A stretch of DNA of 64,000 bases from the NCBI RefSeq assembly GCF_023148685.1, contig NZ_JAHXNL010000009.1:124001-188000 (forward strand), in the 5' to 3' direction. The position numbers and the translations under genes were made by a program. This DNA comes from Georgenia sp. EYE_87. GTDB taxonomy: Bacteria > Actinomycetota > Actinomycetes > Actinomycetales > Actinomycetaceae. Of this stretch, positions 1-64,000 are shown in pieces. The notes under the pieces are model-generated. The model was not told the DNA's origin and did not search any database. It was given only the letters and a program-made list of their open reading frames with translations. Each line of letters begins with the position of its first letter. The stretch's first letter is position 1.

Positions 1-1160
1 TGGTTCGGCAGGTCCAGCAGCTTCACCATGCCGCGCATGCGCACGAGGCTGATGACCAGGGACAGCAGGGTCGCGACGATCATGATGCCGGCGATGCTGA
101 TCATCAGGTCCGGGCTGTTGGTGAACAGCGACGGGCCGGGCTGCAGGCCCCAGATGATCATCGAGCCGAGCATGACGGCCATGACCGAGTCGCCGGGGAT
201 GCCCAGCGCCATGGTCGTCGTCAGCGAGCCGCCGAGAGTGGCGCTGGAGGCGGTGTCCGCCGCCGTGAGGCCCTCGAGGGAGCCCTTGCCGAACTTCTCC
301 GGGTGCTTGGACATGCGCTTGGCGCGGTCCCACCCGATGAGGCCGGCGATGTCGCCGCCGGCGGCCGGGACCACACCGACGACCATGCCGATGACGCTGC
401 TGACCCCGAACGGCCTGGCCATCTGCCGGTACTCGGACCGGGTCGGCCACCACCGTCCGAGGCTGGAGATCGGCTTGACGTGATGCGCGCGGTGGGTGAG
501 GAGCTGGTCGAAGAGCTCGGCGATGCCGAACAGGCCGATGATCACCGCGATGAACGGCAGGCCCGAGTTGAGGTCGTTGACGCCGAAGACGAACCGCGAG
601 TCCCCGGTGATGGGGTCGCGCCCGACGGTGGCGATGGCCAGGCCGGCGATGCCCGCGAGCACGCCCTTGACCACCGACTTCGAGGAGATCGAGATCATGA
701 TGGTCAGGCCGAAGACCACCAGGGCGAACATCTCAGCCGGGCCGAACTCGAGGGCGATGCTGGCCACCGGCCGCGCCGCCACGAGGAACAGCGCCATCGA
801 GAGCAGGATGCCGCCGGTCGTCACCATGGACGAGCTCACCAGGGCGAGGCCGGCCTTGCCCTGCTTCGCGAGCGGATAGCCGTCCAGGGTGGTCGCGATG
901 GCGGCCGGTGTCCCCGGCGTGTTGACCAGGATGGACGGGATCCGGTCGCCGTAGTTGGCGCCCACGTAGATGGTGAGGAGGACCGCGAGCCCCTGCACGG
1001 GCTCCAGCGTGAGCGTGAAGCCGGAGGCGAGCGCCACGGCCATCGACCCGGTCACGCCGGGGAACGCGCCGACCAGCGTCCCCACCATGAGGCCGATGAG
1101 CAGGCAGACGGCGACGGTCGGGTCGAGCAGGGCGCCCAGGCCCTCGGCGACGGCGTTCAC
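1..1160 (-). CDS. tctA: TctA, large permease subunit of a tripartite tricarboxylate transporter (3' end cut off)
   Basis: Large membrane subunit of a tripartite tricarboxylate transporter (TTT), a secondary carrier that takes up a carboxylate handed over by the periplasmic TctC protein. The translation from 1160 begins VNAVAEGLGALLDP and is a chain of hydrophobic segments with TctA-family stretches such as LVGAFPGVTGSMA near the start, PAAGGDIAGLIGWDRAKRM and LGIPGDSVMAVMLGSMIIWG. About 386 codons are present; the family is near 500 residues, so the C-terminus lies beyond the left edge. The GTG start overlaps the tctB stop by 4 bases (GTGA), which implies translational coupling. It is third in the order tctC-tctB-tctA behind a GntR regulator. 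The substrate cannot be read from the sequence. Confidence 0.93.
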   Translation of the reverse strand, partial: MNAVAEGLGALLDPTVAVCLLIGLMVGTLVGAFPGVTGSMAVALASGFTLTLEPVQGLAVLLTIYVGANYGDRIPSILVNTPGTPAAIATTLDGYPLAKQGKAGLALVSSSMVTTGGILLSMALFLVAARPVASIALEFGPAEMFALVVFGLTIMISISSKSVVKGVLAGIAGLAIATVGRDPITGDSRFVFGVNDLNSGLPFIAVIIGLFGIAELFDQLLTHRAHHVKPISSLGRWWPTRSEYRQMARPFGVSSVIGMVVGVVPAAGGDIAGLIGWDRAKRMSKHPEKFGKGSLEGLTAADTASSATLGGSLTTTMALGIPGDSVMAVMLGSMIIWGLQPGPSLFTNSPDLMISIAGIMIVATLLSLVISLVRMRGMVKLLDLPN

Positions 1161-1774
1161 AGCGGCACCTTCAGGAGTGTGTGGAAGAGCAGGTAGATGA
1201 ACCCCGTCATGACCACGGGGAAGAGGATGAGCGTCTTCCAGCCGCGGCCACCGAAGAGGTAGGTCGCGGCGACGAGGAAGATCGGCGTCACGACCAGGAA
1301 GCCGAGCGCGGGCCAGAGCAGCACGAAGACGACGGAGAGCACGACGGCGAGCCCGACACGGACCCAGCCCTGCCGCGTGGCCGCCTCGAGGTCGTCACGG
1401 TCGAACGGCGGACGGACGACGGCGACCACGAGCAGGAGCACCCCCAGGGCGAGGCCCGCGAGGCCGAGCAGCTCGGGCCACCAGCGCGGGTCGATGCCGT
1501 CCGTCTCGGTGCGGACCTTGATGGCGCGGGCCAGCACGACGAGGGCGCCGGACCCGACGACCGCGATGGCCGCGCAGACGATCTCCAGGCGGCGGGACGG
1601 CCGGGCGAGCGGGGCGTGGTCCGCCTCGCCGGCCGCCTCGACGGCGTCGGCGGCGTCGTGCGCGAGCAGCTCCTCGGCCGGCGGCACGCGATCGACGTGC
1701 GGGCCGGGCACCGGGGCTGCCCCGTCCGGCTGAGCGGACGGGGCAGCCGGCGTGCCCTTGCGGGAACGGATCAT
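1157..1774 (-). CDS. tctB: TctB, small membrane subunit of the tripartite tricarboxylate transporter
   Basis: Small integral-membrane subunit that works with TctA. The 205-residue product has a long polar N-terminal extension (about 65 residues rich in Ala, Pro, Asp and Glu) followed by four hydrophobic helices: around 66-86, 97-115, 130-165 as a pair, and the C-terminal stretch ending HTLLKVPL. This is the DUF1468/TctB layout. The ATG at 1774 overlaps the tctC stop (TGATG), and the stop overlaps the tctA GTG start. TctB proteins are usually 140-180 residues, so the acidic N-terminal extension is longer than usual. The same-frame extension upstream is only read-through of tctC in another frame. 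Confidence 0.9.
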   Translation of the reverse strand: MIRSRKGTPAAPSAQPDGAAPVPGPHVDRVPPAEELLAHDAADAVEAAGEADHAPLARPSRRLEIVCAAIAVVGSGALVVLARAIKVRTETDGIDPRWWPELLGLAGLALGVLLLVVAVVRPPFDRDDLEAATRQGWVRVGLAVVLSVVFVLLWPALGFLVVTPIFLVAATYLFGGRGWKTLILFPVVMTGFIYLLFHTLLKVPL

Positions 1775-2775
1775 CAGCGGGCTCCGAGGATCTCTCCGAA
1801 GCGCTCGTACTCGGAGTTCACGAAGTCGGTGAACTCGGCCGAGTCGCGGTAGACGGGCAGGTTGCCGGCCGTGGTGATGGTCTCGATGAAGCCGTCCGAG
1901 TTGGCGGCCTCCTCGATGGCGGACTCGAGGGTCGAACGGACGTCGTCCGGCAGACCGGCCGGCGCGTAGATGCCGCCCCAGCCGCCGAACTCGAGGTCGT
2001 AGCCGGCCTCGGCAGCCGTCGGCACGTCGGGCATGTCGGGGTGGCGCTCGTCGTGGAAGATGGCGAGCGGGCGCACCTGGCCCTCCTTGTAGGCCGTGAG
2101 CGTCTCGCCGGCCCCGCCGACGGCGGCGTCCACCTGGCCGCCGATGGCCGCCGCGAGGGCGGGGGCCCCGCCGTCGAAGGGGACGGAGGCGAGCTGGGCG
2201 CCCGTCTCGTCCGCGAGCCCGAACGCCGCAGCCTCCCAGATGGAGCCCGCGCCGGAGTTGGCGACGGCGAGCTCCTCGGACTGGGCGGCCTCGACGAAGT
2301 CCTCGAGCGTCTGGTGGGGGCTGTCGGCGGGCACGGACAGGATGCCCGGAGCGAGCATGATCTGGCCGAGGAAGTCGTAGTTCGCCGGGTCGACGTCGAA
2401 GTCCTGGTGGCCCAGCATCGAGATCTCCACCGGGACGAAGCCGATGGTGTAGCCGTCCGGGTCCTGCTCGGCCACGTACTGCATGGCCGTGGAGCCGGAC
2501 GCGCCGGGACGGTTCTCGACGATGATCGAGGTGTCCAGGATGGGCTCGAGCTCGGCGACGAGCGCGCGGGAGCTGAGGTCCGAGCCACCGCCGGCGGCGG
2601 CCTGGACGATGAAGTTGATGTCCTGCTCGGGGTAGCCCGAGGCCTCGCCGCCGTCGGTGGCGGCTCCGCCGTCGGCACCGTCGGCGGCACCGTCGTCGGC
2701 GCCGCCGGAGCAGGCGGCGAGGACGAGCGCGAGGGCGGACAGGGCGACTGCCGAGGTGAGTCGGGTGCGCATCAT
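1774..2775 (-). CDS. tctC: TctC, lipoprotein solute-binding protein of the TTT carrier
   Basis: Extracytoplasmic solute receptor (Bug/TctC family) that captures a carboxylate ligand for TctAB. The 333-residue protein starts MMRTRLTSAVAL with a signal peptide and a lipobox LVLAAC, so it should be a lipid-anchored binding protein, as expected in a Gram-positive cell. A Ser/Gly/Asp-rich linker follows. Family features are the QDINFIVQAAAGGGSD opening, the IIVENRPGASG motif and the GYDLEFGGWGGIYAP region. An AAGGAG ribosome binding site lies ten bases before the start. The spacer between them is largely the palindrome GTTGTACAAC, a candidate operator for the upstream GntR protein. It is the first transporter gene of the tctCBA group. 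Confidence 0.95.
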   Translation of the reverse strand: MMRTRLTSAVALSALALVLAACSGGADDGAADGADGGAATDGGEASGYPEQDINFIVQAAAGGGSDLSSRALVAELEPILDTSIIVENRPGASGSTAMQYVAEQDPDGYTIGFVPVEISMLGHQDFDVDPANYDFLGQIMLAPGILSVPADSPHQTLEDFVEAAQSEELAVANSGAGSIWEAAAFGLADETGAQLASVPFDGGAPALAAAIGGQVDAAVGGAGETLTAYKEGQVRPLAIFHDERHPDMPDVPTAAEAGYDLEFGGWGGIYAPAGLPDDVRSTLESAIEEAANSDGFIETITTAGNLPVYRDSAEFTDFVNSEYERFGEILGAR

Positions 2776-2776
2776 G

Positions 2777-2786
2777 GTTGTACAAC
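2777..2786. promoter_or_regulatory. Palindrome GTTGTACAAC in the tctC leader (candidate GntR operator)
   Basis: A perfect 10-bp palindrome sits between the AAGGAG ribosome binding site and the ATG of tctC. Its TTGT/ACAA half-sites resemble operators of GntR-family regulators, and a GntR/FCD gene is immediately upstream in the same direction. Binding here would block transcription or ribosome access. This is inference; no second copy was found in the window. Confidence 0.4.
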
Positions 2787-2843
2787 TCCTTCGTCGGTAC
2801 AGCGGGGGAGGGGTTCGCTCCGCCGGATCGGCGGAGGAGGGCG

Positions 2844-3530
2844 TTACGGGGTGGCGATGAAGCGGGCGTAGGCGGTGAGCATGCGGGTGCGCGAGCCGTC
2901 GATGTGCTCGCGCAGGACCGGGGCGACGGCCGCGTGGTCGCCGGCCCCGATGAGATCGAGCAGCTCGACGTGGTCGCGGTGTATCGGGGCGAGGTCCCGG
3001 TCCTCGGCGTTGGTGACCGAGAGCATCCCGGCGAAGGTCGGGCGGTACTGCTGCCAGATGCTGCCGAGCCTGCGGTGGCCGGAGTGGGCGTAGAACGCCG
3101 TGTGGAAGTCGAGGTCCGCCTCGGCGAACCCGACGGGGTTGGCCCGTTCGGCCGCGGCCCCCATGCGATCGAGCGCCGAGCGGGCCTCGGTGAGGTCGGA
3201 GCCTGCCTCCATGCACAGCCGGACGGCCTCGGCCTCGAGGACCTGGCGCAGGAGGTAGAGCTCCTCGATGTCCTCGCTGCGCAGCCCGATGACGAAGACG
3301 CCGCGGCGGCGGGACTCGACGAGTCCCTCGGTCTCGAGCTGGCGCAGGGCGTCCCGAACGGGCCCGCGGCTGACGTTGAAGCTCTCCGAGAGCTGGCTCT
3401 CGACGAGGTGGGTCCCGGCCTGCAGGTCGCCGGTGATGATCAGCCGCCGCAGGTGGTCCACCACGTGCTGGCCGAGCGCCGGAGCGGGCGGGATGGTGAC
3501 GGCGTTGCGCAGAGCGCTGTTGACAGCCAT
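2844..3530 (-). CDS. GntR-family regulator, FCD (FadR-type) subfamily
   Basis: DNA-binding transcription regulator of 228 residues. Residues about 18-85 are a GntR winged helix (GQHVVDHLRRLIITGDL, then SFNVSRGPVRDALRQLETEGLV), and residues about 95-220 are an all-helical FCD effector domain with the metal-ligand pattern of this subfamily (D in EADLDFHTAFY, then H residues in the RDHVELLDLI and LREHIDG stretches). FCD domains usually bind small carboxylates, consistent with control of the adjacent tctCBA transporter. The start at 3530 is preceded by GAGGAGG. It is transcribed toward tctC with a 68-base gap and is divergent from the LacI gene. The palindromes at 2777 and 3566 are its most likely operators. 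Confidence 0.92.
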   Translation of the reverse strand: MAVNSALRNAVTIPPAPALGQHVVDHLRRLIITGDLQAGTHLVESQLSESFNVSRGPVRDALRQLETEGLVESRRRGVFVIGLRSEDIEELYLLRQVLEAEAVRLCMEAGSDLTEARSALDRMGAAAERANPVGFAEADLDFHTAFYAHSGHRRLGSIWQQYRPTFAGMLSVTNAEDRDLAPIHRDHVELLDLIGAGDHAAVAPVLREHIDGSRTRMLTAYARFIATP

Positions 3531-3552
3531 CCAGGCCTCCTCGTCGAGGTGC

Positions 3553-3563
3553 GAAATCGATTA
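3553..3563. promoter_or_regulatory. LacI-type operator copy 1 (GAAATCGATTA)
   Basis: The sequence GAAATCGATTAC in the divergent gntR/lacI gap is repeated exactly, in inverted orientation, just before the FGGY kinase start (4866-4876). The centre AATCGATT has the AAnCGnTT symmetry typical of LacI-family operators. Together with the neighbouring lacI gene this suggests autoregulation plus control of the kinase operon. Confidence 0.6.
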
Positions 3564-3565
3564 CT

Positions 3566-3575
3566 CGGTTAACCG
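3566..3575. promoter_or_regulatory. Palindrome CGGTTAACCG upstream of the GntR gene
   Basis: Perfect 10-bp palindrome three bases from the LacI-type site, 36 bases upstream of the gntR start. Its GGT..ACC arms resemble FadR-type GntR operators, so it may be the GntR autoregulatory site. Inference from symmetry and position only. Confidence 0.35.
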
Positions 3576-3696
3576 TTGACGGTGAACATAGAGCGTCGGA
3601 CGTGCTGTGCGCAACCCCTGGGCCCGGAACTTGGGCTGCGTGCCGGTGGCCGGGCCGGCCACGGACCTAGAGTGACGACGACGGAAGGGGTGGCGG

Positions 3697-4653
3697 ATGG
3701 CCACGATCGTGGAGGTCGCGGCGCTGGCGGGCGTGTCGACGGCGACCGTCTCTCGGGTGCTGAACGGGAAGAAGGTGCGACCTGACCTCGCCGAGGCGGT
3801 GCACCGCGCGGCCGCCGAGCTCGGCTACACCCCCGACCGGACCGCGCGCTCCCTGCGGCGCCGCCACAGCGACGTGATCGCCCTGGTGCTCCCGGACATC
3901 GAGAACCCTTTCTTCACGTCCCTCGCCCGCGGCGTGGAGGACGTCGCGCAGGAGGCCGGGCTGTCGGTGGTGCTCTGCAACACCGACGAGGACCCCGCGA
4001 AGGAGGAGAGGTACCTCGCGATCGCCGACAGCGAGAACATGGCCGGCGTGCTCCTCGCGCCGGCCACGGCCTCCCCGAACCTGCGGCCGCTGCTCGACCG
4101 CGGGCGGGCCGTCGTCGTGCTCGACCGTGCCGTGGCCGCACCCGTGGACCAGGTGCTGTTCGACAACGCCGAGCTCGGGCGGCGGGTCACCCGCGAGCTC
4201 GTCGGGCGGGGCCACCGCCGCGTCGGCTGCATCAGCGGCCCGGCCGGCACCAGCACGGCCGACGACCGTGCCGACGGCTGGCGCCAGGCGCTCGCAGAGG
4301 CGGGGCTGGACGTCGACGAGCGGCTGCTCGTCCGCTCGAGCTTCCGCGTCGAGGGCGGGCGTCGCGCGATGCTCGAGCTGCTCGCGCTCGACCGGCCGCC
4401 GGAGGCGGTGGTCGCCACCAACAACCTCGTCGGGGTGGGGGCCCTCCAGGTCCTGGCCGCCCGCGGGGAGTCCGCTCCCGAGGTCGGCGTCATCGGTGAC
4501 CTGCCCTTCGTCACCTCCCGGACGGACGACCTCGTCGTCCTCCCGCTCGGGCCGAGGACGATGGGGGTCACCGCCGCCCGGCTGCTGATCGAGCGGGTCA
4601 ACGGGCTCACCGAGCCGCCGCGCACGGTCGTGTCCGCCGTGGCGGCGTCCTAG
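3697..4653 (+). CDS. LacI-family transcription regulator of the adjacent sugar operon
   Basis: Repressor-type regulator of 318 residues. The N-terminus is a textbook LacI helix-turn-helix (VAALAGVSTATVSRVLNGKK, residues 6-25) and hinge (PDRTARSLRRRHSDVIALVLPD), followed by a periplasmic-binding-protein-like effector domain (IENPFFTSLARGVEDVA, GHRRVGCISGPAG, AVVATNNLVGVGALQVL). The length is a little under the usual 330-340. It lies between the divergent gntR gene and the kinase operon in the same direction as the latter. Inverted copies of GAAATCGATTAC upstream of both lacI (3553) and the kinase (4866) are the likely binding sites. The ligand is unknown, probably the sugar or phosphorylated sugar handled downstream. 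Confidence 0.93.
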   Translation: MATIVEVAALAGVSTATVSRVLNGKKVRPDLAEAVHRAAAELGYTPDRTARSLRRRHSDVIALVLPDIENPFFTSLARGVEDVAQEAGLSVVLCNTDEDPAKEERYLAIADSENMAGVLLAPATASPNLRPLLDRGRAVVVLDRAVAAPVDQVLFDNAELGRRVTRELVGRGHRRVGCISGPAGTSTADDRADGWRQALAEAGLDVDERLLVRSSFRVEGGRRAMLELLALDRPPEAVVATNNLVGVGALQVLAARGESAPEVGVIGDLPFVTSRTDDLVVLPLGPRTMGVTAARLLIERVNGLTEPPRTVVSAVAAS

Positions 4654-4865
4654 GATCCGGAGGGTTCGCCCGCGCCGCCGCTGCCGAGGCCCCGGCGGGT
4701 CCGCCCTGCCGCGGGTGTCGAGGCCGCGGCCTCCCCTGGCGCGGGTGCCGAGGCCGGAGCATCCTCCGTGAGGACCGCCTTCCGCGCTCGCGACGGCGGT
4801 CCGGGGACAGGTCCTGAGCAGGAACGTCGGCGCTCGGCGCGTCGGGCGGGGGCCGGTTGCGCCGG

Positions 4866-4876
4866 TAATCGATTTC
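4866..4876. promoter_or_regulatory. LacI-type operator copy 2 before the FGGY kinase operon
   Basis: TAATCGATTTC is the exact reverse complement of the site at 3553-3563. It ends 16 bases before the kinase ATG, where a bound repressor would block transcription of the whole catabolic and transport operon. The preceding gap (4654-4865) is GC-rich with a short GAGGCCGCGGCCTC palindrome at 4720 and no convincing gene. Confidence 0.6.
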
Positions 4877-4892
4877 TGGCAGCGTCTCCGGC

Positions 4893-6371
4893 ATGCGGCG
4901 GAGCGCGTACCTCGGTGTCGACATCGGCACCTCCAGCAGCAAGGGCGTGCTCGTCCTCCCCGACGGGGACATCCTCCGCACGGCGTCCCGCGCGCACACG
5001 GTCAGCCGGCCCGCGCCCGGCCACGTGGAGATGGATCCCGAGGTCTGGTGGGAGGAGTTCGTCGCCCTCGCCGGCGAGCTGACCGCCCCCGGAGACGTGG
5101 AGGTCGCGGCCGTCGGGGTCAGCGGCATGGGGCCGTGCGTCGTGCTCACCGACGACCGGGGGACGGTGCTGCGCCCGGCCATCCTCTACGGGGTGGACAC
5201 GCGCGCGACGGCGCAGATCGAGCGGCTCGACGCCGAGCTGGGCCGGGAGGCGATCCTCGACCGGGCGGGCTCGGTGCTGTCGAGCCAGGCGGTCGGCCCG
5301 AAGATCGCCTGGGTGCGCGAGCACGAACCAGACGTCTACGCCCGCGCCCGCCGCCTCTTCATGCCCGCGTCGTGGCTCGCCCACCGGCTCACGGGCGAGT
5401 ACGTGCTCGACCACCACTCGGCGAGCCAGTGCACGCCCCTCTACGACACCCGCGCCCTGGACTGGTACGCCCCCTGGGCCGAGCACGTCGCGCCGGGGCT
5501 GGACCTGCCCGCGCTGCGCTGGCCCGGCGAGCGGGCCGGCGTGACCCGCCGTGAGGTGGCCGGGATCCCGGCCGGGGTCCCGGTCATCACCGGCACGATC
5601 GACGCCTGGTCCGAGGCGGTCAGCGTCGACGCCCAGAACCCCGGCGACCTCATGCTCATGTACGGCACGACCATGTTCCTCATCGCCACGGTGCCCGAGC
5701 GCGTCACGTCCGAGCTGATGTGGGGCACCGTCGGGGCGTTCGAGGGCACGCGCAACCTCGCCGGCGGCATGGCGACGTCCGGGGCGATCACCTCCTGGCT
5801 GCGGGACCTGACCGGCGGCACCGACTACCCGACGCTGCTCGCCGAGGCCGCCGCCTCCGGCCCGGGCGCCCGCGGGCTGCTGGCCCTGCCGTACTTCGCG
5901 GGGGAGCGCACCCCGATCTTCGACCCCGACGCCCGTGGCGTGATCGTGGGGCTGACGCTTTCCCACACCCGGGGCGACCTCTACCGGGCGGTCCTGGAGG
6001 CGACGGCGTTCGGGGTCCGCCACAACGTCGACGCCCTCCGGGCGGCGGGCGCGCGGATCGACCGGGTGGTCGCCGTCGGCGGCGGCACCCAGGGCGAGCT
6101 GTGGACCCAGATCGTCTCCGACGTCACCGGCCTGCCCCAGACCATCCCCACCCGGACCATCGGCGCCAGCTACGGGGCCGCGTACCTCGCGGCCCGCCTG
6201 GTCGAGGACGTCTCGATGGCGAGCTGGAACCCCGCCGCCGAGGTCCGCGAGCCCGACCCGCGCGCCACCGCGCTCTACGACGACCTCTACCGCCACTACC
6301 TCGACCTCTACCCCGCCACCCGTGACGTCGTGCACGCGCTGGCGCGCCTCCAGCACGAAGGAGCCTCATGA
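4893..6371 (+). CDS. FGGY-family carbohydrate kinase
   Basis: ATP-dependent sugar kinase of the FGGY (xylulokinase/glycerol kinase) family, 492 residues, the usual length. The N-terminal domain shows YLGVDIGTSSSKGVLV (phosphate-binding) and ILYGVDTRA near the sugar site. The C-terminal domain carries GTIDAWSEAVS with the expected catalytic-base Asp, LMLMYGTTMFLI, LALPYFAGERTPIFDPDARG and the ATP-binding AVGGGTQGELWTQIVSDVTG. FGGY kinases usually phosphorylate the terminal hydroxyl of a ketose or polyol; the exact substrate is not readable. It is first in the LacI-linked operon, and its stop overlaps the isomerase start by 4 bases (ATGA). Confidence 0.93.
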   Translation: MRRSAYLGVDIGTSSSKGVLVLPDGDILRTASRAHTVSRPAPGHVEMDPEVWWEEFVALAGELTAPGDVEVAAVGVSGMGPCVVLTDDRGTVLRPAILYGVDTRATAQIERLDAELGREAILDRAGSVLSSQAVGPKIAWVREHEPDVYARARRLFMPASWLAHRLTGEYVLDHHSASQCTPLYDTRALDWYAPWAEHVAPGLDLPALRWPGERAGVTRREVAGIPAGVPVITGTIDAWSEAVSVDAQNPGDLMLMYGTTMFLIATVPERVTSELMWGTVGAFEGTRNLAGGMATSGAITSWLRDLTGGTDYPTLLAEAAASGPGARGLLALPYFAGERTPIFDPDARGVIVGLTLSHTRGDLYRAVLEATAFGVRHNVDALRAAGARIDRVVAVGGGTQGELWTQIVSDVTGLPQTIPTRTIGASYGAAYLAARLVEDVSMASWNPAAEVREPDPRATALYDDLYRHYLDLYPATRDVVHALARLQHEGAS

Positions 6372-8005
6372 CCTACACCCTGCCTGCCCCGACGACCCCG
6401 GCGACCGCGCCGGAGCGCACCGCGTACCTCGTCCCCAGCGGCGACCTGCGCGAGTCGGCCAACGTCGCCGGCTGGCCCACCCAGGTCGAGCTCGAGAGGG
6501 TCGTCGCGGACGCCCTCGCCGCCAACGGCTGGGCCGTCGAACGGGCGCTCGGCGTCGACCCGGACACCGGGCACGGCTTCATCTCCAGCCAGCGGATGGG
6601 CCTGAAGGTCTTTCGCTCGATCCCACGCGACGCGCCGCTGATCGTTGCCACGGCCATCTGGCAGTACAGCCACCACGTCCTCGCCGGGCTGCGCAGCCAC
6701 CGCGGGCCGATCCTCACCGTCGCGAACTTCGCGGGCGACTGGCCCGGGCTGGTCGGGCTCCTCGGCCTCAACGCCGGGCTGACCAAGATGGGCCGGCCGT
6801 ACTCGACGATCTGGACCGTCGACGGCTCCGACGCGTGGTTCCGGGACGGCATCCGGTCGTGGCTGGAGACCGGCACCGTCACCCACGACGACAGCCACGT
6901 CCGCGACCTGCCGCCGCTCGGCCCCAGCCCGGAGCGGGAGCTGGGCGAGGCGCTGGCCGACCAGCTCCTGGACGAGAAGGCGATCATCGGCGTCTTCGAC
7001 GAGGGCTGCATGGGCATGTACAACGCCATCATCGACGACGAGCTGCTCAACCCGCTGGGCATCTACAAGGAGCGGCTCTCCCAGTCGGCCCTGTGGGCCG
7101 AGATGCAGACCGTCACCGACGAGGAGGCCGACGCCGTCGGCCGCTGGCTCACCGAGGCCGGGATGACGTTCCGCACCGGCACCGTCGAGGCCACCGAGCT
7201 CACCGAGACCCAGCTGCGCTGGCAGCACAAGATGTACGTCGCCGCCCTGCGCCTCTCCGACGACTTCGGCCTCGACGCCGTCGGCATCCAGTACCAGCAG
7301 GGGCTGAAGAACCTCGCGCCGGCCTCGGACCTGGTCGAGGGGCTGCTGAACAACGTCGCCCGCCCGCCGGTGACCAGCCGGGACGGCTCCCGCGTGCTGT
7401 ACGAGGGCAAGGCGCTGCCGCACTTCAACGAGGTGGACGAGGGGGTCGCCGTCGACGCGCTGATCACCAACCGCATCTGGACCGCGATGGGGCTGGACCC
7501 GGCCAACACGCTGCACGACGTGCGCTGGGGCGAGGAGTACGACGGGCAGTTCGTCTGGGTCTTCGAGATCTCCGGCTCGGTCCCGCCGTCGCACTTCGCG
7601 GGCGGCTACGCCGACGCCGAGGGCTGGCGCCAGGACCCGGTGTTCTTCCCCGCCGGCGGGGCGACGATCAACGGCGTGTCGAAGCCCGGCGAGATCGTCT
7701 GGTCGCGCGTCTACATCGCCGACGCCGGCCTGCACGTCGACCTCGGCCGGGCCAGCGTCGTCGAGCTGCCACCGGAGGAGACGGAGCGGCGCAAGCAGGC
7801 CACGAACCCCGAGTGGCCCATCGCCCACGTCGTCCTCCACGGCATCACCCGCGACCAGTTCATGGCCCGGCACAAGGCCAACCACGCCCAGGTCGTCTAC
7901 GCCCCCGACGCCGCCACCGCCGACAAGGCCCTGACCGCCAAGGCCGCGATGTTCGCCCGCCTCGGCGTCGCGGTGCACCTCTGCGGCGACGTCACGCCGG
8001 TATGA
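6368..8005 (+). CDS. L-fucose/L-arabinose isomerase-like protein
   Basis: Protein of 545 residues that I place with the L-fucose/L-arabinose isomerase superfamily, metal-dependent aldose-ketose isomerases. Supporting features are the layered alpha/beta N-terminus (PLIVATAIWQYSHHVLAGL, GPILTVANFAGDWPGLVGLL), the acidic GVFDEGCMGMYNAIIDDELL stretch resembling the metal-binding Glu region of fucose isomerases, and GLDAVGIQYQQGLKNLAP. The size is nearer fucose isomerase (about 590) than arabinose isomerase (about 500). A GAAGGAG ribosome binding site lies inside the end of the kinase gene, and start and stop both overlap neighbours by 4 bases. An isomerase coupled to an FGGY kinase implies aldose to ketose to ketose phosphate. 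The substrate is unknown; a fucose identity should not be assumed. Confidence 0.75.
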   Translation: MTYTLPAPTTPATAPERTAYLVPSGDLRESANVAGWPTQVELERVVADALAANGWAVERALGVDPDTGHGFISSQRMGLKVFRSIPRDAPLIVATAIWQYSHHVLAGLRSHRGPILTVANFAGDWPGLVGLLGLNAGLTKMGRPYSTIWTVDGSDAWFRDGIRSWLETGTVTHDDSHVRDLPPLGPSPERELGEALADQLLDEKAIIGVFDEGCMGMYNAIIDDELLNPLGIYKERLSQSALWAEMQTVTDEEADAVGRWLTEAGMTFRTGTVEATELTETQLRWQHKMYVAALRLSDDFGLDAVGIQYQQGLKNLAPASDLVEGLLNNVARPPVTSRDGSRVLYEGKALPHFNEVDEGVAVDALITNRIWTAMGLDPANTLHDVRWGEEYDGQFVWVFEISGSVPPSHFAGGYADAEGWRQDPVFFPAGGATINGVSKPGEIVWSRVYIADAGLHVDLGRASVVELPPEETERRKQATNPEWPIAHVVLHGITRDQFMARHKANHAQVVYAPDAATADKALTAKAAMFARLGVAVHLCGDVTPV

Positions 8006-8781
8006 GCCTGAAGCAGGCGTGGGCCGACGGCCGGGTCACCTTCGGCGTGTGGAGCGCCCTGGACGACCCGGTCGCCGCCGAGATCGTCGGCCGCGCCGGG
8101 TTCGACCTGGTGTGCGTCGACCTCCAGCACGGCTTCGCCGACCCCGGCTCGGCGACGGCGATCCTCGCCGCGCTGCACCGCACGCCGGCCGCGAGCGTCG
8201 TCCGGGTGGCGTGGAACGCGCCGGAGCAGATCATGCGCGCGCTCGACCTCGGTGCCGAGGGCGTGATCGTGCCGATGGTCGACGACGCCGAGCAGGCGCG
8301 CCGCGCCGTGGCCGCCTGCCGCTACGCCCCCGCCGGGCGCCGCAGCTGGGGACCGCTGTGGGGCGACGCGCGGCGCGGCGCCCCCGAGCCGGACGAAGGG
8401 GACCGCCTCGCCACCTGCATCCTCATGATCGAGACGGCCGACGGCCTGGCCAACGTCGAGGAGATCGTGCGGGTGCCCGGGGTGGACGCCGTCTACGTCG
8501 GTCCCAACGACCTGGCGCTCTCCCTCGGGCTCGGCCGCCGGCCGGAGGCGCCCGAGCTGGAGGAGGCGGTCCTGCGGGTCGTCGATGCGGCCCGGGGCGC
8601 GGGCGTGGCGGTCGGGATCGACCGGGCGGACCCGGCGGGCGCCCGCCGCTGGGCGGAGCGGGGGATGGACCTGGTCATCGCCGCCCGCGACTCGGTGCTG
8701 CTGCGCGAGGCCGCCGACCGTGCTGCCCGCGAGCTGCGGCGAACGGACGTACCGAGCGACGGCCACCCGTCCGGCGCCTAG
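8002..8781 (+). CDS. HpcH/HpaI-family aldolase of the sugar operon
   Basis: Class II, metal-dependent aldolase of the HpcH/HpaI family, 259 residues, the usual size. Diagnostic segments are FGVWSALDDPVAAEIVGRAG, the substrate-loop motif VDLQHGF, GAEGVIVPMVDDAEQARRAV, CILMIETADGLANVEEI with the metal-ligand Glu, and VYVGPNDLALSLGLG with the metal-ligand Asp. Known members make or break 3-deoxy-2-keto acids or related aldols. Translationally coupled to the isomerase (ATGA). It differs clearly from the second family member at 16286, which belongs to aromatic degradation. In this operon it probably cleaves the phosphorylated ketose or a derived keto acid. Confidence 0.88.
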   Translation: MSLKQAWADGRVTFGVWSALDDPVAAEIVGRAGFDLVCVDLQHGFADPGSATAILAALHRTPAASVVRVAWNAPEQIMRALDLGAEGVIVPMVDDAEQARRAVAACRYAPAGRRSWGPLWGDARRGAPEPDEGDRLATCILMIETADGLANVEEIVRVPGVDAVYVGPNDLALSLGLGRRPEAPELEEAVLRVVDAARGAGVAVGIDRADPAGARRWAERGMDLVIAARDSVLLREAADRAARELRRTDVPSDGHPSGA

Positions 8782-8819
8782 TGTTCTCATCAACTCAGGA
8801 TCGCAAGGGAGCTGGTCCC

Positions 8820-10568
<1,749 letters not shown>

Positions 10569-10611
10569 CCGCCAGACCCCGCACGCGTCAACGAAGAACC
10601 GAGGAGACATC

Positions 10612-11682
10612 ATGACCAGGATCCCCACGTCCCGCCGGCTGGCCGCCGTCGCCGTCGCCGCGCTCGCCCTCCCGCTCGCCGTCACCGCCTGCGGCAGCCT
10701 CGAGGAGGACGGCGACGGCGCGGCGCCCGGCGCCGGCGGCGGCACCTCCGCGCCGCCCGCCGGCGGCGGGGACGGTCCCACGATCGTCACCGTGCCCAAG
10801 CTGACGGGCATCTCGTGGTTCACCCGCATGGGCGAGGGCACCGACCGCTACGCCCAGGAGACCGGCGTCGACGCCTACATGCAGGGCTCCGGCCAGGCGG
10901 ACGCCAACGCCCAGGTGCGCGTGATCGAGGACCTCCTCGCCGGCGGCGTCGACGCGCTCGCCGTCGTCCCCTTCCAGCCCGACGCCGTCGAGCAGGTCCT
11001 CGCCCAGGCGATGGAGGAGGACGTCATCGTCATCACGCACGAGGCGCCCGGGATCCAGAACGCCGACTGGGACCTCGAGGCGTTCCGCAACGAGGACTAC
11101 GGCGTCAACCTCATGGACGAGCTCGCCTCCCGCATGGGCGAGGAGGGCGAGTACGCCGCCATGGTCGGCTCGCTGAGCTCCGCGACGCACATGGCCTGGG
11201 TCGAGGCGGCCATCGCCCACCAGGAGGAGACCTACCCGAACATGACGCACGTCGGGGACATCGTCGAGACCTCCGACGACTCCCAGATCGCCTACGAGCG
11301 CATGCAGGAGCTCCTCTCCGCGTACCCCGACCTCAAGGGCGTGCAGGGCTCGGCCTCCACCGACGTCGTCGGCGTCGGGCAGGCGGTCGACGAGGCCGGG
11401 CTGCAGGACACGATCGCCGTGGTGGGCACCAGCACCGCCAACGACGCGCGCGCCGGGCTGGAGTCCGGCGCGATCGACCTGATCGCGTTCTGGGACCCCG
11501 CCGACGCCGCCTACGCGATGAACGTGATCGCCAAGAAGATGCTCGACGGCGAGGAGATCACCGACGGCATGGACCTCGGCGTCGCCGGGTACGAGAAGAT
11601 CACCCTCGACGGCAAGGTCATCTACGGCGACGAGGCGTGGATCACGGTGACCACCGACAACGCCGACGAGTATGACTTCTGA
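10612..11682 (+). CDS. Sugar ABC transporter lipoprotein substrate-binding protein
   Basis: Periplasmic-binding-protein-like sugar receptor (type I fold, RbsB/RhaS/LsrB group), 356 residues. It has a signal peptide and lipobox (LPLAVTAC), then a Gly/Pro-rich linker and the binding domain with IVTVPKLTGISWFTRMGEGT, LLAGGVDALAVVPFQPDAV, GTSTANDARAGLESGAIDLI and FWDPADAAYAMNVI. These resemble the rhamnose/autoinducer-2 binding-protein subgroup more than ribose or xylose receptors; that is a family-level impression. The last 11 bases overlap the ATPase start. It feeds the two permeases downstream. Confidence 0.92.
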   Translation: MTRIPTSRRLAAVAVAALALPLAVTACGSLEEDGDGAAPGAGGGTSAPPAGGGDGPTIVTVPKLTGISWFTRMGEGTDRYAQETGVDAYMQGSGQADANAQVRVIEDLLAGGVDALAVVPFQPDAVEQVLAQAMEEDVIVITHEAPGIQNADWDLEAFRNEDYGVNLMDELASRMGEEGEYAAMVGSLSSATHMAWVEAAIAHQEETYPNMTHVGDIVETSDDSQIAYERMQELLSAYPDLKGVQGSASTDVVGVGQAVDEAGLQDTIAVVGTSTANDARAGLESGAIDLIAFWDPADAAYAMNVIAKKMLDGEEITDGMDLGVAGYEKITLDGKVIYGDEAWITVTTDNADEYDF

Positions 11683-13204
11683 GGTCCTCCAGGACGGGGC
11701 GCCGCTCCCCGAGAGCGGCGCCCCGGTCGCCGTCGCCGTCCGCGGCATCACCAAGACCTACGGGACGGTCCGGGCGCTCGACGGTGTGGACCTGACGCTG
11801 CGGCGGGGGACCGTCCACGGTCTCGTCGGCGAGAACGGGTCCGGGAAGTCGACGCTGACCAAGATCATCGCCGGCGTCGTCACCCCGGACTCCGGCTCGA
11901 TCGAGATCGACGGCGACCCGGTCGAGCACGTGGACCCGCGCACCAGCATCGCGCACGGCGTCCGCGTGATCTTCCAGGACCTCGCCCTCTTCCCCAACAT
12001 GACCGTCGCCGAGAACCTCGTCTTCGAGGGCGAGGCGCCGATGCTGCGCCGGGTGAGCGGACGGGCCGCGCGCGAGCACGCGCGCCGGGCGCTGGACGCG
12101 CTCGGCCTCGACATCGACCCCGCGGCGCTGCTCGGGGACCTCTCGACGGCGGAGCGCCAGCTCGTCGCCATCGCCCGGACGGTCTCCTCCGACGGGCGCA
12201 TCATCCTCATGGACGAGCCGACGGCGGCGCTCACCCACGACGAGATCGAGCAGCTGCTCGGCACCGTCCGCTCGCTCAGCGAGCAGGGGCTCTCCTTCAT
12301 CTTCATCTCCCACAAGCTGCGGGAGGTCGTGTCGATCGCCGACGACGTCACGGTCATCCGCGACGGCCGGGTGGTGGCGTCCGGGGCCGCGGCCGACTAC
12401 GACACCGACCGCATCACCTCGCTCATGACGGGCGGGGTCGTCGAGAACGTCCGCCGCGCCACGCCGGTCTCCTCCGAGGAGACGCCGGTGATGCAGGTCA
12501 GGAACCTGACGCTGCGGTCCAGCTTCCACGACATCGACCTCGACCTCTACCGCGGGCGGGTGCTCGGGCTCGCCGGACTGGTGGGCTCGGGCCGCATCGA
12601 GATCGGCCTCGCCCTCGCCGGCCTGGTCGGGCCCGAGCGCGGCGAGATCCGCCTGGGGGGGAAGGTGGCCCGGGACCTGCGGGGGGACCGCCGCCTGCAG
12701 TACGTCCCCGACGACCGGCTGACCGAGGGCCTGTTCCTCGGCTGGTCGATCGCCGACAACATCGTCACGAACAACCTCGACGAGGCGGTGGGCAGCGGCC
12801 GGACGCTGTCGACGGGGAAGATCAAGGAGCTGGCCGACCGCTGGCGCGGCCGGCTCGCGATCAAGACGCCCGACGTCACGAACCCGGCGCTGTCGCTCTC
12901 GGGCGGGAACCAGCAGCGCGTGCTGCTGGCCCGCGCCCTCGCGCCCCGCCCCGAGGTCATCATCCTGAACAACCCGACCGTCGGCGTCGACATCGGGTCC
13001 CGCGCGGACATCCACAACCTCGTCCGCGGGATCGCCGACGAGGGGACCGCTGTGCTCGTCATCTCGGACGAGCCGGCGGAGCTGCTGAGCGTGTGCGACG
13101 ACATCGTGTTCGTCCACCGCGGGCGCATCATCGACGAGCGCCGTGCCGACTCGCTCGACGAGGAGGAGCTGTTGGACATCATCAGCAAGGGAGGCGCGTC
13201 ATGA
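11672..13204 (+). CDS. Sugar ABC transporter, tandem ATP-binding protein
   Basis: Duplicated ABC ATPase of the ribose/rhamnose (CUT2) class, 510 residues. The first domain has Walker A GENGSGKST, the signature region DLSTAERQLVAIARTV and Walker B IILMDEPTAAL. The second has a degenerate nucleotide loop (LVGSGRIEIGLALAG) but a clean LSGGNQQRVLLARAL signature and IILNNPTVGVDIGS. This asymmetry is normal for CUT2 systems. The start lies within the end of the binding-protein gene, and the stop overlaps the first permease (ATGA). Confidence 0.95.
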   Translation: MTSEVLQDGAPLPESGAPVAVAVRGITKTYGTVRALDGVDLTLRRGTVHGLVGENGSGKSTLTKIIAGVVTPDSGSIEIDGDPVEHVDPRTSIAHGVRVIFQDLALFPNMTVAENLVFEGEAPMLRRVSGRAAREHARRALDALGLDIDPAALLGDLSTAERQLVAIARTVSSDGRIILMDEPTAALTHDEIEQLLGTVRSLSEQGLSFIFISHKLREVVSIADDVTVIRDGRVVASGAAADYDTDRITSLMTGGVVENVRRATPVSSEETPVMQVRNLTLRSSFHDIDLDLYRGRVLGLAGLVGSGRIEIGLALAGLVGPERGEIRLGGKVARDLRGDRRLQYVPDDRLTEGLFLGWSIADNIVTNNLDEAVGSGRTLSTGKIKELADRWRGRLAIKTPDVTNPALSLSGGNQQRVLLARALAPRPEVIILNNPTVGVDIGSRADIHNLVRGIADEGTAVLVISDEPAELLSVCDDIVFVHRGRIIDERRADSLDEEELLDIISKGGAS

Positions 13205-14202
13205 TCCGCCGCGTCCTTGCCAGCCGCGAGGCCCTGCTCCTGGCGGTCATCGTGGTGCTGGCTCTCGTCTTCGGTCTCCTGGCACCCCAGTTCTTCTCGC
13301 TCGCGCACCTCTTCGGCATCGCCCGCAGCTCGGTCGTCATCGGCATCATGGCGCTCGGCCTGCTGGTCGTGCTGATCACCGGCGGCATCGACGTCTCCGT
13401 CTCCGCGACGGCCGTGGCGTCCATGTACATCACGGCGGTCCTCCTCACGGACCTGGACTACCAGGGTCCCTTCGTGGTGGCGGCGGTGCTGGCCTGCGTC
13501 GTCGGGGCGGTGTTCGGCCTCGTCAACGCCACCCTGGTCTCGCTGCTGAAGCTGCCGTCCCTGATCGTCACCCTCGGCACGCTGACCCTGTTCCGCGGGG
13601 GCCTCCTGGCGTTCGTCGGCACCGAGCGGCTGCGCGTGCTCCCGGCCCGGATGACCGAGTTCTCCAGCACCCAGCTCTTCACCGTCACCTCGGCCGGCCG
13701 GCAGGCGTCCCTGCACCTCGCGGTGCTCATCCTGGCGGTGCTCGCCGTCGCCCTCGCCCTGGCCCTGCGCCGGACCAACTGGGGCCGGAACCTCTACGCC
13801 GTCGGCGGCAACGAGGAGGCCGCCACCCGGCTCGGCGTCGCCGTGACCCGGGTCCGCTTCAGCGCGTTCGTGCTCGCCGGCACCCTGGCCGGCCTCGCGG
13901 GCCTGATGAGCGGCTCTCTCAACCGGGCCGCCGACCCGTTCACGATCGTGGGCACCGAGATGGACGTCCTCGCCGCCGTCGTGCTCGGCGGCGCCTCCGT
14001 CACCGGCGGACGGGGCACCGTCTTCGGCACGATGCTGGGCGTCCTGCTCATCACGATGGTCGGGGCCAGCCTCGTCCTCGTCGGCATCCCGTCGGCCTGG
14101 CGCCAGGCCTTCGTCGGGCTGTTCCTCATCCTCGGTGTCGGCGTGCCGGCCCTGAGACAACGGCGGGTCGAGCGTGCCCGCGGAGTGGTGGTGTCGGCCT
14201 GA
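13201..14202 (+). CDS. Sugar ABC transporter permease 1
   Basis: CUT2-type inner-membrane permease of 333 residues with about 8-10 hydrophobic helices. Family marks are GIMALGLLVVLITGGIDVSV, FGLVNATLVSLLKLPSLIVT, NWGRNLYAVGGNEEAATRLG (the ATPase-contact loop) and DVLAAVVLGGASVTGGRG. Stop and start overlap both neighbours, so it is tightly coupled. With permease 2 it should form a heterodimeric channel, as in RhaPQ or LsrCD systems. Confidence 0.94.
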   Translation: MIRRVLASREALLLAVIVVLALVFGLLAPQFFSLAHLFGIARSSVVIGIMALGLLVVLITGGIDVSVSATAVASMYITAVLLTDLDYQGPFVVAAVLACVVGAVFGLVNATLVSLLKLPSLIVTLGTLTLFRGGLLAFVGTERLRVLPARMTEFSSTQLFTVTSAGRQASLHLAVLILAVLAVALALALRRTNWGRNLYAVGGNEEAATRLGVAVTRVRFSAFVLAGTLAGLAGLMSGSLNRAADPFTIVGTEMDVLAAVVLGGASVTGGRGTVFGTMLGVLLITMVGASLVLVGIPSAWRQAFVGLFLILGVGVPALRQRRVERARGVVVSA

Positions 14203-15272
14203 TGGACGCACGACTCGGCAGCAAGCTGCACATCGTCTCCCTCCTCGGGCTCGTGGTCCTGCTCTTCGTCGTCCTGAGCATCCTCGCGCCCAGCTCCTAC
14301 CCGACCGTCCGCAACATCGTCTCGATGGCCAGCCAGATGGCCCCGATCGGCATCCTCGCCCTGTGCGTCGCGCTCACCTTCCTCATCGGCGGCATCGACC
14401 TCTCGATCGTGGCGGTGGCCAACGCCGCGGCCATCGCGGCGGCGAGGACCATCGCGGCCCTGGAGCCACGGACCGGAGTGGCGCCGGCCGTCCTGGTCGG
14501 CGTCGTCGCGGCGCTCGCCGTCGGCGTCCTCGCCGGGATCATCAACGGCACGCTGATCTCCTACCTGCGGGTGCACCCGATCCCGATCACCCTCGGCACG
14601 CTGGGGCTGTTCGCCGGCGTCTCCACCGGCCTCACCGGCGGCAGCACGGTCTACGGCACCGGGAGCCTGCGGTTCCTGGGGCGCGGGACCCTCGCCGGCA
14701 TCCCGGTCTCCTTCCTCATCTTCGCGCTCCTGGTGGCCGCGCTGGCCTTCCTGACCACCAGGACGCGGTTCGGGTTCCGGATGTACGCGATCGGGGCGTC
14801 GGAGAAGGTCAGCAGGTTCGCCCGCATGGACGTCGAGCGCGCCCAGGTCGTCACCTACATCGTCAGCGGGCTGCTCGCCTCGACCGCCGGGCTGGTCATG
14901 TTCGCGGGCACCAACGCCGCGAACGTCTCCTTCGGCTCCTCGTTCCTCATCCAGGCGATCCTCGTGGCCGTCCTCAGCGGCGTGGACACCTACGGAGGAC
15001 GGGGGCGCATCGCGCTCGTCATCCTCGCCGTGGCCGCCATGCAGCAGGTCCAGACCGGGATCAACATGGCGCTCGGGCGGTGGTCGGGGGCCAACTTCGC
15101 CGCCGAGTTCGGCTGGGGCGTCCTGCTGATCGCGGTGCTCGGCCTCAGCCAGCGGCTGGGCGACGGGACCCGCAGACCGGGCTGGCGGTTCTGGAGCCGG
15201 GACCGGGGCGGCGCCGAGCCGCCGGGCGGCGGGTCCGGCGTCCGGCCCGAGCAGTCGGTCGACGCGGTGTGA
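14202..15272 (+). CDS. Sugar ABC transporter permease 2
   Basis: Second CUT2-type permease, 356 residues, with the same layout as its neighbour: PIGILALCVALTFLIGGIDL, GIINGTLISYLRVHPIPITL, TRFGFRMYAIGASEKVSRFA and AILVAVLSGVDTYGGRGRIA. In the last motif the usual GGxS is replaced by SGVDTYGG. A polar tail of about 40 residues (GDGTRRPGWRFWSRDRGG onward) extends into the cytoplasm. The ATG overlaps the permease 1 stop by one base (TGATG). Confidence 0.93.
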   Translation: MDARLGSKLHIVSLLGLVVLLFVVLSILAPSSYPTVRNIVSMASQMAPIGILALCVALTFLIGGIDLSIVAVANAAAIAAARTIAALEPRTGVAPAVLVGVVAALAVGVLAGIINGTLISYLRVHPIPITLGTLGLFAGVSTGLTGGSTVYGTGSLRFLGRGTLAGIPVSFLIFALLVAALAFLTTRTRFGFRMYAIGASEKVSRFARMDVERAQVVTYIVSGLLASTAGLVMFAGTNAANVSFGSSFLIQAILVAVLSGVDTYGGRGRIALVILAVAAMQQVQTGINMALGRWSGANFAAEFGWGVLLIAVLGLSQRLGDGTRRPGWRFWSRDRGGAEPPGGGSGVRPEQSVDAV

Positions 15273-15339
15273 CAGCCCCGAACCACGCACGGGTCCTCCG
15301 ACCCGCGCACTCCACCCCTTCAGCAAGGAGCATCTCGAT

Positions 15340-16227
15340 ATGGCTCGCGTGACATTTCTCGGTCTGGGCACGATGGGGCGCGGCATGGTGAAGAACCTGC
15401 TGCGCGCCGGACACGCCGTGACGGTCCACAACCGCAGCGAGGGACCGCTCGCCGAGGTGGTGGCCCAGGGCGCGCAGGCGGCGCCGTCGGTCGCCGAGGC
15501 GGTCCGGGGGGCGGAGTACGTCATGTACTGCCTCGCGGACGACCAGGCCATCGAGGACGTGGTCCTCGGCGAGGGCGGCCTCGCGGGGCTGGTCCCCACG
15601 GACGCCCTGGTGATCGACCTCTCCACCGTCTCGCCCTCGGTCGGGCTCCGCGAGCACGAGGCGTACGCCGCCCGCGGCGTGCGCTTCCTGGACGCCCCGG
15701 TGTTCGGCTCGCGCGGCGAGACCGAGGCCGGCGGGCTGTGGGTGGTGGTCGGGGGACGCGAGGAGGACTTCGAGGCGGCCCGCCCCGTGCTCGAGCCCAT
15801 CGCGGAGACCCTGCACCACATGGGTCCGGCGGGCAGCGGGCACCGGATGAAGCTGGTGGGCAACCTGCTCGTCGCCTCCCAGCTCCAGGCGCTCGGCGAC
15901 GCGCTGGTGCTCGCCAAGAAGGCCGACCTGGACCTCGAGGCGGTGCTCGGGGTCCTCGACGTCACCGACTTCCGCACCCCGATCTACTCGGGGGTCGGCC
16001 GGCGCGTCCTGAGGGGCGACCACTCGCCTGACTTCGCGCTCAAGCTGCTCGTGAAGGACCTGCACCTCATCCGGCAGTTCGCCCGCGAGCTGGACGTGTC
16101 GCTGCCGTCGACCGAGGCCACCACGCGCGTGGCGGAGAAGGCGCTCGCGGAGGGCCTCGGCGAGGAGAACGCCTCCGCGATCATCAAGGTGGTCGCCGAG
16201 GAGGCGGGCGTCGGGCTCGCCCGCTGA
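15340..16227 (+). CDS. NAD(P)-dependent beta-hydroxyacid dehydrogenase (3-hydroxyisobutyrate dehydrogenase family)
   Basis: Reductase/dehydrogenase of 295 residues. The N-terminal Rossmann motif is FLGLGTMGRGMVKNLLRAGH, the substrate region LDAPVFGSRGETEAG matches the family DAPVSGG motif with changes, and the catalytic Lys sits in GSGHRMKLVGNLLVASQLQAL. Relatives act on 3-hydroxyisobutyrate, tartronate semialdehyde or other short hydroxy acids and aldehydes. An AAGGAG ribosome binding site precedes the ATG. It is 67 bases after permease 2 and is followed by a strong hairpin, so it is probably the last gene of the LacI-linked operon and may reduce a short aldehyde produced by the aldolase. 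Confidence 0.88.
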   Translation: MARVTFLGLGTMGRGMVKNLLRAGHAVTVHNRSEGPLAEVVAQGAQAAPSVAEAVRGAEYVMYCLADDQAIEDVVLGEGGLAGLVPTDALVIDLSTVSPSVGLREHEAYAARGVRFLDAPVFGSRGETEAGGLWVVVGGREEDFEAARPVLEPIAETLHHMGPAGSGHRMKLVGNLLVASQLQALGDALVLAKKADLDLEAVLGVLDVTDFRTPIYSGVGRRVLRGDHSPDFALKLLVKDLHLIRQFARELDVSLPSTEATTRVAEKALAEGLGEENASAIIKVVAEEAGVGLAR

Positions 16228-16233
16228 CAGACC

Positions 16234-16265
16234 CCGGCGCGCCCGCTCGGCAGCGGGCGCGCCGG
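16234..16265. terminator. Bidirectional hairpin between convergent dehydrogenase and hpaI genes
   Basis: A perfect 14-bp stem (arms CCGGCGCGCCCGCT and AGCGGGCGCGCCGG) with a CGGC loop lies 7 bases after the dehydrogenase stop and 20 bases beyond the hpaI stop on the other strand. It has no clear U-tract, as is common in high-GC actinobacteria. Confidence 0.8.
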
Positions 16266-16285
16266 TCGGCAGCGGCCGCGCCCGC

Positions 16286-17107
16286 TCAGTAGCTGGCGCG
16301 CCCGCCGTCGTCGGTCGCCGGCACGAACGCCGCCGCGAGCGCCTCGGAGGCGCGGGCGAGCAGCGCCACGTCCGCGCCGACGAGCACGTATGACGCACCC
16401 GCTTCCAGGTAGGCGCGCGCGACCGCCTGGTCGAACGCGTTGACCCCGACCGGCTTGCCCGCCGCGCGTACGGCCTCGAAGGCGCGGTGCACGGCGGCGA
16501 CGACGTCCGGGTGGCTCTGCTGACCGAGCAGCCCCATCGAGGCGGAGAGGTCGGACGGGCCGACGAACACCCCGTCCACGCCGTCGACGGCCGCGATCTC
16601 GGCGGCGGCGTCGACCCCCTCCGCGGTCTCGATCTGCACGAACAGCGACACGTGCTCGTCGGCGTCCGCGAGGTACCGGTCGACCCGGTTCCACCGGGCG
16701 GAGCGGGCCAGGGCGGACCCGACGCCGCGCCGCCCGCGCGGCGGGTACCGCACGGCCTCGACGGCGGCCAGCGCCTCCTCGGCGGAGGAGATCATCGGCA
16801 CCAGCAGGTTCTGCGCCCCGAGGTCGAGCACCTGCTTGATGGTCACGACGTCGCCGATCGGCACGCGCACCACCGGGGTGACCGGGTAGGCGGCGACCGC
16901 CTGGAGCTGCCCGAGCACGGACTCCAGGCCGTTGGGGGAGTGCTCCATGTCGATGAGCATCCAGTCCAGGCCCGCGCCCGCGCAGATCTCGGCGACGAGC
17001 GGGCTGCCCGAGCACACCCAGATGCCGGCGAGCGCGCGGGCGTCCGCGCCCCGGTCCTGCTGCTCCGCCAGGGCGTGGCGGAAGGTCGGTGTCAGGCGAA
17101 GCGGCAT
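16286..17107 (-). CDS. hpaI: HpaI, 4-hydroxy-2-oxoheptanedioate aldolase (HpcH/HpaI family)
   Basis: Last carbon-cleaving step of homoprotocatechuate degradation: 4-hydroxy-2-oxoheptanedioate to pyruvate plus succinic semialdehyde. The 273-residue protein has the family segments LAGIWVCSGSPLVAEICAGA, MLIDMEHSPNG, DLGAQNLLVPMISSAEEALA, FVQIETAEGVDAAAEI (metal Glu) and VFVGPSDLSASMG (metal Asp). The MEHSPN signature is typical of true HpaI proteins. The ATG at 17107 lies inside the end of the hydratase gene (16-base overlap). It is the last gene of the minus-strand operon starting at 22899. Confidence 0.92.
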   Translation of the reverse strand: MPLRLTPTFRHALAEQQDRGADARALAGIWVCSGSPLVAEICAGAGLDWMLIDMEHSPNGLESVLGQLQAVAAYPVTPVVRVPIGDVVTIKQVLDLGAQNLLVPMISSAEEALAAVEAVRYPPRGRRGVGSALARSARWNRVDRYLADADEHVSLFVQIETAEGVDAAAEIAAVDGVDGVFVGPSDLSASMGLLGQQSHPDVVAAVHRAFEAVRAAGKPVGVNAFDQAVARAYLEAGASYVLVGADVALLARASEALAAAFVPATDDGGRASY

Positions 17108-17877
17108 GAGATCGTCCCCAGCTCTCTGAAGTCGGCGAGCACGGTGTCGCCCGGGTGCACCCACATGGGGCGGGTGAAGGAGCCGGCGAGCACGAGCTCG
17201 CCCGCCTCGAGGCGGTCGCCGTGCTGGGCGAGCTTGTTCGCCAGCCAGGCGACGCCCATGGCCGGGTGGTTCAGCACCGCGGCCGCCACGCCGGTCTCCT
17301 CGATGGTCTCGTTGCGGTACAGGAGTGCCGAGACCCAGCGCAGGTCGGCCTCGCCGGGCCGGACCGGGTTCCCGCCGTAGACCATCCCGCCCATCGCCGC
17401 GTTGTCGCTGATGGTGTCGACGATCGTGCGGCCCTCGAGCTCGATGCGGGAGGAGAGGATCTCTAGCGCCGGGACCACGTACTCGGTGGCCCGCAGCACG
17501 TCGAAGACCGTGGCGTCCGGGCCGTCGACCGGCTCGGCCAGCATGAAGGCCAGCTCGACCTCGATGCGCACGTTCGAGAAGCGGGCGTGCTCGATGACGG
17601 AGCCGTTCTCGAACACCATGTCGGCGAAGATCGCCCCGTAGTCGGGCTCGTCGATGCCGGTGGCCGCCTGCATGACCTTCGACGTCAGGCCGATCTTGCG
17701 GCCGACCGGCCGTCGCCCGGCAGCGATGGCACGGCGCCGCCACTCGTTCTGCACGGCGTAGGAGTCCTCGACGGTCATCCCGGGGTTCCGGGCGGTCAGC
17801 AGCGGCACCATGGTGCGGTCGCGCTCGGCGGCGGCGAGCTCGTCCGCGATCGCGGTGACGGTCTCAGGCGAGAGCAT
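17092..17877 (-). CDS. hpaH: HpaH, 2-oxo-hept-4-ene-1,7-dioate hydratase
   Basis: Metal-dependent hydratase of the MhpD/HpaH branch of the FAH superfamily, 261 residues. It adds water to 2-oxohept-4-ene-1,7-dioate ahead of the HpaI aldolase. Family marks are SYAVQNEWRRRAIAAGRRPV, GRKIGLTSKVMQAATGIDEP, the acidic metal site IEVELAFMLAEP and the C-terminal PGDTVLADFRELGTISCRF. An AGGAGG ribosome binding site precedes the ATG. The gene overlaps hpaI by 16 bases and is 48 bases after hpaD. Confidence 0.93.
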   Translation of the reverse strand: MLSPETVTAIADELAAAERDRTMVPLLTARNPGMTVEDSYAVQNEWRRRAIAAGRRPVGRKIGLTSKVMQAATGIDEPDYGAIFADMVFENGSVIEHARFSNVRIEVELAFMLAEPVDGPDATVFDVLRATEYVVPALEILSSRIELEGRTIVDTISDNAAMGGMVYGGNPVRPGEADLRWVSALLYRNETIEETGVAAAVLNHPAMGVAWLANKLAQHGDRLEAGELVLAGSFTRPMWVHPGDTVLADFRELGTISCRFA

Positions 17878-17925
17878 CCGATCCTCCTGGTCGTGCCCCG
17901 CGGTCGGGACCGGTGAGGTGGGCGG

Positions 17926-19092
17926 TCACAGCTGGTGGCCGAGCTTGTACTCGCCCTGCTTCCAGCTCGGCATCGACTCCTCGCCCTCCTCGCGGCGGGT
18001 GTAGGAGAAGCCGTCTGCCCCGATGGTCACCGCCATCTCGCTGGAGTCGGTGCGCTCGACGACGGGCCTCGGGTTGCCGTCGAGGTCCAGGACGAGGGAC
18101 GCCTCGGTGTACCAGGACGGCACGACCGGGTTGCCCCACCAGTCGCGGCGCTGGTTGTCGTGGACGTCCCAGGTGACGACCGGGTTGTCGGGGTCGCCCG
18201 TGTAGTAGTCCTGCGTGTAGATCTCCACGCGGTGGCCGTCCGGGTCGCGCAGGTAGAGGTAGAACGCGTTGGACACCCCGTGCCGGCCGGGCCCGCGCTC
18301 GATGCGGTCCGACATGCGCAGGGCACCGAGCTTGTCGCAGATCGCGAGGATGTTGTGCTTCTCGTGGGTGGCGAAGGCGACGTGGTGCATGCGGGGCCCG
18401 TCGCCGCCGGTCATGGCGGTGTCGTGGACAGTCGGCTTGCGCCGCATCCACGCGGCGTACACCGTCCCGTCCTCGTCCTGGATGTCCTCGGTGACGCGGA
18501 AGCCGAGGTCCTGCATGAACTTCGTCGCGCGCGGCACGTCCGGGGTGACCTGGTTGAAGTGGTCGAGGCGCACGAGCGCGCCCGGGGTGTAGAGGTCGTA
18601 GCGCCACGCGAGCCGCTCGACGTGCTCGACGTCGTGGAAGAACTCGTACGGGAAGCCCAGGGGGTCCTCCACGCGCACCGAGTCGCCGATGCCCCGGGTG
18701 AAGCCCTCCGCACGGCGCTCCACGCGGCAGCCCAGCTCGGTGTAGAACGCGACCGCCCTGTCGAGGTCCTCCGGCGTGCGCACCCGGTAGGAGAACGCGG
18801 CGACGGCGGCGACCGGGCCCTGGCGGAGCACGAGGTTGTGGTGGATGAACTCCTCGATGCTGCGCAGGTAGACGGCGCCCTCGTCCTCGGCGGTCACCGT
18901 CAGGCCGAGCACGTCGACGTAGAAGTCGCGCGAGCGCCGCAGGTCGGTCACGACGAGCTCCATGTACGCGCAGCGCAGGATGTCCGGCGGCGGCGAGCTC
19001 GGTGTGGGGACCGGGTTGTCGGTGTGGATGGGTGCCTCCTGCGACACGAAGAAGCCGGAGGTGGTCTGGGTCATCTGGTCACGCGTGGTCAC
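17926..19092 (-). CDS. hpaD: HpaD, 3,4-dihydroxyphenylacetate 2,3-dioxygenase (type I extradiol)
   Basis: Ring-cleavage enzyme converting homoprotocatechuate to 5-carboxymethyl-2-hydroxymuconate semialdehyde with Fe(II) or Mn(II). The 388-residue protein has two glyoxalase-type modules. The second holds the 2-His-1-Glu triad: His178 in VRLDHFNQ, His237 in RMHHVAFATH and Glu290 in DGHRVEIYTQDYYTGD. This is the Gram-positive HPCD/MndD branch, unrelated in fold to the E. coli-type HpaD. The chosen GTG start has AAGGAC upstream; an internal ATG 6 codons later is possible. The N-terminus is about 25 residues longer than usual. Confidence 0.95.
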   Translation of the reverse strand: MTTRDQMTQTTSGFFVSQEAPIHTDNPVPTPSSPPPDILRCAYMELVVTDLRRSRDFYVDVLGLTVTAEDEGAVYLRSIEEFIHHNLVLRQGPVAAVAAFSYRVRTPEDLDRAVAFYTELGCRVERRAEGFTRGIGDSVRVEDPLGFPYEFFHDVEHVERLAWRYDLYTPGALVRLDHFNQVTPDVPRATKFMQDLGFRVTEDIQDEDGTVYAAWMRRKPTVHDTAMTGGDGPRMHHVAFATHEKHNILAICDKLGALRMSDRIERGPGRHGVSNAFYLYLRDPDGHRVEIYTQDYYTGDPDNPVVTWDVHDNQRRDWWGNPVVPSWYTEASLVLDLDGNPRPVVERTDSSEMAVTIGADGFSYTRREEGEESMPSWKQGEYKLGHQL

Positions 19093-19122
19093 GTCAGCGT
19101 CCTTGCCTCTCGTTCGGGGGTG

Positions 19123-20685
19123 TCAGCGCGGGTCCGGGTCGTCCAGGTCGGTCGCGGCGTGCGGGTCGACCTTGCCGAAGGTGGGGTTGTGCACCTTGCC
19201 GAGCGTGATGTGCACGGCCTGCTGGTCGGTGTAGAAGTCGATCGAGCGGTAACCGCCCTCGTGGCCGAGGCCCGAGGCCTTCACGCCGCCGAAGGGGGTG
19301 CGCAGGTCACGGACGTTGTTGCTGTTGAGCCAGACCATTCCCGCCTCGACGGACTGGGCGAAGTTGTGCGCCCGCTTGAGGTCGTTGGTCCAGACGTAGG
19401 CGGCCAGCCCGTACCGCACACCGTTGGCGAGCTCAAGGGCCTCCTCCTCCGTGTCGAACGGGGTGATGGCGACGACGGGGCCGAAGATCTCCTCCTGGAA
19501 GATCCGGGCGTCCGCGGCGACGTCGGCGAAGACGGTCGGGGCCACGTAGTTGCCCGTGTCGAAACCCTCTGGCCGCCCGCCGCCGGCGACGAGACGCCCC
19601 TCGGTCTTCCCGATCTCGATGTAGCTCATGACCTTGTCGTAGTGCTCGGGGTGCACGAGCGCCCCGACCTCGGTCCTCGGGTCGTGCGGGGGCCCGACGA
19701 CGACGCGCTTCGCCTGCGCGGCGTAGCGCTCGACGAACTCGTCGTACACCGCGCGCTGGACGAGGATGCGGCTGCCCGCCGTGCACCGCTCGCCGTTGAG
19801 GGAGAACACCCCGAAGATCGTCGCGTCGATCGCGGCGTCGAGGTCGGCGTCGGCGAAGACGACGGCGGGGGACTTGCCGCCGAGCTCCATCGACAGGCCC
19901 TTCAGGAACGGTGCCGCGTTGGCGAAGATGATCTGGCCGGTGCGGCTCTCGCCGGTGAAGGAGATGAGCGGCACGTCCGGGTGCTTGACCAGCGCGTCGC
20001 CCGCGTCCTCGCCGAGCCCGTTGACGAGGTTGAACACGCCCCGGGGCAGGCCGGCCTCCTCGAAGATGCCCGCCCACAGGGACGCCGACAGCGGCGTGAA
20101 CTCGGCCGGCTTGAGCACGACCGTGTTGCCGGTCGCCAGCGCCGGGCCGAGCTTCCAGGACTCGAGCATGAAGGGCGTGTTCCACGGCGTGATGAGCCCG
20201 GCGACGCCGATCGGCTTGCGGTTGACGTAGTTGATCTGCCGGCCGGGCACCTTGTAGGTGTCGTCGGCCTGGGCGACGATCAGGTCCGCGAAGAACCGGA
20301 AGTTCTCGGCGGCGCGGCGGGCCTGGCCGAGCGCCTGGGTGATCGGCAGGCCGGAGTCGAAGCTCTCGAGCTCGGCGAGGCGGGCGTCGCGCGACTCGAC
20401 GATGTCGGCGATGCGGTGCAGGACGCGGGAGCGCTCGCGGGGCAGCATCCTCGGCCACGGACCCTCGGCGAACGCGCGCCGGGCCGCCGCGACGGCGCGG
20501 TCGACGTCGGCCTTCTTCCCGGCCGCGGCGCGCAGGTAGGTCTCGTTAGTGACCGGGTCGAGCACGTCGAACGTGTCGCCGTCGGCGGAGTCGACGAACT
20601 CGCCGTCGATGTAGTGCTGGATGCGGTCGGGCAGGTCCGCGGGCAGGTAGCGGGCGGCCGTCGCGGTCGTGTCGGTGCTGCTCAT
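19123..20685 (-). CDS. hpaE: HpaE, 5-carboxymethyl-2-hydroxymuconate semialdehyde dehydrogenase
   Basis: NAD-dependent aldehyde dehydrogenase of 520 residues that oxidises the ring-cleavage semialdehyde. ALDH landmarks are LITPWNTPFMLESWKLGPAL (the conserved Asn), LSFTG-type ISFTGESRTGQ, the general-base Glu in SMELGGKSPAVV, the nucleophile Cys in NGERCTAGSRI and EEIFGPVVAI. The QEEIFGPV and ADLPDRIQHYIDGEFVDS patterns fit the HpaE subgroup. It sits between the GntR gene and hpaD in the operon, gap 30 bases to hpaD. Confidence 0.93.
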   Translation of the reverse strand: MSSTDTTATAARYLPADLPDRIQHYIDGEFVDSADGDTFDVLDPVTNETYLRAAAGKKADVDRAVAAARRAFAEGPWPRMLPRERSRVLHRIADIVESRDARLAELESFDSGLPITQALGQARRAAENFRFFADLIVAQADDTYKVPGRQINYVNRKPIGVAGLITPWNTPFMLESWKLGPALATGNTVVLKPAEFTPLSASLWAGIFEEAGLPRGVFNLVNGLGEDAGDALVKHPDVPLISFTGESRTGQIIFANAAPFLKGLSMELGGKSPAVVFADADLDAAIDATIFGVFSLNGERCTAGSRILVQRAVYDEFVERYAAQAKRVVVGPPHDPRTEVGALVHPEHYDKVMSYIEIGKTEGRLVAGGGRPEGFDTGNYVAPTVFADVAADARIFQEEIFGPVVAITPFDTEEEALELANGVRYGLAAYVWTNDLKRAHNFAQSVEAGMVWLNSNNVRDLRTPFGGVKASGLGHEGGYRSIDFYTDQQAVHITLGKVHNPTFGKVDPHAATDLDDPDPR

Positions 20686-20698
20686 GGGATGCCTCCGG

Positions 20699-21415
20699 TC
20701 AGTGGGCGGTGAGGACGTCGGCCGGGCCGGCGTCCTCGGGGTGCTCGTGGGTCAGGTAGGCGGCGAGCGTGGCCGAGCGGTGGCGGCGGGCCGCCCGCTC
20801 GACGTCCGCCAGGGGGGCGCCGGCCTCGATGAGGTGGACGATGTGCTCGTGCTCGCGCACGGACTCCTGCGCGCGGCCCGGCACGAAGCTGAACGTGGAG
20901 TCGCGCAGCTGGCCCAGCCGGCCCCACTCCGCGGTGACGAGGTCGAGCATGCGCGGGTTCGGGCACGGCGCGTAGAGGATCGAGTGGAACTTCTGGTTCA
21001 GCGCCGTGAAGGAACGGGGGTCGAAGTGGTCGAGGGTCTCGACCATGAGGCCGTTGATCTCCCGCGCGCGGCGCAGGTCCTCGGCCGTCAGGTGCGGTGC
21101 CGACAGCGCCGTGGCGGCCCCCTCGAGGATCGCCAGGGCCTCCATGCTGTGCCGGTACTGGGAGTCGTCGATCATCGACACGTGCGCGCCGACGTTGCGC
21201 TCGAAGGTCACCAACCCCTCGGCCTCGAGCTGGCGGATCGCCTCGCGCACCGGCACGACGCTCATGTCGAGCTCCGCCGCGATGGAGGCGAGCACCAGGC
21301 GGTAGCCGGGCGTGAACTCCTGGTTCGCGATGCGCTCCTTGAGCCAGTGGTAGGCCCGCTGCGACTTGCTCGGGGCGGGCGCCGACGGCGTCTCCGTCAC
21401 CTGCTCGCGCGCCAT
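20699..21415 (-). CDS. GntR-family (FCD) regulator inside the homoprotocatechuate operon
   Basis: Regulator of 238 residues. A winged helix occupies residues about 18-82 (AYHWLKERIANQEFTPGYRL, then LDMSVVPVREAIRQLEAEGLV), followed by an FCD domain (ILEGAATALSAPHL, FTALNQKFHSILYAPCPNPR, REHEHIVHLIEAG, with His residues placed for a metal site). It is encoded within the hpa operon: the first 19 bases overlap the end of the FAH-RraA gene, and hpaE follows 14 bases later. It probably senses a pathway intermediate. Candidate operators are the related sites ATCGTATATCAT (22931) and ATCGTATACGAT (27062). Confidence 0.9.
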   Translation of the reverse strand: MAREQVTETPSAPAPSKSQRAYHWLKERIANQEFTPGYRLVLASIAAELDMSVVPVREAIRQLEAEGLVTFERNVGAHVSMIDDSQYRHSMEALAILEGAATALSAPHLTAEDLRRAREINGLMVETLDHFDPRSFTALNQKFHSILYAPCPNPRMLDLVTAEWGRLGQLRDSTFSFVPGRAQESVREHEHIVHLIEAGAPLADVERAARRHRSATLAAYLTHEHPEDAGPADVLTAH

Positions 21416-22899
21416 GCGTCGTACCTCGCTCTCCACTCGGCGTTCATCGGGAACAGGCCGTCGACCGGGTGTCCGGCCGCGACCTGCTCGGCGATCCACG
21501 CGTCCTCGTCCTCCTGGGCGAGGGCCGCGTCGGCGACCTCCTCGGCGAGGGCCGGGGGGATGACGACGACGCCGTCCCGGTCCCCGACGACGACGTCGCC
21601 GGGCTGTACGGTCGTCCCGCCGCACGCGATCGTGACGTCCGCGTCCCACGGCACGTGGCGGCGGCCCAGGACGGCCGGGTGCGCGCCCTTCGTGTACACC
21701 GGGATGCCGACGGCGGCCACGGCGTCGTGGTCGCGCACGCCGCCGTCGGTGACGATGCCCGCGGCGCCGCGGGCGTGGGCGCGCAGGGCGAGGATGTCGC
21801 CGAGCGTGCCCGACCCCTCCTCGCCGCGGGCCTCGATGACGACGACCTCGCCCTCGCCGACGGTGTCGAACGCGCGCTTCTGCGCGTTGTAGCCCCCGCC
21901 GTGGCCGGCGAACAGGTCCTCGCGGTTCGGCACGAACCGCAGGGTGCGGGCGGTGCCGACGAGCTTGGCCCCCGGGTGCATCGGCCGGACGCCGTCGACG
22001 GTGACGTTGTTCAGGCCACGCCGGCGCAGCTGCGCGCTGAGCCCGGCCACCGGCGCCTTCGCGAGCTTCTCCCGCAGCTCCGGGGTCAGGCGGAACGGCT
22101 CGGGCTCCGGCTCGAGGCCGGCGGCGGCGCGCGACCCCCACGCCTCGGCCCGCTGGACGTCGTCGACGGCCGGCAGCGAGCCCAGGGCGCCGTCGAACCC
22201 GTGCTCGCCCTGCGTGACGGTCGTGACGAGCCGGCCCGAGCCGGGCGCGCCGGGCGCCTCGGGGGCGTCGACCTCGACCTCGACGACGTCGCCGGGGACG
22301 ACGACGGAGGAGCCGGCAGGGGTGCCGGTGAGGATGAGGTCTCCCGGCTCGAGCGTGAAGTGCTGGGAGAGGTCGGCGACGAGCTGGGGGAGCGGGAAGA
22401 GGAGGCCGGCGGTCGTGTCGTCCTGGCGCAGCTCGCCGTTGACCCACGTGCGGAGCCGGAGCGCGGCCGGGTCGACCGTGCGCGCGTCGACGAGGACGGG
22501 GCCGACCGGGGTGTACCCGTCGCCGCCCTTGGAGCGCACGTTGGAGCCCTTGTCGTTCGCGCGCAGGTCGTAGAGCCCGAAGTCGTTCGCCGCCGTCACC
22601 CACCCGACGTGGTCCCACGCGTCGGCGAGGCCGACCCGGCGGGCCGCCGTGCCGATGACGAGCGCGATCTCGCCCTCGAAGGCCAGCAGCTCGGTGCCCG
22701 CCGGTCGCTCGATGGTGGCGCCGGACGGCGCGACCGAGCTCGACGGCTTGAAGAAGTAGGAGGGACGGGCGGGGCGGCGGCCGCGCTGGTCCGCGCGCGA
22801 CGCGTAGCTGAGATGGATCGCGATGATCTTGCCCGGACGCCCATGCAGGGCGGAGAACCGCTCGTCCGTGCGTGCGCCGATCGTGGTGTCTTCAGTCAT
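21397..22899 (-). CDS. FAH-domain isomerase/decarboxylase (HpaG-like) fused to an RraA-like domain
   Basis: Two-domain enzyme of 500 residues. Residues about 20-250 are a fumarylacetoacetate-hydrolase-type domain (YFFKPSSSVAPSGATI, the metal-binding ELLAFEGEIALVIGTAARRV, WVTAANDFGLYDLRANDKGSN, PGDLILTGTPAGSSVVVPGD), the fold of HpaG decarboxylase/isomerase. Residues about 285-490 are an RraA/HMG-aldolase-like domain (PGAKLVGTARTLRF, ARGAAGIVTDGGVRDHDAVA, GDVVVGDRDGVVVIPPALAEE). Classical HpaG has two FAH domains, so here an RraA domain sits where the second would be. RraA relatives include aldolases with oxaloacetate decarboxylase activity, so the C-terminus could do the decarboxylation step; that is inference. 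First gene of the minus-strand operon, with GAGGGAG upstream. Confidence 0.85.
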   Translation of the reverse strand: MTEDTTIGARTDERFSALHGRPGKIIAIHLSYASRADQRGRRPARPSYFFKPSSSVAPSGATIERPAGTELLAFEGEIALVIGTAARRVGLADAWDHVGWVTAANDFGLYDLRANDKGSNVRSKGGDGYTPVGPVLVDARTVDPAALRLRTWVNGELRQDDTTAGLLFPLPQLVADLSQHFTLEPGDLILTGTPAGSSVVVPGDVVEVEVDAPEAPGAPGSGRLVTTVTQGEHGFDGALGSLPAVDDVQRAEAWGSRAAAGLEPEPEPFRLTPELREKLAKAPVAGLSAQLRRRGLNNVTVDGVRPMHPGAKLVGTARTLRFVPNREDLFAGHGGGYNAQKRAFDTVGEGEVVVIEARGEEGSGTLGDILALRAHARGAAGIVTDGGVRDHDAVAAVGIPVYTKGAHPAVLGRRHVPWDADVTIACGGTTVQPGDVVVGDRDGVVVIPPALAEEVADAALAQEDEDAWIAEQVAAGHPVDGLFPMNAEWRARYDAWRASR

Positions 22900-22930
22900 G
22901 AGCTCCCTCGCCCCTTGCTTTGTATCCGAA

Positions 22931-22942
22931 ATCGTATATCAT
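22931..22942. promoter_or_regulatory. Candidate GntR operator ATCGTATATCAT in the hpa divergent promoter region
   Basis: Near-palindromic AT-rich element in the 117-base gap between the FAH-RraA gene and the MHS transporter. It matches the perfect palindrome ATCGTATACGAT at 27062 in 10 of 12 positions. GTATAC-centred sites are known for FCD GntR regulators of the VanR type, and such a regulator is in this operon. Confidence 0.5.
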
Positions 22943-23016
22943 CGTCCATCACGAGGCAAGCCGAAGTGCTCGGCGGCCCACTGACAGCGACGTCGCAACG
23001 ACACAGGAGTCAACCT

Positions 23017-24399
23017 ATGAGCACCATGAAAGCCAGTCAGGGTGTGACGCCCGCCGCGCACGCGCCCGACCTCGCGGACCGCCGGCGCGTCGTCTTCGCG
23101 ACCGTCATCGGCACGACGGTCGAGTGGTACGACTTCTTCATCTACGCCTTCGCCGCCGGACTGGTCTTCGGGGAGATCTTCTTCGCCGGCCTGGGCGAGA
23201 ACAGGCTCCTGCTCTCGTTCGCGACCGTCGGCGTGAGCTTCCTCTTCCGCCCGCTCGGCGCGTTCCTCGCCGGCCACCTCGGCGACAGGTACGGCCGCAA
23301 GGTCATCCTCATGGTGACCCTGATCCTCATGGGGCTCGCGACCTCGCTCATCGGCCTCCTGCCGACCTACGCGACGATCGGGGTCGCCGCGCCGATCCTC
23401 CTCGTGCTCCTGCGCATCATCCAGGGCATCTCGGCCGGCGGCGAGTGGGGCGGCGCGGTCCTCATGGCGGTCGAGCACGCTCCTGGCAAGCGGCGCGGCC
23501 TGTTCGGCGCGGGCCCCCAGACCGGTGTCCCGCTGGGGCTGCTGCTCGCCTCCGGCGTCATGGCGCTCATGGCGATGATCGCCCCCGGCGACGCGTTCCT
23601 CCAGTGGGGATGGCGCATCCCGTTCCTGCTCAGCGTCGTCCTCATCCTGGTCGGCTACTACGTGCGCCGGAAGGTCGAGGAGAGCCCGGTCTTCGCCGAG
23701 CTGTCCGAGCGCAAGCAGGAGGCGCAGATGCCGATCCTGCGGCTCTTCCGCAAGCACACCGTGCTCGTGGTCGTCGCCGCGCTCGTCTTCGCCGGCAACA
23801 ACGCGGTCGGCTACATGACGACCGGCGGGTACATCCAGAACTATGCGACGAACCCGGAGGGCCCGCTCGGGCTCGACCGCGGCCCGGTGCTGTGGGCCGT
23901 GACCGGCTCCGCCGTCACGTGGCTGGTCTCGACGATCATCGCGGGCGCGGTGTCCGACCGGCTGGGCCGGCGCACGACGTACATCCTCGGCTGGATCCTG
24001 CAGCTGGTCGGCGTGATCGCCCTCTTCCCGCTGGTGAACACCGGCGACGTCGGGCTGCTGTTCGCGGGGCTCGCGCTCCTCACGCTCGGCCTCGGTTTCA
24101 CGTACGGCCCGCAGGCGGCGCTGTACGCGGAGCTCTTCCCGGCCTCGATCCGGTTCTCGGGCGTGTCGATCTCCTACGCCATCGGTGCCATCGCCGGCGG
24201 TGCCTTCGCCCCGATGATCGCCGCCGCACTCGTCCAGGCGACGGGCTCCACCACGGCGGTCACCTGGTACCTCGCCGGGATGACCCTGATCGGCCTCGTC
24301 GCGACGCTGCTGCTGCGTGACCGTTCGGGCATCCCCCTCGGGCCCGACCACGAGGCGGAGCAGCAGGTGAGCCCGATCCGCGGCCTCTCGAAGGTCTGA
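23017..24399 (+). CDS. MHS-family MFS transporter, probably aromatic or carboxylic acid uptake
   Basis: Proton symporter of the metabolite:H+ symporter (MHS) family, 460 residues with about 12 hydrophobic helices. Family motifs are TVIGTTVEWYDFFIYAFAAG at the first helix, FRPLGAFLAGHLGDRYGRKV in loop 2-3, IIQGISAGGEWGGAVLMAVE in helix 5 and LFPASIRFSGVSISYAIGAI in the last third. MHS members carry citrate, ketoglutarate, shikimate, betaine and aromatic acids. Divergent from the hpa operon and sharing its regulatory region, it is the likely uptake system for a hydroxyphenylacetate-type substrate. An ACAGGAG ribosome binding site precedes the ATG. Confidence 0.92.
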   Translation: MSTMKASQGVTPAAHAPDLADRRRVVFATVIGTTVEWYDFFIYAFAAGLVFGEIFFAGLGENRLLLSFATVGVSFLFRPLGAFLAGHLGDRYGRKVILMVTLILMGLATSLIGLLPTYATIGVAAPILLVLLRIIQGISAGGEWGGAVLMAVEHAPGKRRGLFGAGPQTGVPLGLLLASGVMALMAMIAPGDAFLQWGWRIPFLLSVVLILVGYYVRRKVEESPVFAELSERKQEAQMPILRLFRKHTVLVVVAALVFAGNNAVGYMTTGGYIQNYATNPEGPLGLDRGPVLWAVTGSAVTWLVSTIIAGAVSDRLGRRTTYILGWILQLVGVIALFPLVNTGDVGLLFAGLALLTLGLGFTYGPQAALYAELFPASIRFSGVSISYAIGAIAGGAFAPMIAAALVQATGSTTAVTWYLAGMTLIGLVATLLLRDRSGIPLGPDHEAEQQVSPIRGLSKV

Positions 24400-24423
24400 C
24401 CCCTCCCGCCACGCGACCCGCAA

Positions 24424-24459
24424 CCGCGACCCGGCGCCAAGTACGGTGCCGGGTCGCGG
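24424..24459. terminator. Bidirectional hairpin between the MHS transporter and the ThDP enzyme gene
   Basis: A 15-bp stem (CCGCGACCCGGCGCC / GGTGCCGGGTCGCGG, one G-T pair) with a 6-base loop lies between the two convergent stop codons, 24 bases after the first and 20 bases from the second. Confidence 0.8.
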
Positions 24460-24479
24460 CCGCGCGAACCAGGCCCGGG

Positions 24480-26126
24480 TCAGCTGTTCGCGCGCAGGAT
24501 CTCGTCCTGGTAGGGCGCGACGACGGCGCGGGAGACCCGCACGTCGAGGAGCAGGAACGGGCGCTCCGCCGCGGGGCGGGCCGCCCACGCCGCCAGCGCC
24601 TCCAGGTCCTCGAGCGAGCGCACGACGCGCCCCTCGGCGCCGACGGCGGCGGCGAGCGCCGCGAAGTCGACGTCGGGGATGAGCATCGGCTCCCGCGTCA
24701 GGCCCTTGCGCCCGTAGACGTGCACCTCGGCCCCGTAGGCGGCGTCGTTCCACACGACCGCGAGGCCGCGGCCGCCGGCGACCCGCACGGCCGACTCCAG
24801 GTCGGCCAGCGCCATCAGCCCGCCGCCGTCGCCGGTCGTGAGCACGACGGTCGACCCGGGGCGGGCGAGCGTCGCCCCGAGCACGCTGGGGAGGCCGAGC
24901 CCGATCGCCTGGAACGCGGTGCCGACCATGATCATGCGGTCCGGCGAGGCCACCGGCCAGTACATGTTGGCCCAGCCGATGAAGTGGCCGCCGTCGGAGA
25001 CGACGACGCGGTCCTCGGGCAGCAGCTCGGCGATGCGGGCCGCCGCGGAACGCGGGTCGAGCCGCCCGTCGGGGGCGGTCCCGTCGCCGGGCTCGTACCG
25101 GCGCGCGGCGACGACGTCGACCGTCCCGCGCCACCCGCTCGGGGTGGCGCCGGCGAGCTCGGCGACGATCGCCGCCGCCACCTCCGCGGCGTCCCCGCGC
25201 ACGTACCCGCCGACGTGCGGGTGTGTGGCCGCGGCGGCGACGTCGACCTGGAAGACGCGGGTGCCCGGGGCGAAGAGCTCGCCGAAGCGCATCGTGAACT
25301 GGTTGAGGGACGCCCCGACGACGACGGCGACGTCGGCCTCCCGCACCAGCGCCATCGCCCCCGCGGCGCCGAACCCGCCCGCGACGCCGAGATCGAACTC
25401 CGGGCGGGGGAAGACCCCGCGCCCGAGCGCGGTGGTCGCGGTCAGCGCACCGGTGGCGTCGGCGAGCGCGCCGAGCGCCTTGCCGGCGCCCGCCACCCAG
25501 GCCCCCCGGCCGGCGAGGAGCAGGGGCCGGCGGGCCGAGGCGAGGGCCGCGGCGATCTCGCGCACCATCCCCGCGGCGAACGCCCCGCGCGGCAGCAGCG
25601 GCCCGGGGAGGCGCGGGGCCGGCAACTCGGGAACCGGTCCGGCGTCCAGCGCGGCGACGTCGTAGGGGATCGCCAGCACCGTGGGGACCCGGTAGGTCAG
25701 CGCGTGCTCGACGGCGATGACCGTGGTGGCGGCGGCGTCCGTGCGCCCCGCCGTGTACGTGCGGGCCCCGACGGCCGAGGCCATCGCGATCTGGTCGACG
25801 TCCCACGGGCGCGGCCCTGACGTCGGCTCGTCGCCGACGACGAGCACGAGCGGCACGTGCGCCTGCACGGCCTCGGCCAGCGCGGTGAGGGTGTTGGTGA
25901 AGCCGGCCCCGTACGTCGTCGTGGCCGCGGCGAGCCGGCCGGACGCCCGGTGAAAGGCGTCGGCGGCGACGACGCCGCCCGCCTCGTGCCGCACCGCGGT
26001 GAACTGCGCGCCGGTCTGGCGCTCGAGTGCGTCGAGGAAGTAGGCGTTCCCGTTGCCCATGACCCCGAAGACGTGGTCCACGTGGGCGGCGAGGGTGACG
26101 GCGACGTGGGCGGAAACCGTGGGCAT
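24480..26126 (-). CDS. Thiamine-diphosphate-dependent enzyme (acetolactate synthase / decarboxylase superfamily)
   Basis: ThDP enzyme of 548 residues with the three-domain POX/AHAS layout. The N-terminal PYR domain shows HVDHVFGVMGNGNAYFLDAL and the cofactor-activating Glu in FTAVRHEAGGVVAADAF. The middle domain is dinucleotide-like (RRPLLLAGRGAWVAGAGKAL). The C-terminal PP domain has the ThDP motif GDGGGLMALADLESA ending in AVVWND, where NN is usual. The start at MPTVSAH (26126) has GGAG upstream; a start 33 codons earlier at 26225 is possible. Family members decarboxylate or ligate 2-keto acids. In this cluster a side-chain keto acid such as 4-hydroxyphenylpyruvate is a possible substrate, but the sequence does not show this. 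Confidence 0.82.
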   Translation of the reverse strand: MPTVSAHVAVTLAAHVDHVFGVMGNGNAYFLDALERQTGAQFTAVRHEAGGVVAADAFHRASGRLAAATTTYGAGFTNTLTALAEAVQAHVPLVLVVGDEPTSGPRPWDVDQIAMASAVGARTYTAGRTDAAATTVIAVEHALTYRVPTVLAIPYDVAALDAGPVPELPAPRLPGPLLPRGAFAAGMVREIAAALASARRPLLLAGRGAWVAGAGKALGALADATGALTATTALGRGVFPRPEFDLGVAGGFGAAGAMALVREADVAVVVGASLNQFTMRFGELFAPGTRVFQVDVAAAATHPHVGGYVRGDAAEVAAAIVAELAGATPSGWRGTVDVVAARRYEPGDGTAPDGRLDPRSAAARIAELLPEDRVVVSDGGHFIGWANMYWPVASPDRMIMVGTAFQAIGLGLPSVLGATLARPGSTVVLTTGDGGGLMALADLESAVRVAGGRGLAVVWNDAAYGAEVHVYGRKGLTREPMLIPDVDFAALAAAVGAEGRVVRSLEDLEALAAWAARPAAERPFLLLDVRVSRAVVAPYQDEILRANS

Positions 26127-26305
26127 GGCGAAGGCGTCTCCGGGCTGGTCGGTGAGAATCCGTGCGGGTCCCTCGGACAGGCGCCTGGCGGCTGTGCCGG
26201 GCCCGGGCGCCGTGGGACGTCGCACCGGGGACTCATGCTAGCGGTGCCGGCGTTACCTGCGGTGCCGGCGGTGCCCGGACCCGCGGTGCCCGTGCCCCCC
26301 CGGCG

Positions 26306-27049
26306 TCAGCCGCCCAGCGCGTCGCGGATCGAGGCCGCGCTCGCCGCCAGTCGTGCCGCGATCGCGGGCGCCTCGTGGTCGCTCGCGACGTAGACGACGG
26401 CGATGGCGGCCGGGTCGCGCCCGCGCAGGCGCAGCGGCACCGCGACCGACCGCACGCTCGGGATGACCTCGTCGTGGCTCTGGACGTAGCCGCGGACCGC
26501 GGTCGCCATCGCCTCCTCCGCCAGTCGCGCGGGGACGCCCGACGGCCACTCGTGCCGGGGGAGTGCCGAGAGGATGGCCTTGCCCGGCGCGCCGACGGTC
26601 ACCGGGTGCCGCATGCCCGGCCGCTGCGCCACCGGGGCGGCCGCGTGCCGGGGCTCGACGCTGGTCAGCGTGACGCACTCGTCGTGGTCGAGCACGGCGA
26701 GGAAGCAGGTCATGCCGAGCTCGTTGGCGACGGCGGTGAGCTCGGGCAGCGCCTCGGCCTGGAGGTCGTGCGCGACGGCCGCGGCGAGCGCGGCCATCCG
26801 CGCGCCGAGGGCGACCCGCCCGGTCGAGTCGCGGCCCACGAGGCCGTGGTGCTCGAGCGTGCGCAGCAGCCGGTAGGCGATGGAGCGGTGGACGGCGAGG
26901 CGGTCGGCGATCTCGTCGATCGTCAGCGGCTCGCGCGCGTCGGCCAGGAGCTCGAGGATCTGAATGCCGCGGCTCAGCGTCTGCGACGCCGGGACGCCCG
27001 CCGACGTCGGTGGCCGGGGCGTCACCGTCGACCGCCGGGGGTGTTGCAT
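26306..27049 (-). CDS. IclR-family transcription regulator
   Basis: Regulator of 247 residues. The N-terminal winged helix (SQTLSRGIQILELLADAREP, IADRLAVHRSIAYRLLRTLE) is followed by the IclR effector domain (LPELTAVANELGMTCFLAVL, RHPVTVGAPGKAILSALP, GYVQSHDEVIPSVRSVAVPL). It is divergent from the hydroxylase-SSADH operon across a 112-base gap holding two GTTC-N7-GAAC inverted repeats, the expected form of IclR-type sites. IclR proteins of aromatic pathways are often activators bound by the substrate. The 179-base gap to the ThDP gene downstream contains only GC-rich sequence. Confidence 0.92.
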   Translation of the reverse strand: MQHPRRSTVTPRPPTSAGVPASQTLSRGIQILELLADAREPLTIDEIADRLAVHRSIAYRLLRTLEHHGLVGRDSTGRVALGARMAALAAAVAHDLQAEALPELTAVANELGMTCFLAVLDHDECVTLTSVEPRHAAAPVAQRPGMRHPVTVGAPGKAILSALPRHEWPSGVPARLAEEAMATAVRGYVQSHDEVIPSVRSVAVPLRLRGRDPAAIAVVYVASDHEAPAIAARLAASAASIRDALGG

Positions 27050-27061
27050 GCGCCACAAACC

Positions 27062-27073
27062 ATCGTATACGAT
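27062..27073. promoter_or_regulatory. Perfect palindrome ATCGTATACGAT (candidate GntR site 2)
   Basis: 12-bp perfect palindrome 13 bases upstream of the iclR start in the divergent region, related to the element at 22931. It may place iclR and/or the hydroxylase operon under the GntR regulator of the hpa operon. Confidence 0.5.
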
Positions 27074-27075
27074 CC

Positions 27076-27110
27076 GTTCAATAGTAGAACTGCGTGTTCG
27101 AAAGTAGAAC
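27076..27110. promoter_or_regulatory. Tandem inverted repeats GTTC-N7-GAAC (candidate IclR operators)
   Basis: Two inverted repeats, GTTC-AATAGTA-GAAC at 27076-27090 and GTTC-GAAAGTA-GAAC at 27096-27110, start exactly 20 bases apart, about two helical turns. The second extends to GTGTTC/GAACAC. Spacers share the AGTA end. Their position between iclR and the hydroxylase gene suggests cooperative binding by the IclR protein. Confidence 0.6.
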
Positions 27111-27161
27111 ACGTGGCCCCCGTCGACAAGAACCTCGACACCGATGTCCGAGGAGGCAAAC

Positions 27162-29069
27162 ATGCAGTTCCACCACCACGGGTACGTCTCGGGCGACCCC
27201 CGCGTCCTGCCGGCGGCCGGGGTCGGTATCGATCGCCCCGAAGAGCTTCCCGACGAGGTCGACGTCCTCATCGTCGGCTCGGGGCCCGCGGGGATGATCG
27301 CGGCGGCCCAGCTCTCGCAGTTCCCGGACGTCACGACGCGCATCGTCGAGCGCCGGGACGCGCGGCTCGAGATCGGCCAGGCCGACGGCATCCAGGCGCG
27401 CAGCGTCGAGACCTTCCAGGCCTTCGGCTTCGCCGGGCGCATCATCGACGAGGCGTACCGGATCACCGAGATGAGCTTCTGGCGGCCGGACCCGGACGAC
27501 CCGTCGCGGATCGTCCGCGGGGAGCGCCCGCAGGACGACCCCGCCGGCATCAGCGAGTTCCCGCACCTCATCGTCAACCAGGCACGCGTGCTCGACTACT
27601 TCGCCGAGTACATGGCCATCTCCCCGACCCGGATGAAGCCGGACTACGGCTACGAGTTCCGGGGCCTGGAGGTCTCCGGCGAGGGAGACCACCCGGTCAC
27701 CGTGACCCTCGTCCGCACCGCGGGGGAGGGCGCGGGGCAGGAGAAGGTGGTCCGGGCGAAGTACGTGCTCGGCGCCGACGGCGCCCACAGCGGCGTGCGC
27801 CAGTCCATCGGCTGCACGATGAAGGGCGACCAGGCCTTCCACGCCTGGGGCGTCATGGACGTCCTGGCGGTCACCGACTTCCCCGACATCCGCACCAAGT
27901 GCGCCATCCAGTCCGGGTCGGGCGGCAACATCCTCCACATCCCGCGCGAGGGCGGCTTCCTGTTCCGCATGTACGTCGACCTCGGCGAGGTGAACCCGAA
28001 CGACCGGGGGGCCGTGCGCCGGACGACGGTCGAGCAGATCATTGCGAGGGCGAACGAGATCCTGCACCCCTACACGCTCGACGTGCGCGACGTCGCCTGG
28101 CACAGCGTCTACGAGGTGGCCCACCGCGTCACCGACAGGTTCGACGACGTGCCCCTCGAGGAGATCGGCACCCGCAACCCGCGCGTCTTCATCGCCGGCG
28201 ACGCCTGCCACACCCACAGCGCCAAGGCGGGCCAGGGCATGAACGTCTCGATGCAGGACGGCTTCAACCTGGGCTGGAAGCTCGGCTACGTCCTCTCCGG
28301 ACGCAGCCCGGAGAGCCTGCTGGGCACGTACTCCGCCGAGCGGCAGGTCATCGCCCAGCAGCTGATCGACTTCGACAAGGAGTGGTCGACGCTCATGGCG
28401 AAGCGGCCGGAGGAGTTCGCCAACCCCGCGGAGCTCGCCGACTTCTACGTCCGCACCGCCGAGTTCCCGGCCGGCTTCATGACGCAGTACCCGCCGTCGA
28501 TGCTCGTGGCGGAGCCGACCCACCAGGAGCTCGCCACCGGGTTCCCCCTCGGGAAGCGCTTCCGGTCCGCACGCGTCGTTCGCGTCGCCGACGCCAACCC
28601 CCTCCACCTCGGCCACCAGCACCGGGCGGACGGCAGGTGGCGCGTGTACGCCTTCGCCGACGCCGCCGCCCCCGGCGAGCCGTCGGCGCTGACGGACTGG
28701 GCCGAGTGGATGGCCGGCTCGCCGGACTCCCCGGTCCTCGCCCACACCCCCGAGGGGGCCGACCTCGACAGCGTCCTGGAGGTCAAGGTCGTCTTCCAGC
28801 AGAAGCACGCCGACGTCGACATCTCCCGGGTGCCCGAGCTGTTCCTGCCCCGCAGCGGGCCGTTCCAGCTGATCGACTACGAGAAGGTCTTCGCGACGCA
28901 CCCGGAGGAGGACATCTTCGACCTGCGCGGCGTCGACCGCGCCGGGTGCGTGGTCGTGGTCCGGCCCGACCAGTACGTCGCCGCCGTCCTCCCGCTGGGC
29001 GCCACGGACGAGCTCGCCGCGTTCTTCCGGCAGCATCTGCTGGTGAAGAACCGACAGCCCGTGGGGTAG
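27162..29069 (+). CDS. FAD-dependent aromatic hydroxylase (phenol hydroxylase / MobA-like)
   Basis: Class A flavoprotein monooxygenase of 635 residues that inserts a hydroxyl group in a phenolic ring using NAD(P)H and oxygen. The FAD-binding Rossmann motif is VDVLIVGSGPAGMIAAAQLS, the second FAD motif is VLGADGAHSGVRQSIGC, and the third is FIAGDACHTHSAKAGQGMNV. A C-terminal thioredoxin-like domain (about 470-635) is present, as in phenol 2-monooxygenase and 3-hydroxybenzoate 4-hydroxylase. GAGGAGG six bases before 27162 decides the start; the ATG at 27144 lies before it. The context suggests it makes homoprotocatechuate or a related catechol; no HpaBC genes are in the window. Confidence 0.9.
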   Translation: MQFHHHGYVSGDPRVLPAAGVGIDRPEELPDEVDVLIVGSGPAGMIAAAQLSQFPDVTTRIVERRDARLEIGQADGIQARSVETFQAFGFAGRIIDEAYRITEMSFWRPDPDDPSRIVRGERPQDDPAGISEFPHLIVNQARVLDYFAEYMAISPTRMKPDYGYEFRGLEVSGEGDHPVTVTLVRTAGEGAGQEKVVRAKYVLGADGAHSGVRQSIGCTMKGDQAFHAWGVMDVLAVTDFPDIRTKCAIQSGSGGNILHIPREGGFLFRMYVDLGEVNPNDRGAVRRTTVEQIIARANEILHPYTLDVRDVAWHSVYEVAHRVTDRFDDVPLEEIGTRNPRVFIAGDACHTHSAKAGQGMNVSMQDGFNLGWKLGYVLSGRSPESLLGTYSAERQVIAQQLIDFDKEWSTLMAKRPEEFANPAELADFYVRTAEFPAGFMTQYPPSMLVAEPTHQELATGFPLGKRFRSARVVRVADANPLHLGHQHRADGRWRVYAFADAAAPGEPSALTDWAEWMAGSPDSPVLAHTPEGADLDSVLEVKVVFQQKHADVDISRVPELFLPRSGPFQLIDYEKVFATHPEEDIFDLRGVDRAGCVVVVRPDQYVAAVLPLGATDELAAFFRQHLLVKNRQPVG

Positions 29070-29116
29070 ACCTGGAAGCACGAGGACCACGGCATCCGAG
29101 ACGACGAAGGAGTCCC

Positions 29117-30586
29117 ATGAGTGACAACCGCGAGACCGCGCTGCTGGCGAGCGTGCCGGACCGCCTCTTCATCGGCGGGCGCTGGCGCGAGGCCGAGGAG
29201 GGGAGGACCCTCAGCGTCTACGACCCCGCCACCGGCGAACGGGTCAGGACGATCGCCGACGCCTCGCCGGCCGACGGCCTCGCGGCGCTGGACGCGGCCT
29301 CGGAGGCGTTCCCCGCCTGGGCGGCCACGCCGGCGCGCGAGCGTGGGGAGATCCTGCGCCGCGCCTTCGACCTGCTCCAGGAGCGCAAGGAGGACTTCGC
29401 CCTGCTCATGACGATCGAGATGGGCAAGCCGCTCGCCGAGGCGCGCGGCGAGGTCGCGTACGGCGGCGAGTTCGTCCGGTGGTTCAGCGAGGAGGCCTCG
29501 CGGATCCAGGGCCGCTACGGTCCGAACCCCGAGGGCACCGGCCGGATGGTCGTGTCCCAGCACCCGGTCGGCCCGTGCTTCCTCATCACGCCGTGGAACT
29601 TCCCGCTCGCGATGGCGACACGCAAGATCGCCCCCGCCCTCGCCGCCGGCTGCACGGTCGTGATCAAGCCCGCCGAGCTGACCCCCCTGACGACGCTGTA
29701 CTTCGCGAAGCTCCTCGAGGACGCCGGGCTCCCCGCCGGCGTCGTCAACGTCCTCACCACCTCCACCTCGGGGGCTGTGTCCGAGCCGATCATCCGCGAC
29801 CCGCGCCTGCGGAAGCTCTCCTTCACCGGCTCCACGCCGGTGGGCCAGCGCCTCCTCGAGCAGGCCGCGCAGGGCGTGCTGCGCACCTCGATGGAGCTGG
29901 GCGGCAACGCGCCGTTCGTAGTCTTCGACGACGCCGACCTCGACAAGGCGGTCGACGGGGCCATCGCGGCGAAGTTCCGCAACGTCGGGCAGGCGTGCAC
30001 GGCCGCGAACCGCTTCATCGTCCACCGCGACGTCGCCGACGAGTTCGCGCGCCGAGTCACCGAGCGGGTCGAGGGCTTCACGGTCGGCCGGGGGACCGAG
30101 GAAGGCGTGACGATCGGTCCGCTGATCAACGCCGACGCGGTCGAGAAGGCGGCGGCCCTCGTGGGCGACGCGGTGCAGCGCGGCGCGAGCCTGCGCACCG
30201 GCGGCAGCGCCGTCGACGGTCCGGGGGCGTTCTACGCGCCGACCGTCGTCACGGACGTGCGCCCCGGCAGCGACATCCTGCGCGAGGAGATCTTCGGGCC
30301 GGTGCTCGCCGTCGTCCCGTTCGACACCGAGGACGAGGCGGTGCGCATCGCCAACGACACCGAGTACGGGCTGGTCTCCTACGTCTACACCGAGAACCTC
30401 GCCCGCGGGCAGCGCATGATCGAGCGGCTCGAGACGGGGATGATGGGCCTGAACGTCGGCGTCGTGTCCAACGCCGCGGCGCCGTTCGGCGGGTGGAAGA
30501 TGTCCGGCCTGGGACGCGAGGGAGGCTTCGAGGGCATCCACGAGTACCTCCAGACCAAGTACACGCTCACGCCGAACCCGTTCTGA
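29117..30586 (+). CDS. gabD: NAD(P)-dependent succinate-semialdehyde dehydrogenase
   Basis: Aldehyde dehydrogenase of the GabD type, 489 residues. It oxidises succinic semialdehyde, the product of HpaI, to succinate. Landmarks are FLITPWNFPLAMATRKIAPA (catalytic Asn), LSFTGSTPVGQRLLEQA, the general base in SMELGGNAPFVVFDDADLDK and the nucleophile Cys in NVGQACTAANRFIVH. The MELGGNAPF and EIFGPVL segments fit the SSADH subgroup. An AAGGAG ribosome binding site precedes the ATG, 47 bases after the hydroxylase; the two form an operon under the IclR/GntR region. The end product succinate enters the TCA cycle. Confidence 0.92.
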   Translation: MSDNRETALLASVPDRLFIGGRWREAEEGRTLSVYDPATGERVRTIADASPADGLAALDAASEAFPAWAATPARERGEILRRAFDLLQERKEDFALLMTIEMGKPLAEARGEVAYGGEFVRWFSEEASRIQGRYGPNPEGTGRMVVSQHPVGPCFLITPWNFPLAMATRKIAPALAAGCTVVIKPAELTPLTTLYFAKLLEDAGLPAGVVNVLTTSTSGAVSEPIIRDPRLRKLSFTGSTPVGQRLLEQAAQGVLRTSMELGGNAPFVVFDDADLDKAVDGAIAAKFRNVGQACTAANRFIVHRDVADEFARRVTERVEGFTVGRGTEEGVTIGPLINADAVEKAAALVGDAVQRGASLRTGGSAVDGPGAFYAPTVVTDVRPGSDILREEIFGPVLAVVPFDTEDEAVRIANDTEYGLVSYVYTENLARGQRMIERLETGMMGLNVGVVSNAAAPFGGWKMSGLGREGGFEGIHEYLQTKYTLTPNPF

Positions 30587-30666
30587 CCCGACCGGGGTAG
30601 GGAGCGAGCGCGCGGCAGGACCGGGGCGGGTCCGCGTGGGGCGGGGCTCTGCGGCACGCCCGGGGC

Positions 30667-31947
30667 TCAGCCGTCGAGGTGCGCCTCGAGCAGGTCCGCC
30701 GCGGCGCGGGTCCCGCCGAGGGCGCGCAGCTCGGCGCCGAGCCGGGCGGCCACGGCGCGGTAGCCCGGGTCCGTCGTCACGCGGCGGTAGGCGTCGGCGA
30801 TTGCGCCCGGGCGCGGCGAGCCCGTGCGCAGGTCGATCCCGGCGCCCAGCCAGCCGATCCGGGCGGCGACCTCCGGCTTGTCCAGGTCGCCGCCGGCGAC
30901 GACCAGCGGGATGTCGTGGCGCAGCGCCTGGAGCACCCCGCCGTAGCCGCCGTTGGTGACGACCACCGAGGTGCGCGGGAGCAGATGGGGGTACGGCACC
31001 ATCGCCGCGACGCGCGCGTTCGCGGGCACCGGGCCCGGCAGCGGACCCGTGCGATGGCCCAGCCCAGCCACGACGAGCACGTCCTGGTCGGCGAGTGCCT
31101 CGAGCGTCGGCAGGATCAGGTCGTGCGGGTCCACGTTCGCCGTCCCCTGCGTCACGTGCACCACCGGGACCTTCGCCTTCACGACGTCGTCCCACCAGTC
31201 CGGCAGCGCCGGAGCGTCGGCGGCAGGGGCGCCGTCGTCGGTGAGGTCGCCGACGAAGCGGATGTGGCGGGGCAGGTCCGTGCGGGGGTAGTCCAGGCCG
31301 GGGGCGCCCGCCGCCACGACCAGCTCAGGGGAGTACCACATGGTCGCGAAGGTCTCCCGGTCGGGCGTGAGCCCGGCCGCGCGGCGCGTGCGCCGGTACC
31401 GCCGCGTCAGGGCCGCCGTCCCGGCGCCGGAGACGGCGCCGAGCACCGCGTCCCGCGCCCTCCCGCGCACGCCCCGGGCGGGGAGGAGCCCCAGGCCCGT
31501 CGGGGGGATGCCCCTGCCGGGCAGCCACAGCGCGATCGGGGAGACGCTGGCCCACCGGGAGCCCAGGCGTTCCGCCGCGAACCGGGTGCCGAGCGACATG
31601 GGGTCACCGGCGAGCAGCTCCCACGGCTGGTGGTCGTGGGCAGCCAGCAGGTCGGTGCACTGCGCCGGTGCGGTGCCGAGGAAGAGGTCCTCGAGGTTGA
31701 CCAGGACCTGCCGGAAGCCCTTCCTGTCCCGCATCCGGGGAAACGTGGCGGCGTAGTTGCGCTCGTCGAAGTCGGGCGCCGCCTGCCAGGGGACGGCCCG
31801 CGCGCCGACCTCCTCGAACAGGTGGGTGTAGGACCTGCCGGTGTAGACGCGAACGTCGTGCCCGCGGCGGACGAGCTCGGCGGCCACCGCCCGGATCGGG
31901 CGGGCGTGCCCGGCGAACGGCATCGCGGTCATCATGATCGAGGCCAC
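30667..31947 (-). CDS. MGT-family glycosyltransferase (GT1 fold)
   Basis: UDP-glycosyltransferase-like protein of 426 residues. The start IMMTAMPFAGHARPIRAVAAELVRRGHDV is the N-terminal substrate-binding domain, and the nucleotide-sugar domain has VPVVHVTQGTANVDPHDLI, VPYPHLLPRTSVVVTNGGYG and LVVAGGDLDKPEVAARIGWL, matching the macrolide glycosyltransferase family with HxxLL and GGYGG motifs. Such enzymes glucosylate small hydrophobic molecules or xenobiotics. The GTG at 31947 keeps the usual N-terminus; ATGs at 31935 and 31932 are alternatives, and no strong ribosome binding site is seen. It is convergent with gabD and upstream is a repeat-rich gap, so it appears to be a single-gene unit. Confidence 0.85.
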   Translation of the reverse strand: MASIMMTAMPFAGHARPIRAVAAELVRRGHDVRVYTGRSYTHLFEEVGARAVPWQAAPDFDERNYAATFPRMRDRKGFRQVLVNLEDLFLGTAPAQCTDLLAAHDHQPWELLAGDPMSLGTRFAAERLGSRWASVSPIALWLPGRGIPPTGLGLLPARGVRGRARDAVLGAVSGAGTAALTRRYRRTRRAAGLTPDRETFATMWYSPELVVAAGAPGLDYPRTDLPRHIRFVGDLTDDGAPAADAPALPDWWDDVVKAKVPVVHVTQGTANVDPHDLILPTLEALADQDVLVVAGLGHRTGPLPGPVPANARVAAMVPYPHLLPRTSVVVTNGGYGGVLQALRHDIPLVVAGGDLDKPEVAARIGWLGAGIDLRTGSPRPGAIADAYRRVTTDPGYRAVAARLGAELRALGGTRAAADLLEAHLDG

Positions 31948-32336
31948 GCGTCGAGTCTTGCAGGAGGAGCAGGCCGAGGGCCGGGAAAGCCAAGCCGGCC
32001 CGTGAGGCACGCGGGAGGAGCCGGCCCGTGGGGCACGCGGGAGGAGCCGGCCCGTGGGGCGGCGGAGCCACCGCCGCCCCGTGTCCGGTCGGCCGAGGGC
32101 GTGCGGAGCGGGGCGGACCCCGCACCGGCGGGTGACCGCTCGTCGCTCGAGCTGAGTCCATCGTGTCCCGTTCGTCCGGTGGTGCCGTGCGGGCGTCATC
32201 GTCACGGTAGACCTGCCTGAGTAACCGGACAAGGGTAAAAAGGGGTTAGTCCGGGCGCACTGGTCAGTAACCCGATATGCCGTATGAATGGTTAGGATGG
32301 AGTCCTCGACGGACGACTGCGGAGGGGAGGTGCTCG
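31948..32336. other. Intergenic region with tandem repeats and palindromic promoter elements
   Basis: This 389-base gap separates the divergent MGT and CGNR genes. It holds about 2.6 copies of a 26-base direct repeat (31994-32060). Nearer the CGNR gene is an AT-richer stretch with inverted repeat CCGGAC (32225) / GTCCGG (32249) and several TAACC/GGTTA elements (32222, 32244, 32267, 32290). No gene is seen; an upstream ATG at 32277 in the CGNR frame is possible but lacks a ribosome binding site. Confidence 0.6.
31994..32060. repeat. 26-bp direct repeat, about 2.6 copies
   Basis: The unit GCCGGCCCGTGRGGCACGCG plus GGAGGA repeats at 31994, 32020 and (partial) 32046 with one base difference. It lies upstream of the MGT gene. 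Function unknown; probably replication slippage. Confidence 0.8.
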
Positions 32337-32951
32337 ATGGCTGCGAGGACGGTTGCCGGCCTGACGCTCCCCGTGCCGGTGGCGGGCCACCCCGCCCTCG
32401 AGCTGTGCAACACCCGGGCGAACTGGACCTCTCCCGACTACCGCGAGTACCTGGTGAGCCTCGACCACGCCGTCATCCTCGCCGTCGACCGGGAGCTTCT
32501 GGACGGGGCGGCCGCCCGGGAGGTGGCCGCCCGGGCGGCGGCCGACTCGCGTGCGGCGGAGCTAGCCCTCGGCCGGCTGCTCACGCTCCGGCGCGACCTC
32601 TACGCGGTCCTCACCGCGCCTGAGCCCGCCTCCGCGGTCCGGCGCCTGGACCGGGCGATGCTGGCGGCCCGCCGCCGTCGTCACTTCGTGGGGCTGGACG
32701 AGGCGGGAGCGCCGGCCTGGAGCCGGGTGGTCGACCTCGACACCCCGCTGGACGCGTTCGCGGCGGCGGCCGAGGATCTGCTCACGACGGCGGCCGGGGA
32801 GCACGTGCGGGCCTGCGCCGGCACCGGGTGCGGGTGGCTCTTCACCGACCCCTCCCACCGTCGCCGCTGGTGCAGCATGCAGTGGTGCGGCAACCGGGAG
32901 AAGGCCCGCCGCCACGCGGCCCGGGCCGCGCACGGCCGGACGGTGACCTGA
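32337..32951 (+). CDS. ABATE-domain / CGNR zinc-finger protein
   Basis: Probable regulator of 204 residues. The N-terminal half is the ABATE (stress-associated) domain, recognisable from GHPALELCNTRANWTSPDYR near residue 18. The C-terminus has a CGNR-type zinc finger: CAGTGCGWLFTD, then RRRWCSMQWCGNREKARRH, with the four Cys residues and the eponymous CGNR sequence. These proteins are common single-copy DNA-binding regulators of actinobacteria with mostly unknown targets. GGAGGGGAGG before 32337 supports this start over 32277. The 13-base gap to the thioesterase gene suggests co-transcription. Confidence 0.88.
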   Translation: MAARTVAGLTLPVPVAGHPALELCNTRANWTSPDYREYLVSLDHAVILAVDRELLDGAAAREVAARAAADSRAAELALGRLLTLRRDLYAVLTAPEPASAVRRLDRAMLAARRRRHFVGLDEAGAPAWSRVVDLDTPLDAFAAAAEDLLTTAAGEHVRACAGTGCGWLFTDPSHRRRWCSMQWCGNREKARRHAARAAHGRTVT

Positions 32952-32964
32952 CAGGCTGGTCCCC

Positions 32965-33387
32965 ATGACGCAGAACACCACCACTGCCATCCAGAAGCCC
33001 CCGGTCGGCGGGGCCCTGAGCGGACGGCTGGGCATCACCTTCAGCGAGCTCGGTGCCGAGCGCGCCGTGGCGACGATGCCCGTGGAGGGCAACACGCAGA
33101 GCCACGGAATCCTGCACGGCGGCGCCTCCGCGGCCCTGGCCGAGACCGTCGCGTCGGTGGCTGCCAACCTGCACGCGGGTGAGGGGCAGGTGGCGTTCGG
33201 GGTCGAGCTCAACGCCAGCCACCACCGCAGCGCCGCGGCCGGCACGGTGACCGCCGTCGCGACCGCCCTGCACCTGGGCCGAACCCTGGCCAGCTACGAG
33301 GTCGTGGTCTCCGACGACCGGGGCCGGCGCCTATGCACGGCGCGGCTGACCTGCGCGGTCGTCGAGGACCGACGCCCCGGGTCCTAG
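32965..33387 (+). CDS. PaaI-type hotdog-fold acyl-CoA thioesterase
   Basis: Thioesterase of the 4HBT/PaaI family, 140 residues, the usual length. It contains the motif TQSHGILHGGASAALAETVA with the catalytic-region HGG and acidic residue, then VELNASHHRSAAAGTVTAVA. PaaI-type enzymes hydrolyse hydroxylated aryl-CoA esters. Its proximity to the aryl-CoA cluster (34363-43005) makes it a candidate for releasing gentisate or another aryl acid from its CoA ester, though it is in a separate transcript with the CGNR gene. Its TAG stop overlaps the TAG stop of the convergent CPBP gene in a shared CTAG. Confidence 0.9.
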   Translation: MTQNTTTAIQKPPVGGALSGRLGITFSELGAERAVATMPVEGNTQSHGILHGGASAALAETVASVAANLHAGEGQVAFGVELNASHHRSAAAGTVTAVATALHLGRTLASYEVVVSDDRGRRLCTARLTCAVVEDRRPGS

Positions 33388-34241
33388 CGTGCCGACCTGC
33401 GCCCCGGTCCGCCCGAGGCGTCGCTCGCGGCGGACCCCGGCAGGCCGGCGACCGGCCGGAGCGTGACCCGCCGGCCGTTGCGGGCGAGGTGCTCCGGGCC
33501 GCACACGGCGACGACGACGATCGCCGCCGCCGTCGTGAGGACGGCGACGAGCCACGGCGCGCTCCCGAAGAGCCCCACCACGTTGGTGACCCCGTGGAGC
33601 AGGACCACGACGAGCAGGCTGCCGCTGGTGCTGTTGTAGAGCCAGGTGTACAGCACCGCCTCGGCGACGACCCAGACGACGTACGGAACCAGGGGATAGG
33701 TGGACATCGTGGGGTCTCCGCCCAGGAGCAGCGGCAGGTGCCACAGCGCCCAGAGCAGCCCGACGACGAGGCTCGACGTCAGCGCGCTGTGCCGCACCTG
33801 CAGGGCCGGCAGGGCGAACCCGCGCCAGCCCGCCTCCTCCGGCACGGCGGCGATCACGTAGCGCAGCAGCGCCATGACGACCACCGGCACGGACCCGAGC
33901 GCTGCCAGCTCAGCCGTGAGCGACCCGCTCAGCACGGCGGCGAGGATCCAGATCGCGGGGAAGAGACAGGCTGCCACCACGAACCATCGGACGCTCACCC
34001 GCCACCGCAGCAGCGGACGGAGCAGCGTCTCCGCCGCGTCCGCGCGACTCACGGCACGCATGACCGCCCAGGCCGCGATGCCGGGCCCCAGACCGCCGAG
34101 AACGAACAAGCCTGGGACGTCGACGGCGATCAGCCCCCGGTTGTGCGCCGCCATGGGCCACCAACTGAGCCACGTGATGGTGAACGCGAGAACGTAGAAC
34201 GCCAGCACCGGCCGGGTCCGGACCCAGCTCTTCAGGGCCAC
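33384..34241 (-). CDS. CPBP-family (CAAX protease-like) intramembrane metalloprotease
   Basis: Membrane protein of 285 residues with about 8 hydrophobic helices and the CPBP/ABI motifs: motif 1 VPEEAGWRGFALPAL (EExxxR), motif 2 ALWHLPLLLGG (His) and motif 3 VVLLHGVTNVVGLF (HxxxN). These residues form the intramembrane metal site. Family members process prenylated proteins or bacteriocin-type peptides; bacterial substrates are mostly unknown. The GTG start has AAGGGG upstream. No functional link with the flanking aryl-CoA genes is apparent. The 121-base gap upstream shows no gene. Confidence 0.88.
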   Translation of the reverse strand: MALKSWVRTRPVLAFYVLAFTITWLSWWPMAAHNRGLIAVDVPGLFVLGGLGPGIAAWAVMRAVSRADAAETLLRPLLRWRVSVRWFVVAACLFPAIWILAAVLSGSLTAELAALGSVPVVVMALLRYVIAAVPEEAGWRGFALPALQVRHSALTSSLVVGLLWALWHLPLLLGGDPTMSTYPLVPYVVWVVAEAVLYTWLYNSTSGSLLVVVLLHGVTNVVGLFGSAPWLVAVLTTAAAIVVVAVCGPEHLARNGRRVTLRPVAGLPGSAASDASGGPGRRSAR

Positions 34242-34362
34242 CGTGCCACCCCTTCGTCAGCACGTCGTCAGTCGCGCCCCGCCGAAGGGAAGCCGGCGCT
34301 CCCCGCGCGCCCCTACCGTCCCACCTGCGAGCACGAAGGTGCCAGGTGCCTTGGTCCCTCCG

Positions 34363-35001
34363 TCAGCCGGCGGGCGGGACCACCGGCTGACGGGCTCGGT
34401 CCCGAGCCTCGCGAACGGGCACCGCGTCCTCTGGACCGAACGGCAGCACAGGGCGGTCCGGCTCGCGTTCCGGGAGCGGCGTGACCTCTCTGAGCTGGTC
34501 GCGGGAGAGCGCGGCGAGGTCGTGGTACATCCGGGTGCCGTGCGCCTTCCACTCGAGCTCGGTGGGGGAGAGCTCGCGGACCACCCGCGCCGGCGAGCCC
34601 AGCACGAGGTGTCCGGCCGGCACGTCCATCTCCGCCAGCACGAGCGAGCCCGCACCGACGAAGGCCCGCTCGCCGATCCGCGCACCGTCCAGCAGGACGG
34701 CTCCGATCCCGATGAGCGCCCCGGCACCGACCGTGCACCCGTGCAGCACGGCGGCGTGGCCGACGTGCCCGTCCTCAGCGATCTCGGTGGTGCGGCCAGG
34801 GAAGGTGTGCACGACGCATGCGTCCTGCACGTTCGATCCCGGCCCCAGGACGATGCCGCCGTGGTCGCCGCGCAGGGACGCGTGCGGCCCCACGTAGCAG
34901 CGCGGCCCGACCACGACGTCGCCGATCAGCACCGCGCTGGGGTGCACGTACGCCGTCGGGTCGACGACCGGGACCACCCCGGCGAACGCGTACGCCGTCA
35001 T
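34363..35001 (-). CDS. paaY: PaaY-like left-handed beta-helix protein (gamma-carbonic anhydrase family; thioesterase candidate)
   Basis: Hexapeptide-repeat protein of 212 residues. The repeats run from about residue 12 to 150 (VVDPTAYVHPSAVLIGDVVV, YVGPHASLRGDHGGIVLGPG, VGHAAVLHGCTVGAGALIGI). Metal-ligand His residues occur in VVHTFPG, DGHVGHAAVLHG. The C-terminal tail TELEWKAHGTRMYHDLAALS resembles PaaY of phenylacetate degradation, a trimeric protein with thioesterase activity toward aryl-CoA esters. It follows the AMP ligase by 26 bases in the same operon, so a housekeeping thioesterase for dead-end or product CoA esters is the favoured role; carbonic anhydrase activity is the alternative. 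Confidence 0.82.
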   Translation of the reverse strand: MTAYAFAGVVPVVDPTAYVHPSAVLIGDVVVGPRCYVGPHASLRGDHGGIVLGPGSNVQDACVVHTFPGRTTEIAEDGHVGHAAVLHGCTVGAGALIGIGAVLLDGARIGERAFVGAGSLVLAEMDVPAGHLVLGSPARVVRELSPTELEWKAHGTRMYHDLAALSRDQLREVTPLPEREPDRPVLPFGPEDAVPVREARDRARQPVVPPAG

Positions 35002-35027
35002 CGGAGGTAGAGGTGACGGGGCATCGC

Positions 35028-36719
35028 TCAGACCCCGGCCCGGACGCCGAGCCCGGTGGCCAGCCGCTCGGCGATGTCGCTGCGGAGCGCCTTCTTGTTG
35101 ATCTTGCCGACCTTCGTGGTGGGCAGCTCGTCGACGACCTCGACGTGCTCGGGCCACTTGTAGCGGGCCACCCCGGCGTCCTCCATGGCGGCCTGGATCT
35201 GCGGCAGGGTGACGCTCGCGCCGTCGTGCGGGACGACGTAGAGGCACACCCGCTCGCCGAGTGCGTCGTCCGGCATGGCGACCGCGGCGACGAGCCGCAC
35301 CGCGGGCAGCTGGTAGACGAGGTTCTCGACCTCCTCCGCGGAGACCTTCTCCCCGCCGCGGTTGATCATGTCCTTGTCGCGACCCTCGACGATGAGGTTG
35401 CCCATCTCGTCCGTGCGGCAGATGTCGCCGGAGCGGTACCAGCCGTCGGCGGTGAAGGCGCGGGCGTTCTGCTCCTCGGCGCGGTAGTAGCCGCGCAGCG
35501 TGTACGGGCCCTGGGTGATGAGCGACCCGGGCATGCCCTGCGGGACGGGGTTGTCGTGCTCGTCGACGAGAAGGACTTGGTCTGCGGTCGACATCGGCCG
35601 ACCCTGGGTGGTGAAGATGACCTCCTCGGGGTCGTCGAGGCGGGTGTAGTTCAGCAGTCCCTCAGCCATGCCGAACACCTGCTGGAGCGTGCAGCCGAGC
35701 GTGCCGGGGACGCGTCGGGCGACCTCGTCGGCCAGCCGGGAGCCGCCGACCTGCAGCACCTTGAGGGAGGCGAGCTGGTCGGTCGGGTGGGCCGCCTGCT
35801 CGTCGAGCCACCGCTTGGCGACGGCGGGGACCACGGCGGTGTGGGTGACGCCCTCCCGTTCGATGGTGGCGAACGCCCGCGCCGGAGAGGGGCTGGGCAG
35901 CATGACGACCGTGCCGCCGACGAGCAGGGTGCCGAGCACTCCCGGGCAGGCGAGCGGGAAGTTGTGAGTCACCGGGATGCTCACGAGGTAGACGGTGTCG
36001 GCGTCGAAGCCGCAGACCTTCGTGGACTCCTTGGCGTTGAAGGCGTAGTCGTCGTGCGAGCGGGGGATGAGCTTCGGGATGCCGGTGGTGCCCCCGGAGA
36101 GCAGGAAGAGGGCGACGTCGGAGCTCGCCGGCTCCTCCGCGTCCCACCGGGCGCGGTGGCCGGCGGTCTCCGCGTCGTCGGCCGGCGCGGCGCAGAGCGC
36201 GCGCAGGTCGACCGACCCCTCGGCGACCTGCTCACCGGCGACCAGCAGATGGCGCAGACCGGGGTTCTCGGCGGCGAGCTCGCGGGCGAGACGCTGGTGG
36301 TCGAAGTCCTTCACGACGTCCGGCACCGCGACGGCGACGGCCTCGGCGTGGGCGACGAAGTAGGACATCTCGTGGCGCCGGTGCCCGGGCAGGGCCATCA
36401 CCGGGACGATGCCGGCTCGGAAGCAGGCCAGGGTGAGCACGACGAACTCCCAGCCGTTGGGCAGCTGGACCACGATCCGGTCACCCGCCGCGACGCCGAG
36501 GTCGCGCAGCCGGGAGGCGGCGGCGTCGGCCCGGGCGACCAGCTCGGCGTAGCTCAGGCGCACCTTTCCGTCGACCACGGCGACGTCGTCCGCGTGGGCG
36601 TCGGCGGCGCTCCAGAGGTGGTGCCCCAGGCTCTTGCCCTCCCAGTACCCGGCGGCGGTGAACCGTTCGACCAGCTCGGCGGGCCAGGGGACGATTCCTT
36701 CGGAGATGGGGCGAACCAT
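35028..36719 (-). CDS. Aryl-AMP ligase of the EntE/DhbE (salicylate or dihydroxybenzoate adenylation) type
   Basis: Adenylate-forming ligase of 563 residues. The N-terminus IVPWPAELVERFTAAGYWEG is typical of 2,3-dihydroxybenzoate/salicylate-AMP ligases. Core motifs are LFLLSGGTTGIPKLIPRSHD (P-loop, about residue 205), the aryl-pocket NFPLACPG, FGMAEGLLNYTRLDD, WYRSGDICRTDEMGNLIVEG and the C-terminal catalytic Lys region PTTKVGKINKKALRSD. No siderophore synthetase genes are nearby, so a catabolic role is more likely. A salicylyl-AMP ligase is part of the salicylyl-CoA route described in Streptomyces. The ATG overlaps the upstream synthetase stop (TGATG). Confidence 0.88.
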   Translation of the reverse strand: MVRPISEGIVPWPAELVERFTAAGYWEGKSLGHHLWSAADAHADDVAVVDGKVRLSYAELVARADAAASRLRDLGVAAGDRIVVQLPNGWEFVVLTLACFRAGIVPVMALPGHRRHEMSYFVAHAEAVAVAVPDVVKDFDHQRLARELAAENPGLRHLLVAGEQVAEGSVDLRALCAAPADDAETAGHRARWDAEEPASSDVALFLLSGGTTGIPKLIPRSHDDYAFNAKESTKVCGFDADTVYLVSIPVTHNFPLACPGVLGTLLVGGTVVMLPSPSPARAFATIEREGVTHTAVVPAVAKRWLDEQAAHPTDQLASLKVLQVGGSRLADEVARRVPGTLGCTLQQVFGMAEGLLNYTRLDDPEEVIFTTQGRPMSTADQVLLVDEHDNPVPQGMPGSLITQGPYTLRGYYRAEEQNARAFTADGWYRSGDICRTDEMGNLIVEGRDKDMINRGGEKVSAEEVENLVYQLPAVRLVAAVAMPDDALGERVCLYVVPHDGASVTLPQIQAAMEDAGVARYKWPEHVEVVDELPTTKVGKINKKALRSDIAERLATGLGVRAGV

Positions 36720-38785
36720 CACGACTCCTTCGTGGTGACGACAGCGTCGAGGGCGACGAGCCCGTCCGCGGTGACCCGCAGCGGGTTGATCTCGACGTCC
36801 GCCAGGTGCGGGGCGTCGAGGAGGAGGGTGCCGAGCGCGCTGACGAGGTCGGCGAGCTCGGACTGGTCGAGTGCGGGCGAGCCGCGGAAGCCTTCCAGGA
36901 GGGCGCGCCCGGCCAGGTCGTCGGGCATGGTGGCGGCCTCCGCCGGGGAGAGCGGCGCGACGCGGAGGCTGACGTCGGCCAGTGCCTCCGCCACGGTGCC
37001 ACCGAGCCCGAGCAGGACGACCGGGCCGAAGACCGGGTCCCGGCGCGCGCCGAGGATGAGGTCGACGCCGGCCGGGGCCATGGCCTCGACGAGGAACCGT
37101 TCCGCGCCCGCGGCCCGCAGGGCGGCGAGGGCCTCGTCCAGCTCCTCGTGGGTGCGCACGCCCAGGCGGACGCCGCCGACCTCGGTCTTGTGGAGCACGG
37201 CCGCGTCGAGAAGCTTGACGGCGACCGGGCCGCCGATCTCGTCCAGGGCGCCGTGCGCCTCGGCGTCCGAGCCGCAGGCGCGGCGCGGCATGGTGCGCAC
37301 GCCGAGCTGCGCGACCAGGCTCTTGGCCTGGTCCTCGTCCCACGAGGTCCGCTCCGCCGCGGCCCGGAGCCCGCCGACGGTGGCACCTGCCGGTCGGGCG
37401 CTCGCGGCGCCGCGTGCCAGACCGTGCTGGCGGCGGGCGTCCTCGACCAGCGCGGCGACGCCGGTGGCCAGCGCCGTCGGGGCGCCGTACGCGGCGACTC
37501 CGGCGGTGTGGAGACGGCGACGGATCGCGCGGACCTCGTCCGGCGCACCGCCGACGCCCACGAGCGTGGGCACGGCCGAGCCGGCGGAGGCGGCCGGGAC
37601 CGTGGCGGCCAGGTCGATGCTGTCCGGCTCGGTGAGGGCATAGGTGGCGACGGCGTCCACGCCCGGGTCGGCGGCGACGGTCCCGAGGACGGCGCCGAAC
37701 GTCTCGGCCGGGCGGCCGGTGTCCACGGGATTGCGCTGATAGGTCAGCGGGGGCAGGAGCTCGCCGAGCCGCGCGACGGTCGCGTCGACCAGCGCGGGCA
37801 CGGCGACCCCGTGCCCGCGGAGGCTGTCCATGAGCAGCAGGCCCGGACCGGCCTGCGCCGTCACGATGCCCACGCCCGGGTCGGCCGCGGGAGCGAGGCG
37901 GGTGTGGGAGAGCGCGGCGACGGCGTCGACGAGCTGCTGCTCGTCGTCCACCAGGACCGCGCCGGCCTGGCGCAGCGCCGCGCGCGTGGTCCGCCACGAC
38001 GTGGCGAGGGCGCCGGTGTGGGACTGGGCGAACTCGGCGACGTCGTTGCGGCCCACCACGAGCGCGACCACGGGCACCCGCTCGGTCAGCGCCCGGACGG
38101 ACTCCACGAGGCGCCGCCCGTCCGCGACCGACTCCACGTGCAGCGCCACCACGCGGGTGGCGGCGTCGTCGCGGAGATGGTCGAGGACGTCGGGGGCGGT
38201 GACGTCCGTGGCGTTGCCCAGCCCGACGGCGAGGCTCACGCCCAGGCCGGCCTCGGCGAGGAGGAAGGACAGGGCGTGGTTGATCCCGCCGGAGGCCGCG
38301 ACGACGGCGACCCCGCCGGCCGGCACGTCCGCGGCCGCCGGGACGAAGCTCGCGGTGAGCCTCTGGGCGGGGGAGAAGAACCCGGAGGTGTTCGGCCCGA
38401 GGAGTCGCACGCCGGTGCGGCGGGCGGCCTCGAGCAGGGCCGCCTGGTGGACGGCGCCCTGCTCGCCGGACTCGGCGAACCCGCCGGCGCAGACGAGGGC
38501 GGCCTTCGTGCCCGCCGCCGCGGCGTCCTCGACGGCGGAGGCGCAGGCCGCGGCGGGCACGCACAAGACCGCGAGGTCCAGCGGCGCGCCGAGGGCCCGC
38601 GAGGCCGCCGCGACGGAGGCGTGCAGCCCGGCGGCGGGGTCGGGGTTGCGCGAGTTGACGAGCCCGAGGGCGCCGTCGAAGCTGCGCAGGGAGCGGGCCA
38701 TGACGGCGCCGAGCTTCGCGCCGGAGCGCGAGGCGCCGACGACGGCGACGCCGCGCGGGGAGAAGAGGGGCCGCAGGTCAGACAC
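36719..38785 (-). CDS. NDP-forming acyl-CoA synthetase (acetate-CoA ligase / ACD family)
   Basis: Fused NDP-forming acyl-CoA synthetase of 688 residues. The CoA-binding Rossmann domain (LFSPRGVAVVGASRSGAKLG) opens the chain, followed by two succinyl-CoA-ligase-like domains (VALVVGRNDVAEFAQSHTGA has the phospho-His motif SHTGAL) and a C-terminal ATP-grasp domain (LLDAAVLHKTEVGGVRLGVR, VEINPLRVTADGLVALDAVV). It makes acyl-CoA from acid, CoA and ATP with ADP release. Between an aryl-AMP ligase and an aryl-CoA-type hydroxylase it probably supplies the aryl-CoA substrate. The GTG start overlaps the monooxygenase stop by 8 bases. Confidence 0.9.
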   Translation of the reverse strand: MSDLRPLFSPRGVAVVGASRSGAKLGAVMARSLRSFDGALGLVNSRNPDPAAGLHASVAAASRALGAPLDLAVLCVPAAACASAVEDAAAAGTKAALVCAGGFAESGEQGAVHQAALLEAARRTGVRLLGPNTSGFFSPAQRLTASFVPAAADVPAGGVAVVAASGGINHALSFLLAEAGLGVSLAVGLGNATDVTAPDVLDHLRDDAATRVVALHVESVADGRRLVESVRALTERVPVVALVVGRNDVAEFAQSHTGALATSWRTTRAALRQAGAVLVDDEQQLVDAVAALSHTRLAPAADPGVGIVTAQAGPGLLLMDSLRGHGVAVPALVDATVARLGELLPPLTYQRNPVDTGRPAETFGAVLGTVAADPGVDAVATYALTEPDSIDLAATVPAASAGSAVPTLVGVGGAPDEVRAIRRRLHTAGVAAYGAPTALATGVAALVEDARRQHGLARGAASARPAGATVGGLRAAAERTSWDEDQAKSLVAQLGVRTMPRRACGSDAEAHGALDEIGGPVAVKLLDAAVLHKTEVGGVRLGVRTHEELDEALAALRAAGAERFLVEAMAPAGVDLILGARRDPVFGPVVLLGLGGTVAEALADVSLRVAPLSPAEAATMPDDLAGRALLEGFRGSPALDQSELADLVSALGTLLLDAPHLADVEINPLRVTADGLVALDAVVTTKES

Positions 38786-40421
38786 CGGTGCCTCCCGCGG
38801 TCGCGACGAGGTCGGCCCGGCCGGAGAGGACCAGGGTGGCGGCGCGGTCCTCGTCGGCCTGCTCCTCCACCAGGGCGACCGGCAGGCCGGCGGCGAGACG
38901 GGCCTCCTCGGCGAGCAGGACCCGGGTGAGCGGCGTCCCGCCGTGCACCGCGACGAGCGCGGGCCGCTCGGTGCGGCAGGCCGCCACGGCGGCCGCGGCG
39001 CCGGCCACGCCGTCCTCCGTCTCCGGGGCCGTGAGCCACAGCGCCCACGGCTCGTCCTTGCCGAGCGCGCTGCCGCCCGCGACGGCGTGCCCGCCGTCCA
39101 GGGTGCTGCCGCCGTCCAGGGCGGTGGGGCACTCGGCGAGCGGGACGACGGCGCCGCCGTCATCGGTCACGAACCGCCGCCCGTCGCGCTCGACGATCCG
39201 CGCGGTGCGGCCCGGGAAGGTCACCTCGCCCAGGTCGAGCGGAGTGCTGAGCGGGTCGCTGCCATGCCGCGCGCGCCAGGCGGCGTCGACGGCGGCGATG
39301 AAGTCGGGGTCGCGGCGGGCGATCTTGGCGCGGCCGATGGACCGGCTCATGAAGTGGAAGGCGAACTGCGTGGGGTCGAACGCGGCGTGGTAGCGGCCGA
39401 AGTGCTCCCACCAGGACAGGCTGGGGCGGGCCGAGCCCTGGATCTTCTCCACGGAGGGGCGGGCCGCCGCCTCGTACGCGGCCAGGGCCCGCTCGACGTC
39501 GTCGTGCTCGGCCACGGCGCGGGCGAGCTCGATCGCGTCCTCCATCGCCATCTTGGTGCCGGAGCCGACCGAGAAGTGCGCGGTGTGCGCGGAGTCGCCG
39601 AGGAGGGCCAGCCTGCCGGCGTGCCAGGACGCGGCCCGGCGGGTGCGGAAGTTCCCCCAGCGGGAGTTGTTGACCAGCAGCGGCTGCCCGTCGATCTCGT
39701 CGGCGAAGAGCTCCTCGAGGTACTTGCGGCTCTTCTCGTCGCTCGGCCCGGGGGGCTGGGTGACGTCGAACTCGTCGAGGCCGGCGCGGCGCCAGGTCTC
39801 CTCGTCGGTCTCGACGATGAAGGTGCCGACGTCCTCCGAGATGGGGTAGCCGTGGACGGCGAAGACGCCGTGCGGGGCCTCCTTGTGGACGAACGTCAGT
39901 CCGTCGAACATGTAGGAGGTGCCGAACCAGATGAACTTCGCGCTCGCCTGGACGGCGGAGGGGCCGAACTGGTCGGCGAAGCGCTCGCGGGCGCGGGAGT
40001 TCGCGCCGTCGGAGGCGACGACGAGGTCGTGGGTGTCGAGCACCTCCTCGACGTCGACCTCTGTCTCGAAGCGCAGGTCCACGCCCTCGGCGCGGGCGCG
40101 GTCCTGCAGGAGCAGCAGCAGCGTCTTGCGGGAGATGGCGGCCATCCCGTTGCCGCCCACGGTGATCCGCTCGCCCTTGAGCCGGACCTCGATGTCCTCC
40201 CAGTGCGTGCCGTGCTCGCGCAGCGCGTCGATGAGCACCGGGTCGGCGGCGTTGATCTTCTCCAGGGTCGCGTCCGAGAAGACGACGCCGAAGCCGTAGG
40301 TGTCGTCGGCGCGGTTGCGCTCGTAGACGGTCACCCGGGCGTCAGGCCGGCGCTGCTTGATGAGCGTGGCGGCGAACAGACCGCCTGGGCCACCGCCGAT
40401 GCAGGCTACTGAGAGCGACAT
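38778..40421 (-). CDS. FAD-dependent aryl-CoA monooxygenase (salicylyl-CoA 5-hydroxylase-like)
   Basis: Class A flavin monooxygenase of 547 residues. The N-terminal ~380 residues carry VACIGGGPGGLFAATLIKQR, the YERNRADDTYGFGVVFSDATL segment typical of 2-aminobenzoyl-CoA/salicylyl-CoA hydroxylases, HDLVVASDGANSRARERF and LLGDSAHTAHFSVGSGTKMA. The last ~165 residues are not a normal domain but end in LPVALVEEQADEDRAATLVL then SGRADLVA, resembling the end of the old-yellow-enzyme barrel found in anthraniloyl-CoA monooxygenase, as if that domain had shrunk. Predicted role: 5-hydroxylation of an aryl-CoA. First gene of the operon, with its promoter over the paaX 3' end. Confidence 0.85.
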   Translation of the reverse strand: MSLSVACIGGGPGGLFAATLIKQRRPDARVTVYERNRADDTYGFGVVFSDATLEKINAADPVLIDALREHGTHWEDIEVRLKGERITVGGNGMAAISRKTLLLLLQDRARAEGVDLRFETEVDVEEVLDTHDLVVASDGANSRARERFADQFGPSAVQASAKFIWFGTSYMFDGLTFVHKEAPHGVFAVHGYPISEDVGTFIVETDEETWRRAGLDEFDVTQPPGPSDEKSRKYLEELFADEIDGQPLLVNNSRWGNFRTRRAASWHAGRLALLGDSAHTAHFSVGSGTKMAMEDAIELARAVAEHDDVERALAAYEAAARPSVEKIQGSARPSLSWWEHFGRYHAAFDPTQFAFHFMSRSIGRAKIARRDPDFIAAVDAAWRARHGSDPLSTPLDLGEVTFPGRTARIVERDGRRFVTDDGGAVVPLAECPTALDGGSTLDGGHAVAGGSALGKDEPWALWLTAPETEDGVAGAAAAVAACRTERPALVAVHGGTPLTRVLLAEEARLAAGLPVALVEEQADEDRAATLVLSGRADLVATAGGTGV

Positions 40422-40494
40422 GGGATCTCCTACGGTTCACGTCGTCGTGTGGTCACCAGGAGTGGCCTGGTTCAACGAGTGTGTAACACCTGCA

Positions 40495-40509
40495 CGACGG
40501 CCGTCAAGC
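40495..40509 (-). promoter_or_regulatory. PaaX-type operator/promoter copy 1 (GCTTGACGGCCGTCG), aryl-CoA operon
   Basis: Read on the minus strand this 15-base element is identical to 41511-41525. Its core GACGGCCGTC is a 10-bp palindrome overlapping a TTGACG -35 hexamer (40507-40502); TACACA (40485-40480) follows after 16 bases as a candidate -10. The element spans the stop codon of paaX and lies about 74 bases before the monooxygenase ATG. Confidence 0.7.
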
Positions 40510-41403
40510 GAGTGACGCAGAAATGTCGGGTGCGCGATCCCTCGACGCGCGCGTCGTCCGGGTCGGCGGCTCGGCCGGCCCGGACGTGGCGTCCTCCCGG
40601 CGCGTCCCGGTCGCCTCGTCGATGGCGCGCTCCGCCGCGGGCTGCAGCAGGTCGGAGACCTCGGTGAAGAGCTGGTAGGCGTCGTGGCCGAGCCAACGGG
40701 CGGGTAGCAGCTCGAGCGGCAGGGCCGGGTCCCGGAAGGGGAACTTCCGCCACTCGCGGAAGAGCTCGATGCGTTCCACGAGCGCCTCGTCCGGGCTCAC
40801 CCGGCCGGCGCGGTACCGGGGCAGCTCCGCGCGGTAGCGCTCGAGGAACGTCAGGTAGTCGGCGTTCAGCGCGCCGAGGTCCCAGCAGCGCTCGGCCATG
40901 TCGCGGTCGGCCGGCAGCCCCTTGGACCTGGCGCGCAGCAGGTCGAGCCGGACGTCGGGCTCGTGCGCGAACTTCTCCTCCACACGCGTGAGCCGGTCGT
41001 GGGGCGAGATCCACGTCGACGCCGCCAGCGGGCCGAAGCCGAGCCACGCGAGCTCCTTGCGCAGCTCCTCGCGTGCGGACCTGGCGGTCTCCGGGACGTA
41101 GTAGATGACCATGTGCCACCACCCGTCCCAGCTGGACCGTGGGTCGCTGAAGATGCGTTCGCGTCCCTCGTCGAGCACCTGCCAGCTGTGCTCGTTGAGG
41201 GCGTAGACGACCTCGCGGCCGTCCGTGCCGGGCCGGGTGTCGAGCCATCCCTCCTTCTTCAGGCGGGACATCGTCACCCGGGCGGTCGAGGCGCCCACGT
41301 CGAACTTCGCCAGGAGCGCGACGAGGTCGCGCAGCGGCGCGGCGCCGCCCCGGTAGCGCAGGTAGCCGCCGAACAGGTCGACGACGATGGACCGCGGCTT
41401 CAT
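40504..41403 (-). CDS. paaX: PaaX-family transcription regulator
   Basis: Regulator of 299 residues. The N-terminal winged helix (SIVVDLFGGYLRYRGGAAPL, FDVGASTARVTMSRLKKEGW) and the PaaX-type central domain (WHMVIYYVPETARSAREELR, LGFGPLAASTWISPH) match PaaX, the phenylacetyl-CoA-responsive repressor, plus a disordered charged tail of about 35 residues. PaaX proteins sense aryl-CoA thioesters, which fits a neighbouring aryl-CoA pathway. The operon downstream and the transporter upstream both carry the shared element GCTTGACGGCCGTCG. The ATG at 41403 is preceded by GAAGGAGC. Confidence 0.9.
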   Translation of the reverse strand: MKPRSIVVDLFGGYLRYRGGAAPLRDLVALLAKFDVGASTARVTMSRLKKEGWLDTRPGTDGREVVYALNEHSWQVLDEGRERIFSDPRSSWDGWWHMVIYYVPETARSAREELRKELAWLGFGPLAASTWISPHDRLTRVEEKFAHEPDVRLDLLRARSKGLPADRDMAERCWDLGALNADYLTFLERYRAELPRYRAGRVSPDEALVERIELFREWRKFPFRDPALPLELLPARWLGHDAYQLFTEVSDLLQPAAERAIDEATGTRREDATSGPAEPPTRTTRASRDRAPDISASLA

Positions 41404-41510
41404 GGTGCTCCTTCTTGGCAGGCGCCTCGGGCGATGTCAACAGCGGGCGGGGCCGGCGGTACGGCGGAGAGGCCCCTCCTGGTGGCGACTCCGCACAATC
41501 TGATTCGAAT

Positions 41511-41525
41511 GCTTGACGGCCGTCG
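41511..41525 (+). promoter_or_regulatory. PaaX-type operator/promoter copy 2, AAHS transporter
   Basis: Second copy of GCTTGACGGCCGTCG, in the 276-base divergent gap between paaX and the transporter. TTGACG (41513-41518) is followed after 18 bases by TACACA (41537-41542), so the palindrome covers the likely -35. A repressor here would control transporter expression and possibly paaX. Confidence 0.7.
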
Positions 41526-41679
41526 ATGAGATGCCGTACACATTACCCGGTGTGAGGTGGTGCACACCACCGCCTCGCGCCGCAGGGGCGCGGCAGTCGC
41601 CCGCACCACGAGCGAGCTCCGCACCGCACGACCGCCCGCCGGGCGGCGATCCCGAACCACCTCACCGCAGGAGACAACG

Positions 41680-43005
41680 ATGTCAGCACCCTCCGCCGCG
41701 TTCGCGGGCGGGTCCCGCAAGGGGCTCGTCGTCGTAGCGCTCGCCTTCGCAGCCATCGTGCTCGACGGGTACGACCTCATGATCTACGGGGCCATGGTCC
41801 CCGCGCTGCTGGAGCACCCGACCTGGGACCTGACGCCGGCCGACGTCGGCCTGATCGGCAGCTACGCCACCTTCGGCATGCTCGTGGGCGCGCTCGGCGT
41901 CGGTGCCCTGACCGACATTCTCGGTCGACGGCGCATCATCATCGCCAGCATCATCTGGTTCAGCGTCGCCACCGCTGCCACCGCGATGGCGCCGACACCC
42001 GAGGTCTTCGGCCTCTTCCGCCTGATCGCGGGCATCGGCCTCGGCGGCGTCATGCCCACCGCGATCGCCCTCACCGTGGAGTACGCCCCGCGCGGGAAGC
42101 AGCAGTTCTACAACGCGATGATGTTCGTCGGCTACTCCTTCGGCGGCGTCTTCGCCGCCCTGGCGGCGATGGCGCTGCTGGCCGACCACGGCTTCCGCGT
42201 GCTGCTCTGGCTCGGCGCCGCGCCCGCCCTGATCCTCGTGCCGCTCGTCCACCGCTACCTGCCGGAGTCGATGAGCTACCTCGCGGGAAGGGGCCGCACC
42301 GCCGAGGCCCACGCGCTCGCCCGCGAGTACGGCGTCGACCTCGAGGTCCGCTCGTCGGGCGGCGCGAAGAAGGCGCCCGGCGCCCTGCGGTTCCTCGTCT
42401 CGGGCGGCAACCTCGGCCCGCTCGCCCTGTTCTCGGTGGCCTCCTTCTCCGGGCTGCTGCTCGTGTACGGGCTGAACACCTGGCTGCCGCAGATCATGCG
42501 GAGCGCCGGCTACCCGCTCGGGTCCTCCATCAGCTTCCTGCTGGTGCTCAACCTCGGCGCGATCGTCGGCAGCGTCGCCGCGGCCGCGCTCGCGGACAGG
42601 ATGGGGTCGAAGTTCGCCGTAGGCCTGGCCTTCGCGGCGGCGGCGCTCACGCTCGTCGCGCTGAGCCTGCAGCCGCCGGCCGCGCTGCTGTACGTCTTCG
42701 TGGCGGTGGCCGGACTCGGCTCGATCGGGACGCAGATCCTGGTCAACGGCTACGCCGCGGCGTTCTTCCCCGCCTGGGCCCGCGGCAGCGCGGTCGGCGT
42801 CACCCTCGGGATCGGCCGTATCGGGGCCGTCGTCGCCCCGATCATGGTGGGACTGATCATGGAGTCCGACCTGGGCTTCCGGTGGAACTTCTACTCCTTC
42901 ATCATCCCAGCGGTTCTCGGTCTCGCCGTCATCCTCGCGATCCCGCGGCGCACCGCGGCCGCCCGGGCGTCCGCGGCCCTCGAGGAGGAGAAGGTCGCCG
43001 CCTGA
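41680..43005 (+). CDS. AAHS-family MFS transporter (aromatic acid:H+ symporter)
   Basis: Aromatic-acid symporter of 441 residues with about 12 hydrophobic helices. AAHS marks are LDGYDLMIYGAMVPALLEHP in helix 1 (the DGxD motif), the loop 2-3 motif GALTDILGRRRIII, GLGGVMPTAIALTVEYAP, and LPESMSYLAGRGR before the central loop. Relatives carry gentisate, 4-hydroxybenzoate, benzoate or salicylate-like acids (MhbT, GenK, PcaK). An AGGAG ribosome binding site supports the ATG at 41680 rather than the upstream in-frame ATG. It shares an operator with the aryl-CoA operon and ends in a clear terminator. Confidence 0.92.
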   Translation: MSAPSAAFAGGSRKGLVVVALAFAAIVLDGYDLMIYGAMVPALLEHPTWDLTPADVGLIGSYATFGMLVGALGVGALTDILGRRRIIIASIIWFSVATAATAMAPTPEVFGLFRLIAGIGLGGVMPTAIALTVEYAPRGKQQFYNAMMFVGYSFGGVFAALAAMALLADHGFRVLLWLGAAPALILVPLVHRYLPESMSYLAGRGRTAEAHALAREYGVDLEVRSSGGAKKAPGALRFLVSGGNLGPLALFSVASFSGLLLVYGLNTWLPQIMRSAGYPLGSSISFLLVLNLGAIVGSVAAAALADRMGSKFAVGLAFAAAALTLVALSLQPPAALLYVFVAVAGLGSIGTQILVNGYAAAFFPAWARGSAVGVTLGIGRIGAVVAPIMVGLIMESDLGFRWNFYSFIIPAVLGLAVILAIPRRTAAARASAALEEEKVAA

Positions 43006-43042
43006 GGACCGATTCTCCGTGCGGAGTGTCGCGCACGAGCCG

Positions 43043-43074
43043 AGGGGTCTGTACCGGCAGCGGTACAGACCCTT
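43043..43074 (+). terminator. Rho-independent-type hairpin after the AAHS transporter
   Basis: Perfect 12-bp stem (GGGTCTGTACCG / CGGTACAGACCC) with a GCAG loop, 39 bases after the transporter stop, extended by an A-T and a G-T pair. Few U residues follow. Confidence 0.8.
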
Positions 43075-43260
43075 CAGCATGGAGCGAGAGGCTGGGGCGG
43101 GTGCTGACCGCGGCGCGGACGACGGCTTCCGTGCGGCCCGGCCTCCTCTAGGCTGCCGGTGCGCCGAGCGGCGACGGCGCCCCGCGGTCCTCCCGGCCCG
43201 ACCGAGCCGACACTGAGGTCCCGGGCCGAGGACACACGTCCCGAGCTGAGGAGGCTCCCG

Positions 43261-44487
43261 GTGGTCGGTGCGAGCACGTCCACCCGCGTTCCGGCCGGCG
43301 GCCTCGGCGCGGGCACCGGCGCCGCGCTGCTGGTGATCCTCGCGGGGATGGCGGGCGCCCTGCACGTGTGGAAGCTCGCCCCGGCCCTTCCCGCGCTCTC
43401 GGCCGACCTCGGGCTGAGCCTGGTGCAGGGCGGCCTCCTGCTGTCGGTCGTCCAGGTGGCCGGGATGCTCCTCGGTGTGCCGGTCGGGCTGGCGGGGGAC
43501 CGGATCGGCCTGCGCCGTGGACTCCTGCTCGGGCTGACGCTGCTCACCGCGGGCTCCGCCGTCGGCCTCGGCTCCGTGGGCTACCTGCCGCTGCTCGGCT
43601 CCCGGGTGCTGGAGGGCGTGGGCTTCATGCTCGTCTCGATCTGCGCGCCCGCGCTGATCCGCCGGACGGCGCCGCCGGGGCGGGTGTCGCTGCTCACCGG
43701 CGTCTGGGGCTGCCACATCCCGCTGGCCGCGGCCCTCTCGCTGCTGCTCGGCGGCCAGCTCGAGTGGCGGACCTGGTGGGGCGCCGCCGCGGTCTGCTCC
43801 GGCGTCATGGCGGTGGCGGCCGCAGCACTGCTCGCCGCAGACCCGCCCGGCGTCCGCTCGAGGGGCGCCACGGACCGGTTGCGGGCGACGCTGCAGGCGC
43901 GCGGCCCCCTCCTCGTGGCCCTGCTGTTCCTGCTGTACACGGCGCAGTGGAACGGGGTGGTCCAGTTCCTGCCCACGATGTACGCCGACGGCGGCGTCGA
44001 CCCCTCGGGCGCTGCGGCGCTCGGCGCCCTGGTGGCGGGGGTCAACGCCGTCGGCAACCTCGGGGCGGGGGCAGCGCTGCACCACGGCGCGCGCCCGCCG
44101 GTGCTGTGGTGCACGAGCTTCGCCGTGATGGGGCTCAGCGCTGCCGTGGCGTTCGGCGTCGCGCCGCACCTCGGCCCGGACCTCGAGTTCGGGGTGCGCT
44201 ACGGCGCGGTGCTGGTCTTCTCCGCCGTCGGCGGCATGGTGCCGACGACGGTGGTCGCGGGCCTCCTGCGCACCGCGCCGGGCCCGGCGACGATCGCCAC
44301 CTCCCTCGGGCTGGGGCAGCAGCTCAACGCCCTGGGCCAGTTCGCCGGCCCGCCGGCGGTGGCCGCCGTCGCCCAGGCGACGGGCACGTGGGACCACACG
44401 TGGGCGGTCACCGTCGCTCTCGCGGTCTGCGGGATCGCCCTGGCGACCCGCGTCGCCCGCAGCGCGCCGTCGATCCTGCGCGGGTAG
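43261..44487 (+). CDS. MFS transporter (CynX/NimT-like)
   Basis: Major facilitator of 408 residues with about 12 hydrophobic helices. The first half shows ALHVWKLAPALPALSADLGL, a loop 2-3 motif VGLAGDRIGLRRGLLLGL, and GVGFMLVSICAPALIRRTAP. The pattern resembles the CynX/NimT anion or drug branch; substrate unknown. GAGGAGG six bases before the GTG at 43261 decides this start over an ATG 34 codons upstream. It stands alone between the transporter terminator and the convergent amidase gene, gap 27 bases. Confidence 0.85.
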   Translation: MVGASTSTRVPAGGLGAGTGAALLVILAGMAGALHVWKLAPALPALSADLGLSLVQGGLLLSVVQVAGMLLGVPVGLAGDRIGLRRGLLLGLTLLTAGSAVGLGSVGYLPLLGSRVLEGVGFMLVSICAPALIRRTAPPGRVSLLTGVWGCHIPLAAALSLLLGGQLEWRTWWGAAAVCSGVMAVAAAALLAADPPGVRSRGATDRLRATLQARGPLLVALLFLLYTAQWNGVVQFLPTMYADGGVDPSGAAALGALVAGVNAVGNLGAGAALHHGARPPVLWCTSFAVMGLSAAVAFGVAPHLGPDLEFGVRYGAVLVFSAVGGMVPTTVVAGLLRTAPGPATIATSLGLGQQLNALGQFAGPPAVAAVAQATGTWDHTWAVTVALAVCGIALATRVARSAPSILRG

Positions 44488-44514
44488 AGCCGAGCACTGC
44501 CCCGAGCGGTGGCG

Positions 44515-45190
44515 TCAGCGGAAGATGCCGAACGTGTCCTTCCGGTCCCCGTTCCAGTCGCCGACGAGCATGCGGTCGGTGGTCCGCCCGTAGGTGAAGG
44601 TCTTGTCGGCGACACCCGAGGTGAGGCTGTTCCTGATCATGAGCTGGTCGCCACGGCGCACGGCGATGGTGTCCTCGCCGTCGCCGTCCCAGTCCCCGAC
44701 GAGCATCGTGTCGCCGGGGCGGCCGTAGGCGATGACCCGGTCGGCGACGCCGGTGGACATGGTGTTCTTGATGTACAGCGTGCGCTCGCGCCGCACCGCG
44801 AACGTGTCGGTGCCGTTGCCGTCCCAGTCCCCGACGAGGATCTCGTCATCGGGCTTGCCGTAGTAGACGATCTTGTCGGCCGGTCCCGAGGTGACGGTGT
44901 TCTTGATGTGGTACTCCCGGCCGCGGCGCACCGCGAGGGTGTCGACCCTGTCCCCGTTCCAGTCCCCGACCAGGACGACGTCGCCGGGACGGCCGTAGGC
45001 GAAGGTCTTGTCGGCCGGACCGGAGGTGTTGGAGTTCCGGACCGCGAAGATCTGGTGCGTGCGTGCGGCCGGGGTGTCGGTGCCGTTGCCGTCCCAGTCG
45101 CCCACGATGATCGTCGAGCTCGTCGGGCCGTACGAGAAGACGACGTCGGACGAGGCGGTCAGGGCGTTGTTGAGGTAGATGGGGTGCAGC
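44515..45190 (-). repeat. Five in-frame repeats of about 135 bp encoding FG-GAP blades
   Basis: The amidase 3' end repeats a 45-codon unit around VGDW(D/N)G(N/D)..DT. Units are diverged but regular, giving a domain of β-propeller-like blades. Confidence 0.8.
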
Positions 45191-46602
45191 CCCGTCGTCG
45201 GGCTCGAGGTCGCGGGCGTCGGCGCAGGCGTCGGCGCGGGGGCCGGGGCGGGTGCCGGCGCCGGCGGGTCGGTCTTGCTCGCCACCGCGGTGCGCATGGC
45301 GGCGAGGCGGCCGTAGATGTCCTTGCCCGGGCAGGCGGTGGCGGAGACGTCCATGTGCCCGAAGATGCGGGGCAGGTTCACGCCCTTGACCAGGGCTGGG
45401 GTGCCGGGCGAGTAGATGCCGCTCCTGGTGCTGGCGTCGATGCCGGCTCGCCCGAACTGCCAGGCCAGCACGTCGGTCATGGCGTCGATGGTGGCGGTCG
45501 GAGCGGCGATCTTGGTGTAGTCGCCCATGGCGGAGATGCCGACGGTTCCGTTGTTCACCGGCGCGGCGTGCGCACCCTGGGGCATCATCCCGGCGGGCGC
45601 GGCCAGCGAGCCGGTGCGGCCCTCGTAGACCCGGCCCCACTTGTCGACGAGAAAGTTGTACCCGATGTCGCCCCAGCCGCGCGTGACCGCGTGGTACTGG
45701 TAGATGCCGCGCACCACCGAGGCGGCCTGGGTCTGGGTGTAGCTGTTCGTCCCGGCCGTGTGGTGCACGACCGCAGCGCGCAGCGCCCGGTAGGTCGGCT
45801 GCCAGGTCATCTTGTCCTCGTCCGCGCCCCACCCGGCGCGGGAGATGATCGAGGGCCGCGGCGGGAGCACCGCGGTCGAGACCGGGGAGGCCGCGACGCT
45901 GGCGCCGACGAGCCCGGCGGGAATCACCGAGCTCGAGCCCGGGGCGGCCGGGGCGACGGTGGGGACCGGGATCGGGGTGCTCTCGGCGCCCGCTGCGGCC
46001 GGTTCCGAGGCGGGGGTCTGCAGGTCCTCGGAGGACAGGACGGTGATGGCGAGGTTGTCCGGCAGGGCGGACGCCGAGCCGGTGATGCGCACCTGGATCG
46101 TCTGCGCGCCGCCGGTGACGAACGGGTCGGTGCCGGCGGCAGCCTCGGCCCCGCTCATGCCCTCCTCGTGGGAGGTCTCGTCCCACTCCGACCAGACGCC
46201 GTCCTCCTCCACCCGGACGAAGATCTGGGCGTCCGCGGCGAGCTCCTGCCCGGCCTCCCAGGTCAGCCCGGCGACGAGGAACTCCTCGGTGGGGATCGGC
46301 TGCGTCAGCACGGCGTCGGTGCCGACGACGGCGGTCTCGGAGGAGGCCGAGAACTGGCCGGCCGGGACCGGGGCCTCGAGACCGGCGGTGGCCACCCGGG
46401 TGCGGGCGCCGTCGTCGTCGGTGAGCGCGATGACCATCGGCTCCACGGCGGGCGCCTCGGCGACGGCGGACGCCTCGGTGCCAGCGGGGGTCTCGGAGCC
46501 CTCCGGTGCCGCACCCGCCGTGGCGGAGGTGGTGGAGGCGACGACGAGAGACGTGCTGAGCAGGATCCCGGCTGCGACGAGCCGGACGGGGCGAGCGTGC
46601 AT
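44515..46602 (-). CDS. Secreted N-acetylmuramoyl-L-alanine amidase (PGRP type) with FG-GAP repeats
   Basis: Exported cell-wall hydrolase of 695 residues. A signal peptide (about 1-30) is followed by an all-beta N-terminal region containing FVRVEEDGVWSEWDETSHEE, a PGRP/Amidase_2 domain (about 250-410; ISRAGWGADEDKMTWQPTYR, Zn ligands in AVVHHTAG and ATACPGKD), a Pro/Ala linker, and five 45-residue FG-GAP/VCBS-type repeats (VGDWDGNGTDT, VGDWNGDRVDT and variants) from about residue 470 to the end. The DxDxNG-like loops suggest calcium-stabilised blades. It probably cleaves peptidoglycan stem peptides and binds the cell surface by the repeats. Confidence 0.93.
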   Translation of the reverse strand: MHARPVRLVAAGILLSTSLVVASTTSATAGAAPEGSETPAGTEASAVAEAPAVEPMVIALTDDDGARTRVATAGLEAPVPAGQFSASSETAVVGTDAVLTQPIPTEEFLVAGLTWEAGQELAADAQIFVRVEEDGVWSEWDETSHEEGMSGAEAAAGTDPFVTGGAQTIQVRITGSASALPDNLAITVLSSEDLQTPASEPAAAGAESTPIPVPTVAPAAPGSSSVIPAGLVGASVAASPVSTAVLPPRPSIISRAGWGADEDKMTWQPTYRALRAAVVHHTAGTNSYTQTQAASVVRGIYQYHAVTRGWGDIGYNFLVDKWGRVYEGRTGSLAAPAGMMPQGAHAAPVNNGTVGISAMGDYTKIAAPTATIDAMTDVLAWQFGRAGIDASTRSGIYSPGTPALVKGVNLPRIFGHMDVSATACPGKDIYGRLAAMRTAVASKTDPPAPAPAPAPAPTPAPTPATSSPTTGLHPIYLNNALTASSDVVFSYGPTSSTIIVGDWDGNGTDTPAARTHQIFAVRNSNTSGPADKTFAYGRPGDVVLVGDWNGDRVDTLAVRRGREYHIKNTVTSGPADKIVYYGKPDDEILVGDWDGNGTDTFAVRRERTLYIKNTMSTGVADRVIAYGRPGDTMLVGDWDGDGEDTIAVRRGDQLMIRNSLTSGVADKTFTYGRTTDRMLVGDWNGDRKDTFGIFR

Positions 46603-46932
46603 GCGAGGACTTCCTGGTCGGGCACATGGCGTGCGGATCTGCCGGCGGCCTGAGGCGGGGCCCGGAGGTCCCGTCGGTGCTGCGTCACTCGGTGCCCTAC
46701 GCACCATCTGTCACACCAGCACCACCATGGTGGGGCACGGGGAGGCCGTTCGTACCCCAAAAGCGCGGACTAATTTTGACCGGTGTCCGTATCCGACCCC
46801 GCGGCGACCGCGTGACGCGGCCGAGATCGGCGGGGATCCGCCGTTTCTGCGCGCCGTCCGGCGCCCCCGTCCGCCTGTGAGACCGCCCACACCAGGCACC
46901 GCGCCACCTCCGGCCCCGCGCCGACGGGTTGC
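46603..46932. other. Upstream region of the amidase gene, no gene seen
   Basis: 330 bases upstream of the amidase start. It contains the palindrome CCACCATGGTGG (46722-46733) and an AT-rich patch unusual for the window around 46760-46780 (GCGGACTAATTTTGACC), likely part of the amidase promoter region. Confidence 0.5.
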
Positions 46933-47343
46933 TCAGGCCTGTCGGTCCAGCGGCTTGCAGTCGCCGTCGCACCCGGTGGGTGAGGGCTCGGACGAGCCGG
47001 TGGCCGGCCGGTGGAGCACCGCGTGGCCCGGACGGACCGTCAGGGCCGTCGGGGCGTCGGGAGCGGCCCGACCGGTGCCGCCGCCCGGGACCGAGGCGTC
47101 GCCGTCGACGATGAGGGAGTACCCGCCCGCCCGCCGGGGCGGGAAGACGAGGGTCACCGCCGGGTGCTCGGCCGCCAGGGCCGCCGCGGACCGGCCGGGG
47201 GAGTCGATCACCAGGGCGCCGTCGACGAGGCGCGGGACCACGGCGAGGACGTGCGGGCGTTCGCGACCCGGGCTGAGCAGGTACGCGAAGTCGTGCTCCG
47301 CCATGGCGGCACCCAGCTCGCCGAGGTCGACCTTGATGCTCAT
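46933..47343 (-). CDS. Pyridoxamine 5'-phosphate oxidase-like (FMN-binding split-barrel) small protein
   Basis: Small protein of 136 residues resembling the PPOX/FMN split-barrel family: RPHVLAVVPRLVDGALVIDS is the family's first strand pair, VTLVFPPRRAGGYSLIVDGD the second, and a polar tail follows. Such proteins bind FMN, F420 or haem; the cofactor cannot be told. The ATG overlaps the methyltransferase stop by 3 bases, so the two are coupled. A Cys pair in the tail (GCDGDC) is of unknown meaning. Confidence 0.7.
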   Translation of the reverse strand: MSIKVDLGELGAAMAEHDFAYLLSPGRERPHVLAVVPRLVDGALVIDSPGRSAAALAAEHPAVTLVFPPRRAGGYSLIVDGDASVPGGGTGRAAPDAPTALTVRPGHAVLHRPATGSSEPSPTGCDGDCKPLDRQA

Positions 47344-47963
47344 GCGCTGTCCCTTCCGTGCCGCTCGTCCGCATCATGCTCTCGCGGGACGCGGCGCCGT
47401 GAGCCGGGTCCAGGTCCGGTGCGCCGCAGCACGATCGTCGCCCGGCCGTCTCCCTCGACGTCGCGGAGCACGCGGTGCCCGGAGGTCCGGGCCAGCGCGC
47501 TCAGCTCGCCGGCACCCGCCGCGAACCGCGAGGGCGCGGGCGCACCCATCTCGGACAGCACGGTGACGACCAGCAGGCCGCCGGGCGCCAGGAGGCCCGC
47601 GAGCGAGCGGAGCACCGCGGGGTCGCGGAACCGCTGGCACACCACCAGGTCGTACGGGCCGGTGACGTCGGCGGGGAGACCGCCGGTCAGGTCCGCGACC
47701 CGCCCCCGGACCGGTCCGGCGAGCCCGAGGGCGACCGCCTGGTCGGCCAGCCGGGCCACCGCCACGGGCGAGGCGTCCAGCGCGTCCACCGTGAACCCGC
47801 GCTGCGCGGCCCACAGCGTCACCGCGCCGAGCCCGCACGCCACGTCGAGGGCGCGGCCGCCGTCGGGCAGCGCGTCCTCCAGGCCCGTGAGCCCGTCCGG
47901 CGCCCGGGGGACCGCGGGCGGCGCGTCGCGGTGGCGCGCGTCCCAGCGTCGACCGTCGTCCAT
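47340..47963 (-). CDS. Class I SAM-dependent methyltransferase
   Basis: Methyltransferase of 207 residues. Motif I GRALDVACGLGAVTLWAAQR binds S-adenosylmethionine, VDALDASPVAVARL is the acidic loop after strand 2, and GPYDLVVCQRFRDPAVLRSL is motif IV. The opening WDARHRDAP is typical of small TehB/thiopurine-type methyltransferases; the substrate is unknown. A charged tail (about 20 residues) ends the protein. It is divergent from the nucleotidyltransferase gene with a 55-base gap. Confidence 0.85.
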   Translation of the reverse strand: MDDGRRWDARHRDAPPAVPRAPDGLTGLEDALPDGGRALDVACGLGAVTLWAAQRGFTVDALDASPVAVARLADQAVALGLAGPVRGRVADLTGGLPADVTGPYDLVVCQRFRDPAVLRSLAGLLAPGGLLVVTVLSEMGAPAPSRFAAGAGELSALARTSGHRVLRDVEGDGRATIVLRRTGPGPGSRRRVPREHDADERHGRDSA

Positions 47964-48018
47964 GCGCTCTTCATACCGTGTGCGCACACCCGGGGGCGGA
48001 CCCGGCCACACTGGGGAG

Positions 48019-48606
48019 GTGCCGACCTCCGCCCCGCCCCGCGTGACCGGCCTGCTGCTCGCGGCCGGAGCGGGCCGCCGCATGGGGATGCCGAAGGCGC
48101 TCGTCGTGACCGACGGCGTTCCGTGGGTCCGCCGGGCGGCCGACGTGCTGCTCGCCGGCGGGTGCGCCGACGTCGTCGTCGTGCTCGGTGCCGCGGAGCA
48201 GGAGGCGCGGGACGCCCTCGCGGGTGTCGGCCCGCGCGTGGCCGCCGTCGCCTGCCCGGCGTGGGCGGAGGGCATGGGCGAGTCGCTCCGCACCGGGCTC
48301 GCCGCCCTCCGGGAGCGGTCGGCGGGGGCGGCGCTCGTCCACCTGGTCGACCTTCCCGACGTCGGACCCGCCGTGGTGCGGCGGATGCTCGCCGCAGCCG
48401 CCGGGCCCGCGGCGCTCGCGCGCGCCGCCTACGACGGCGTCCCCGGCCACCCCGTGCTCCTCGGCGCCGACCACTTCGCCGGCGTCGCCGCGCTCGCGGC
48501 CGGGGACACCGGCGCCCGCGAGTACCTGCGCCGCCACCGGCCCGCGGTCGTCGAGTGCGGCGACCTCGCCGGCGGGCTGGACGTCGACGCGCCGCCGCGC
48601 CCCTGA
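48019..48606 (+). CDS. MobA/MocA-like nucleotidyltransferase
   Basis: Nucleotidyltransferase of 195 residues with the NTP-transferase motif VTGLLLAAGAGRRMGMPKAL, LLAGGCADVVVVLGAAEQEA and ALVHLVDLPDVGPAVVRRML (the metal-binding DxPD region). This is the MobA-like group that includes the molybdopterin cytidylyltransferase MocA; no molybdenum-enzyme genes are nearby, so the function is open. The GTG start follows CACACT by six bases with no usable Shine-Dalgarno spacing, which suggests a leaderless transcript. Confidence 0.85.
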   Translation: MPTSAPPRVTGLLLAAGAGRRMGMPKALVVTDGVPWVRRAADVLLAGGCADVVVVLGAAEQEARDALAGVGPRVAAVACPAWAEGMGESLRTGLAALRERSAGAALVHLVDLPDVGPAVVRRMLAAAAGPAALARAAYDGVPGHPVLLGADHFAGVAALAAGDTGAREYLRRHRPAVVECGDLAGGLDVDAPPRP

Positions 48607-48671
48607 TCGTCCGGGCGAGGGCTCGCGGGTTCGCCGTGGGCACGCTCGTCGGGCGGGACGTGGGTGACGGC

Positions 48672-49511
48672 TCAGGACCCGAGCGTCACCGTCACCCGGA
48701 ACCGCTCGCCGAGGTCGACGTCGATCCCGGTCACGTGCGCGCCGGCGAAGGTCAGCTCCTTGAGGTCGACCGAGCGGTCGCGGTAGCGGCCGAGCGCCGA
48801 CTCGATGAAGCCCTGGGCGAGCGAGCCCAGGATGCCGCCTGCCCTGGCGGCCAGCTCCTCCACGCGGACGACCAGGTCGTCGTCGAGCGTGACCTCCGCG
48901 TGGCCCGTGACGTTCGCGGAGGCGAACCCCTTCGACACCCTGGCCGCGAGGTCGAAGCGCCACCGGTTCGGGCCGGTGGCCCGCGGCGCGACCCTGACGT
49001 CCCTGACGGCGGCCCCCATCTGCTTCGCGAGCTCCGCTGCCACCGTGCCCGCCGCCGCGCTCACCGCCGCGACCTCACCCTCGACGACCGCCCGGCCCGC
49101 CGTGCCGCCGCCGCTGGCGCGCTCGTCGCGGAACGCCAGCCACAGCTGGCCGGAGTCGTCGTGGAGCCAGGTCGCCGGGACGTGCTGAGCGTCGAGCTGC
49201 ACGACGATCGGTGCGCCGAAGGCGACGACGGGACGTCCCGCGATGCTGAGGGTCCCGACCTCGGTGTGCACGCCGCCGGCGGTGGACCGGGGCGGGCGCA
49301 GGCTGATCGCGCTGCGGGAGAGGTAGCGGTTGTCGATGACGCTGCCCGAGAGGTCGATGCCCAGCTGCTCGACCGCACCGGGGGCCGACATCTGCGCCGT
49401 GACGGCCACGTCGGACTCCCGGAGGTGCAGGGCGTCCGTGAGCGACCGGGCGACCCGCCCGGCGAGCTCGTCGCCGTCGACCGGGATCTGGGCGGCACCT
49501 GCAGGGATCAT
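48672..49511 (-). CDS. LmeA/DUF2993-like protein
   Basis: Protein of 279 residues that I assign with caution to the LmeA/DUF2993 lipid-binding group. It has repeated beta-rich segments (VEQLGIDLSGSVIDNRYLSR, LTFAGAHVTGIDVDLGERFR) and amphipathic stretches (FIESALGRYRDRSVDLKELT). It lacks an obvious signal peptide or membrane helix, unlike LmeA, so it may be cytoplasmic or misassigned. No ribosome binding site is obvious beyond AGGAGT. It is followed downstream by the convergent nucleotidyltransferase; the 156-base gap upstream to the DUF2461 gene is empty. Confidence 0.55.
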   Translation of the reverse strand: MIPAGAAQIPVDGDELAGRVARSLTDALHLRESDVAVTAQMSAPGAVEQLGIDLSGSVIDNRYLSRSAISLRPPRSTAGGVHTEVGTLSIAGRPVVAFGAPIVVQLDAQHVPATWLHDDSGQLWLAFRDERASGGGTAGRAVVEGEVAAVSAAAGTVAAELAKQMGAAVRDVRVAPRATGPNRWRFDLAARVSKGFASANVTGHAEVTLDDDLVVRVEELAARAGGILGSLAQGFIESALGRYRDRSVDLKELTFAGAHVTGIDVDLGERFRVTVTLGS

Positions 49512-49667
49512 GCGTACTCCTCGGGGCTGGGCGGCGGGCGGCCGCGCAGGCGACCGCCGTGCGGAACGGAAACCTCGTCGATGCTACGCACCCGCCCTGC
49601 CTCCGGCCCCTCGGCCGGAAACCTCCGGCCGTCGGCCCCGTCGCCGGTCGGGTCGCCGGGGCGGACC

Positions 49668-50303
49668 TCAGTCCGGACCGACGCGGGACACCGCCCACGT
49701 GGCCAGCGGCCGGAGCTGGCGCCACCTGCGCCGCACCTCGTCCAGCGCGGCGGGCGTGGCGAGCCAGGGTGGGGTCCCCACGTTCGTCACCGCCATGAGC
49801 TCCTTGCGGCGGAGCAGCTCGACGCGGGGGTGGTCGGCCGGGTAGCCGCGCGGGTGAGTCTTCAGCGCGGCGCCCTCCACGGAGAACCCGGCTGCGACGA
49901 GGGCGGCCACGATGCCCGCCAGCTCGGCCCCGGCGTCGGAGTCGACTGCCCGGCGGAAGCGGTCGGTCTGGGCGGGGGAGTGGGTGCGGAAGCCGCCGCC
50001 GACGATGAGCCCGTCGGCGTCGAGCCCGACGTAGTACCCCAGGCCGGGTGCCGACCCGGCGATCGCTCCCTGGTGCGTCTTGTACGGGGACTTGTCCGGG
50101 CTGAAGCGCACGTCGCGGTGCGGGCGGAAGATGGTGGCCGGGCCGAACTCCGGTTCCAGCGCGGCGACGAGCGCCCGCATCGGGTCGCGGACCTCACGCT
50201 CCCACCGGTCCTTGTTCGCCGCCCAGAACTCGCGCGTGTTGTGGTGCTCGAGCTCGGCGTAGAACCGCGGTCCCCAGAGTGAGAAGCCCGTGAAGTCGGC
50301 CAT
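49668..50303 (-). CDS. DUF2461 family protein
   Basis: Protein of 211 residues of the DUF2461 family, widespread and uncharacterised. Family patterns are FYAELEHHNTREFWAANKDR at the N-terminus, FRPHRDVRFSPDKSPYKTHQ in the middle and the C-terminal LKTHPRGYPADHPRVELLRR, ending in an Arg-rich helix. No membrane helix or signal peptide. Length is typical. Just upstream of the start are about 2.5 copies of a 38-bp direct repeat. Confidence 0.9.
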   Translation of the reverse strand: MADFTGFSLWGPRFYAELEHHNTREFWAANKDRWEREVRDPMRALVAALEPEFGPATIFRPHRDVRFSPDKSPYKTHQGAIAGSAPGLGYYVGLDADGLIVGGGFRTHSPAQTDRFRRAVDSDAGAELAGIVAALVAAGFSVEGAALKTHPRGYPADHPRVELLRRKELMAVTNVGTPPWLATPAALDEVRRRWRQLRPLATWAVSRVGPD

Positions 50304-50309
50304 GGCCCC

Positions 50310-50404
50310 ATCATGTCGGTCGAGAGCTCGTCGGGACCGGCGGTTCGATCATGTCGGTGAGAGCTCGCCGGGACCGGCGGCTCGCGATCATGTCGTCCGA
50401 GAGG
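50310..50404. repeat. Direct repeat of 38-39 bp, two full copies and a partial third
   Basis: Units beginning ATCATGTCGGT start at 50310, 50348 and 50387. The core GAGAGCTCG..GGGACCGGCGG is shared by the first two; the third is truncated after GAGAGG. They lie directly upstream of the DUF2461 gene and could influence its promoter, or be slippage products. Confidence 0.8.
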
Positions 50405-50680
50405 ATCGCGGCGATCACCGTCCGGCGGGGCCCGGAGAGGTTTCTCACGACGGCGCAGATTCGTTCCCGTTCCGGCCGCGCGGACCGTCGCCCCGCCCTA
50501 TCCTGACCAGTGCCTTTTGTCCCATGGGCCGTCCGCAAACTGCTGAGACGGTTGTGGGTGGAGGGCCGGGACCTCGGGTGCCGGACCGTGAGCGCGCGCC
50601 GCGGCCGGGGCGGGGCAGCTCATCCCGCGGAAGCGCGCCGTGACCGCCGGTCACGGGAGGCCACCGCGGGTGGATGGGTC

Positions 50681-50708
50681 GGGACGGGGTGGCGCGCCAC
50701 CCCGTCCC
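50681..50708 (-). terminator. Hairpin downstream of the glutaredoxin-like gene
   Basis: Perfect 28-bp palindrome (arms GGGACGGGGTGGCG and CGCCACCCCGTCCC), 35 bases after the glutaredoxin-like stop. A smaller CCCGCCGGGCGGG palindrome lies between them. Confidence 0.75.
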
Positions 50709-50742
50709 GGAGTCCCGGTCCCGCCGGGCGGGAGCCGGTGGT

Positions 50743-51012
50743 TCAGGCGGAGTGAACGGCGGCGAGCCGCTGCTCCAGACGCTCGGCCGGCAGCACTCCC
50801 TCGCTGAAGTAGGCGCCGTCCACCAGGACCAGCGGCATCATCGCGGGCCGGAACTCGTCCACCAGCACCACGCCCTCGGGGGACTGCGCGAGCACCTCGA
50901 TCACCGTGAGCTCGTGCCGCTCGGCGAGCTTGTCCAGGGTGTTGACGACCCCGGCGTAGAACGGGCACCCGGGAGCCGTGACGACGGTGACGCGGGCGGG
51001 GCTCGTAGACAT
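50743..51012 (-). CDS. Glutaredoxin/thioredoxin-fold small protein with a single active-site Cys
   Basis: Protein of 89 residues with a glutaredoxin-like fold: VTVVTAPGCPFYAGVVNTLD carries the active-site position with CPFY in place of CPYC, so there is no resolving Cys. A cis-Pro-like segment MMPLVLVDGAYFSEG follows. The AAGGAG ribosome binding site supports the ATG at 51012. It is divergent from the copper-binding CueP gene across 297 bases, which may mean a shared metal or thiol stress function; that is inference. Confidence 0.75.
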   Translation of the reverse strand: MSTSPARVTVVTAPGCPFYAGVVNTLDKLAERHELTVIEVLAQSPEGVVLVDEFRPAMMPLVLVDGAYFSEGVLPAERLEQRLAAVHSA

Positions 51013-51309
51013 GCTGGTTCTCCTTGGTGAGGGTGTTTCGTCCATCTTCGACCTTCTCGCACCGGTTGTCGGCCTCCCTGGGACGTCGGTCCCGAGCGGA
51101 CGTCCACGCGCCGACGTGGGCGGGAGCTCCGCCCCGGCACCGCGGCGGACGACCGCGGCGAACGGTGCCGAGGCACCGGGGCGAACGGCGCCGAGGCCTC
51201 GACGCGATCCTCCAGAAACGGACCTAGGGCCCAATCCGGGCGTCTCGGGCCGTGGCATGGTTACGGACGACGTACCGGTCCAGCCGGTGGCCGGGCGGAT
51301 GGAGGAGAC

Positions 51310-51930
51310 ATGATGCGAAGGATCGCGGTCGCGGCCGCAGGTGTGGTGCTGGTGCTCGCCGGCTGCTCGACGGGCGCAGAGCCCGGCACGGACGAGACGG
51401 CTGAGGCTGGGCAGACCGCCGCGGCCGGAACGACCGAGGCTGCGTCGGCGGGCGTCGAGGTGCGCCTGGCCGACTACGGCCTGGACGGCCTTGCGGCGGA
51501 CCGGATCGTCGACGAGCTTGACCGTCTCCCGCTCGGCGAACGACCGGACGACCTCATGGCGTCCGTCCGGGTGGACGAGCTGGTGCTCTCCGACGGGCAG
51601 GAGGAGCTCGCGATGGAGCTGCCGCAGGACCGGTTCTACGTGTCCGTCGCGCCCTTCGTGGAGCAGACGCACGAGTGCTTCTACCACTCGCTCACCACCT
51701 GCACCGGCGAGCTGGGCGGCGAGGAGGTCCGGGTGACCATCGTCGACGACGCCGGAGAGGTGCTCGTCGACGAGCAGACCACCACGTACGACAACGGCTT
51801 CGTCGGGTTCTGGCTGCCGCGCGAGGTCGCGGGCACCATCCGCGTGTCCTACGACGGGCTCGAGGGCGAGGCCGACTTCGCCACCACGGACGACGGCGCC
51901 ACCTGCGTGACCACGCTCCAGCTCGCCTGA
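51310..51930 (+). CDS. cueP: CueP-family copper-binding lipoprotein
   Basis: Secreted metal-binding lipoprotein of 206 residues. A signal peptide with lipobox VLVLAGC anchors it outside the membrane. The conserved CueP core is intact: DRFYVSVAPFVEQTHECFYH, then SLTTCTGELGG and NGFVGFWLPREVAG, and the C-terminal GATCVTTLQL. The Cys residues of THECFYHSLTTC and ATCVTT match the Cu(I) ligands of Salmonella CueP, which stores or delivers periplasmic copper. GGAGGAG precedes the ATG. No CueR, CsoR or copper ATPase genes are in view. Confidence 0.9.
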   Translation: MMRRIAVAAAGVVLVLAGCSTGAEPGTDETAEAGQTAAAGTTEAASAGVEVRLADYGLDGLAADRIVDELDRLPLGERPDDLMASVRVDELVLSDGQEELAMELPQDRFYVSVAPFVEQTHECFYHSLTTCTGELGGEEVRVTIVDDAGEVLVDEQTTTYDNGFVGFWLPREVAGTIRVSYDGLEGEADFATTDDGATCVTTLQLA

Positions 51931-52034
51931 TCTCCACCGCCCCGGCCGGGCCCCCCCGTTCCCCTGTGGATCGCCCCGGCCGGGAGCCGGTGGTCCGCCC
52001 TAACCTCGCGATCACCGAGGAGAAGGGGAGGACG

Positions 52035-52526
52035 ATGGCGGGGACGGACGACGCCGCGGTCGGGGCGTGGCTCGACCAGCAGGCGCAGCTCGTGGTGCAG
52101 CACATCCGCGAGACCGGCGTGCATCTGGAGTACGTCTTCGGTGATCCCGACGCCGAGCAGACGCCCTTCTGCTACACGGTCGGGCTGTTCGGCGTCGGGC
52201 ACCCGGAGCTGCTCGTGCTCGGCCTCACCATGACCAACGCCGGCGGGCTGCTGAACGACCTGGCCCGGCAGGTCTACCGGGGCAGGCAGCTGGTGCCGGG
52301 CGAGGTGGTGACGTTCGAGCACTGGCCCCACAGGGTGTTCGTCGAGGAGTCCCCCAACCCGGGCGACATCGTCTTCGCCGCCAACCTCCACTACCACCGG
52401 CCGGCGGAGTGCTCCGTCCCGGTGCTGCACCTGACGGTCGACGACAGGTCCGGCCGGTTTCCCTGGGAGCCGGGCTACTCCGTACCCGCGTGGCGGCAGC
52501 CACGCCCCGGGGTGTTCCGGGCGTAG
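52035..52526 (+). CDS. DUF4262 family protein
   Basis: Protein of 163 residues of the DUF4262 family. Family marks are TPFCYTVGLFGVGHPELLVL near residue 45 and a central basic/aromatic stretch ending HWPHRVFVEESPNPGD, with YHRPAECSVPVLHLTVDDR in the C-terminal third. Function unknown; these proteins often occur near stress or toxin genes. AAGGGGAGGACG upstream sets the start. It stands alone between cueP and the radical SAM gene. Confidence 0.88.
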   Translation: MAGTDDAAVGAWLDQQAQLVVQHIRETGVHLEYVFGDPDAEQTPFCYTVGLFGVGHPELLVLGLTMTNAGGLLNDLARQVYRGRQLVPGEVVTFEHWPHRVFVEESPNPGDIVFAANLHYHRPAECSVPVLHLTVDDRSGRFPWEPGYSVPAWRQPRPGVFRA

Positions 52527-52599
52527 CGGCGGAGGACGCACCCCGCTCCCGCCCCGGGGCACGTGCCTGCGGCGCCGGCACGGCGCACTGGACACCGGT

Positions 52600-52615
52600 T
52601 CGCAAGTCTGTTCGA
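52600..52615. promoter_or_regulatory. LexA-like box upstream of the radical SAM gene
   Basis: TCGCAAGTCTGTTCGA matches the actinobacterial LexA consensus TCGAAC-N4-GTTCGA in 10 of 12 fixed positions, with a perfect right half-site. It ends 8 bases before the ATG at 52624, close enough to block transcription or initiation. Inference that the gene is SOS-regulated. Confidence 0.55.
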
Positions 52616-52623
52616 ATAGGGGC

Positions 52624-53676
52624 ATGCGATGGGAGGCCCGCCAGCTCAACGGCCCGGACGACTCGGCCCTGCTGCCGCTCGCCGGTCTGGTTCGCAGCGT
52701 GCACACGCCGGAGTTCGCCGGCGTCACGTTCCACGAGGTGCTGTGCCGGAGCGCGCTGAACCGGGTGCCCGCCGCGTCGTCGATGCCGTTCGCGTGGACG
52801 ATCAACACGACGCGCGGGTGCCTGCACCGTTGCACGTACTGCTTCGCGCGCCGTACGCACGAGTACCTGGACCTCGACAGCGGGCAGGACTTCGACACCC
52901 AGATCGTGGTGAAGACGAACGTGGTGGAGGTGCTGCGCAAGGAGCTCGCCCGCCCCTCCTGGCAGCGCGAGCACGTGGCCCTGGGGACGAACTCCGACCC
53001 GTACATGCGAGCCGAGGGCCGGTACCGGCTCATGCCGGGGATCATCGAGGCGCTCGCGGAGTCCGGCACGCCGTTCTCCGTCCTCACCAAGGGTCCGCTC
53101 CTCAAGCGGGACCTACCGCTCCTGGTGCAGGCGGCGCGCGACGTCGACGTCTCGGTCGCGGTGTCTCTCGCGCTGGTGGACCCCGACCTGCAGCAACGGC
53201 TGGAGCCCGGCACCCCGGCGCCGCGCGCGCGTCTCGACCTCGTCCGTGCGATCTCCGACGCCGGGCTGGAGTGCTCGGTGCTCGCCATGCCGATCCTGCC
53301 GTGGCTCACCGACTCCGAGGAGCAGCTCGACGCCCTCTTCGGCGCCCTCGCCGAGGCGGGCGCTTCCGACGTCACCACCGGCCCCCTCCACCTCCGGCCC
53401 GGCGCCCGCGAGTGGTTCCTGGCGTGGCTCGCGCGCGAGTACCCCGCGCTCGTGCCGCGCTACCGCCGGCTCTACGCGGGCGGTTCCTACGCCCCGGCCG
53501 AGTACCGCACGTGGCTCGGCGAACGGGCCGGCCGGGCCCGGCGTCGGCACGGCTTCGACCACCGGCCCCCGCGCCGCTGGGCGCGCTCGCCGGCCAGGTC
53601 GTCGGGATCGGCCGGGCGGGAGGGGCACGAACCTCCGCCCGCGGTGGACGTCACGGCGCAGCTCGCCCTGTTCTGA
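52624..53676 (+). CDS. Rv2578c-family radical SAM protein (spore photoproduct lyase-like)
   Basis: Radical SAM enzyme of 350 residues. The iron-sulfur motif CxxxCxxC occurs as CLHRCTYC (Cys66, Cys70, Cys73) after WTINTTRG. Further family marks are TNVVEVLRKELARPSWQREH, ALGTNSDPYMRAEGRYRLMP and FSVLTKGPLLKRDLPLLVQA. The Rv2578c group resembles spore photoproduct lyase and may repair DNA, but no reaction is proven. An upstream LexA-like box supports a DNA-damage role. The last 45 residues are disordered and Arg/Pro-rich. AGGGG lies two bases before the ATG. Confidence 0.9.
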   Translation: MRWEARQLNGPDDSALLPLAGLVRSVHTPEFAGVTFHEVLCRSALNRVPAASSMPFAWTINTTRGCLHRCTYCFARRTHEYLDLDSGQDFDTQIVVKTNVVEVLRKELARPSWQREHVALGTNSDPYMRAEGRYRLMPGIIEALAESGTPFSVLTKGPLLKRDLPLLVQAARDVDVSVAVSLALVDPDLQQRLEPGTPAPRARLDLVRAISDAGLECSVLAMPILPWLTDSEEQLDALFGALAEAGASDVTTGPLHLRPGAREWFLAWLAREYPALVPRYRRLYAGGSYAPAEYRTWLGERAGRARRRHGFDHRPPRRWARSPARSSGSAGREGHEPPPAVDVTAQLALF

Positions 53677-53820
53677 CTGCCGGCGGGCCTCTGTCCCGGG
53701 CCCGCCCGGTGGCCGCCGGGCCCCGGTCGGTCGCACTCTGGTCAACAGGATGCCGAGGGCCCCGGCTCTGTCACAATGCGGACCGGACAGGCACAGAACG
53801 AGCGAATCGAGAAAGCCCGC

Positions 53821-54684
53821 ATGACCACGAGCCCCTCCGGCGCGGACGGCGGAGCGCCGCCGGTTGCCCTCCCTGCACCGGTGCCGGTGGCCGAAGAAGG
53901 GTACGCACCCCCGACCACGGGCCCCGTCCGCGGCGGCCGGGTCTCCCCGTCGGGCCCGTTCGTGCGCAGAGGGGTACCGGGAGGCGTCGTCGCCATGGTG
54001 GCCGCCGGCACCGGGGCGATCGGCCTGGTGGCAGGTCTTGTGATCGGCGGCGCGAGGGCGGACGGGAGAGCAGGCACGGCCTCGGTGCCCGCTTCCGAGC
54101 TCACCGCCGACCTCGCGGTGGCGGGTGCACCTCCCTCGACCGACGGCCCGGCCGGGGAGGCCGCCGTCGCCGAGAGCGCCGCGGCGGGCCCCGGGAGCGC
54201 CGCGGGAGGCGCCGAGAGCTCCGTCGCCCGGGCCCCGGAGCGCCCGGCTGTGCGGGCGCTCGCGGACGGCGAGGGCAGCCGCGACAACCCGCTCCCGGTC
54301 GGCACGCCCGTCTCGACCGCCGAGTGGCAGGTCGCCCTCGGCGCCCCGCGTGAGGCGGGGGACGAGATCGAGGCCGAGAACCAGTTCAACGGCGCCCCGC
54401 CGACGGGCATGGAGTACTGGATCGTCCCGGTCACGGCGACCTACACCGGCACGGAGTCCGGGCACGCCGGGACGGATCTGGGCATCGGGTTCGTCGGCTC
54501 GGACGCCCGCACGTACTCCGACATGTGCGGCGTCGTCCCCGACGACCTCTGGGACATCGACGAGATCTACGGCGGTGGCACGGCCACCGGCAACGTCTGC
54601 GTCGTGGTGCCCGCCGGGGCGCACGGACTGTGGACCGTCACGCCGGGATGGTCCGCCGAACCGGTGTTCTTCGCAGGCAGGTGA
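53821..54684 (+). CDS. Membrane-anchored DUF4352-like extracellular protein
   Basis: Protein of 287 residues. A Pro/Gly/Ala-rich cytoplasmic N-terminus (about 50 residues) leads to one membrane helix (GGVVAMVAAGTGAIGLVAGL), then a low-complexity Ala/Gly/Ser linker and a C-terminal Ig-like domain with DUF4352 features: GSRDNPLPVGTPVSTAEWQV, GMEYWIVPVTATYTGTES and the paired Cys in YSDMCGV and TGNVCVVVPAG. These domains occur in surface proteins of actinobacteria; ligand unknown. The ATG at 53821 has only a weak GAGAAAG upstream; an ATG 15 codons earlier is an alternative. Confidence 0.75.
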   Translation: MTTSPSGADGGAPPVALPAPVPVAEEGYAPPTTGPVRGGRVSPSGPFVRRGVPGGVVAMVAAGTGAIGLVAGLVIGGARADGRAGTASVPASELTADLAVAGAPPSTDGPAGEAAVAESAAAGPGSAAGGAESSVARAPERPAVRALADGEGSRDNPLPVGTPVSTAEWQVALGAPREAGDEIEAENQFNGAPPTGMEYWIVPVTATYTGTESGHAGTDLGIGFVGSDARTYSDMCGVVPDDLWDIDEIYGGGTATGNVCVVVPAGAHGLWTVTPGWSAEPVFFAGR

Positions 54685-54708
54685 CGGGCACCCCGGCGCG
54701 GGCGATGG

Positions 54709-56046
54709 CTAGGAGGGCGGCGAGTAGGCCGCCGTGGGCTCGGCCCCAGGTGTGCCGAGCGCTCCCGGCGGGGACGTACCCAGCGCACCCGGTACGGGGG
54801 TGGTGACCGCTCCTGGCTGGAGTGTGCCGACCGCTCCCGGCTGGGGTGTGCCGACCGCTCCCGGCACGTGGACGCCGGCGGCTCCCGGCAGGGGTGTGCC
54901 GACGGCTCCGGGCACCGGCGGGGCGAGCGCGTTCCCGGCAAGCGGCGCGACCGACTCCGACGCCCCTGCGAGGCGCCGCTTGATCGCGCCGACCGCCGCC
55001 CTCCGGGCGACGCCACCGGTCCGGTCGAGCACCCGCCGGTACACCTTCTCGTACCTGGTCGCCATGACCTGCGGGGTGAACCGGTCGAGCACCTCCTGCC
55101 GGCACCGGTAGGGGTCGATGCCTCCCGCGGCGTCGACGGCGGCTGGCAGGTACTCGAGCCGGTCCCGGACGAAGCCCGTCACCCCGTCGGTGACGATCTC
55201 CGGCACGGCACCGCGCGGCATGGTCACCACCGGCGTGCCGGAGGCGAGCGACTCCACGAGCACCATCCCGAAGGGCTCCTCCCACTGCAGCGGGAACAGC
55301 AGGCACCGGGCGGCGGCGAGGGCGTCCTGCTTCTCCTTGCCGGTGATCTCCCCGAGCCACTCCACGCCGTCGCCGAGACGCGGGCGGACCTCGGCGTCGA
55401 AGTAGGCCCGCTCCGGCGGCTCCTGGCACTTCGCGGCGAGCTTGATCGGCCGTCCGGCCTCCCGGGCGACGTCGATCGCCAGGTGCATCCCCTTGTCCGG
55501 GGTGCACCGGCCCAGGAACAGGACCCAGTCCTCCTTCTCGGCGCGGAAGGTGCACCGTCCCGGATCGAGAGCGTTGTGGACGGTTCCGACCCAGTTCAGC
55601 TCCGGCGCGAACGAGCGCTGGGCCTGCGAGATCGCCACCAGGTGGGTGGTGCCGCCCACCAGCCGGTAGTAGACTGCCGGCTCGCCGACCACCGGCCCGT
55701 GCACCGTCACCACCGTCGGCTTGGTCCGCCCGCGCGCCTGGAGGGGGCCGAGGAGCGTGTGGTCATGGACGACGTCGACGTCGAGGTGCTCGAGGATCTT
55801 CGCCGCCGCGGCGGCGTGGACGGCCTCGGGCAACGGCTCGCCCAGGCGGGCGTGCTGGGGCTCGGCGTAGGTGCGCCGGAACTGCGCCCGGGTCCCGTTG
55901 CGGCCCGCGCCGATCAGCGTGACCTCGTGGCCGTGCTCGACGAGGGTGTCGATGAGATCGGCGACCACCAGCTCGATCCCGCCGTACCCGGTGGGCGGCA
56001 GCTCGAAGAACGGCGGGGCGACCATGGCGATGCGTAGCGTGTCCAC
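54709..56046 (-). CDS. GT4-family glycosyltransferase with an octapeptide-repeat tail
   Basis: Retaining glycosyltransferase of 445 residues. The N-terminal domain starts RIAMVAPPFFELPPTGYGGI, and the nucleotide-sugar domain has VLFLGRCTPDKGMHLAIDVA and the GT4 Glu motif PLQWEEPFGMVLVESLASGT. Residues 377-432 are seven copies of an eight-residue unit (PxPGAVGT type), a flexible tail seldom seen in this family. The GTG start has GAGGAGG upstream. It lies 156 bases downstream of the debranching-type glucosidase gene on the same strand; a joint role in glycogen, trehalose or capsule-like glucan metabolism is possible. Confidence 0.88.
   Translation of the reverse strand: MDTLRIAMVAPPFFELPPTGYGGIELVVADLIDTLVEHGHEVTLIGAGRNGTRAQFRRTYAEPQHARLGEPLPEAVHAAAAAKILEHLDVDVVHDHTLLGPLQARGRTKPTVVTVHGPVVGEPAVYYRLVGGTTHLVAISQAQRSFAPELNWVGTVHNALDPGRCTFRAEKEDWVLFLGRCTPDKGMHLAIDVAREAGRPIKLAAKCQEPPERAYFDAEVRPRLGDGVEWLGEITGKEKQDALAAARCLLFPLQWEEPFGMVLVESLASGTPVVTMPRGAVPEIVTDGVTGFVRDRLEYLPAAVDAAGGIDPYRCRQEVLDRFTPQVMATRYEKVYRRVLDRTGGVARRAAVGAIKRRLAGASESVAPLAGNALAPPVPGAVGTPLPGAAGVHVPGAVGTPQPGAVGTLQPGAVTTPVPGALGTSPPGALGTPGAEPTAAYSPPS
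54751..54918 (-). repeat. Seven tandem 24-bp units encoding the glycosyltransferase tail
   Basis: In-frame repeats encoding PxPGA(V/A/L)GT-like octapeptides, with variation between units. Likely polymorphic between strains by slippage. Confidence 0.85.
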
Positions 56047-56202
56047 TGCATTCCCTCCTCAGGAATGTCGTACATGCCCGCGCGGCACCCGGGTGTCCGG
56101 GGGCACCGCCGCGGCCTTCTCCCAGGCGTGGTCTCTCTTCTGTCGTGCGGTTCGTGCGCGCTTCCGTCTGTGCGGCTCGTGCGTGGCGCCGCCGCCGGCA
56201 CC

Positions 56203-58341
56203 TCAGACGGTCTGCAGGTCGCCGCAGGGGCACGGTTCGGTGCTCACGCTGATTGCGTCGGGCAGCCCGGTGACGGTGGCGCGACCGTCACGGACCTCGA
56301 GGTCGACGGTGGCGGAGCCGAGCCGGATGCCGTGAACCGTCAGCGGCTGGAGCTCGGCCGGCAGCCGGGGGTCCAGGCGAAGGTGCCGGTGCGGGAAGCA
56401 CGGCTGCGCCCCGAGAAGCACCCGCATGAGCTCGACGGGCGCCGCGGAGGCCCAGGCCTGCGGCGAGCAGGCGGCCGGGTACGGCACCGGCCGGGCGTAC
56501 TCCGTGCGGTCGAAGCCGCACATCAGCTCCGGCAGCCGGCCGCCGAACTCGGCGGCGGCGGCGAGGACCGCGCGGGCGACCCGGGTGGCGTGGTCGACGA
56601 AGCCGTAGCGACGCAGCCCCGTGGCGACGATGGCGTTGTCGTGCGGCCACACGGACCCGATGTGGTAGCTCATCGGGTTGTACGCGCCCATCGAGCTCGC
56701 GAGGGTGCGGACGCCCCAGCCCGTGAACATGTCCGGGGACAGCAGGTGGTCGGCCACCTGCGCCGCGTGCTCGCGGGCGACGATGCCCGCCCACATGGCG
56801 TGGCCCATGTTCGACGCGAGAGAGTCCACGGGCTTCTTCGCGCCGTCGAGGGCGATGGCGTACCAGCCGCGGTCCGGCAGCCAGAAGGCCTCCTCGAACC
56901 GCTCCCGGAGCATGGCGGCGCGCTCCCGGAACCGGTGCGCCGTCTCGGCATCGCCCTCGAGCGCCTCGGCGAGCAGGGCCCGGGCCCGGTAGGCGCCGTA
57001 GACGTAGCCCTGGACGTCGACCAGCGCGATCGGACCCTGGGGGATCCGGCCCGCGGCGTCCGTGACGCCGTCGTGGGAGTCCTTCCACCCTTGGTTCACG
57101 AGGCCGCGGTCGGTGATGCGCTGGTACTCGACGAACCCGTCGCCGTCCCGGTCGCCGTGGTGCTCCACCCACTCCAGCGCGCGGTCGACGTGAGGGAGCA
57201 GCGCACGCACGCGCCCCGGGTCCGCGCCCCAGCGGAGAAGCTCGCCGACGAGGATGACGAAGAGCGGCGTCGCGTCGGCCGTGCCGTAGTAGATGTTGCC
57301 GCCGAGCGCGTCGGTGGCGTCGACGCCGAACCGCATCTCGTGCAGGATCCGGCCGGGCTGCTCCTCGGTGACCGGGTCCTCGCGGACGCCCTGGAACCGG
57401 GCGAGCGCCTCCGCCGTGCCGAGCGCCAGCGACGGGTTGATCGACAGGGTCATCAGAGCGGTGAGGATGGAGTCCCGGCCGAACAGGGCCATGAACCACG
57501 GCGCGCCCGCGGCGACGGCGACAGCTTCTGGGTTGGCGGGGTCGTGGATGCGCAGGGACTCCAGGTCGCGGCCGCTGGTGCGCAGGATGTTCTGCACGAT
57601 CAGGTCGGGCACCGTGACCGTCGGTGTCTCCTCGCGCCACGCGGTGCGGCGTACCGCAGGCAGTGTCCCCGTGACCGGTTGGTCCTCGGGGAACGTGGGG
57701 GCCGGACGGACCCCGTCGATGACCGGCAGGACGTGGATCGAGGTGCTCCACTGCCCACGGGCAGGCACCACGACGCGAAAGGTGAGCGAGTCGGGAGCGA
57801 CGGACGCACCCGTCGCGGTGATGACGGCCTCGCGGCTGTGCCCCTGCCACCGCCGGGTGAGGTGCAGCTCGTGGTCGGTGTGCTGGATCGCGTGCTCGCC
57901 GCGGCTCTCCACGTGCCCCTGCTTGACCTCGAACAGGTCCCCGAAGTCGGCGTCGACGTGCAGGACCATCGCGAAGGCCGCCGTCTCCTGCCCGAGGTTG
58001 CGCACCACGATGTCCTCGCGCATGCCGGCGCCGATGAAGCGGTGGCGCTCCACCAGCAGCGTGGAGTCGGCCAGCCCGGCCCTCGGCATCGCCCGGCCGA
58101 TGAACACGCCCCGGTACGTCTCCTCCGTCAGGACGGTGAGCGGCTCCACCGGGTCGCCGTCGAGGCGGAGCTCCCAGCGGGAGAGCACCCTCGTGTCACG
58201 CAGGAACAGCCCCTGGACCGAGCCGGTCGTGATGTCGCCCGAGGCCTCCGACAGGCAGAAGGACGAGCCCTCGATCAGCGTCACCGTGCCCGCCGTGACG
58301 CCGCCGGGCGATCCGGCGAAGTTCCACGCGAGAGTCACCAT
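56203..58341 (-). CDS. Amylo-alpha-1,6-glucosidase-type (glycogen debranching) glycoside hydrolase
   Basis: Glycoside hydrolase of 712 residues. The N-terminal half is the GDE-N beta domain (FCLSEASGDITTGSVQGLFL, RDTRVLSRWELRLDGDPVEP) and the C-terminal half an (alpha/alpha)6 barrel of the GH133/GH15-like class (FGRDSILTALMTLSINPSLA, NIYYGTADATPLFVILVGEL, DRGLVNQGWKDSHDGVTDAA, ALVDVQGYVYGAYRARALLA and SVWPHDNAIVATGLRRYGFV). The Asp/Glu residues of these motifs are candidate catalysts. Many actinobacterial members act on glucosylglycerate or maltooligosaccharides rather than glycogen. AGGAGG sets the start. A possible operon with the GT4 gene. Confidence 0.87.
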   Translation of the reverse strand: MVTLAWNFAGSPGGVTAGTVTLIEGSSFCLSEASGDITTGSVQGLFLRDTRVLSRWELRLDGDPVEPLTVLTEETYRGVFIGRAMPRAGLADSTLLVERHRFIGAGMREDIVVRNLGQETAAFAMVLHVDADFGDLFEVKQGHVESRGEHAIQHTDHELHLTRRWQGHSREAVITATGASVAPDSLTFRVVVPARGQWSTSIHVLPVIDGVRPAPTFPEDQPVTGTLPAVRRTAWREETPTVTVPDLIVQNILRTSGRDLESLRIHDPANPEAVAVAAGAPWFMALFGRDSILTALMTLSINPSLALGTAEALARFQGVREDPVTEEQPGRILHEMRFGVDATDALGGNIYYGTADATPLFVILVGELLRWGADPGRVRALLPHVDRALEWVEHHGDRDGDGFVEYQRITDRGLVNQGWKDSHDGVTDAAGRIPQGPIALVDVQGYVYGAYRARALLAEALEGDAETAHRFRERAAMLRERFEEAFWLPDRGWYAIALDGAKKPVDSLASNMGHAMWAGIVAREHAAQVADHLLSPDMFTGWGVRTLASSMGAYNPMSYHIGSVWPHDNAIVATGLRRYGFVDHATRVARAVLAAAAEFGGRLPELMCGFDRTEYARPVPYPAACSPQAWASAAPVELMRVLLGAQPCFPHRHLRLDPRLPAELQPLTVHGIRLGSATVDLEVRDGRATVTGLPDAISVSTEPCPCGDLQTV

Positions 58342-58608
58342 GCACCTCCTGAGCGGGAAGTTTCCCGCCATGCTGTGCCCCGGACACGTGCGGCCCGCCC
58401 CCGGCCGTCACGGGCCCGCGGGCCTGCGCCCCCTGGAAGGAGAGTCGATCGTAACGCCGCCGGGGCGGCGTGCTAACAGGTCGCGGACCGTCCGCTGGGG
58501 GCCGGCCCCCGCCCCCTCGACGCCCGGCCCACGGCGGAGGACGCTTGTCCCGTACCGGCGCGCGACGCGGCTGCACCGCCGTCGCCGGTCGTCCTCGGGA
58601 GGTGCGCC

Positions 58609-59349
58609 ATGTCCGGCTCGCTCGCCACACCCACGCCCCACGCCACGCCCCGGCGCGGCACCGCGCCGACACCCGGGGGCCAGCCCGACTCCCTGCCTGC
58701 GCCCGGGGCCCGGCCCGGCACAGGGGCCGCGTCCGCCGTCGCTCCAGCCCTGCCGCCGCCGTCGTCCTCCGCGCCCGCGGCGATCGCCGTCGGCGCCCTG
58801 TTCGGTCTCGCCTGGGCGGCCGGACTGCGGGGGTACATGGTCGCGCTGGCGGGGGAGGAGTCGACGTTCGGGTGGGCCGGCACGTTCGTCGCCCTGCTGC
58901 TCCCGGGCGCGGTGACCGGCGCCCTCCTCGGCTGGGCGGAGCACGTGCGCCGCACGGGCGGCCGGCGCCACTGGCGCTGGCTGGCGCTCTCGCCGCTCGT
59001 GCTCGCGGTCGCGCCGCTGCTGCTGCCGGGCGCCGTCGTCGCGTTCCTCACCCAGGGGCTCGGGGGCGGTGCGGTCGCTTTCGCGCTGACCGGGATGGCC
59101 GGCGGGTTCGCGCTCTCGCGCCGCGGGCCGCGCTGGGCGCGGCTCGTCTGCGGGCTGCTCCTGCTCGTCGTCGTGGTGGGTGTCGCCCTCTCCGCCGAGG
59201 GGGTGGGCGGCGACGAGCTGGCGCTGACCACCCCGCGGGGCGCGTGGGCGGCGCTGCTGGGCGGCGTTTCCGTGCTGACCCTCGCGGTCGCGTCGTCGAT
59301 CCCGCACCGGCCGGTCGTGGGACCGCCGCGGGAGCGGGCCGAGATCTAG
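58609..59349 (+). CDS. Hypothetical membrane protein
   Basis: Protein of 246 residues that I do not recognise. A Pro/Ala/Thr-rich disordered N-terminus (about 55 residues) precedes five or six hydrophobic helices (AAIAVGALFGLAWAAGL, FVALLLPGAVTGALLGW, LVLAVAPLLLPGAVVAFL, LVCGLLLLVVVVGVAL, GVSVLTLAVASSI) with short Arg-rich loops. GGGAGG lies just upstream of the ATG. The 267-base gap before it contains the glucosidase promoter side and no other gene. It is convergent with the anti-sigma gene. Confidence 0.75.
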   Translation: MSGSLATPTPHATPRRGTAPTPGGQPDSLPAPGARPGTGAASAVAPALPPPSSSAPAAIAVGALFGLAWAAGLRGYMVALAGEESTFGWAGTFVALLLPGAVTGALLGWAEHVRRTGGRRHWRWLALSPLVLAVAPLLLPGAVVAFLTQGLGGGAVAFALTGMAGGFALSRRGPRWARLVCGLLLLVVVVGVALSAEGVGGDELALTTPRGAWAALLGGVSVLTLAVASSIPHRPVVGPPRERAEI

Positions 59350-59362
59350 GAGACCGTGGAAG

Positions 59363-59641
59363 TCAGTCGACCGGCTCGTGCAGGCGACGCAGCGCCTGGG
59401 CGGCGTCCAGGCCGTTCTCCTGGGCCACGAGCTCGACCAGAGACTCCAGCTCCTCCGCGCACGCCGGGCAGCCGGCCACGTGAACCCGCATCGCCAGGTC
59501 GTCGGCGCCCGGTCGGGTGAGCAGCTCCTCGGCGAAGGTGTCCATGCGGTCGAAGCAGTCCTCGCAGGACAGCCAGGGGTCCGTCCGCAGCGCGAAGAGC
59601 CCTGCGGTCTGCTCCGTCAGCCGGGGGAGCTCGTGGTTCAT
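59363..59641 (-). CDS. Zinc-binding anti-sigma factor (zf-HC2-like)
   Basis: Protein of 92 residues. The pattern SCEDCFDRMDTFAEELL with MRVHVAGCPACAEELESLVE gives an H-x3-C-x2-C anti-sigma-type zinc site, so it should hold the partner sigma factor inactive. No membrane helix is present, so this is a soluble anti-sigma factor that may respond to redox or metal. The ATG overlaps the sigma gene stop by 4 bases, a standard sigma/anti-sigma arrangement. Confidence 0.85.
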   Translation of the reverse strand: MNHELPRLTEQTAGLFALRTDPWLSCEDCFDRMDTFAEELLTRPGADDLAMRVHVAGCPACAEELESLVELVAQENGLDAAQALRRLHEPVD

Positions 59642-60324
59642 CGCACACCTGTCCGGGACGTGGTGGGGAGGTAGCCGGCGGCGGTCAGATGGGCACGGAT
59701 GCGCCGCCGAGCGTCGTGGAGGGTCTTGTACAGGGCGCCCCGGGTGGTGCCGAGCCGGTCGGCGAGGACGTCGATGGGCACCAGCTCGACGAGAAGGGCG
59801 ACGGCGACGCGTCGTTGGTGGTCGGTCAGAGCCTCGTCGAGGGCGAGGCGTACGGCGTCGGCCAGGTCGTGCGCGAGGGCCAGCTGCTCCGGGCCCGGGC
59901 CGGGGTCGGTCAGCCGCTCGTCCCCGACCAGGGCGACCTCTCGCCCGGACCATGCCCGACGGCGGACCTCGGTCGCCGCCTCGAGGATCGCGAACTTGTA
60001 GGCCCACGTGGTGAACCGGCTGCGGCCCTCGAAGGTGTCGAGCTTGGCCAGCAGCGCGGCGAGGGCGCCGTCGGCCGCGGCGGTCGTCAGCTCGTCGACG
60101 GTCGTGAGGTCCGCGGGCCGCAGCAGGTGCCGCATCCGGCGCACCTGGTGCCGGGCGGCCCGCTCCATCAGGGCGTGCAGAGTCGCCAGCGCCCGGTCCC
60201 GCTCCGGCCCCGGAACGCGCAGCGTGGCCACCCAGTCCAGCGGTGCGCCGTCGTCGAGCGGCGCGAGAGGCGTCGCCCCGGCGGGTAAGACCCTCGTCCC
60301 CTCGGACGCCAACTCCTGTGTCAC
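59638..60324 (-). CDS. ECF-type RNA polymerase sigma factor
   Basis: Sigma factor of 228 residues. Region 2 is RRMRHLLRPADLTTVDELTT to SRFTTWAYKFAILEAATEVR, with the promoter-melting TWAYKFAI stretch; region 4 is ALTDHQRRVAVALLVELVPI to LGTTRGALYKTLHDARRRIR. Region 3 is absent, as expected for group 4. The start is GTG with no clear Shine-Dalgarno sequence. It is divergent from the secreted protein gene at 60387 across 62 bases and coupled to the anti-sigma gene. The secreted protein is the obvious candidate for its regulon. Confidence 0.9.
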   Translation of the reverse strand: MTQELASEGTRVLPAGATPLAPLDDGAPLDWVATLRVPGPERDRALATLHALMERAARHQVRRMRHLLRPADLTTVDELTTAAADGALAALLAKLDTFEGRSRFTTWAYKFAILEAATEVRRRAWSGREVALVGDERLTDPGPGPEQLALAHDLADAVRLALDEALTDHQRRVAVALLVELVPIDVLADRLGTTRGALYKTLHDARRRIRAHLTAAGYLPTTSRTGVR

Positions 60325-60386
60325 GTTCCAACGCCCCAGACCCGCCCGGTGAGGGGCGAACCGACCAAGAGAACAGGACAGGTGAG

Positions 60387-61100
60387 ATGAACAGTAGCCC
60401 CGCAGGGATCAGGAGGCACCCACTCGTGGTGATCGGTGCACTCGTGCTCGCGATCGTCGTCGGCCTCGCCACGTGGTGGCTGCCCCGGCTCGGGGCCGAC
60501 GCCGCGCCGCTCACGAGCTCGACGCACGGGCACGGCAGCGCCGGCACGGTTCCGCGGAACGCCGCCCAGCAGGCGTTCCACGACGACATGCGCAAGCTCT
60601 GGGAGGACCACGTCACCTGGACACGGCTCGCGATCGTCACCTTCGCGGAGGACTCGCCCTCCTTCCCGGCCACCGCCGAACGGCTCCTGCAGAACCAGGT
60701 CGACATCGGCGACGCGATCAAGCCCTACTACGGCGAGGCGGCCGGCGATCAGCTCACCGCACTGCTGACCGACCACATCCTCATCGCAGTGGAGATCCTC
60801 GAGGCGGCCCGGGCCGGCGACGGTGACGCGCTCGCCGACGCCCGGTCACGCTGGTCCGCCAACGGTGACGACATCGGCAACTTCCTCGGCGCAGCCAACC
60901 CGCGTCACTGGCCGGCGGACCAGATGCGCGCCGGGATGGCGACGCACCTCGAGCAGACCTTCAGCGAGGCCGCCAACGAGCTCGGTGGGAACTACGCGGC
61001 CTCGGTCGCCGACTACGACGCCGCGCACCTGCACGTCCTCGACATGGCCGACACTCTGAGCGGCGGCCTGATCGCCCAGTTCCCGGCCAGGTTCCGCTGA
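60387..61100 (+). CDS. Exported or membrane-anchored helical protein of unknown function
   Basis: Protein of 237 residues that I do not recognise. One N-terminal membrane helix (HPLVVIGALVLAIVVGLATW) is followed by an extracellular, mainly helical domain with regular patterns: AFHDDMRKLWEDHVTWTRLA, ERLLQNQVDIGDAIKPYYGE, LLTDHILIAVEILEAARAGD and MRAGMATHLEQTFSEAANEL. Conserved-looking His, Asp and Glu residues in each helix suggest a metal-binding four-helix bundle, but this is not proven. It sits divergent from an ECF sigma gene and ends in a strong hairpin. Confidence 0.8.
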   Translation: MNSSPAGIRRHPLVVIGALVLAIVVGLATWWLPRLGADAAPLTSSTHGHGSAGTVPRNAAQQAFHDDMRKLWEDHVTWTRLAIVTFAEDSPSFPATAERLLQNQVDIGDAIKPYYGEAAGDQLTALLTDHILIAVEILEAARAGDGDALADARSRWSANGDDIGNFLGAANPRHWPADQMRAGMATHLEQTFSEAANELGGNYAASVADYDAAHLHVLDMADTLSGGLIAQFPARFR

Positions 61101-61114
61101 CCTCCGACGGCGAG

Positions 61115-61144
61115 CAGGGCCGGTCGCCCCGGCGACCGGCCCTG
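61115..61144 (+). terminator. Hairpin after the helical protein gene
   Basis: Perfect 14-bp stem (CAGGGCCGGTCGCC / GGCGACCGGCCCTG) with a two-base centre, 14 bases after the stop. The following gap (61145-61293) shows no gene. Confidence 0.75.
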
Positions 61145-61293
61145 ACGGCGGTCACCGGTCCCGTGCGTTCGCGGCGGCCACACTGCGGCCGGTCGGCGCC
61201 GCCCCCCGAGCGGCGACCCGCGGCTCCCCGGGTTGCGCGGGACCCGTCCCGCGGTGACGGTGGGGAGCACCCGACCGGACGAGGGAGAGACGG

Positions 61294-61635
61294 ATGGCAC
61301 AGACCTGGCAGCCGTGGGCGTTCCGCGACGGCGACCACGACGTCGAGAGCCTCGTGGGCTGGGCCGTGCTGGCACGGGACGGTGAGGTCGGCACCGTCGA
61401 CGACGCCTCGCTCGACGCCGGGGAGGGCGCGATCGTCGTCGGCAGCGGCCCGGTGTTCTTCGGCCACATGACGCTGCTGCCGGCGGGCACCGTCGAACGG
61501 ATCGACCCCCAGCACCGGCGCGTCCACGTCGCGCTCACCCGCGAGCAGATCGAGAGCGCCCCGCGGCGCACCGGCGGCGGCCGGTTCGACGACGCCGACT
61601 ACCGCGCGCAGGTGGCCGCGTACTACGGCGGCTAA
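61294..61635 (+). CDS. PRC-barrel domain protein
   Basis: Small protein of 113 residues with a PRC-barrel-like fold: VESLVGWAVLARDGEVGTVD, then ASLDAGEGAIVVGSGPVFFG and LLPAGTVERIDPQHRRVHVA, ending EQIESAPRR and a Tyr/Gly-rich tail. PRC barrels occur in photosynthetic reaction centres, RimM and many stand-alone actinobacterial proteins of unknown role. GAGGGAGAG precedes the ATG. Its TAA stop overlaps the TAG stop of the convergent EF-G gene. Confidence 0.8.
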   Translation: MAQTWQPWAFRDGDHDVESLVGWAVLARDGEVGTVDDASLDAGEGAIVVGSGPVFFGHMTLLPAGTVERIDPQHRRVHVALTREQIESAPRRTGGGRFDDADYRAQVAAYYGG

Positions 61636-63713
61636 CGCCCCGCCGCCACCGTGGGACGGGTGGCAGCCACGAGGTGCTCGGGCACGGGGTCGTAGTGGTT
61701 GTGGGCCGAACGGCAGGTGCCCCGGCCGCCGGTGATCGCCCGCAGGTCCACCGTGTAGTGGCGCAGCTCGGAGGTGGGCACGTGGGCCTCGATGATGCCG
61801 GAGCCGTCGTCCGCCGTGCCGGTGTCGACCACGCGCCCGCGGCGCGACGACAGGTCCGCCAGCACGTCACCCTGCGCCTCCGCCGGCACAGTCACCGTGA
61901 CCGCCGAGACCGGTTCGAGGACGACGCTGCCGGCCTGCTGCATCGCCGTCGCCACGGCCTGGGCCGCGGCGGTGCGGAACGCCATGTCGGAGGAGTCCAC
62001 CGAGTGGTACTTCCCGTCCACGCACTCCACCCGCAGATCCGTGATGCGATGGCCGTTGGGGCCGCCCGCCACGAGCGCGTCCTGGACGCCGCGCTCGACG
62101 GCGGGCAGGTAGTGCCGCGGGATCGCGCCGCCGACGATGGAGTCCACGAACGTCAGGCCCTCTCCGCGGGGCGCGGGGCTGACGACGAGCCGGACGACGG
62201 CGAACTGGCCGTGCCCGCCCGACTGCTTCTTCACCTTCCCCTCCACCTCGACCTCGCCGGCGACCGTCTCGCGGTAGGGCAGGCGCACCTCCTCCGTGGA
62301 GACGCGCACGCCGAACTTGCGCTCGAGCCGCTCGAGCGCGACCGCCAGGTGGGTGTCTCCGACCGCCGTGACCAGCGTCTGGCCGGACTCCTCGTCCTGG
62401 ACGACGACGAGCGCGGGGTCCTCGGCGCACAGGCGCCGCAGGGCGTCCGTGAGCTTGTCGTCGTCGGACTGCGTCAGCGGCCGCACCGCCAGGGTGAACC
62501 CGCCGGACGGCACCGGGAGCTCCGGCAGGGTGACCGGGCGCCCGGGCCGGGCCAGGAGGGTGCGGGTGGGGGAGTCCGAGAGCTTGGCGACGGCGGCGAT
62601 GTCCCCGGCCACGACCTGCCGGACGTCGAGGTGGGTCCTGCCCAGCAGCCCGAAGAGCCCGTGGAGCCGCTCCTCGGCGCCGGTGGTGGTGTTGACGAGC
62701 CGGTCGTCCTCGCGGAGCGTCCCGGACAGGACCTTCAGCAGCGAGACCTGGCCGACGAACTGGTCGGCGAGGGTGCGAAAGACGTGGACGAGCGGCTCCC
62801 CGGCCGGGTCGGCGACGACGGCGGTGGGTTCGCCGCCCACCAGCACCGTGGCGGGGTGCAGGTCCGGGGACGGGCCGATCTCGCAGATGAAGTCGCCGAG
62901 CCGGTCCACGGCCGCGCCGGTCGCGCCCGAGCCGACGAGGACCGGGAAGATGGCGCCCTCCGCGACGGCGCGGCGCAGGGTGCGCTCGAGCTCGGCGGGG
63001 GGCGGCTCGTCGCCGGAGAGGTAGTGCTCGAGCTGGTCGTCGTCGCCGCTGACGACCTCCTCCACCAGCTCGGTGTGCCGGCTGTGCTCCAGGTCGGCCA
63101 GCTCCGGGGGCACCGGCCCGGTGGTCTCCGTCCCCTCGGCGTCGTAGCGGTGGGCGACGTCGAAGAGGACGTCCGCGACGCCGGCGAAACCCGTCTTCTC
63201 GACGATCGGGAGCTCCAGCGGGAAGAGCCGCTGGCCCAGGCGGGCCCGCAGGTCGGCGAGCACGCCCTCGAAGTCCGCTGACGGCTTGTCCTCCTTGGTG
63301 ACGAAGATGAAGCGGGGGATGCCGAGGTCCTGGCACCGCGCCCAGACGCGCTCGTCGCCGGGCTGGACGCCCTCGACCGCGCTGACGACGACGACCGCGA
63401 GGTCGGCGACGGACAGGGCCGCGTCGACGACCTGGCCGAACTCGTCGTGGCCGGGGGTGTCGAGAAGGTTGAGCCGGCAGGTCTGGCCGGCCGCCGTGGT
63501 CCACGGGACGGAGGCGACGGCGAGGGTGAGGGTCTGCCGGCGGCGCACCTCCTCGGGGTCCGTGTCGAGCACGGACGTGCCGTCGTCGACCCGCCCCAGA
63601 CGCTGGGTGGCGTGCGCGCGGTGCAGCAGCGCCTCGGCGAGTGACGTCTTCCCCCCGGCGGCATGGCCGACCAGGGCGACGTTGCGGATGGCTGAGGTGA
63701 CGACGTCGTCCAT
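61632..63713 (-). CDS. fusA2: EF-G-like GTPase (EF-G2 type)
   Basis: Elongation-factor-G paralogue of 693 residues. G1 is VGHAAGGKTSLAEALLH, G3 LLDTPGHDEFG; the G4 position reads VTKEDKPSADF where NKxD is usual. Domains II-V follow (LVHVFRTLADQFVGQVSLLK, VSTEEVRLPYRETVAGEVEV, KKQSGGHGQFAVVRLVVSP, DVLADLSSRRGRVVDTGTAD). Translocation-type EF-G2 proteins in mycobacteria bind GTP but lack ribosome-dependent GTPase activity, a known property of the family. GGAGA six bases before the ATG at 63713 supports this start over GTG 63719. The canonical fusA is not in the window. Confidence 0.9.
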   Translation of the reverse strand: MDDVVTSAIRNVALVGHAAGGKTSLAEALLHRAHATQRLGRVDDGTSVLDTDPEEVRRRQTLTLAVASVPWTTAAGQTCRLNLLDTPGHDEFGQVVDAALSVADLAVVVVSAVEGVQPGDERVWARCQDLGIPRFIFVTKEDKPSADFEGVLADLRARLGQRLFPLELPIVEKTGFAGVADVLFDVAHRYDAEGTETTGPVPPELADLEHSRHTELVEEVVSGDDDQLEHYLSGDEPPPAELERTLRRAVAEGAIFPVLVGSGATGAAVDRLGDFICEIGPSPDLHPATVLVGGEPTAVVADPAGEPLVHVFRTLADQFVGQVSLLKVLSGTLREDDRLVNTTTGAEERLHGLFGLLGRTHLDVRQVVAGDIAAVAKLSDSPTRTLLARPGRPVTLPELPVPSGGFTLAVRPLTQSDDDKLTDALRRLCAEDPALVVVQDEESGQTLVTAVGDTHLAVALERLERKFGVRVSTEEVRLPYRETVAGEVEVEGKVKKQSGGHGQFAVVRLVVSPAPRGEGLTFVDSIVGGAIPRHYLPAVERGVQDALVAGGPNGHRITDLRVECVDGKYHSVDSSDMAFRTAAAQAVATAMQQAGSVVLEPVSAVTVTVPAEAQGDVLADLSSRRGRVVDTGTADDGSGIIEAHVPTSELRHYTVDLRAITGGRGTCRSAHNHYDPVPEHLVAATRPTVAAGR

Positions 63714-63901
63714 GACCACTCTCCAGCGAGCATGCCCCCGGGCCGGGGCCGGTTCGTCAGATCGTAGTCGCGCGGCGGCGTGACGGAGAGGGCAACGGTC
63801 CCTTGTCCGCCGTCGCCAGGCACGCTAGGCAGCACGCTCAGCTGCCGAGGTGGTCGCGCGGAGCGACCACCACCGCGACCCGGCGAGGCGGCGGTGCCGG
63901 C

Positions 63902-64000
63902 TCAGGTGGCCGAGGCGGCCGCGATGCTGGCGATCGACTCGTCCAGCACGCGGTCGAACTCCTCGGGCGTCTGCGACACGTCCAGCCCCTCCGTGAGTGC
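63902..64000 (-). CDS. C-terminal fragment of an unidentified protein (5' part beyond the window)
   Basis: The last 32 codons of a minus-strand gene cut by the right edge. The readable end is EGLDVSQTPEEFDRVLDESI followed by an Ala/Ser-rich finish and a TGA at 63902-63904. Codon use (G/C at third positions) supports a real coding end. Nothing more can be said. The 188-base gap to the EF-G2 gene shows no gene. Confidence 0.55.
   Translation of the reverse strand, partial: ALTEGLDVSQTPEEFDRVLDESIASIAAASAT

What the first reader, a model, noticed from the sequence alone, without database searches (positions are those of the whole stretch)
4893..16227. Unassigned sugar catabolic operon: isomerase, FGGY kinase, HpcH/HpaI aldolase, DhaK-DhaL kinase, ABC importer
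Eight genes that are mostly overlapping or closely spaced, plus a terminal dehydrogenase, combine enzyme families I have not seen together in a known pathway. The FGGY kinase should phosphorylate the terminal carbon of the isomerised sugar. If the aldolase then cleaves between C3 and C4, it would release dihydroxyacetone (not DHAP) and a phosphorylated aldehyde, and the DhaKL fusion would rescue the dihydroxyacetone. This explains why a second kinase is needed. An erythrulose-type substrate for DhaKL, with the aldolase acting on a keto acid, is the alternative.
Basis: partly seen in the sequence, partly recalled or inferred. Interest (0 to 1): 0.7.

Follow-up and report, generated by a model that had tools for sequence, protein, structure and literature searches.

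The report
D-arabinose operon with added triose genes
This is most likely a bacterial operon for taking up and burning D-arabinose or D-ribulose, a sugar route proposed in bacteria that digest mycobacterial cell walls, onto which genes for handling small keto sugars and keto acids have been added.

Summary
The nine genes are real and co-directional (4893-16227), behind a LacI regulator (3697-4653). The FGGY kinase comes first, then the isomerase. That pair is not unassigned: isomerase relatives (68-83% identical) lie in the 80 actinobacterial loci kept from a scan (kinase in 57), and 45 of the 80 carry D-arabinan hydrolase genes (GH172, GH116 or GH183). One is from Microbacterium arabinogalactanolyticum, whose published D-arabinan locus is proposed, untested, to turn D-arabinose into D-ribulose 5-phosphate. 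The predicted isomerase fold matches L-fucose/D-arabinose isomerases. A likely LacI operator occurs twice in the genome, once just before the kinase. The ABC binding protein keeps 5 of 6 residues that hold D-ribulose in AauA (PDB 9I1M). The aldolase keeps the 2-oxo-acid (HpaI) active site, so ketose-phosphate cleavage to dihydroxyacetone is unlikely. DhaK, DhaL, dehydrogenase and importer form a separate cassette in other genomes; a congener has both modules, apart. Best reading: a composite LacI-controlled pentose operon; aldolase, DhaKL and dehydrogenase serve additional keto-acid or short-ketose substrates. Those roles are inferred.

The parts
3553..3564 (.). likely operator GAAATCGATTAC, 22 bases before the GntR gene and 132 bases before the LacI gene
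   Evidence: one of only two perfect sites in the genome
3697..4653 (+). LacI-family regulator
   Evidence: PF00356, PF00532; LacI-family hit over 42% identity in 62 of 80 related loci
4865..4876 (.). likely operator GTAATCGATTTC, 16 bases before the kinase start codon
4893..6371 (+). FGGY kinase, proposed D-ribulokinase
   Evidence: (XylB-like, 312.7 bits)
6368..8005 (+). FucI-family isomerase, proposed D-arabinose isomerase
8002..8781 (+). HpcH/HpaI aldolase, proposed 2-oxo-acid (2-keto-3-deoxy sugar acid) aldolase
8820..10568 (+). fused DhaK-DhaL kinase (dihydroxyacetone or short ketose)
10612..11682 (+). sugar-binding protein of the importer; keeps 5 of 6 D-ribulose contacts of AauA
11672..13204 (+). 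ABC transporter ATPase (sugar type)
13201..14202 (+). ABC permease 1 (PF02653)
14202..15272 (+). ABC permease 2 (PF02653)
15340..16227 (+). 3-hydroxyisobutyrate/tartronate-semialdehyde type dehydrogenase
   Evidence: 57-59% identical partner of DhaK-DhaL in four other cassettes
2844..3530 (-). GntR-family regulator of a divergent cluster whose start region holds the other operator
   Evidence: same in congener
1157..2775 (-). TctB and TctC genes of a tripartite importer; the cluster goes on beyond the window start with TctA, a BNR_2 protein and a DHDPS-family protein

Best explanation
A composite sugar operon under one LacI repressor. Step 1 (inferred from binding-site residues): the ABC importer takes in D-ribulose or a like pentose such as D-arabinose. 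Step 2 (inferred from orthology, fold and published context): the FucI-type isomerase turns D-arabinose into D-ribulose. Step 3 (inferred): the FGGY kinase makes D-ribulose 5-phosphate, which enters the pentose phosphate pathway, so no aldolase is needed on this route. Step 4 (weaker inference): the HpcH/HpaI enzyme cleaves a 2-keto-3-deoxy sugar acid to pyruvate and an aldehyde, and the DhaKL-dehydrogenase pair, of a kind found elsewhere in a separate importer cassette, phosphorylates a C3-C4 ketose and handles a small beta-hydroxy acid or semialdehyde. Shown here: gene content, relatives and their neighbours, the conserved operator-like site, conserved residues, and that the modules exist apart. 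Not shown: any enzyme activity, substrate, repressor binding or single transcript.
For: Isomerase: 80 loci kept of 597 or more matching stretches; kinase hit over 50% identity in 57 of 80, LacI-family hit over 42% in 62 of 80, aldolase, binding protein and dehydrogenase in 0 of 80, DhaKL in 1 of 80. 45 of 80 carry GH172 (40), GH116 (29) or GH183 (18) genes by profiles built from clusters whose representatives have the matching Pfam domains; in 11 loci the order is kinase-GH116-isomerase, among them L034, from the strain of PMC10509167, where D-arabinose and cell-wall extract induce the GH genes and the authors propose isomerase and kinase leading to D-ribulose 5-phosphate (passages; I did not match locus tags). 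Model of the isomerase (pLDDT 90.1): all 41 Foldseek hits at E<=0.001 are L-fucose, D-arabinose or L-arabinose isomerases, best E 1.3e-22. Site core AATCGATT before 37 of 54 kinase, 27 of 68 LacI and 8 of 79 isomerase genes against 0.018 per 250 bases on average (the second kinase copy of this genome is among the 54); the 12-base form occurs at two places in this genome, at the same two places in G402, and not in the 7 other congeners. Binding protein: K63, W69, E144, H193, S249 equal AauA K37, W43, E118, H167, S223; D222 replaces E196. Aldolase keeps D40, H43, R68, E144, D170. G402 has LacI-kinase-isomerase-aldolase (kinase 85%, isomerase 83%, aldolase 77%, LacI 71% identical) and, on another contig, an importer-DhaK-DhaL-dehydrogenase cassette.
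Against: No activity of this isomerase-kinase family is reported in the passages read, and none was measured here. A genome search with DUF608 (GH116) found none in G000, G402 or G398 while both control genomes rang; DUF2961 found none in these three but rang nowhere at all, so it proves nothing, and DUF4185 found none in G000 and G402 and one partial match in G398. So this organism seems to lack the D-arabinan enzymes and the sugar must come free. 35 of the 80 related loci show none of the three hydrolases. The genome holds a second kinase-isomerase pair (67% and 78% identical) in a locus with rhamnulokinase-like and RhaD-like genes, an RbsD/FucU-family gene and a TAL/FSA gene, so the family may also serve L-fucose-like sugars. 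The binding protein is 43-48% identical to proteins of DhaK-type, DeoC-type and ribulose-type loci alike, and its best PDB match is 5bra (263.7 bits), not AauA (187.8), so its substrate rests on a few residues. The roles of aldolase, DhaKL and dehydrogenase are not resolved.
Confidence: 0.6

Rival explanations
1. One reading: the isomerised and terminally phosphorylated sugar is cut between C3 and C4 by the HpcH/HpaI enzyme to dihydroxyacetone plus a phosphorylated aldehyde; DhaKL rescues the dihydroxyacetone.
For: All four enzymes are in one operon, and isomerase and aldolase genes overlap by 4 bases, also in congener G402. DhaKL keeps the GGGSGH, GIHGE and GDGDLG motifs.
Against: The aldolase keeps the HpaI site for 2-oxo acids, including the arginine that is changed in the entry 4b5w. 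G402 has kinase-isomerase-aldolase without an adjacent DhaKL, and DhaKL cassettes exist without isomerase or HpcH aldolase. D-ribulose 5-phosphate needs no cleavage.
Confidence: 0.07
2. An L-fucose, L-galactose or other operon for a longer sugar: the isomerase acts on a sugar with the D-arabinose configuration at C2-C4 but a longer chain.
For: FucI-fold enzymes take both L-fucose and D-arabinose (recalled); the second copy in this genome lies beside rhamnulokinase-like, RhaD-like and FucU-family genes.
Against: No class II (fuculose-phosphate type) aldolase gene is in this operon; the kinase is XylB-like, with the L-fuculokinase model at only 94.1 bits; D-arabinan hydrolases accompany 45 of 80 relatives, and the same operator-like site is used.
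Confidence: 0.15
3. The importer belongs with DhaKL and the dehydrogenase and brings in a short ketose such as erythrulose or dihydroxyacetone; it has nothing to do with the pentose arm. (This can be true together with a D-arabinose role of kinase and isomerase.)
For: Importer, DhaK, DhaL and dehydrogenase form a cassette in L085, L086, L107 and L110, in L084 without the dehydrogenase.
Against: The binding protein has Ser where all five of those cassette proteins have Gly; the protein of the ribulose-type locus L109 also has Ser there.
Confidence: 0.3

Closest known systems
D-arabinan utilisation locus of Microbacterium arabinogalactanolyticum (PMC10509167; passages)
   Same: related LacI, FGGY kinase and FucI-type isomerase (isomerase 75% identical in L034), same operator core
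   Different: here no GH172, GH116 or GH183 in the locus and none found in the genome (with the limits stated); an importer, aldolase, DhaKL and dehydrogenase are added
Rbl (Citrobacter rodentium) and Aau (EHEC) D-ribulose systems (PMC12307932; passages)
   Same: ABC importer whose binding protein shares 5 of 6 D-ribulose contacts with AauA; an FGGY kinase is present as in Rbl
   Different: the kinase is XylB-like, an isomerase of the FucI fold is present and no SIS-type isomerase is; L109 of congener G400 (FGGY, SIS and importer genes) is the nearer match to Rbl
Importer - DhaK - DhaL - HIBADH cassette of related actinobacteria (L085, L086, L107, L110)
   Same: homologous importer (binding protein 44-48%), DhaK (64-69%), DhaL (46-50%) and dehydrogenase (57-59%)
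   Different: here DhaK and DhaL are fused, the gene order differs, and LacI-kinase-isomerase-aldolase stand in front
HpaI / GarL class II aldolases
   Same: family and catalytic residues
   Different: below the NCBIfam cut-offs (167.8 of 368.8 and 160.7 of 406.75 bits); substrate unknown

Membership tests
L-fucose/D-arabinose isomerase (FucI) family | FucI fold and C-terminal domain | tested here: met
   best hits 6k1f, 3a9r, 4c20, 1fui; PF02952 30.8 bits, cut-off 29.3. Rmsd about 23 A and TM about 0.5 over the whole chain, so domain packing differs or is mispredicted
L-fucose/D-arabinose isomerase (FucI) family | Pfam models of the N-terminal FucI domains (that such models exist is recalled) | tested here: not met
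   only the C-terminal model matched; the family is a divergent branch
D-arabinose isomerase | converts D-arabinose to D-ribulose | not testable with these tools
   context only:
D-ribulokinase (FGGY) | FGGY N and C domains | tested here: met
D-ribulokinase (FGGY) | phosphorylates O5 of D-ribulose | not testable with these tools
   nearest model XylB, below cut-off; TIGR01315 pentulose kinase 109.6 of 408.7 bits
D-arabinan utilisation locus | GH172, GH116 or GH183 genes in locus or genome | tested here: not met
   (locus); genome: GH116 none with controls ringing, GH183 none, GH172 none but no control rang
HpcH/HpaI 2-oxo-acid aldolase | catalytic residues of HpaI (Asp, His, Arg, Glu, Asp) | tested here: met
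   D40, H43, R68, E144, D170; residue roles recalled, Arg marked by the 4b5w change
dihydroxyacetone kinase family (DhaKL) | NCBIfam PRK14479 above cut-off | tested here: met
   590 bits, cut-off 492; the stricter equivalogs dhaK1 and dak_ATP are below theirs
D-ribulose-binding protein (AauA type) | six contact residues | tested here: inconclusive
   five identical, Glu196 is Asp
tartronate semialdehyde reductase | NCBIfam TIGR01505 above cut-off | tested here: not met
   182.7 bits, cut-off 340.75; HIBADH superfamily domains by Pfam

The most novel reading that the evidence does not exclude
One LacI regulon for two fates of the same pentose family: the operator-like site sits both 16 bases before the kinase and 22 bases before the divergent GntR-TctC-TctB-TctA-BNR-DHDPS cluster, in this genome and at the same places in G402. 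The regulon would take D-arabinose/D-ribulose to D-ribulose 5-phosphate and, in parallel, a D-pentonate or its 2-keto-3-deoxy acid to pyruvate and glycolaldehyde by HpcH- and DHDPS-type aldolases, while DhaKL and the dehydrogenase process the C3-C4 products. That would be an undescribed dual D-pentose/pentonate regulon.
Probability: 0.15. Interest if true: 0.55.

Novelty: new variant of a known kind. Interest (0 to 1): 0.4.

Why it matters
It gives a testable substrate (D-arabinose/D-ribulose) for a widespread actinobacterial isomerase family for which I found no assay, links it to a conserved operator-like site, and shows a pentose module and a short-ketose cassette joined in one operon. It also points to a recurrent importer-DhaK-DhaL-dehydrogenase cassette whose substrate is unknown.

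Tried and rejected
Rejected: retro-aldol cleavage of a ketose phosphate by the HpcH enzyme; a D-arabinan-degrading locus (no GH172, GH116 or GH183 in the locus, and none found in the genome; only the GH116 search had control genomes that rang). Considered and left open: tetronate oxidation by the dehydrogenase to feed DhaKL (recalled chemistry, no test); a GarL/GarR-like aldarate route (no dehydratase gene in the operon).

Led nowhere or failed: ten paper searches, of which 34, 72 and 77 gave the papers used, which looked for this gene combination, listed no paper on it by title and abstract start. The class-level DhaKL search failed twice on the machine, so the wider spread of the DhaK cassette was not counted. 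The VIA-align library was not available.

Full report
Observation. The window holds nine co-directional genes at 4893-16227, preceded by a LacI-family gene at 3697-4653. All nine have Pfam matches. The order is kinase, isomerase, aldolase, DhaKL, binding protein, ATPase, two permeases, dehydrogenase; successive gaps are -4, -4, 38, 43, -11, -4, -1 and 67 bases, which fits one transcript but does not prove it.

The kinase-isomerase pair is a known module. In these 80, tblastn with the window genes finds a kinase (over 50% identity) in 57 and a LacI-family hit (over 42%) in 62, but the aldolase, binding protein and dehydrogenase in 0 and DhaKL in 1 (L046). Many loci are cut by contig ends, so these are minimum counts. 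Recurrent neighbours are DUF2961, GH116 and DUF4185 proteins; Pfam was run on one representative of each cluster. With profiles made from those clusters, 45 of 80 loci hold at least one: GH172 in 40, GH116 in 29, GH183 in 18; 35 hold none, and neither do the window, the second copy in this genome or the two congener loci. That DUF2961 is GH172 and DUF4185 is GH183 is taken from PMC10115798 (passages).

One of the 80, L034, is Microbacterium arabinogalactanolyticum JCM9171, with LacI - kinase - GH116 - isomerase and GH172 and GH183 genes nearby; eleven loci have the order kinase-GH116-isomerase. PMC10509167 (passages) reports for this strain that D-arabinose and mycobacterial cell-wall extract induce the GH genes, and proposes that a putative isomerase and kinase of the locus lead to D-ribulose 5-phosphate. 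The passages read report no assay of either enzyme, and I did not match its locus tags to L034. In a quick tree of 81 isomerases (77 of the 80 loci, 3 with short or missing gene calls dropped, plus four of this genus) the window protein falls in a set of 18 rows with support 96 that holds the four genus rows and seven GH-bearing loci, mostly Brachybacterium.

Fold. The AlphaFold model of the isomerase (32 sequences, pLDDT 90.1, pTM 0.91) matches only L-fucose, D-arabinose and L-arabinose isomerases among its 41 PDB hits at E<=0.001, best E 1.3e-22. TM-scores are about 0.5 and rmsd about 23 A over the whole chain, so the domains match but their packing does not, or is mispredicted. By sequence, phmmer finds nothing at E<=0.001 and the profile finds only D-arabinose isomerase 3a9r, at E 0.037.

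Regulation. The core AATCGATT lies within 250 bases before 37 of 54 kinase genes, 27 of 68 LacI genes and 8 of 79 isomerase genes of the fetched loci, against 0.018 per 250 bases on average. In this genome the form GWAATCGATTWC occurs at exactly two places: 16 bases before the kinase start codon, and between the LacI gene and a divergent GntR gene. In G402, same genus, it occurs at the same two places, and in the 7 other congeners nowhere. It goes with the LacI-kinase-isomerase unit: G398 has an isomerase in another setting and no site. That LacI binds it is inference.

Congener. G402 carries LacI - kinase (85%) - isomerase (83%) - aldolase (77%) and then other genes. On another contig it has a DeoR-like gene (read from its translation) and importer - DhaK - DhaL - dehydrogenase (L107). 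G403 has the second cassette too (L110), as do more distant genomes (L085, L086; L084 without the dehydrogenase). So the window operon joins two kinds of unit that exist apart. DhaK is only 63-69% identical to these and the binding protein 44-48%, lower than kinase and isomerase are between congeners, so the second half was probably not simply moved from the G402 type.

Importer. PDB 9I1M, second-best match of the binding protein (187.8 bits; the best is 5bra, 263.7), is AauA bound to D-ribulose (PMC12307932; passages). Of its six contact residues the window protein keeps five; Glu196 is Asp. The five DhaK-cassette proteins have Gly at the position of Ser223, which the paper says contacts the C5 hydroxyl; two proteins from loci with DeoC and ribokinase genes have Gln and Met at two sites. 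The protein of L109 (congener G400), beside FGGY, SIS and importer genes as in the Rbl system, keeps all six. The window protein thus looks more like a pentulose binder than like its DhaK-cassette relatives. This rests mainly on one position and is inference.

Aldolase. Aligned to HpaI it keeps the residues recalled as catalytic, D40, H43, R68, E144 and D170, including the arginine that is changed in the entry 4b5w. I fetched six loci of aldolase relatives. L092 and L093 (53% and 51%) sit with IlvD/EDD dehydratases and dehydrogenases, L093 also with an FAA-hydrolase-family gene; L094 and L095, of the same genus as L093, look alike; L091 (54%) has no such neighbours, and in L096 my gene caller did not find the gene. 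A 2-oxo-acid substrate is therefore more likely than a ketose phosphate. In the 396 genomes of the order sampled, the best hits outside this genome reach only 55% (G402 was not among its hits). Of the 9 genomes of the genus, 3 have the isomerase, and 2 of these (this one and G402) have the four-gene unit.

Cautions. No DUF608 (GH116) match was found in G000, G402 or G398 while both control genomes rang. DUF4185 gave none in G000 and G402 and one partial match in G398; DUF2961 gave none but rang nowhere. So this organism seems to depend on free sugar. It also has a second kinase-isomerase pair in a deoxyhexose-like locus (L083), so substrate breadth of the family is open.

Conclusion. The first arm is a D-arabinose/D-ribulose route into the pentose phosphate pathway (about 0.7 likely for that arm alone). 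The aldolase, DhaKL and dehydrogenase are best read as additional keto-acid and short-ketose functions placed in the same operon. I class it as a new variant of a known kind.

Noticed in passing
window 1157-3530 (-) and L100 9699-12545 (-): Divergent cluster GntR-TctC-TctB-TctA-BNR_2-DHDPS. A like GntR-Tct cluster is next to the LacI unit in G402, and TctA genes with DHDPS-type genes lie near the kinase-isomerase pair in L005, L026, L028, L030, L043 and L049.
   Followed up: partly
L083 5569-17410 (-): Second kinase-isomerase pair of this genome, with an RbsD/FucU-family gene, a TAL/FSA gene, another FGGY-like kinase, a rhamnulokinase-like gene and a RhaD-like bifunctional gene.
   Followed up: partly
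L085, L086, L107, L110 (and L084 without the dehydrogenase): Recurrent cassette importer - DhaK - DhaL - HIBADH-type dehydrogenase of unknown substrate; in L086 followed by a BtpA-family gene and an FGGY-like kinase 40% identical to the window's.
   Followed up: partly
L109 5729-12771 (-): Locus of congener G400 that resembles the Rbl D-ribulose system (FGGY kinase, SIS protein, importer); its binding protein keeps all six AauA contacts.
   Followed up: partly
L108 3841-14834: DhaKL beside RpiB-family and triose-phosphate-isomerase genes and a related importer, like an erythrulose-type pathway.
   Followed up: partly
L103 2100-10650: In Caballeronia insecticola a DhaK 68% identical follows an APH-family kinase, an IF-2B-family protein and a class II aldolase (read as methylthioribose kinase, its isomerase and aldolase) and an importer.
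   Followed up: partly
window 16286-20685 (-): Next operon looks like homoprotocatechuate meta-cleavage genes: a second HpcH/HpaI aldolase, an FAA-hydrolase-family protein, a glyoxalase/dioxygenase-family protein and an aldehyde dehydrogenase (pathway name is my reading).
   Followed up: partly
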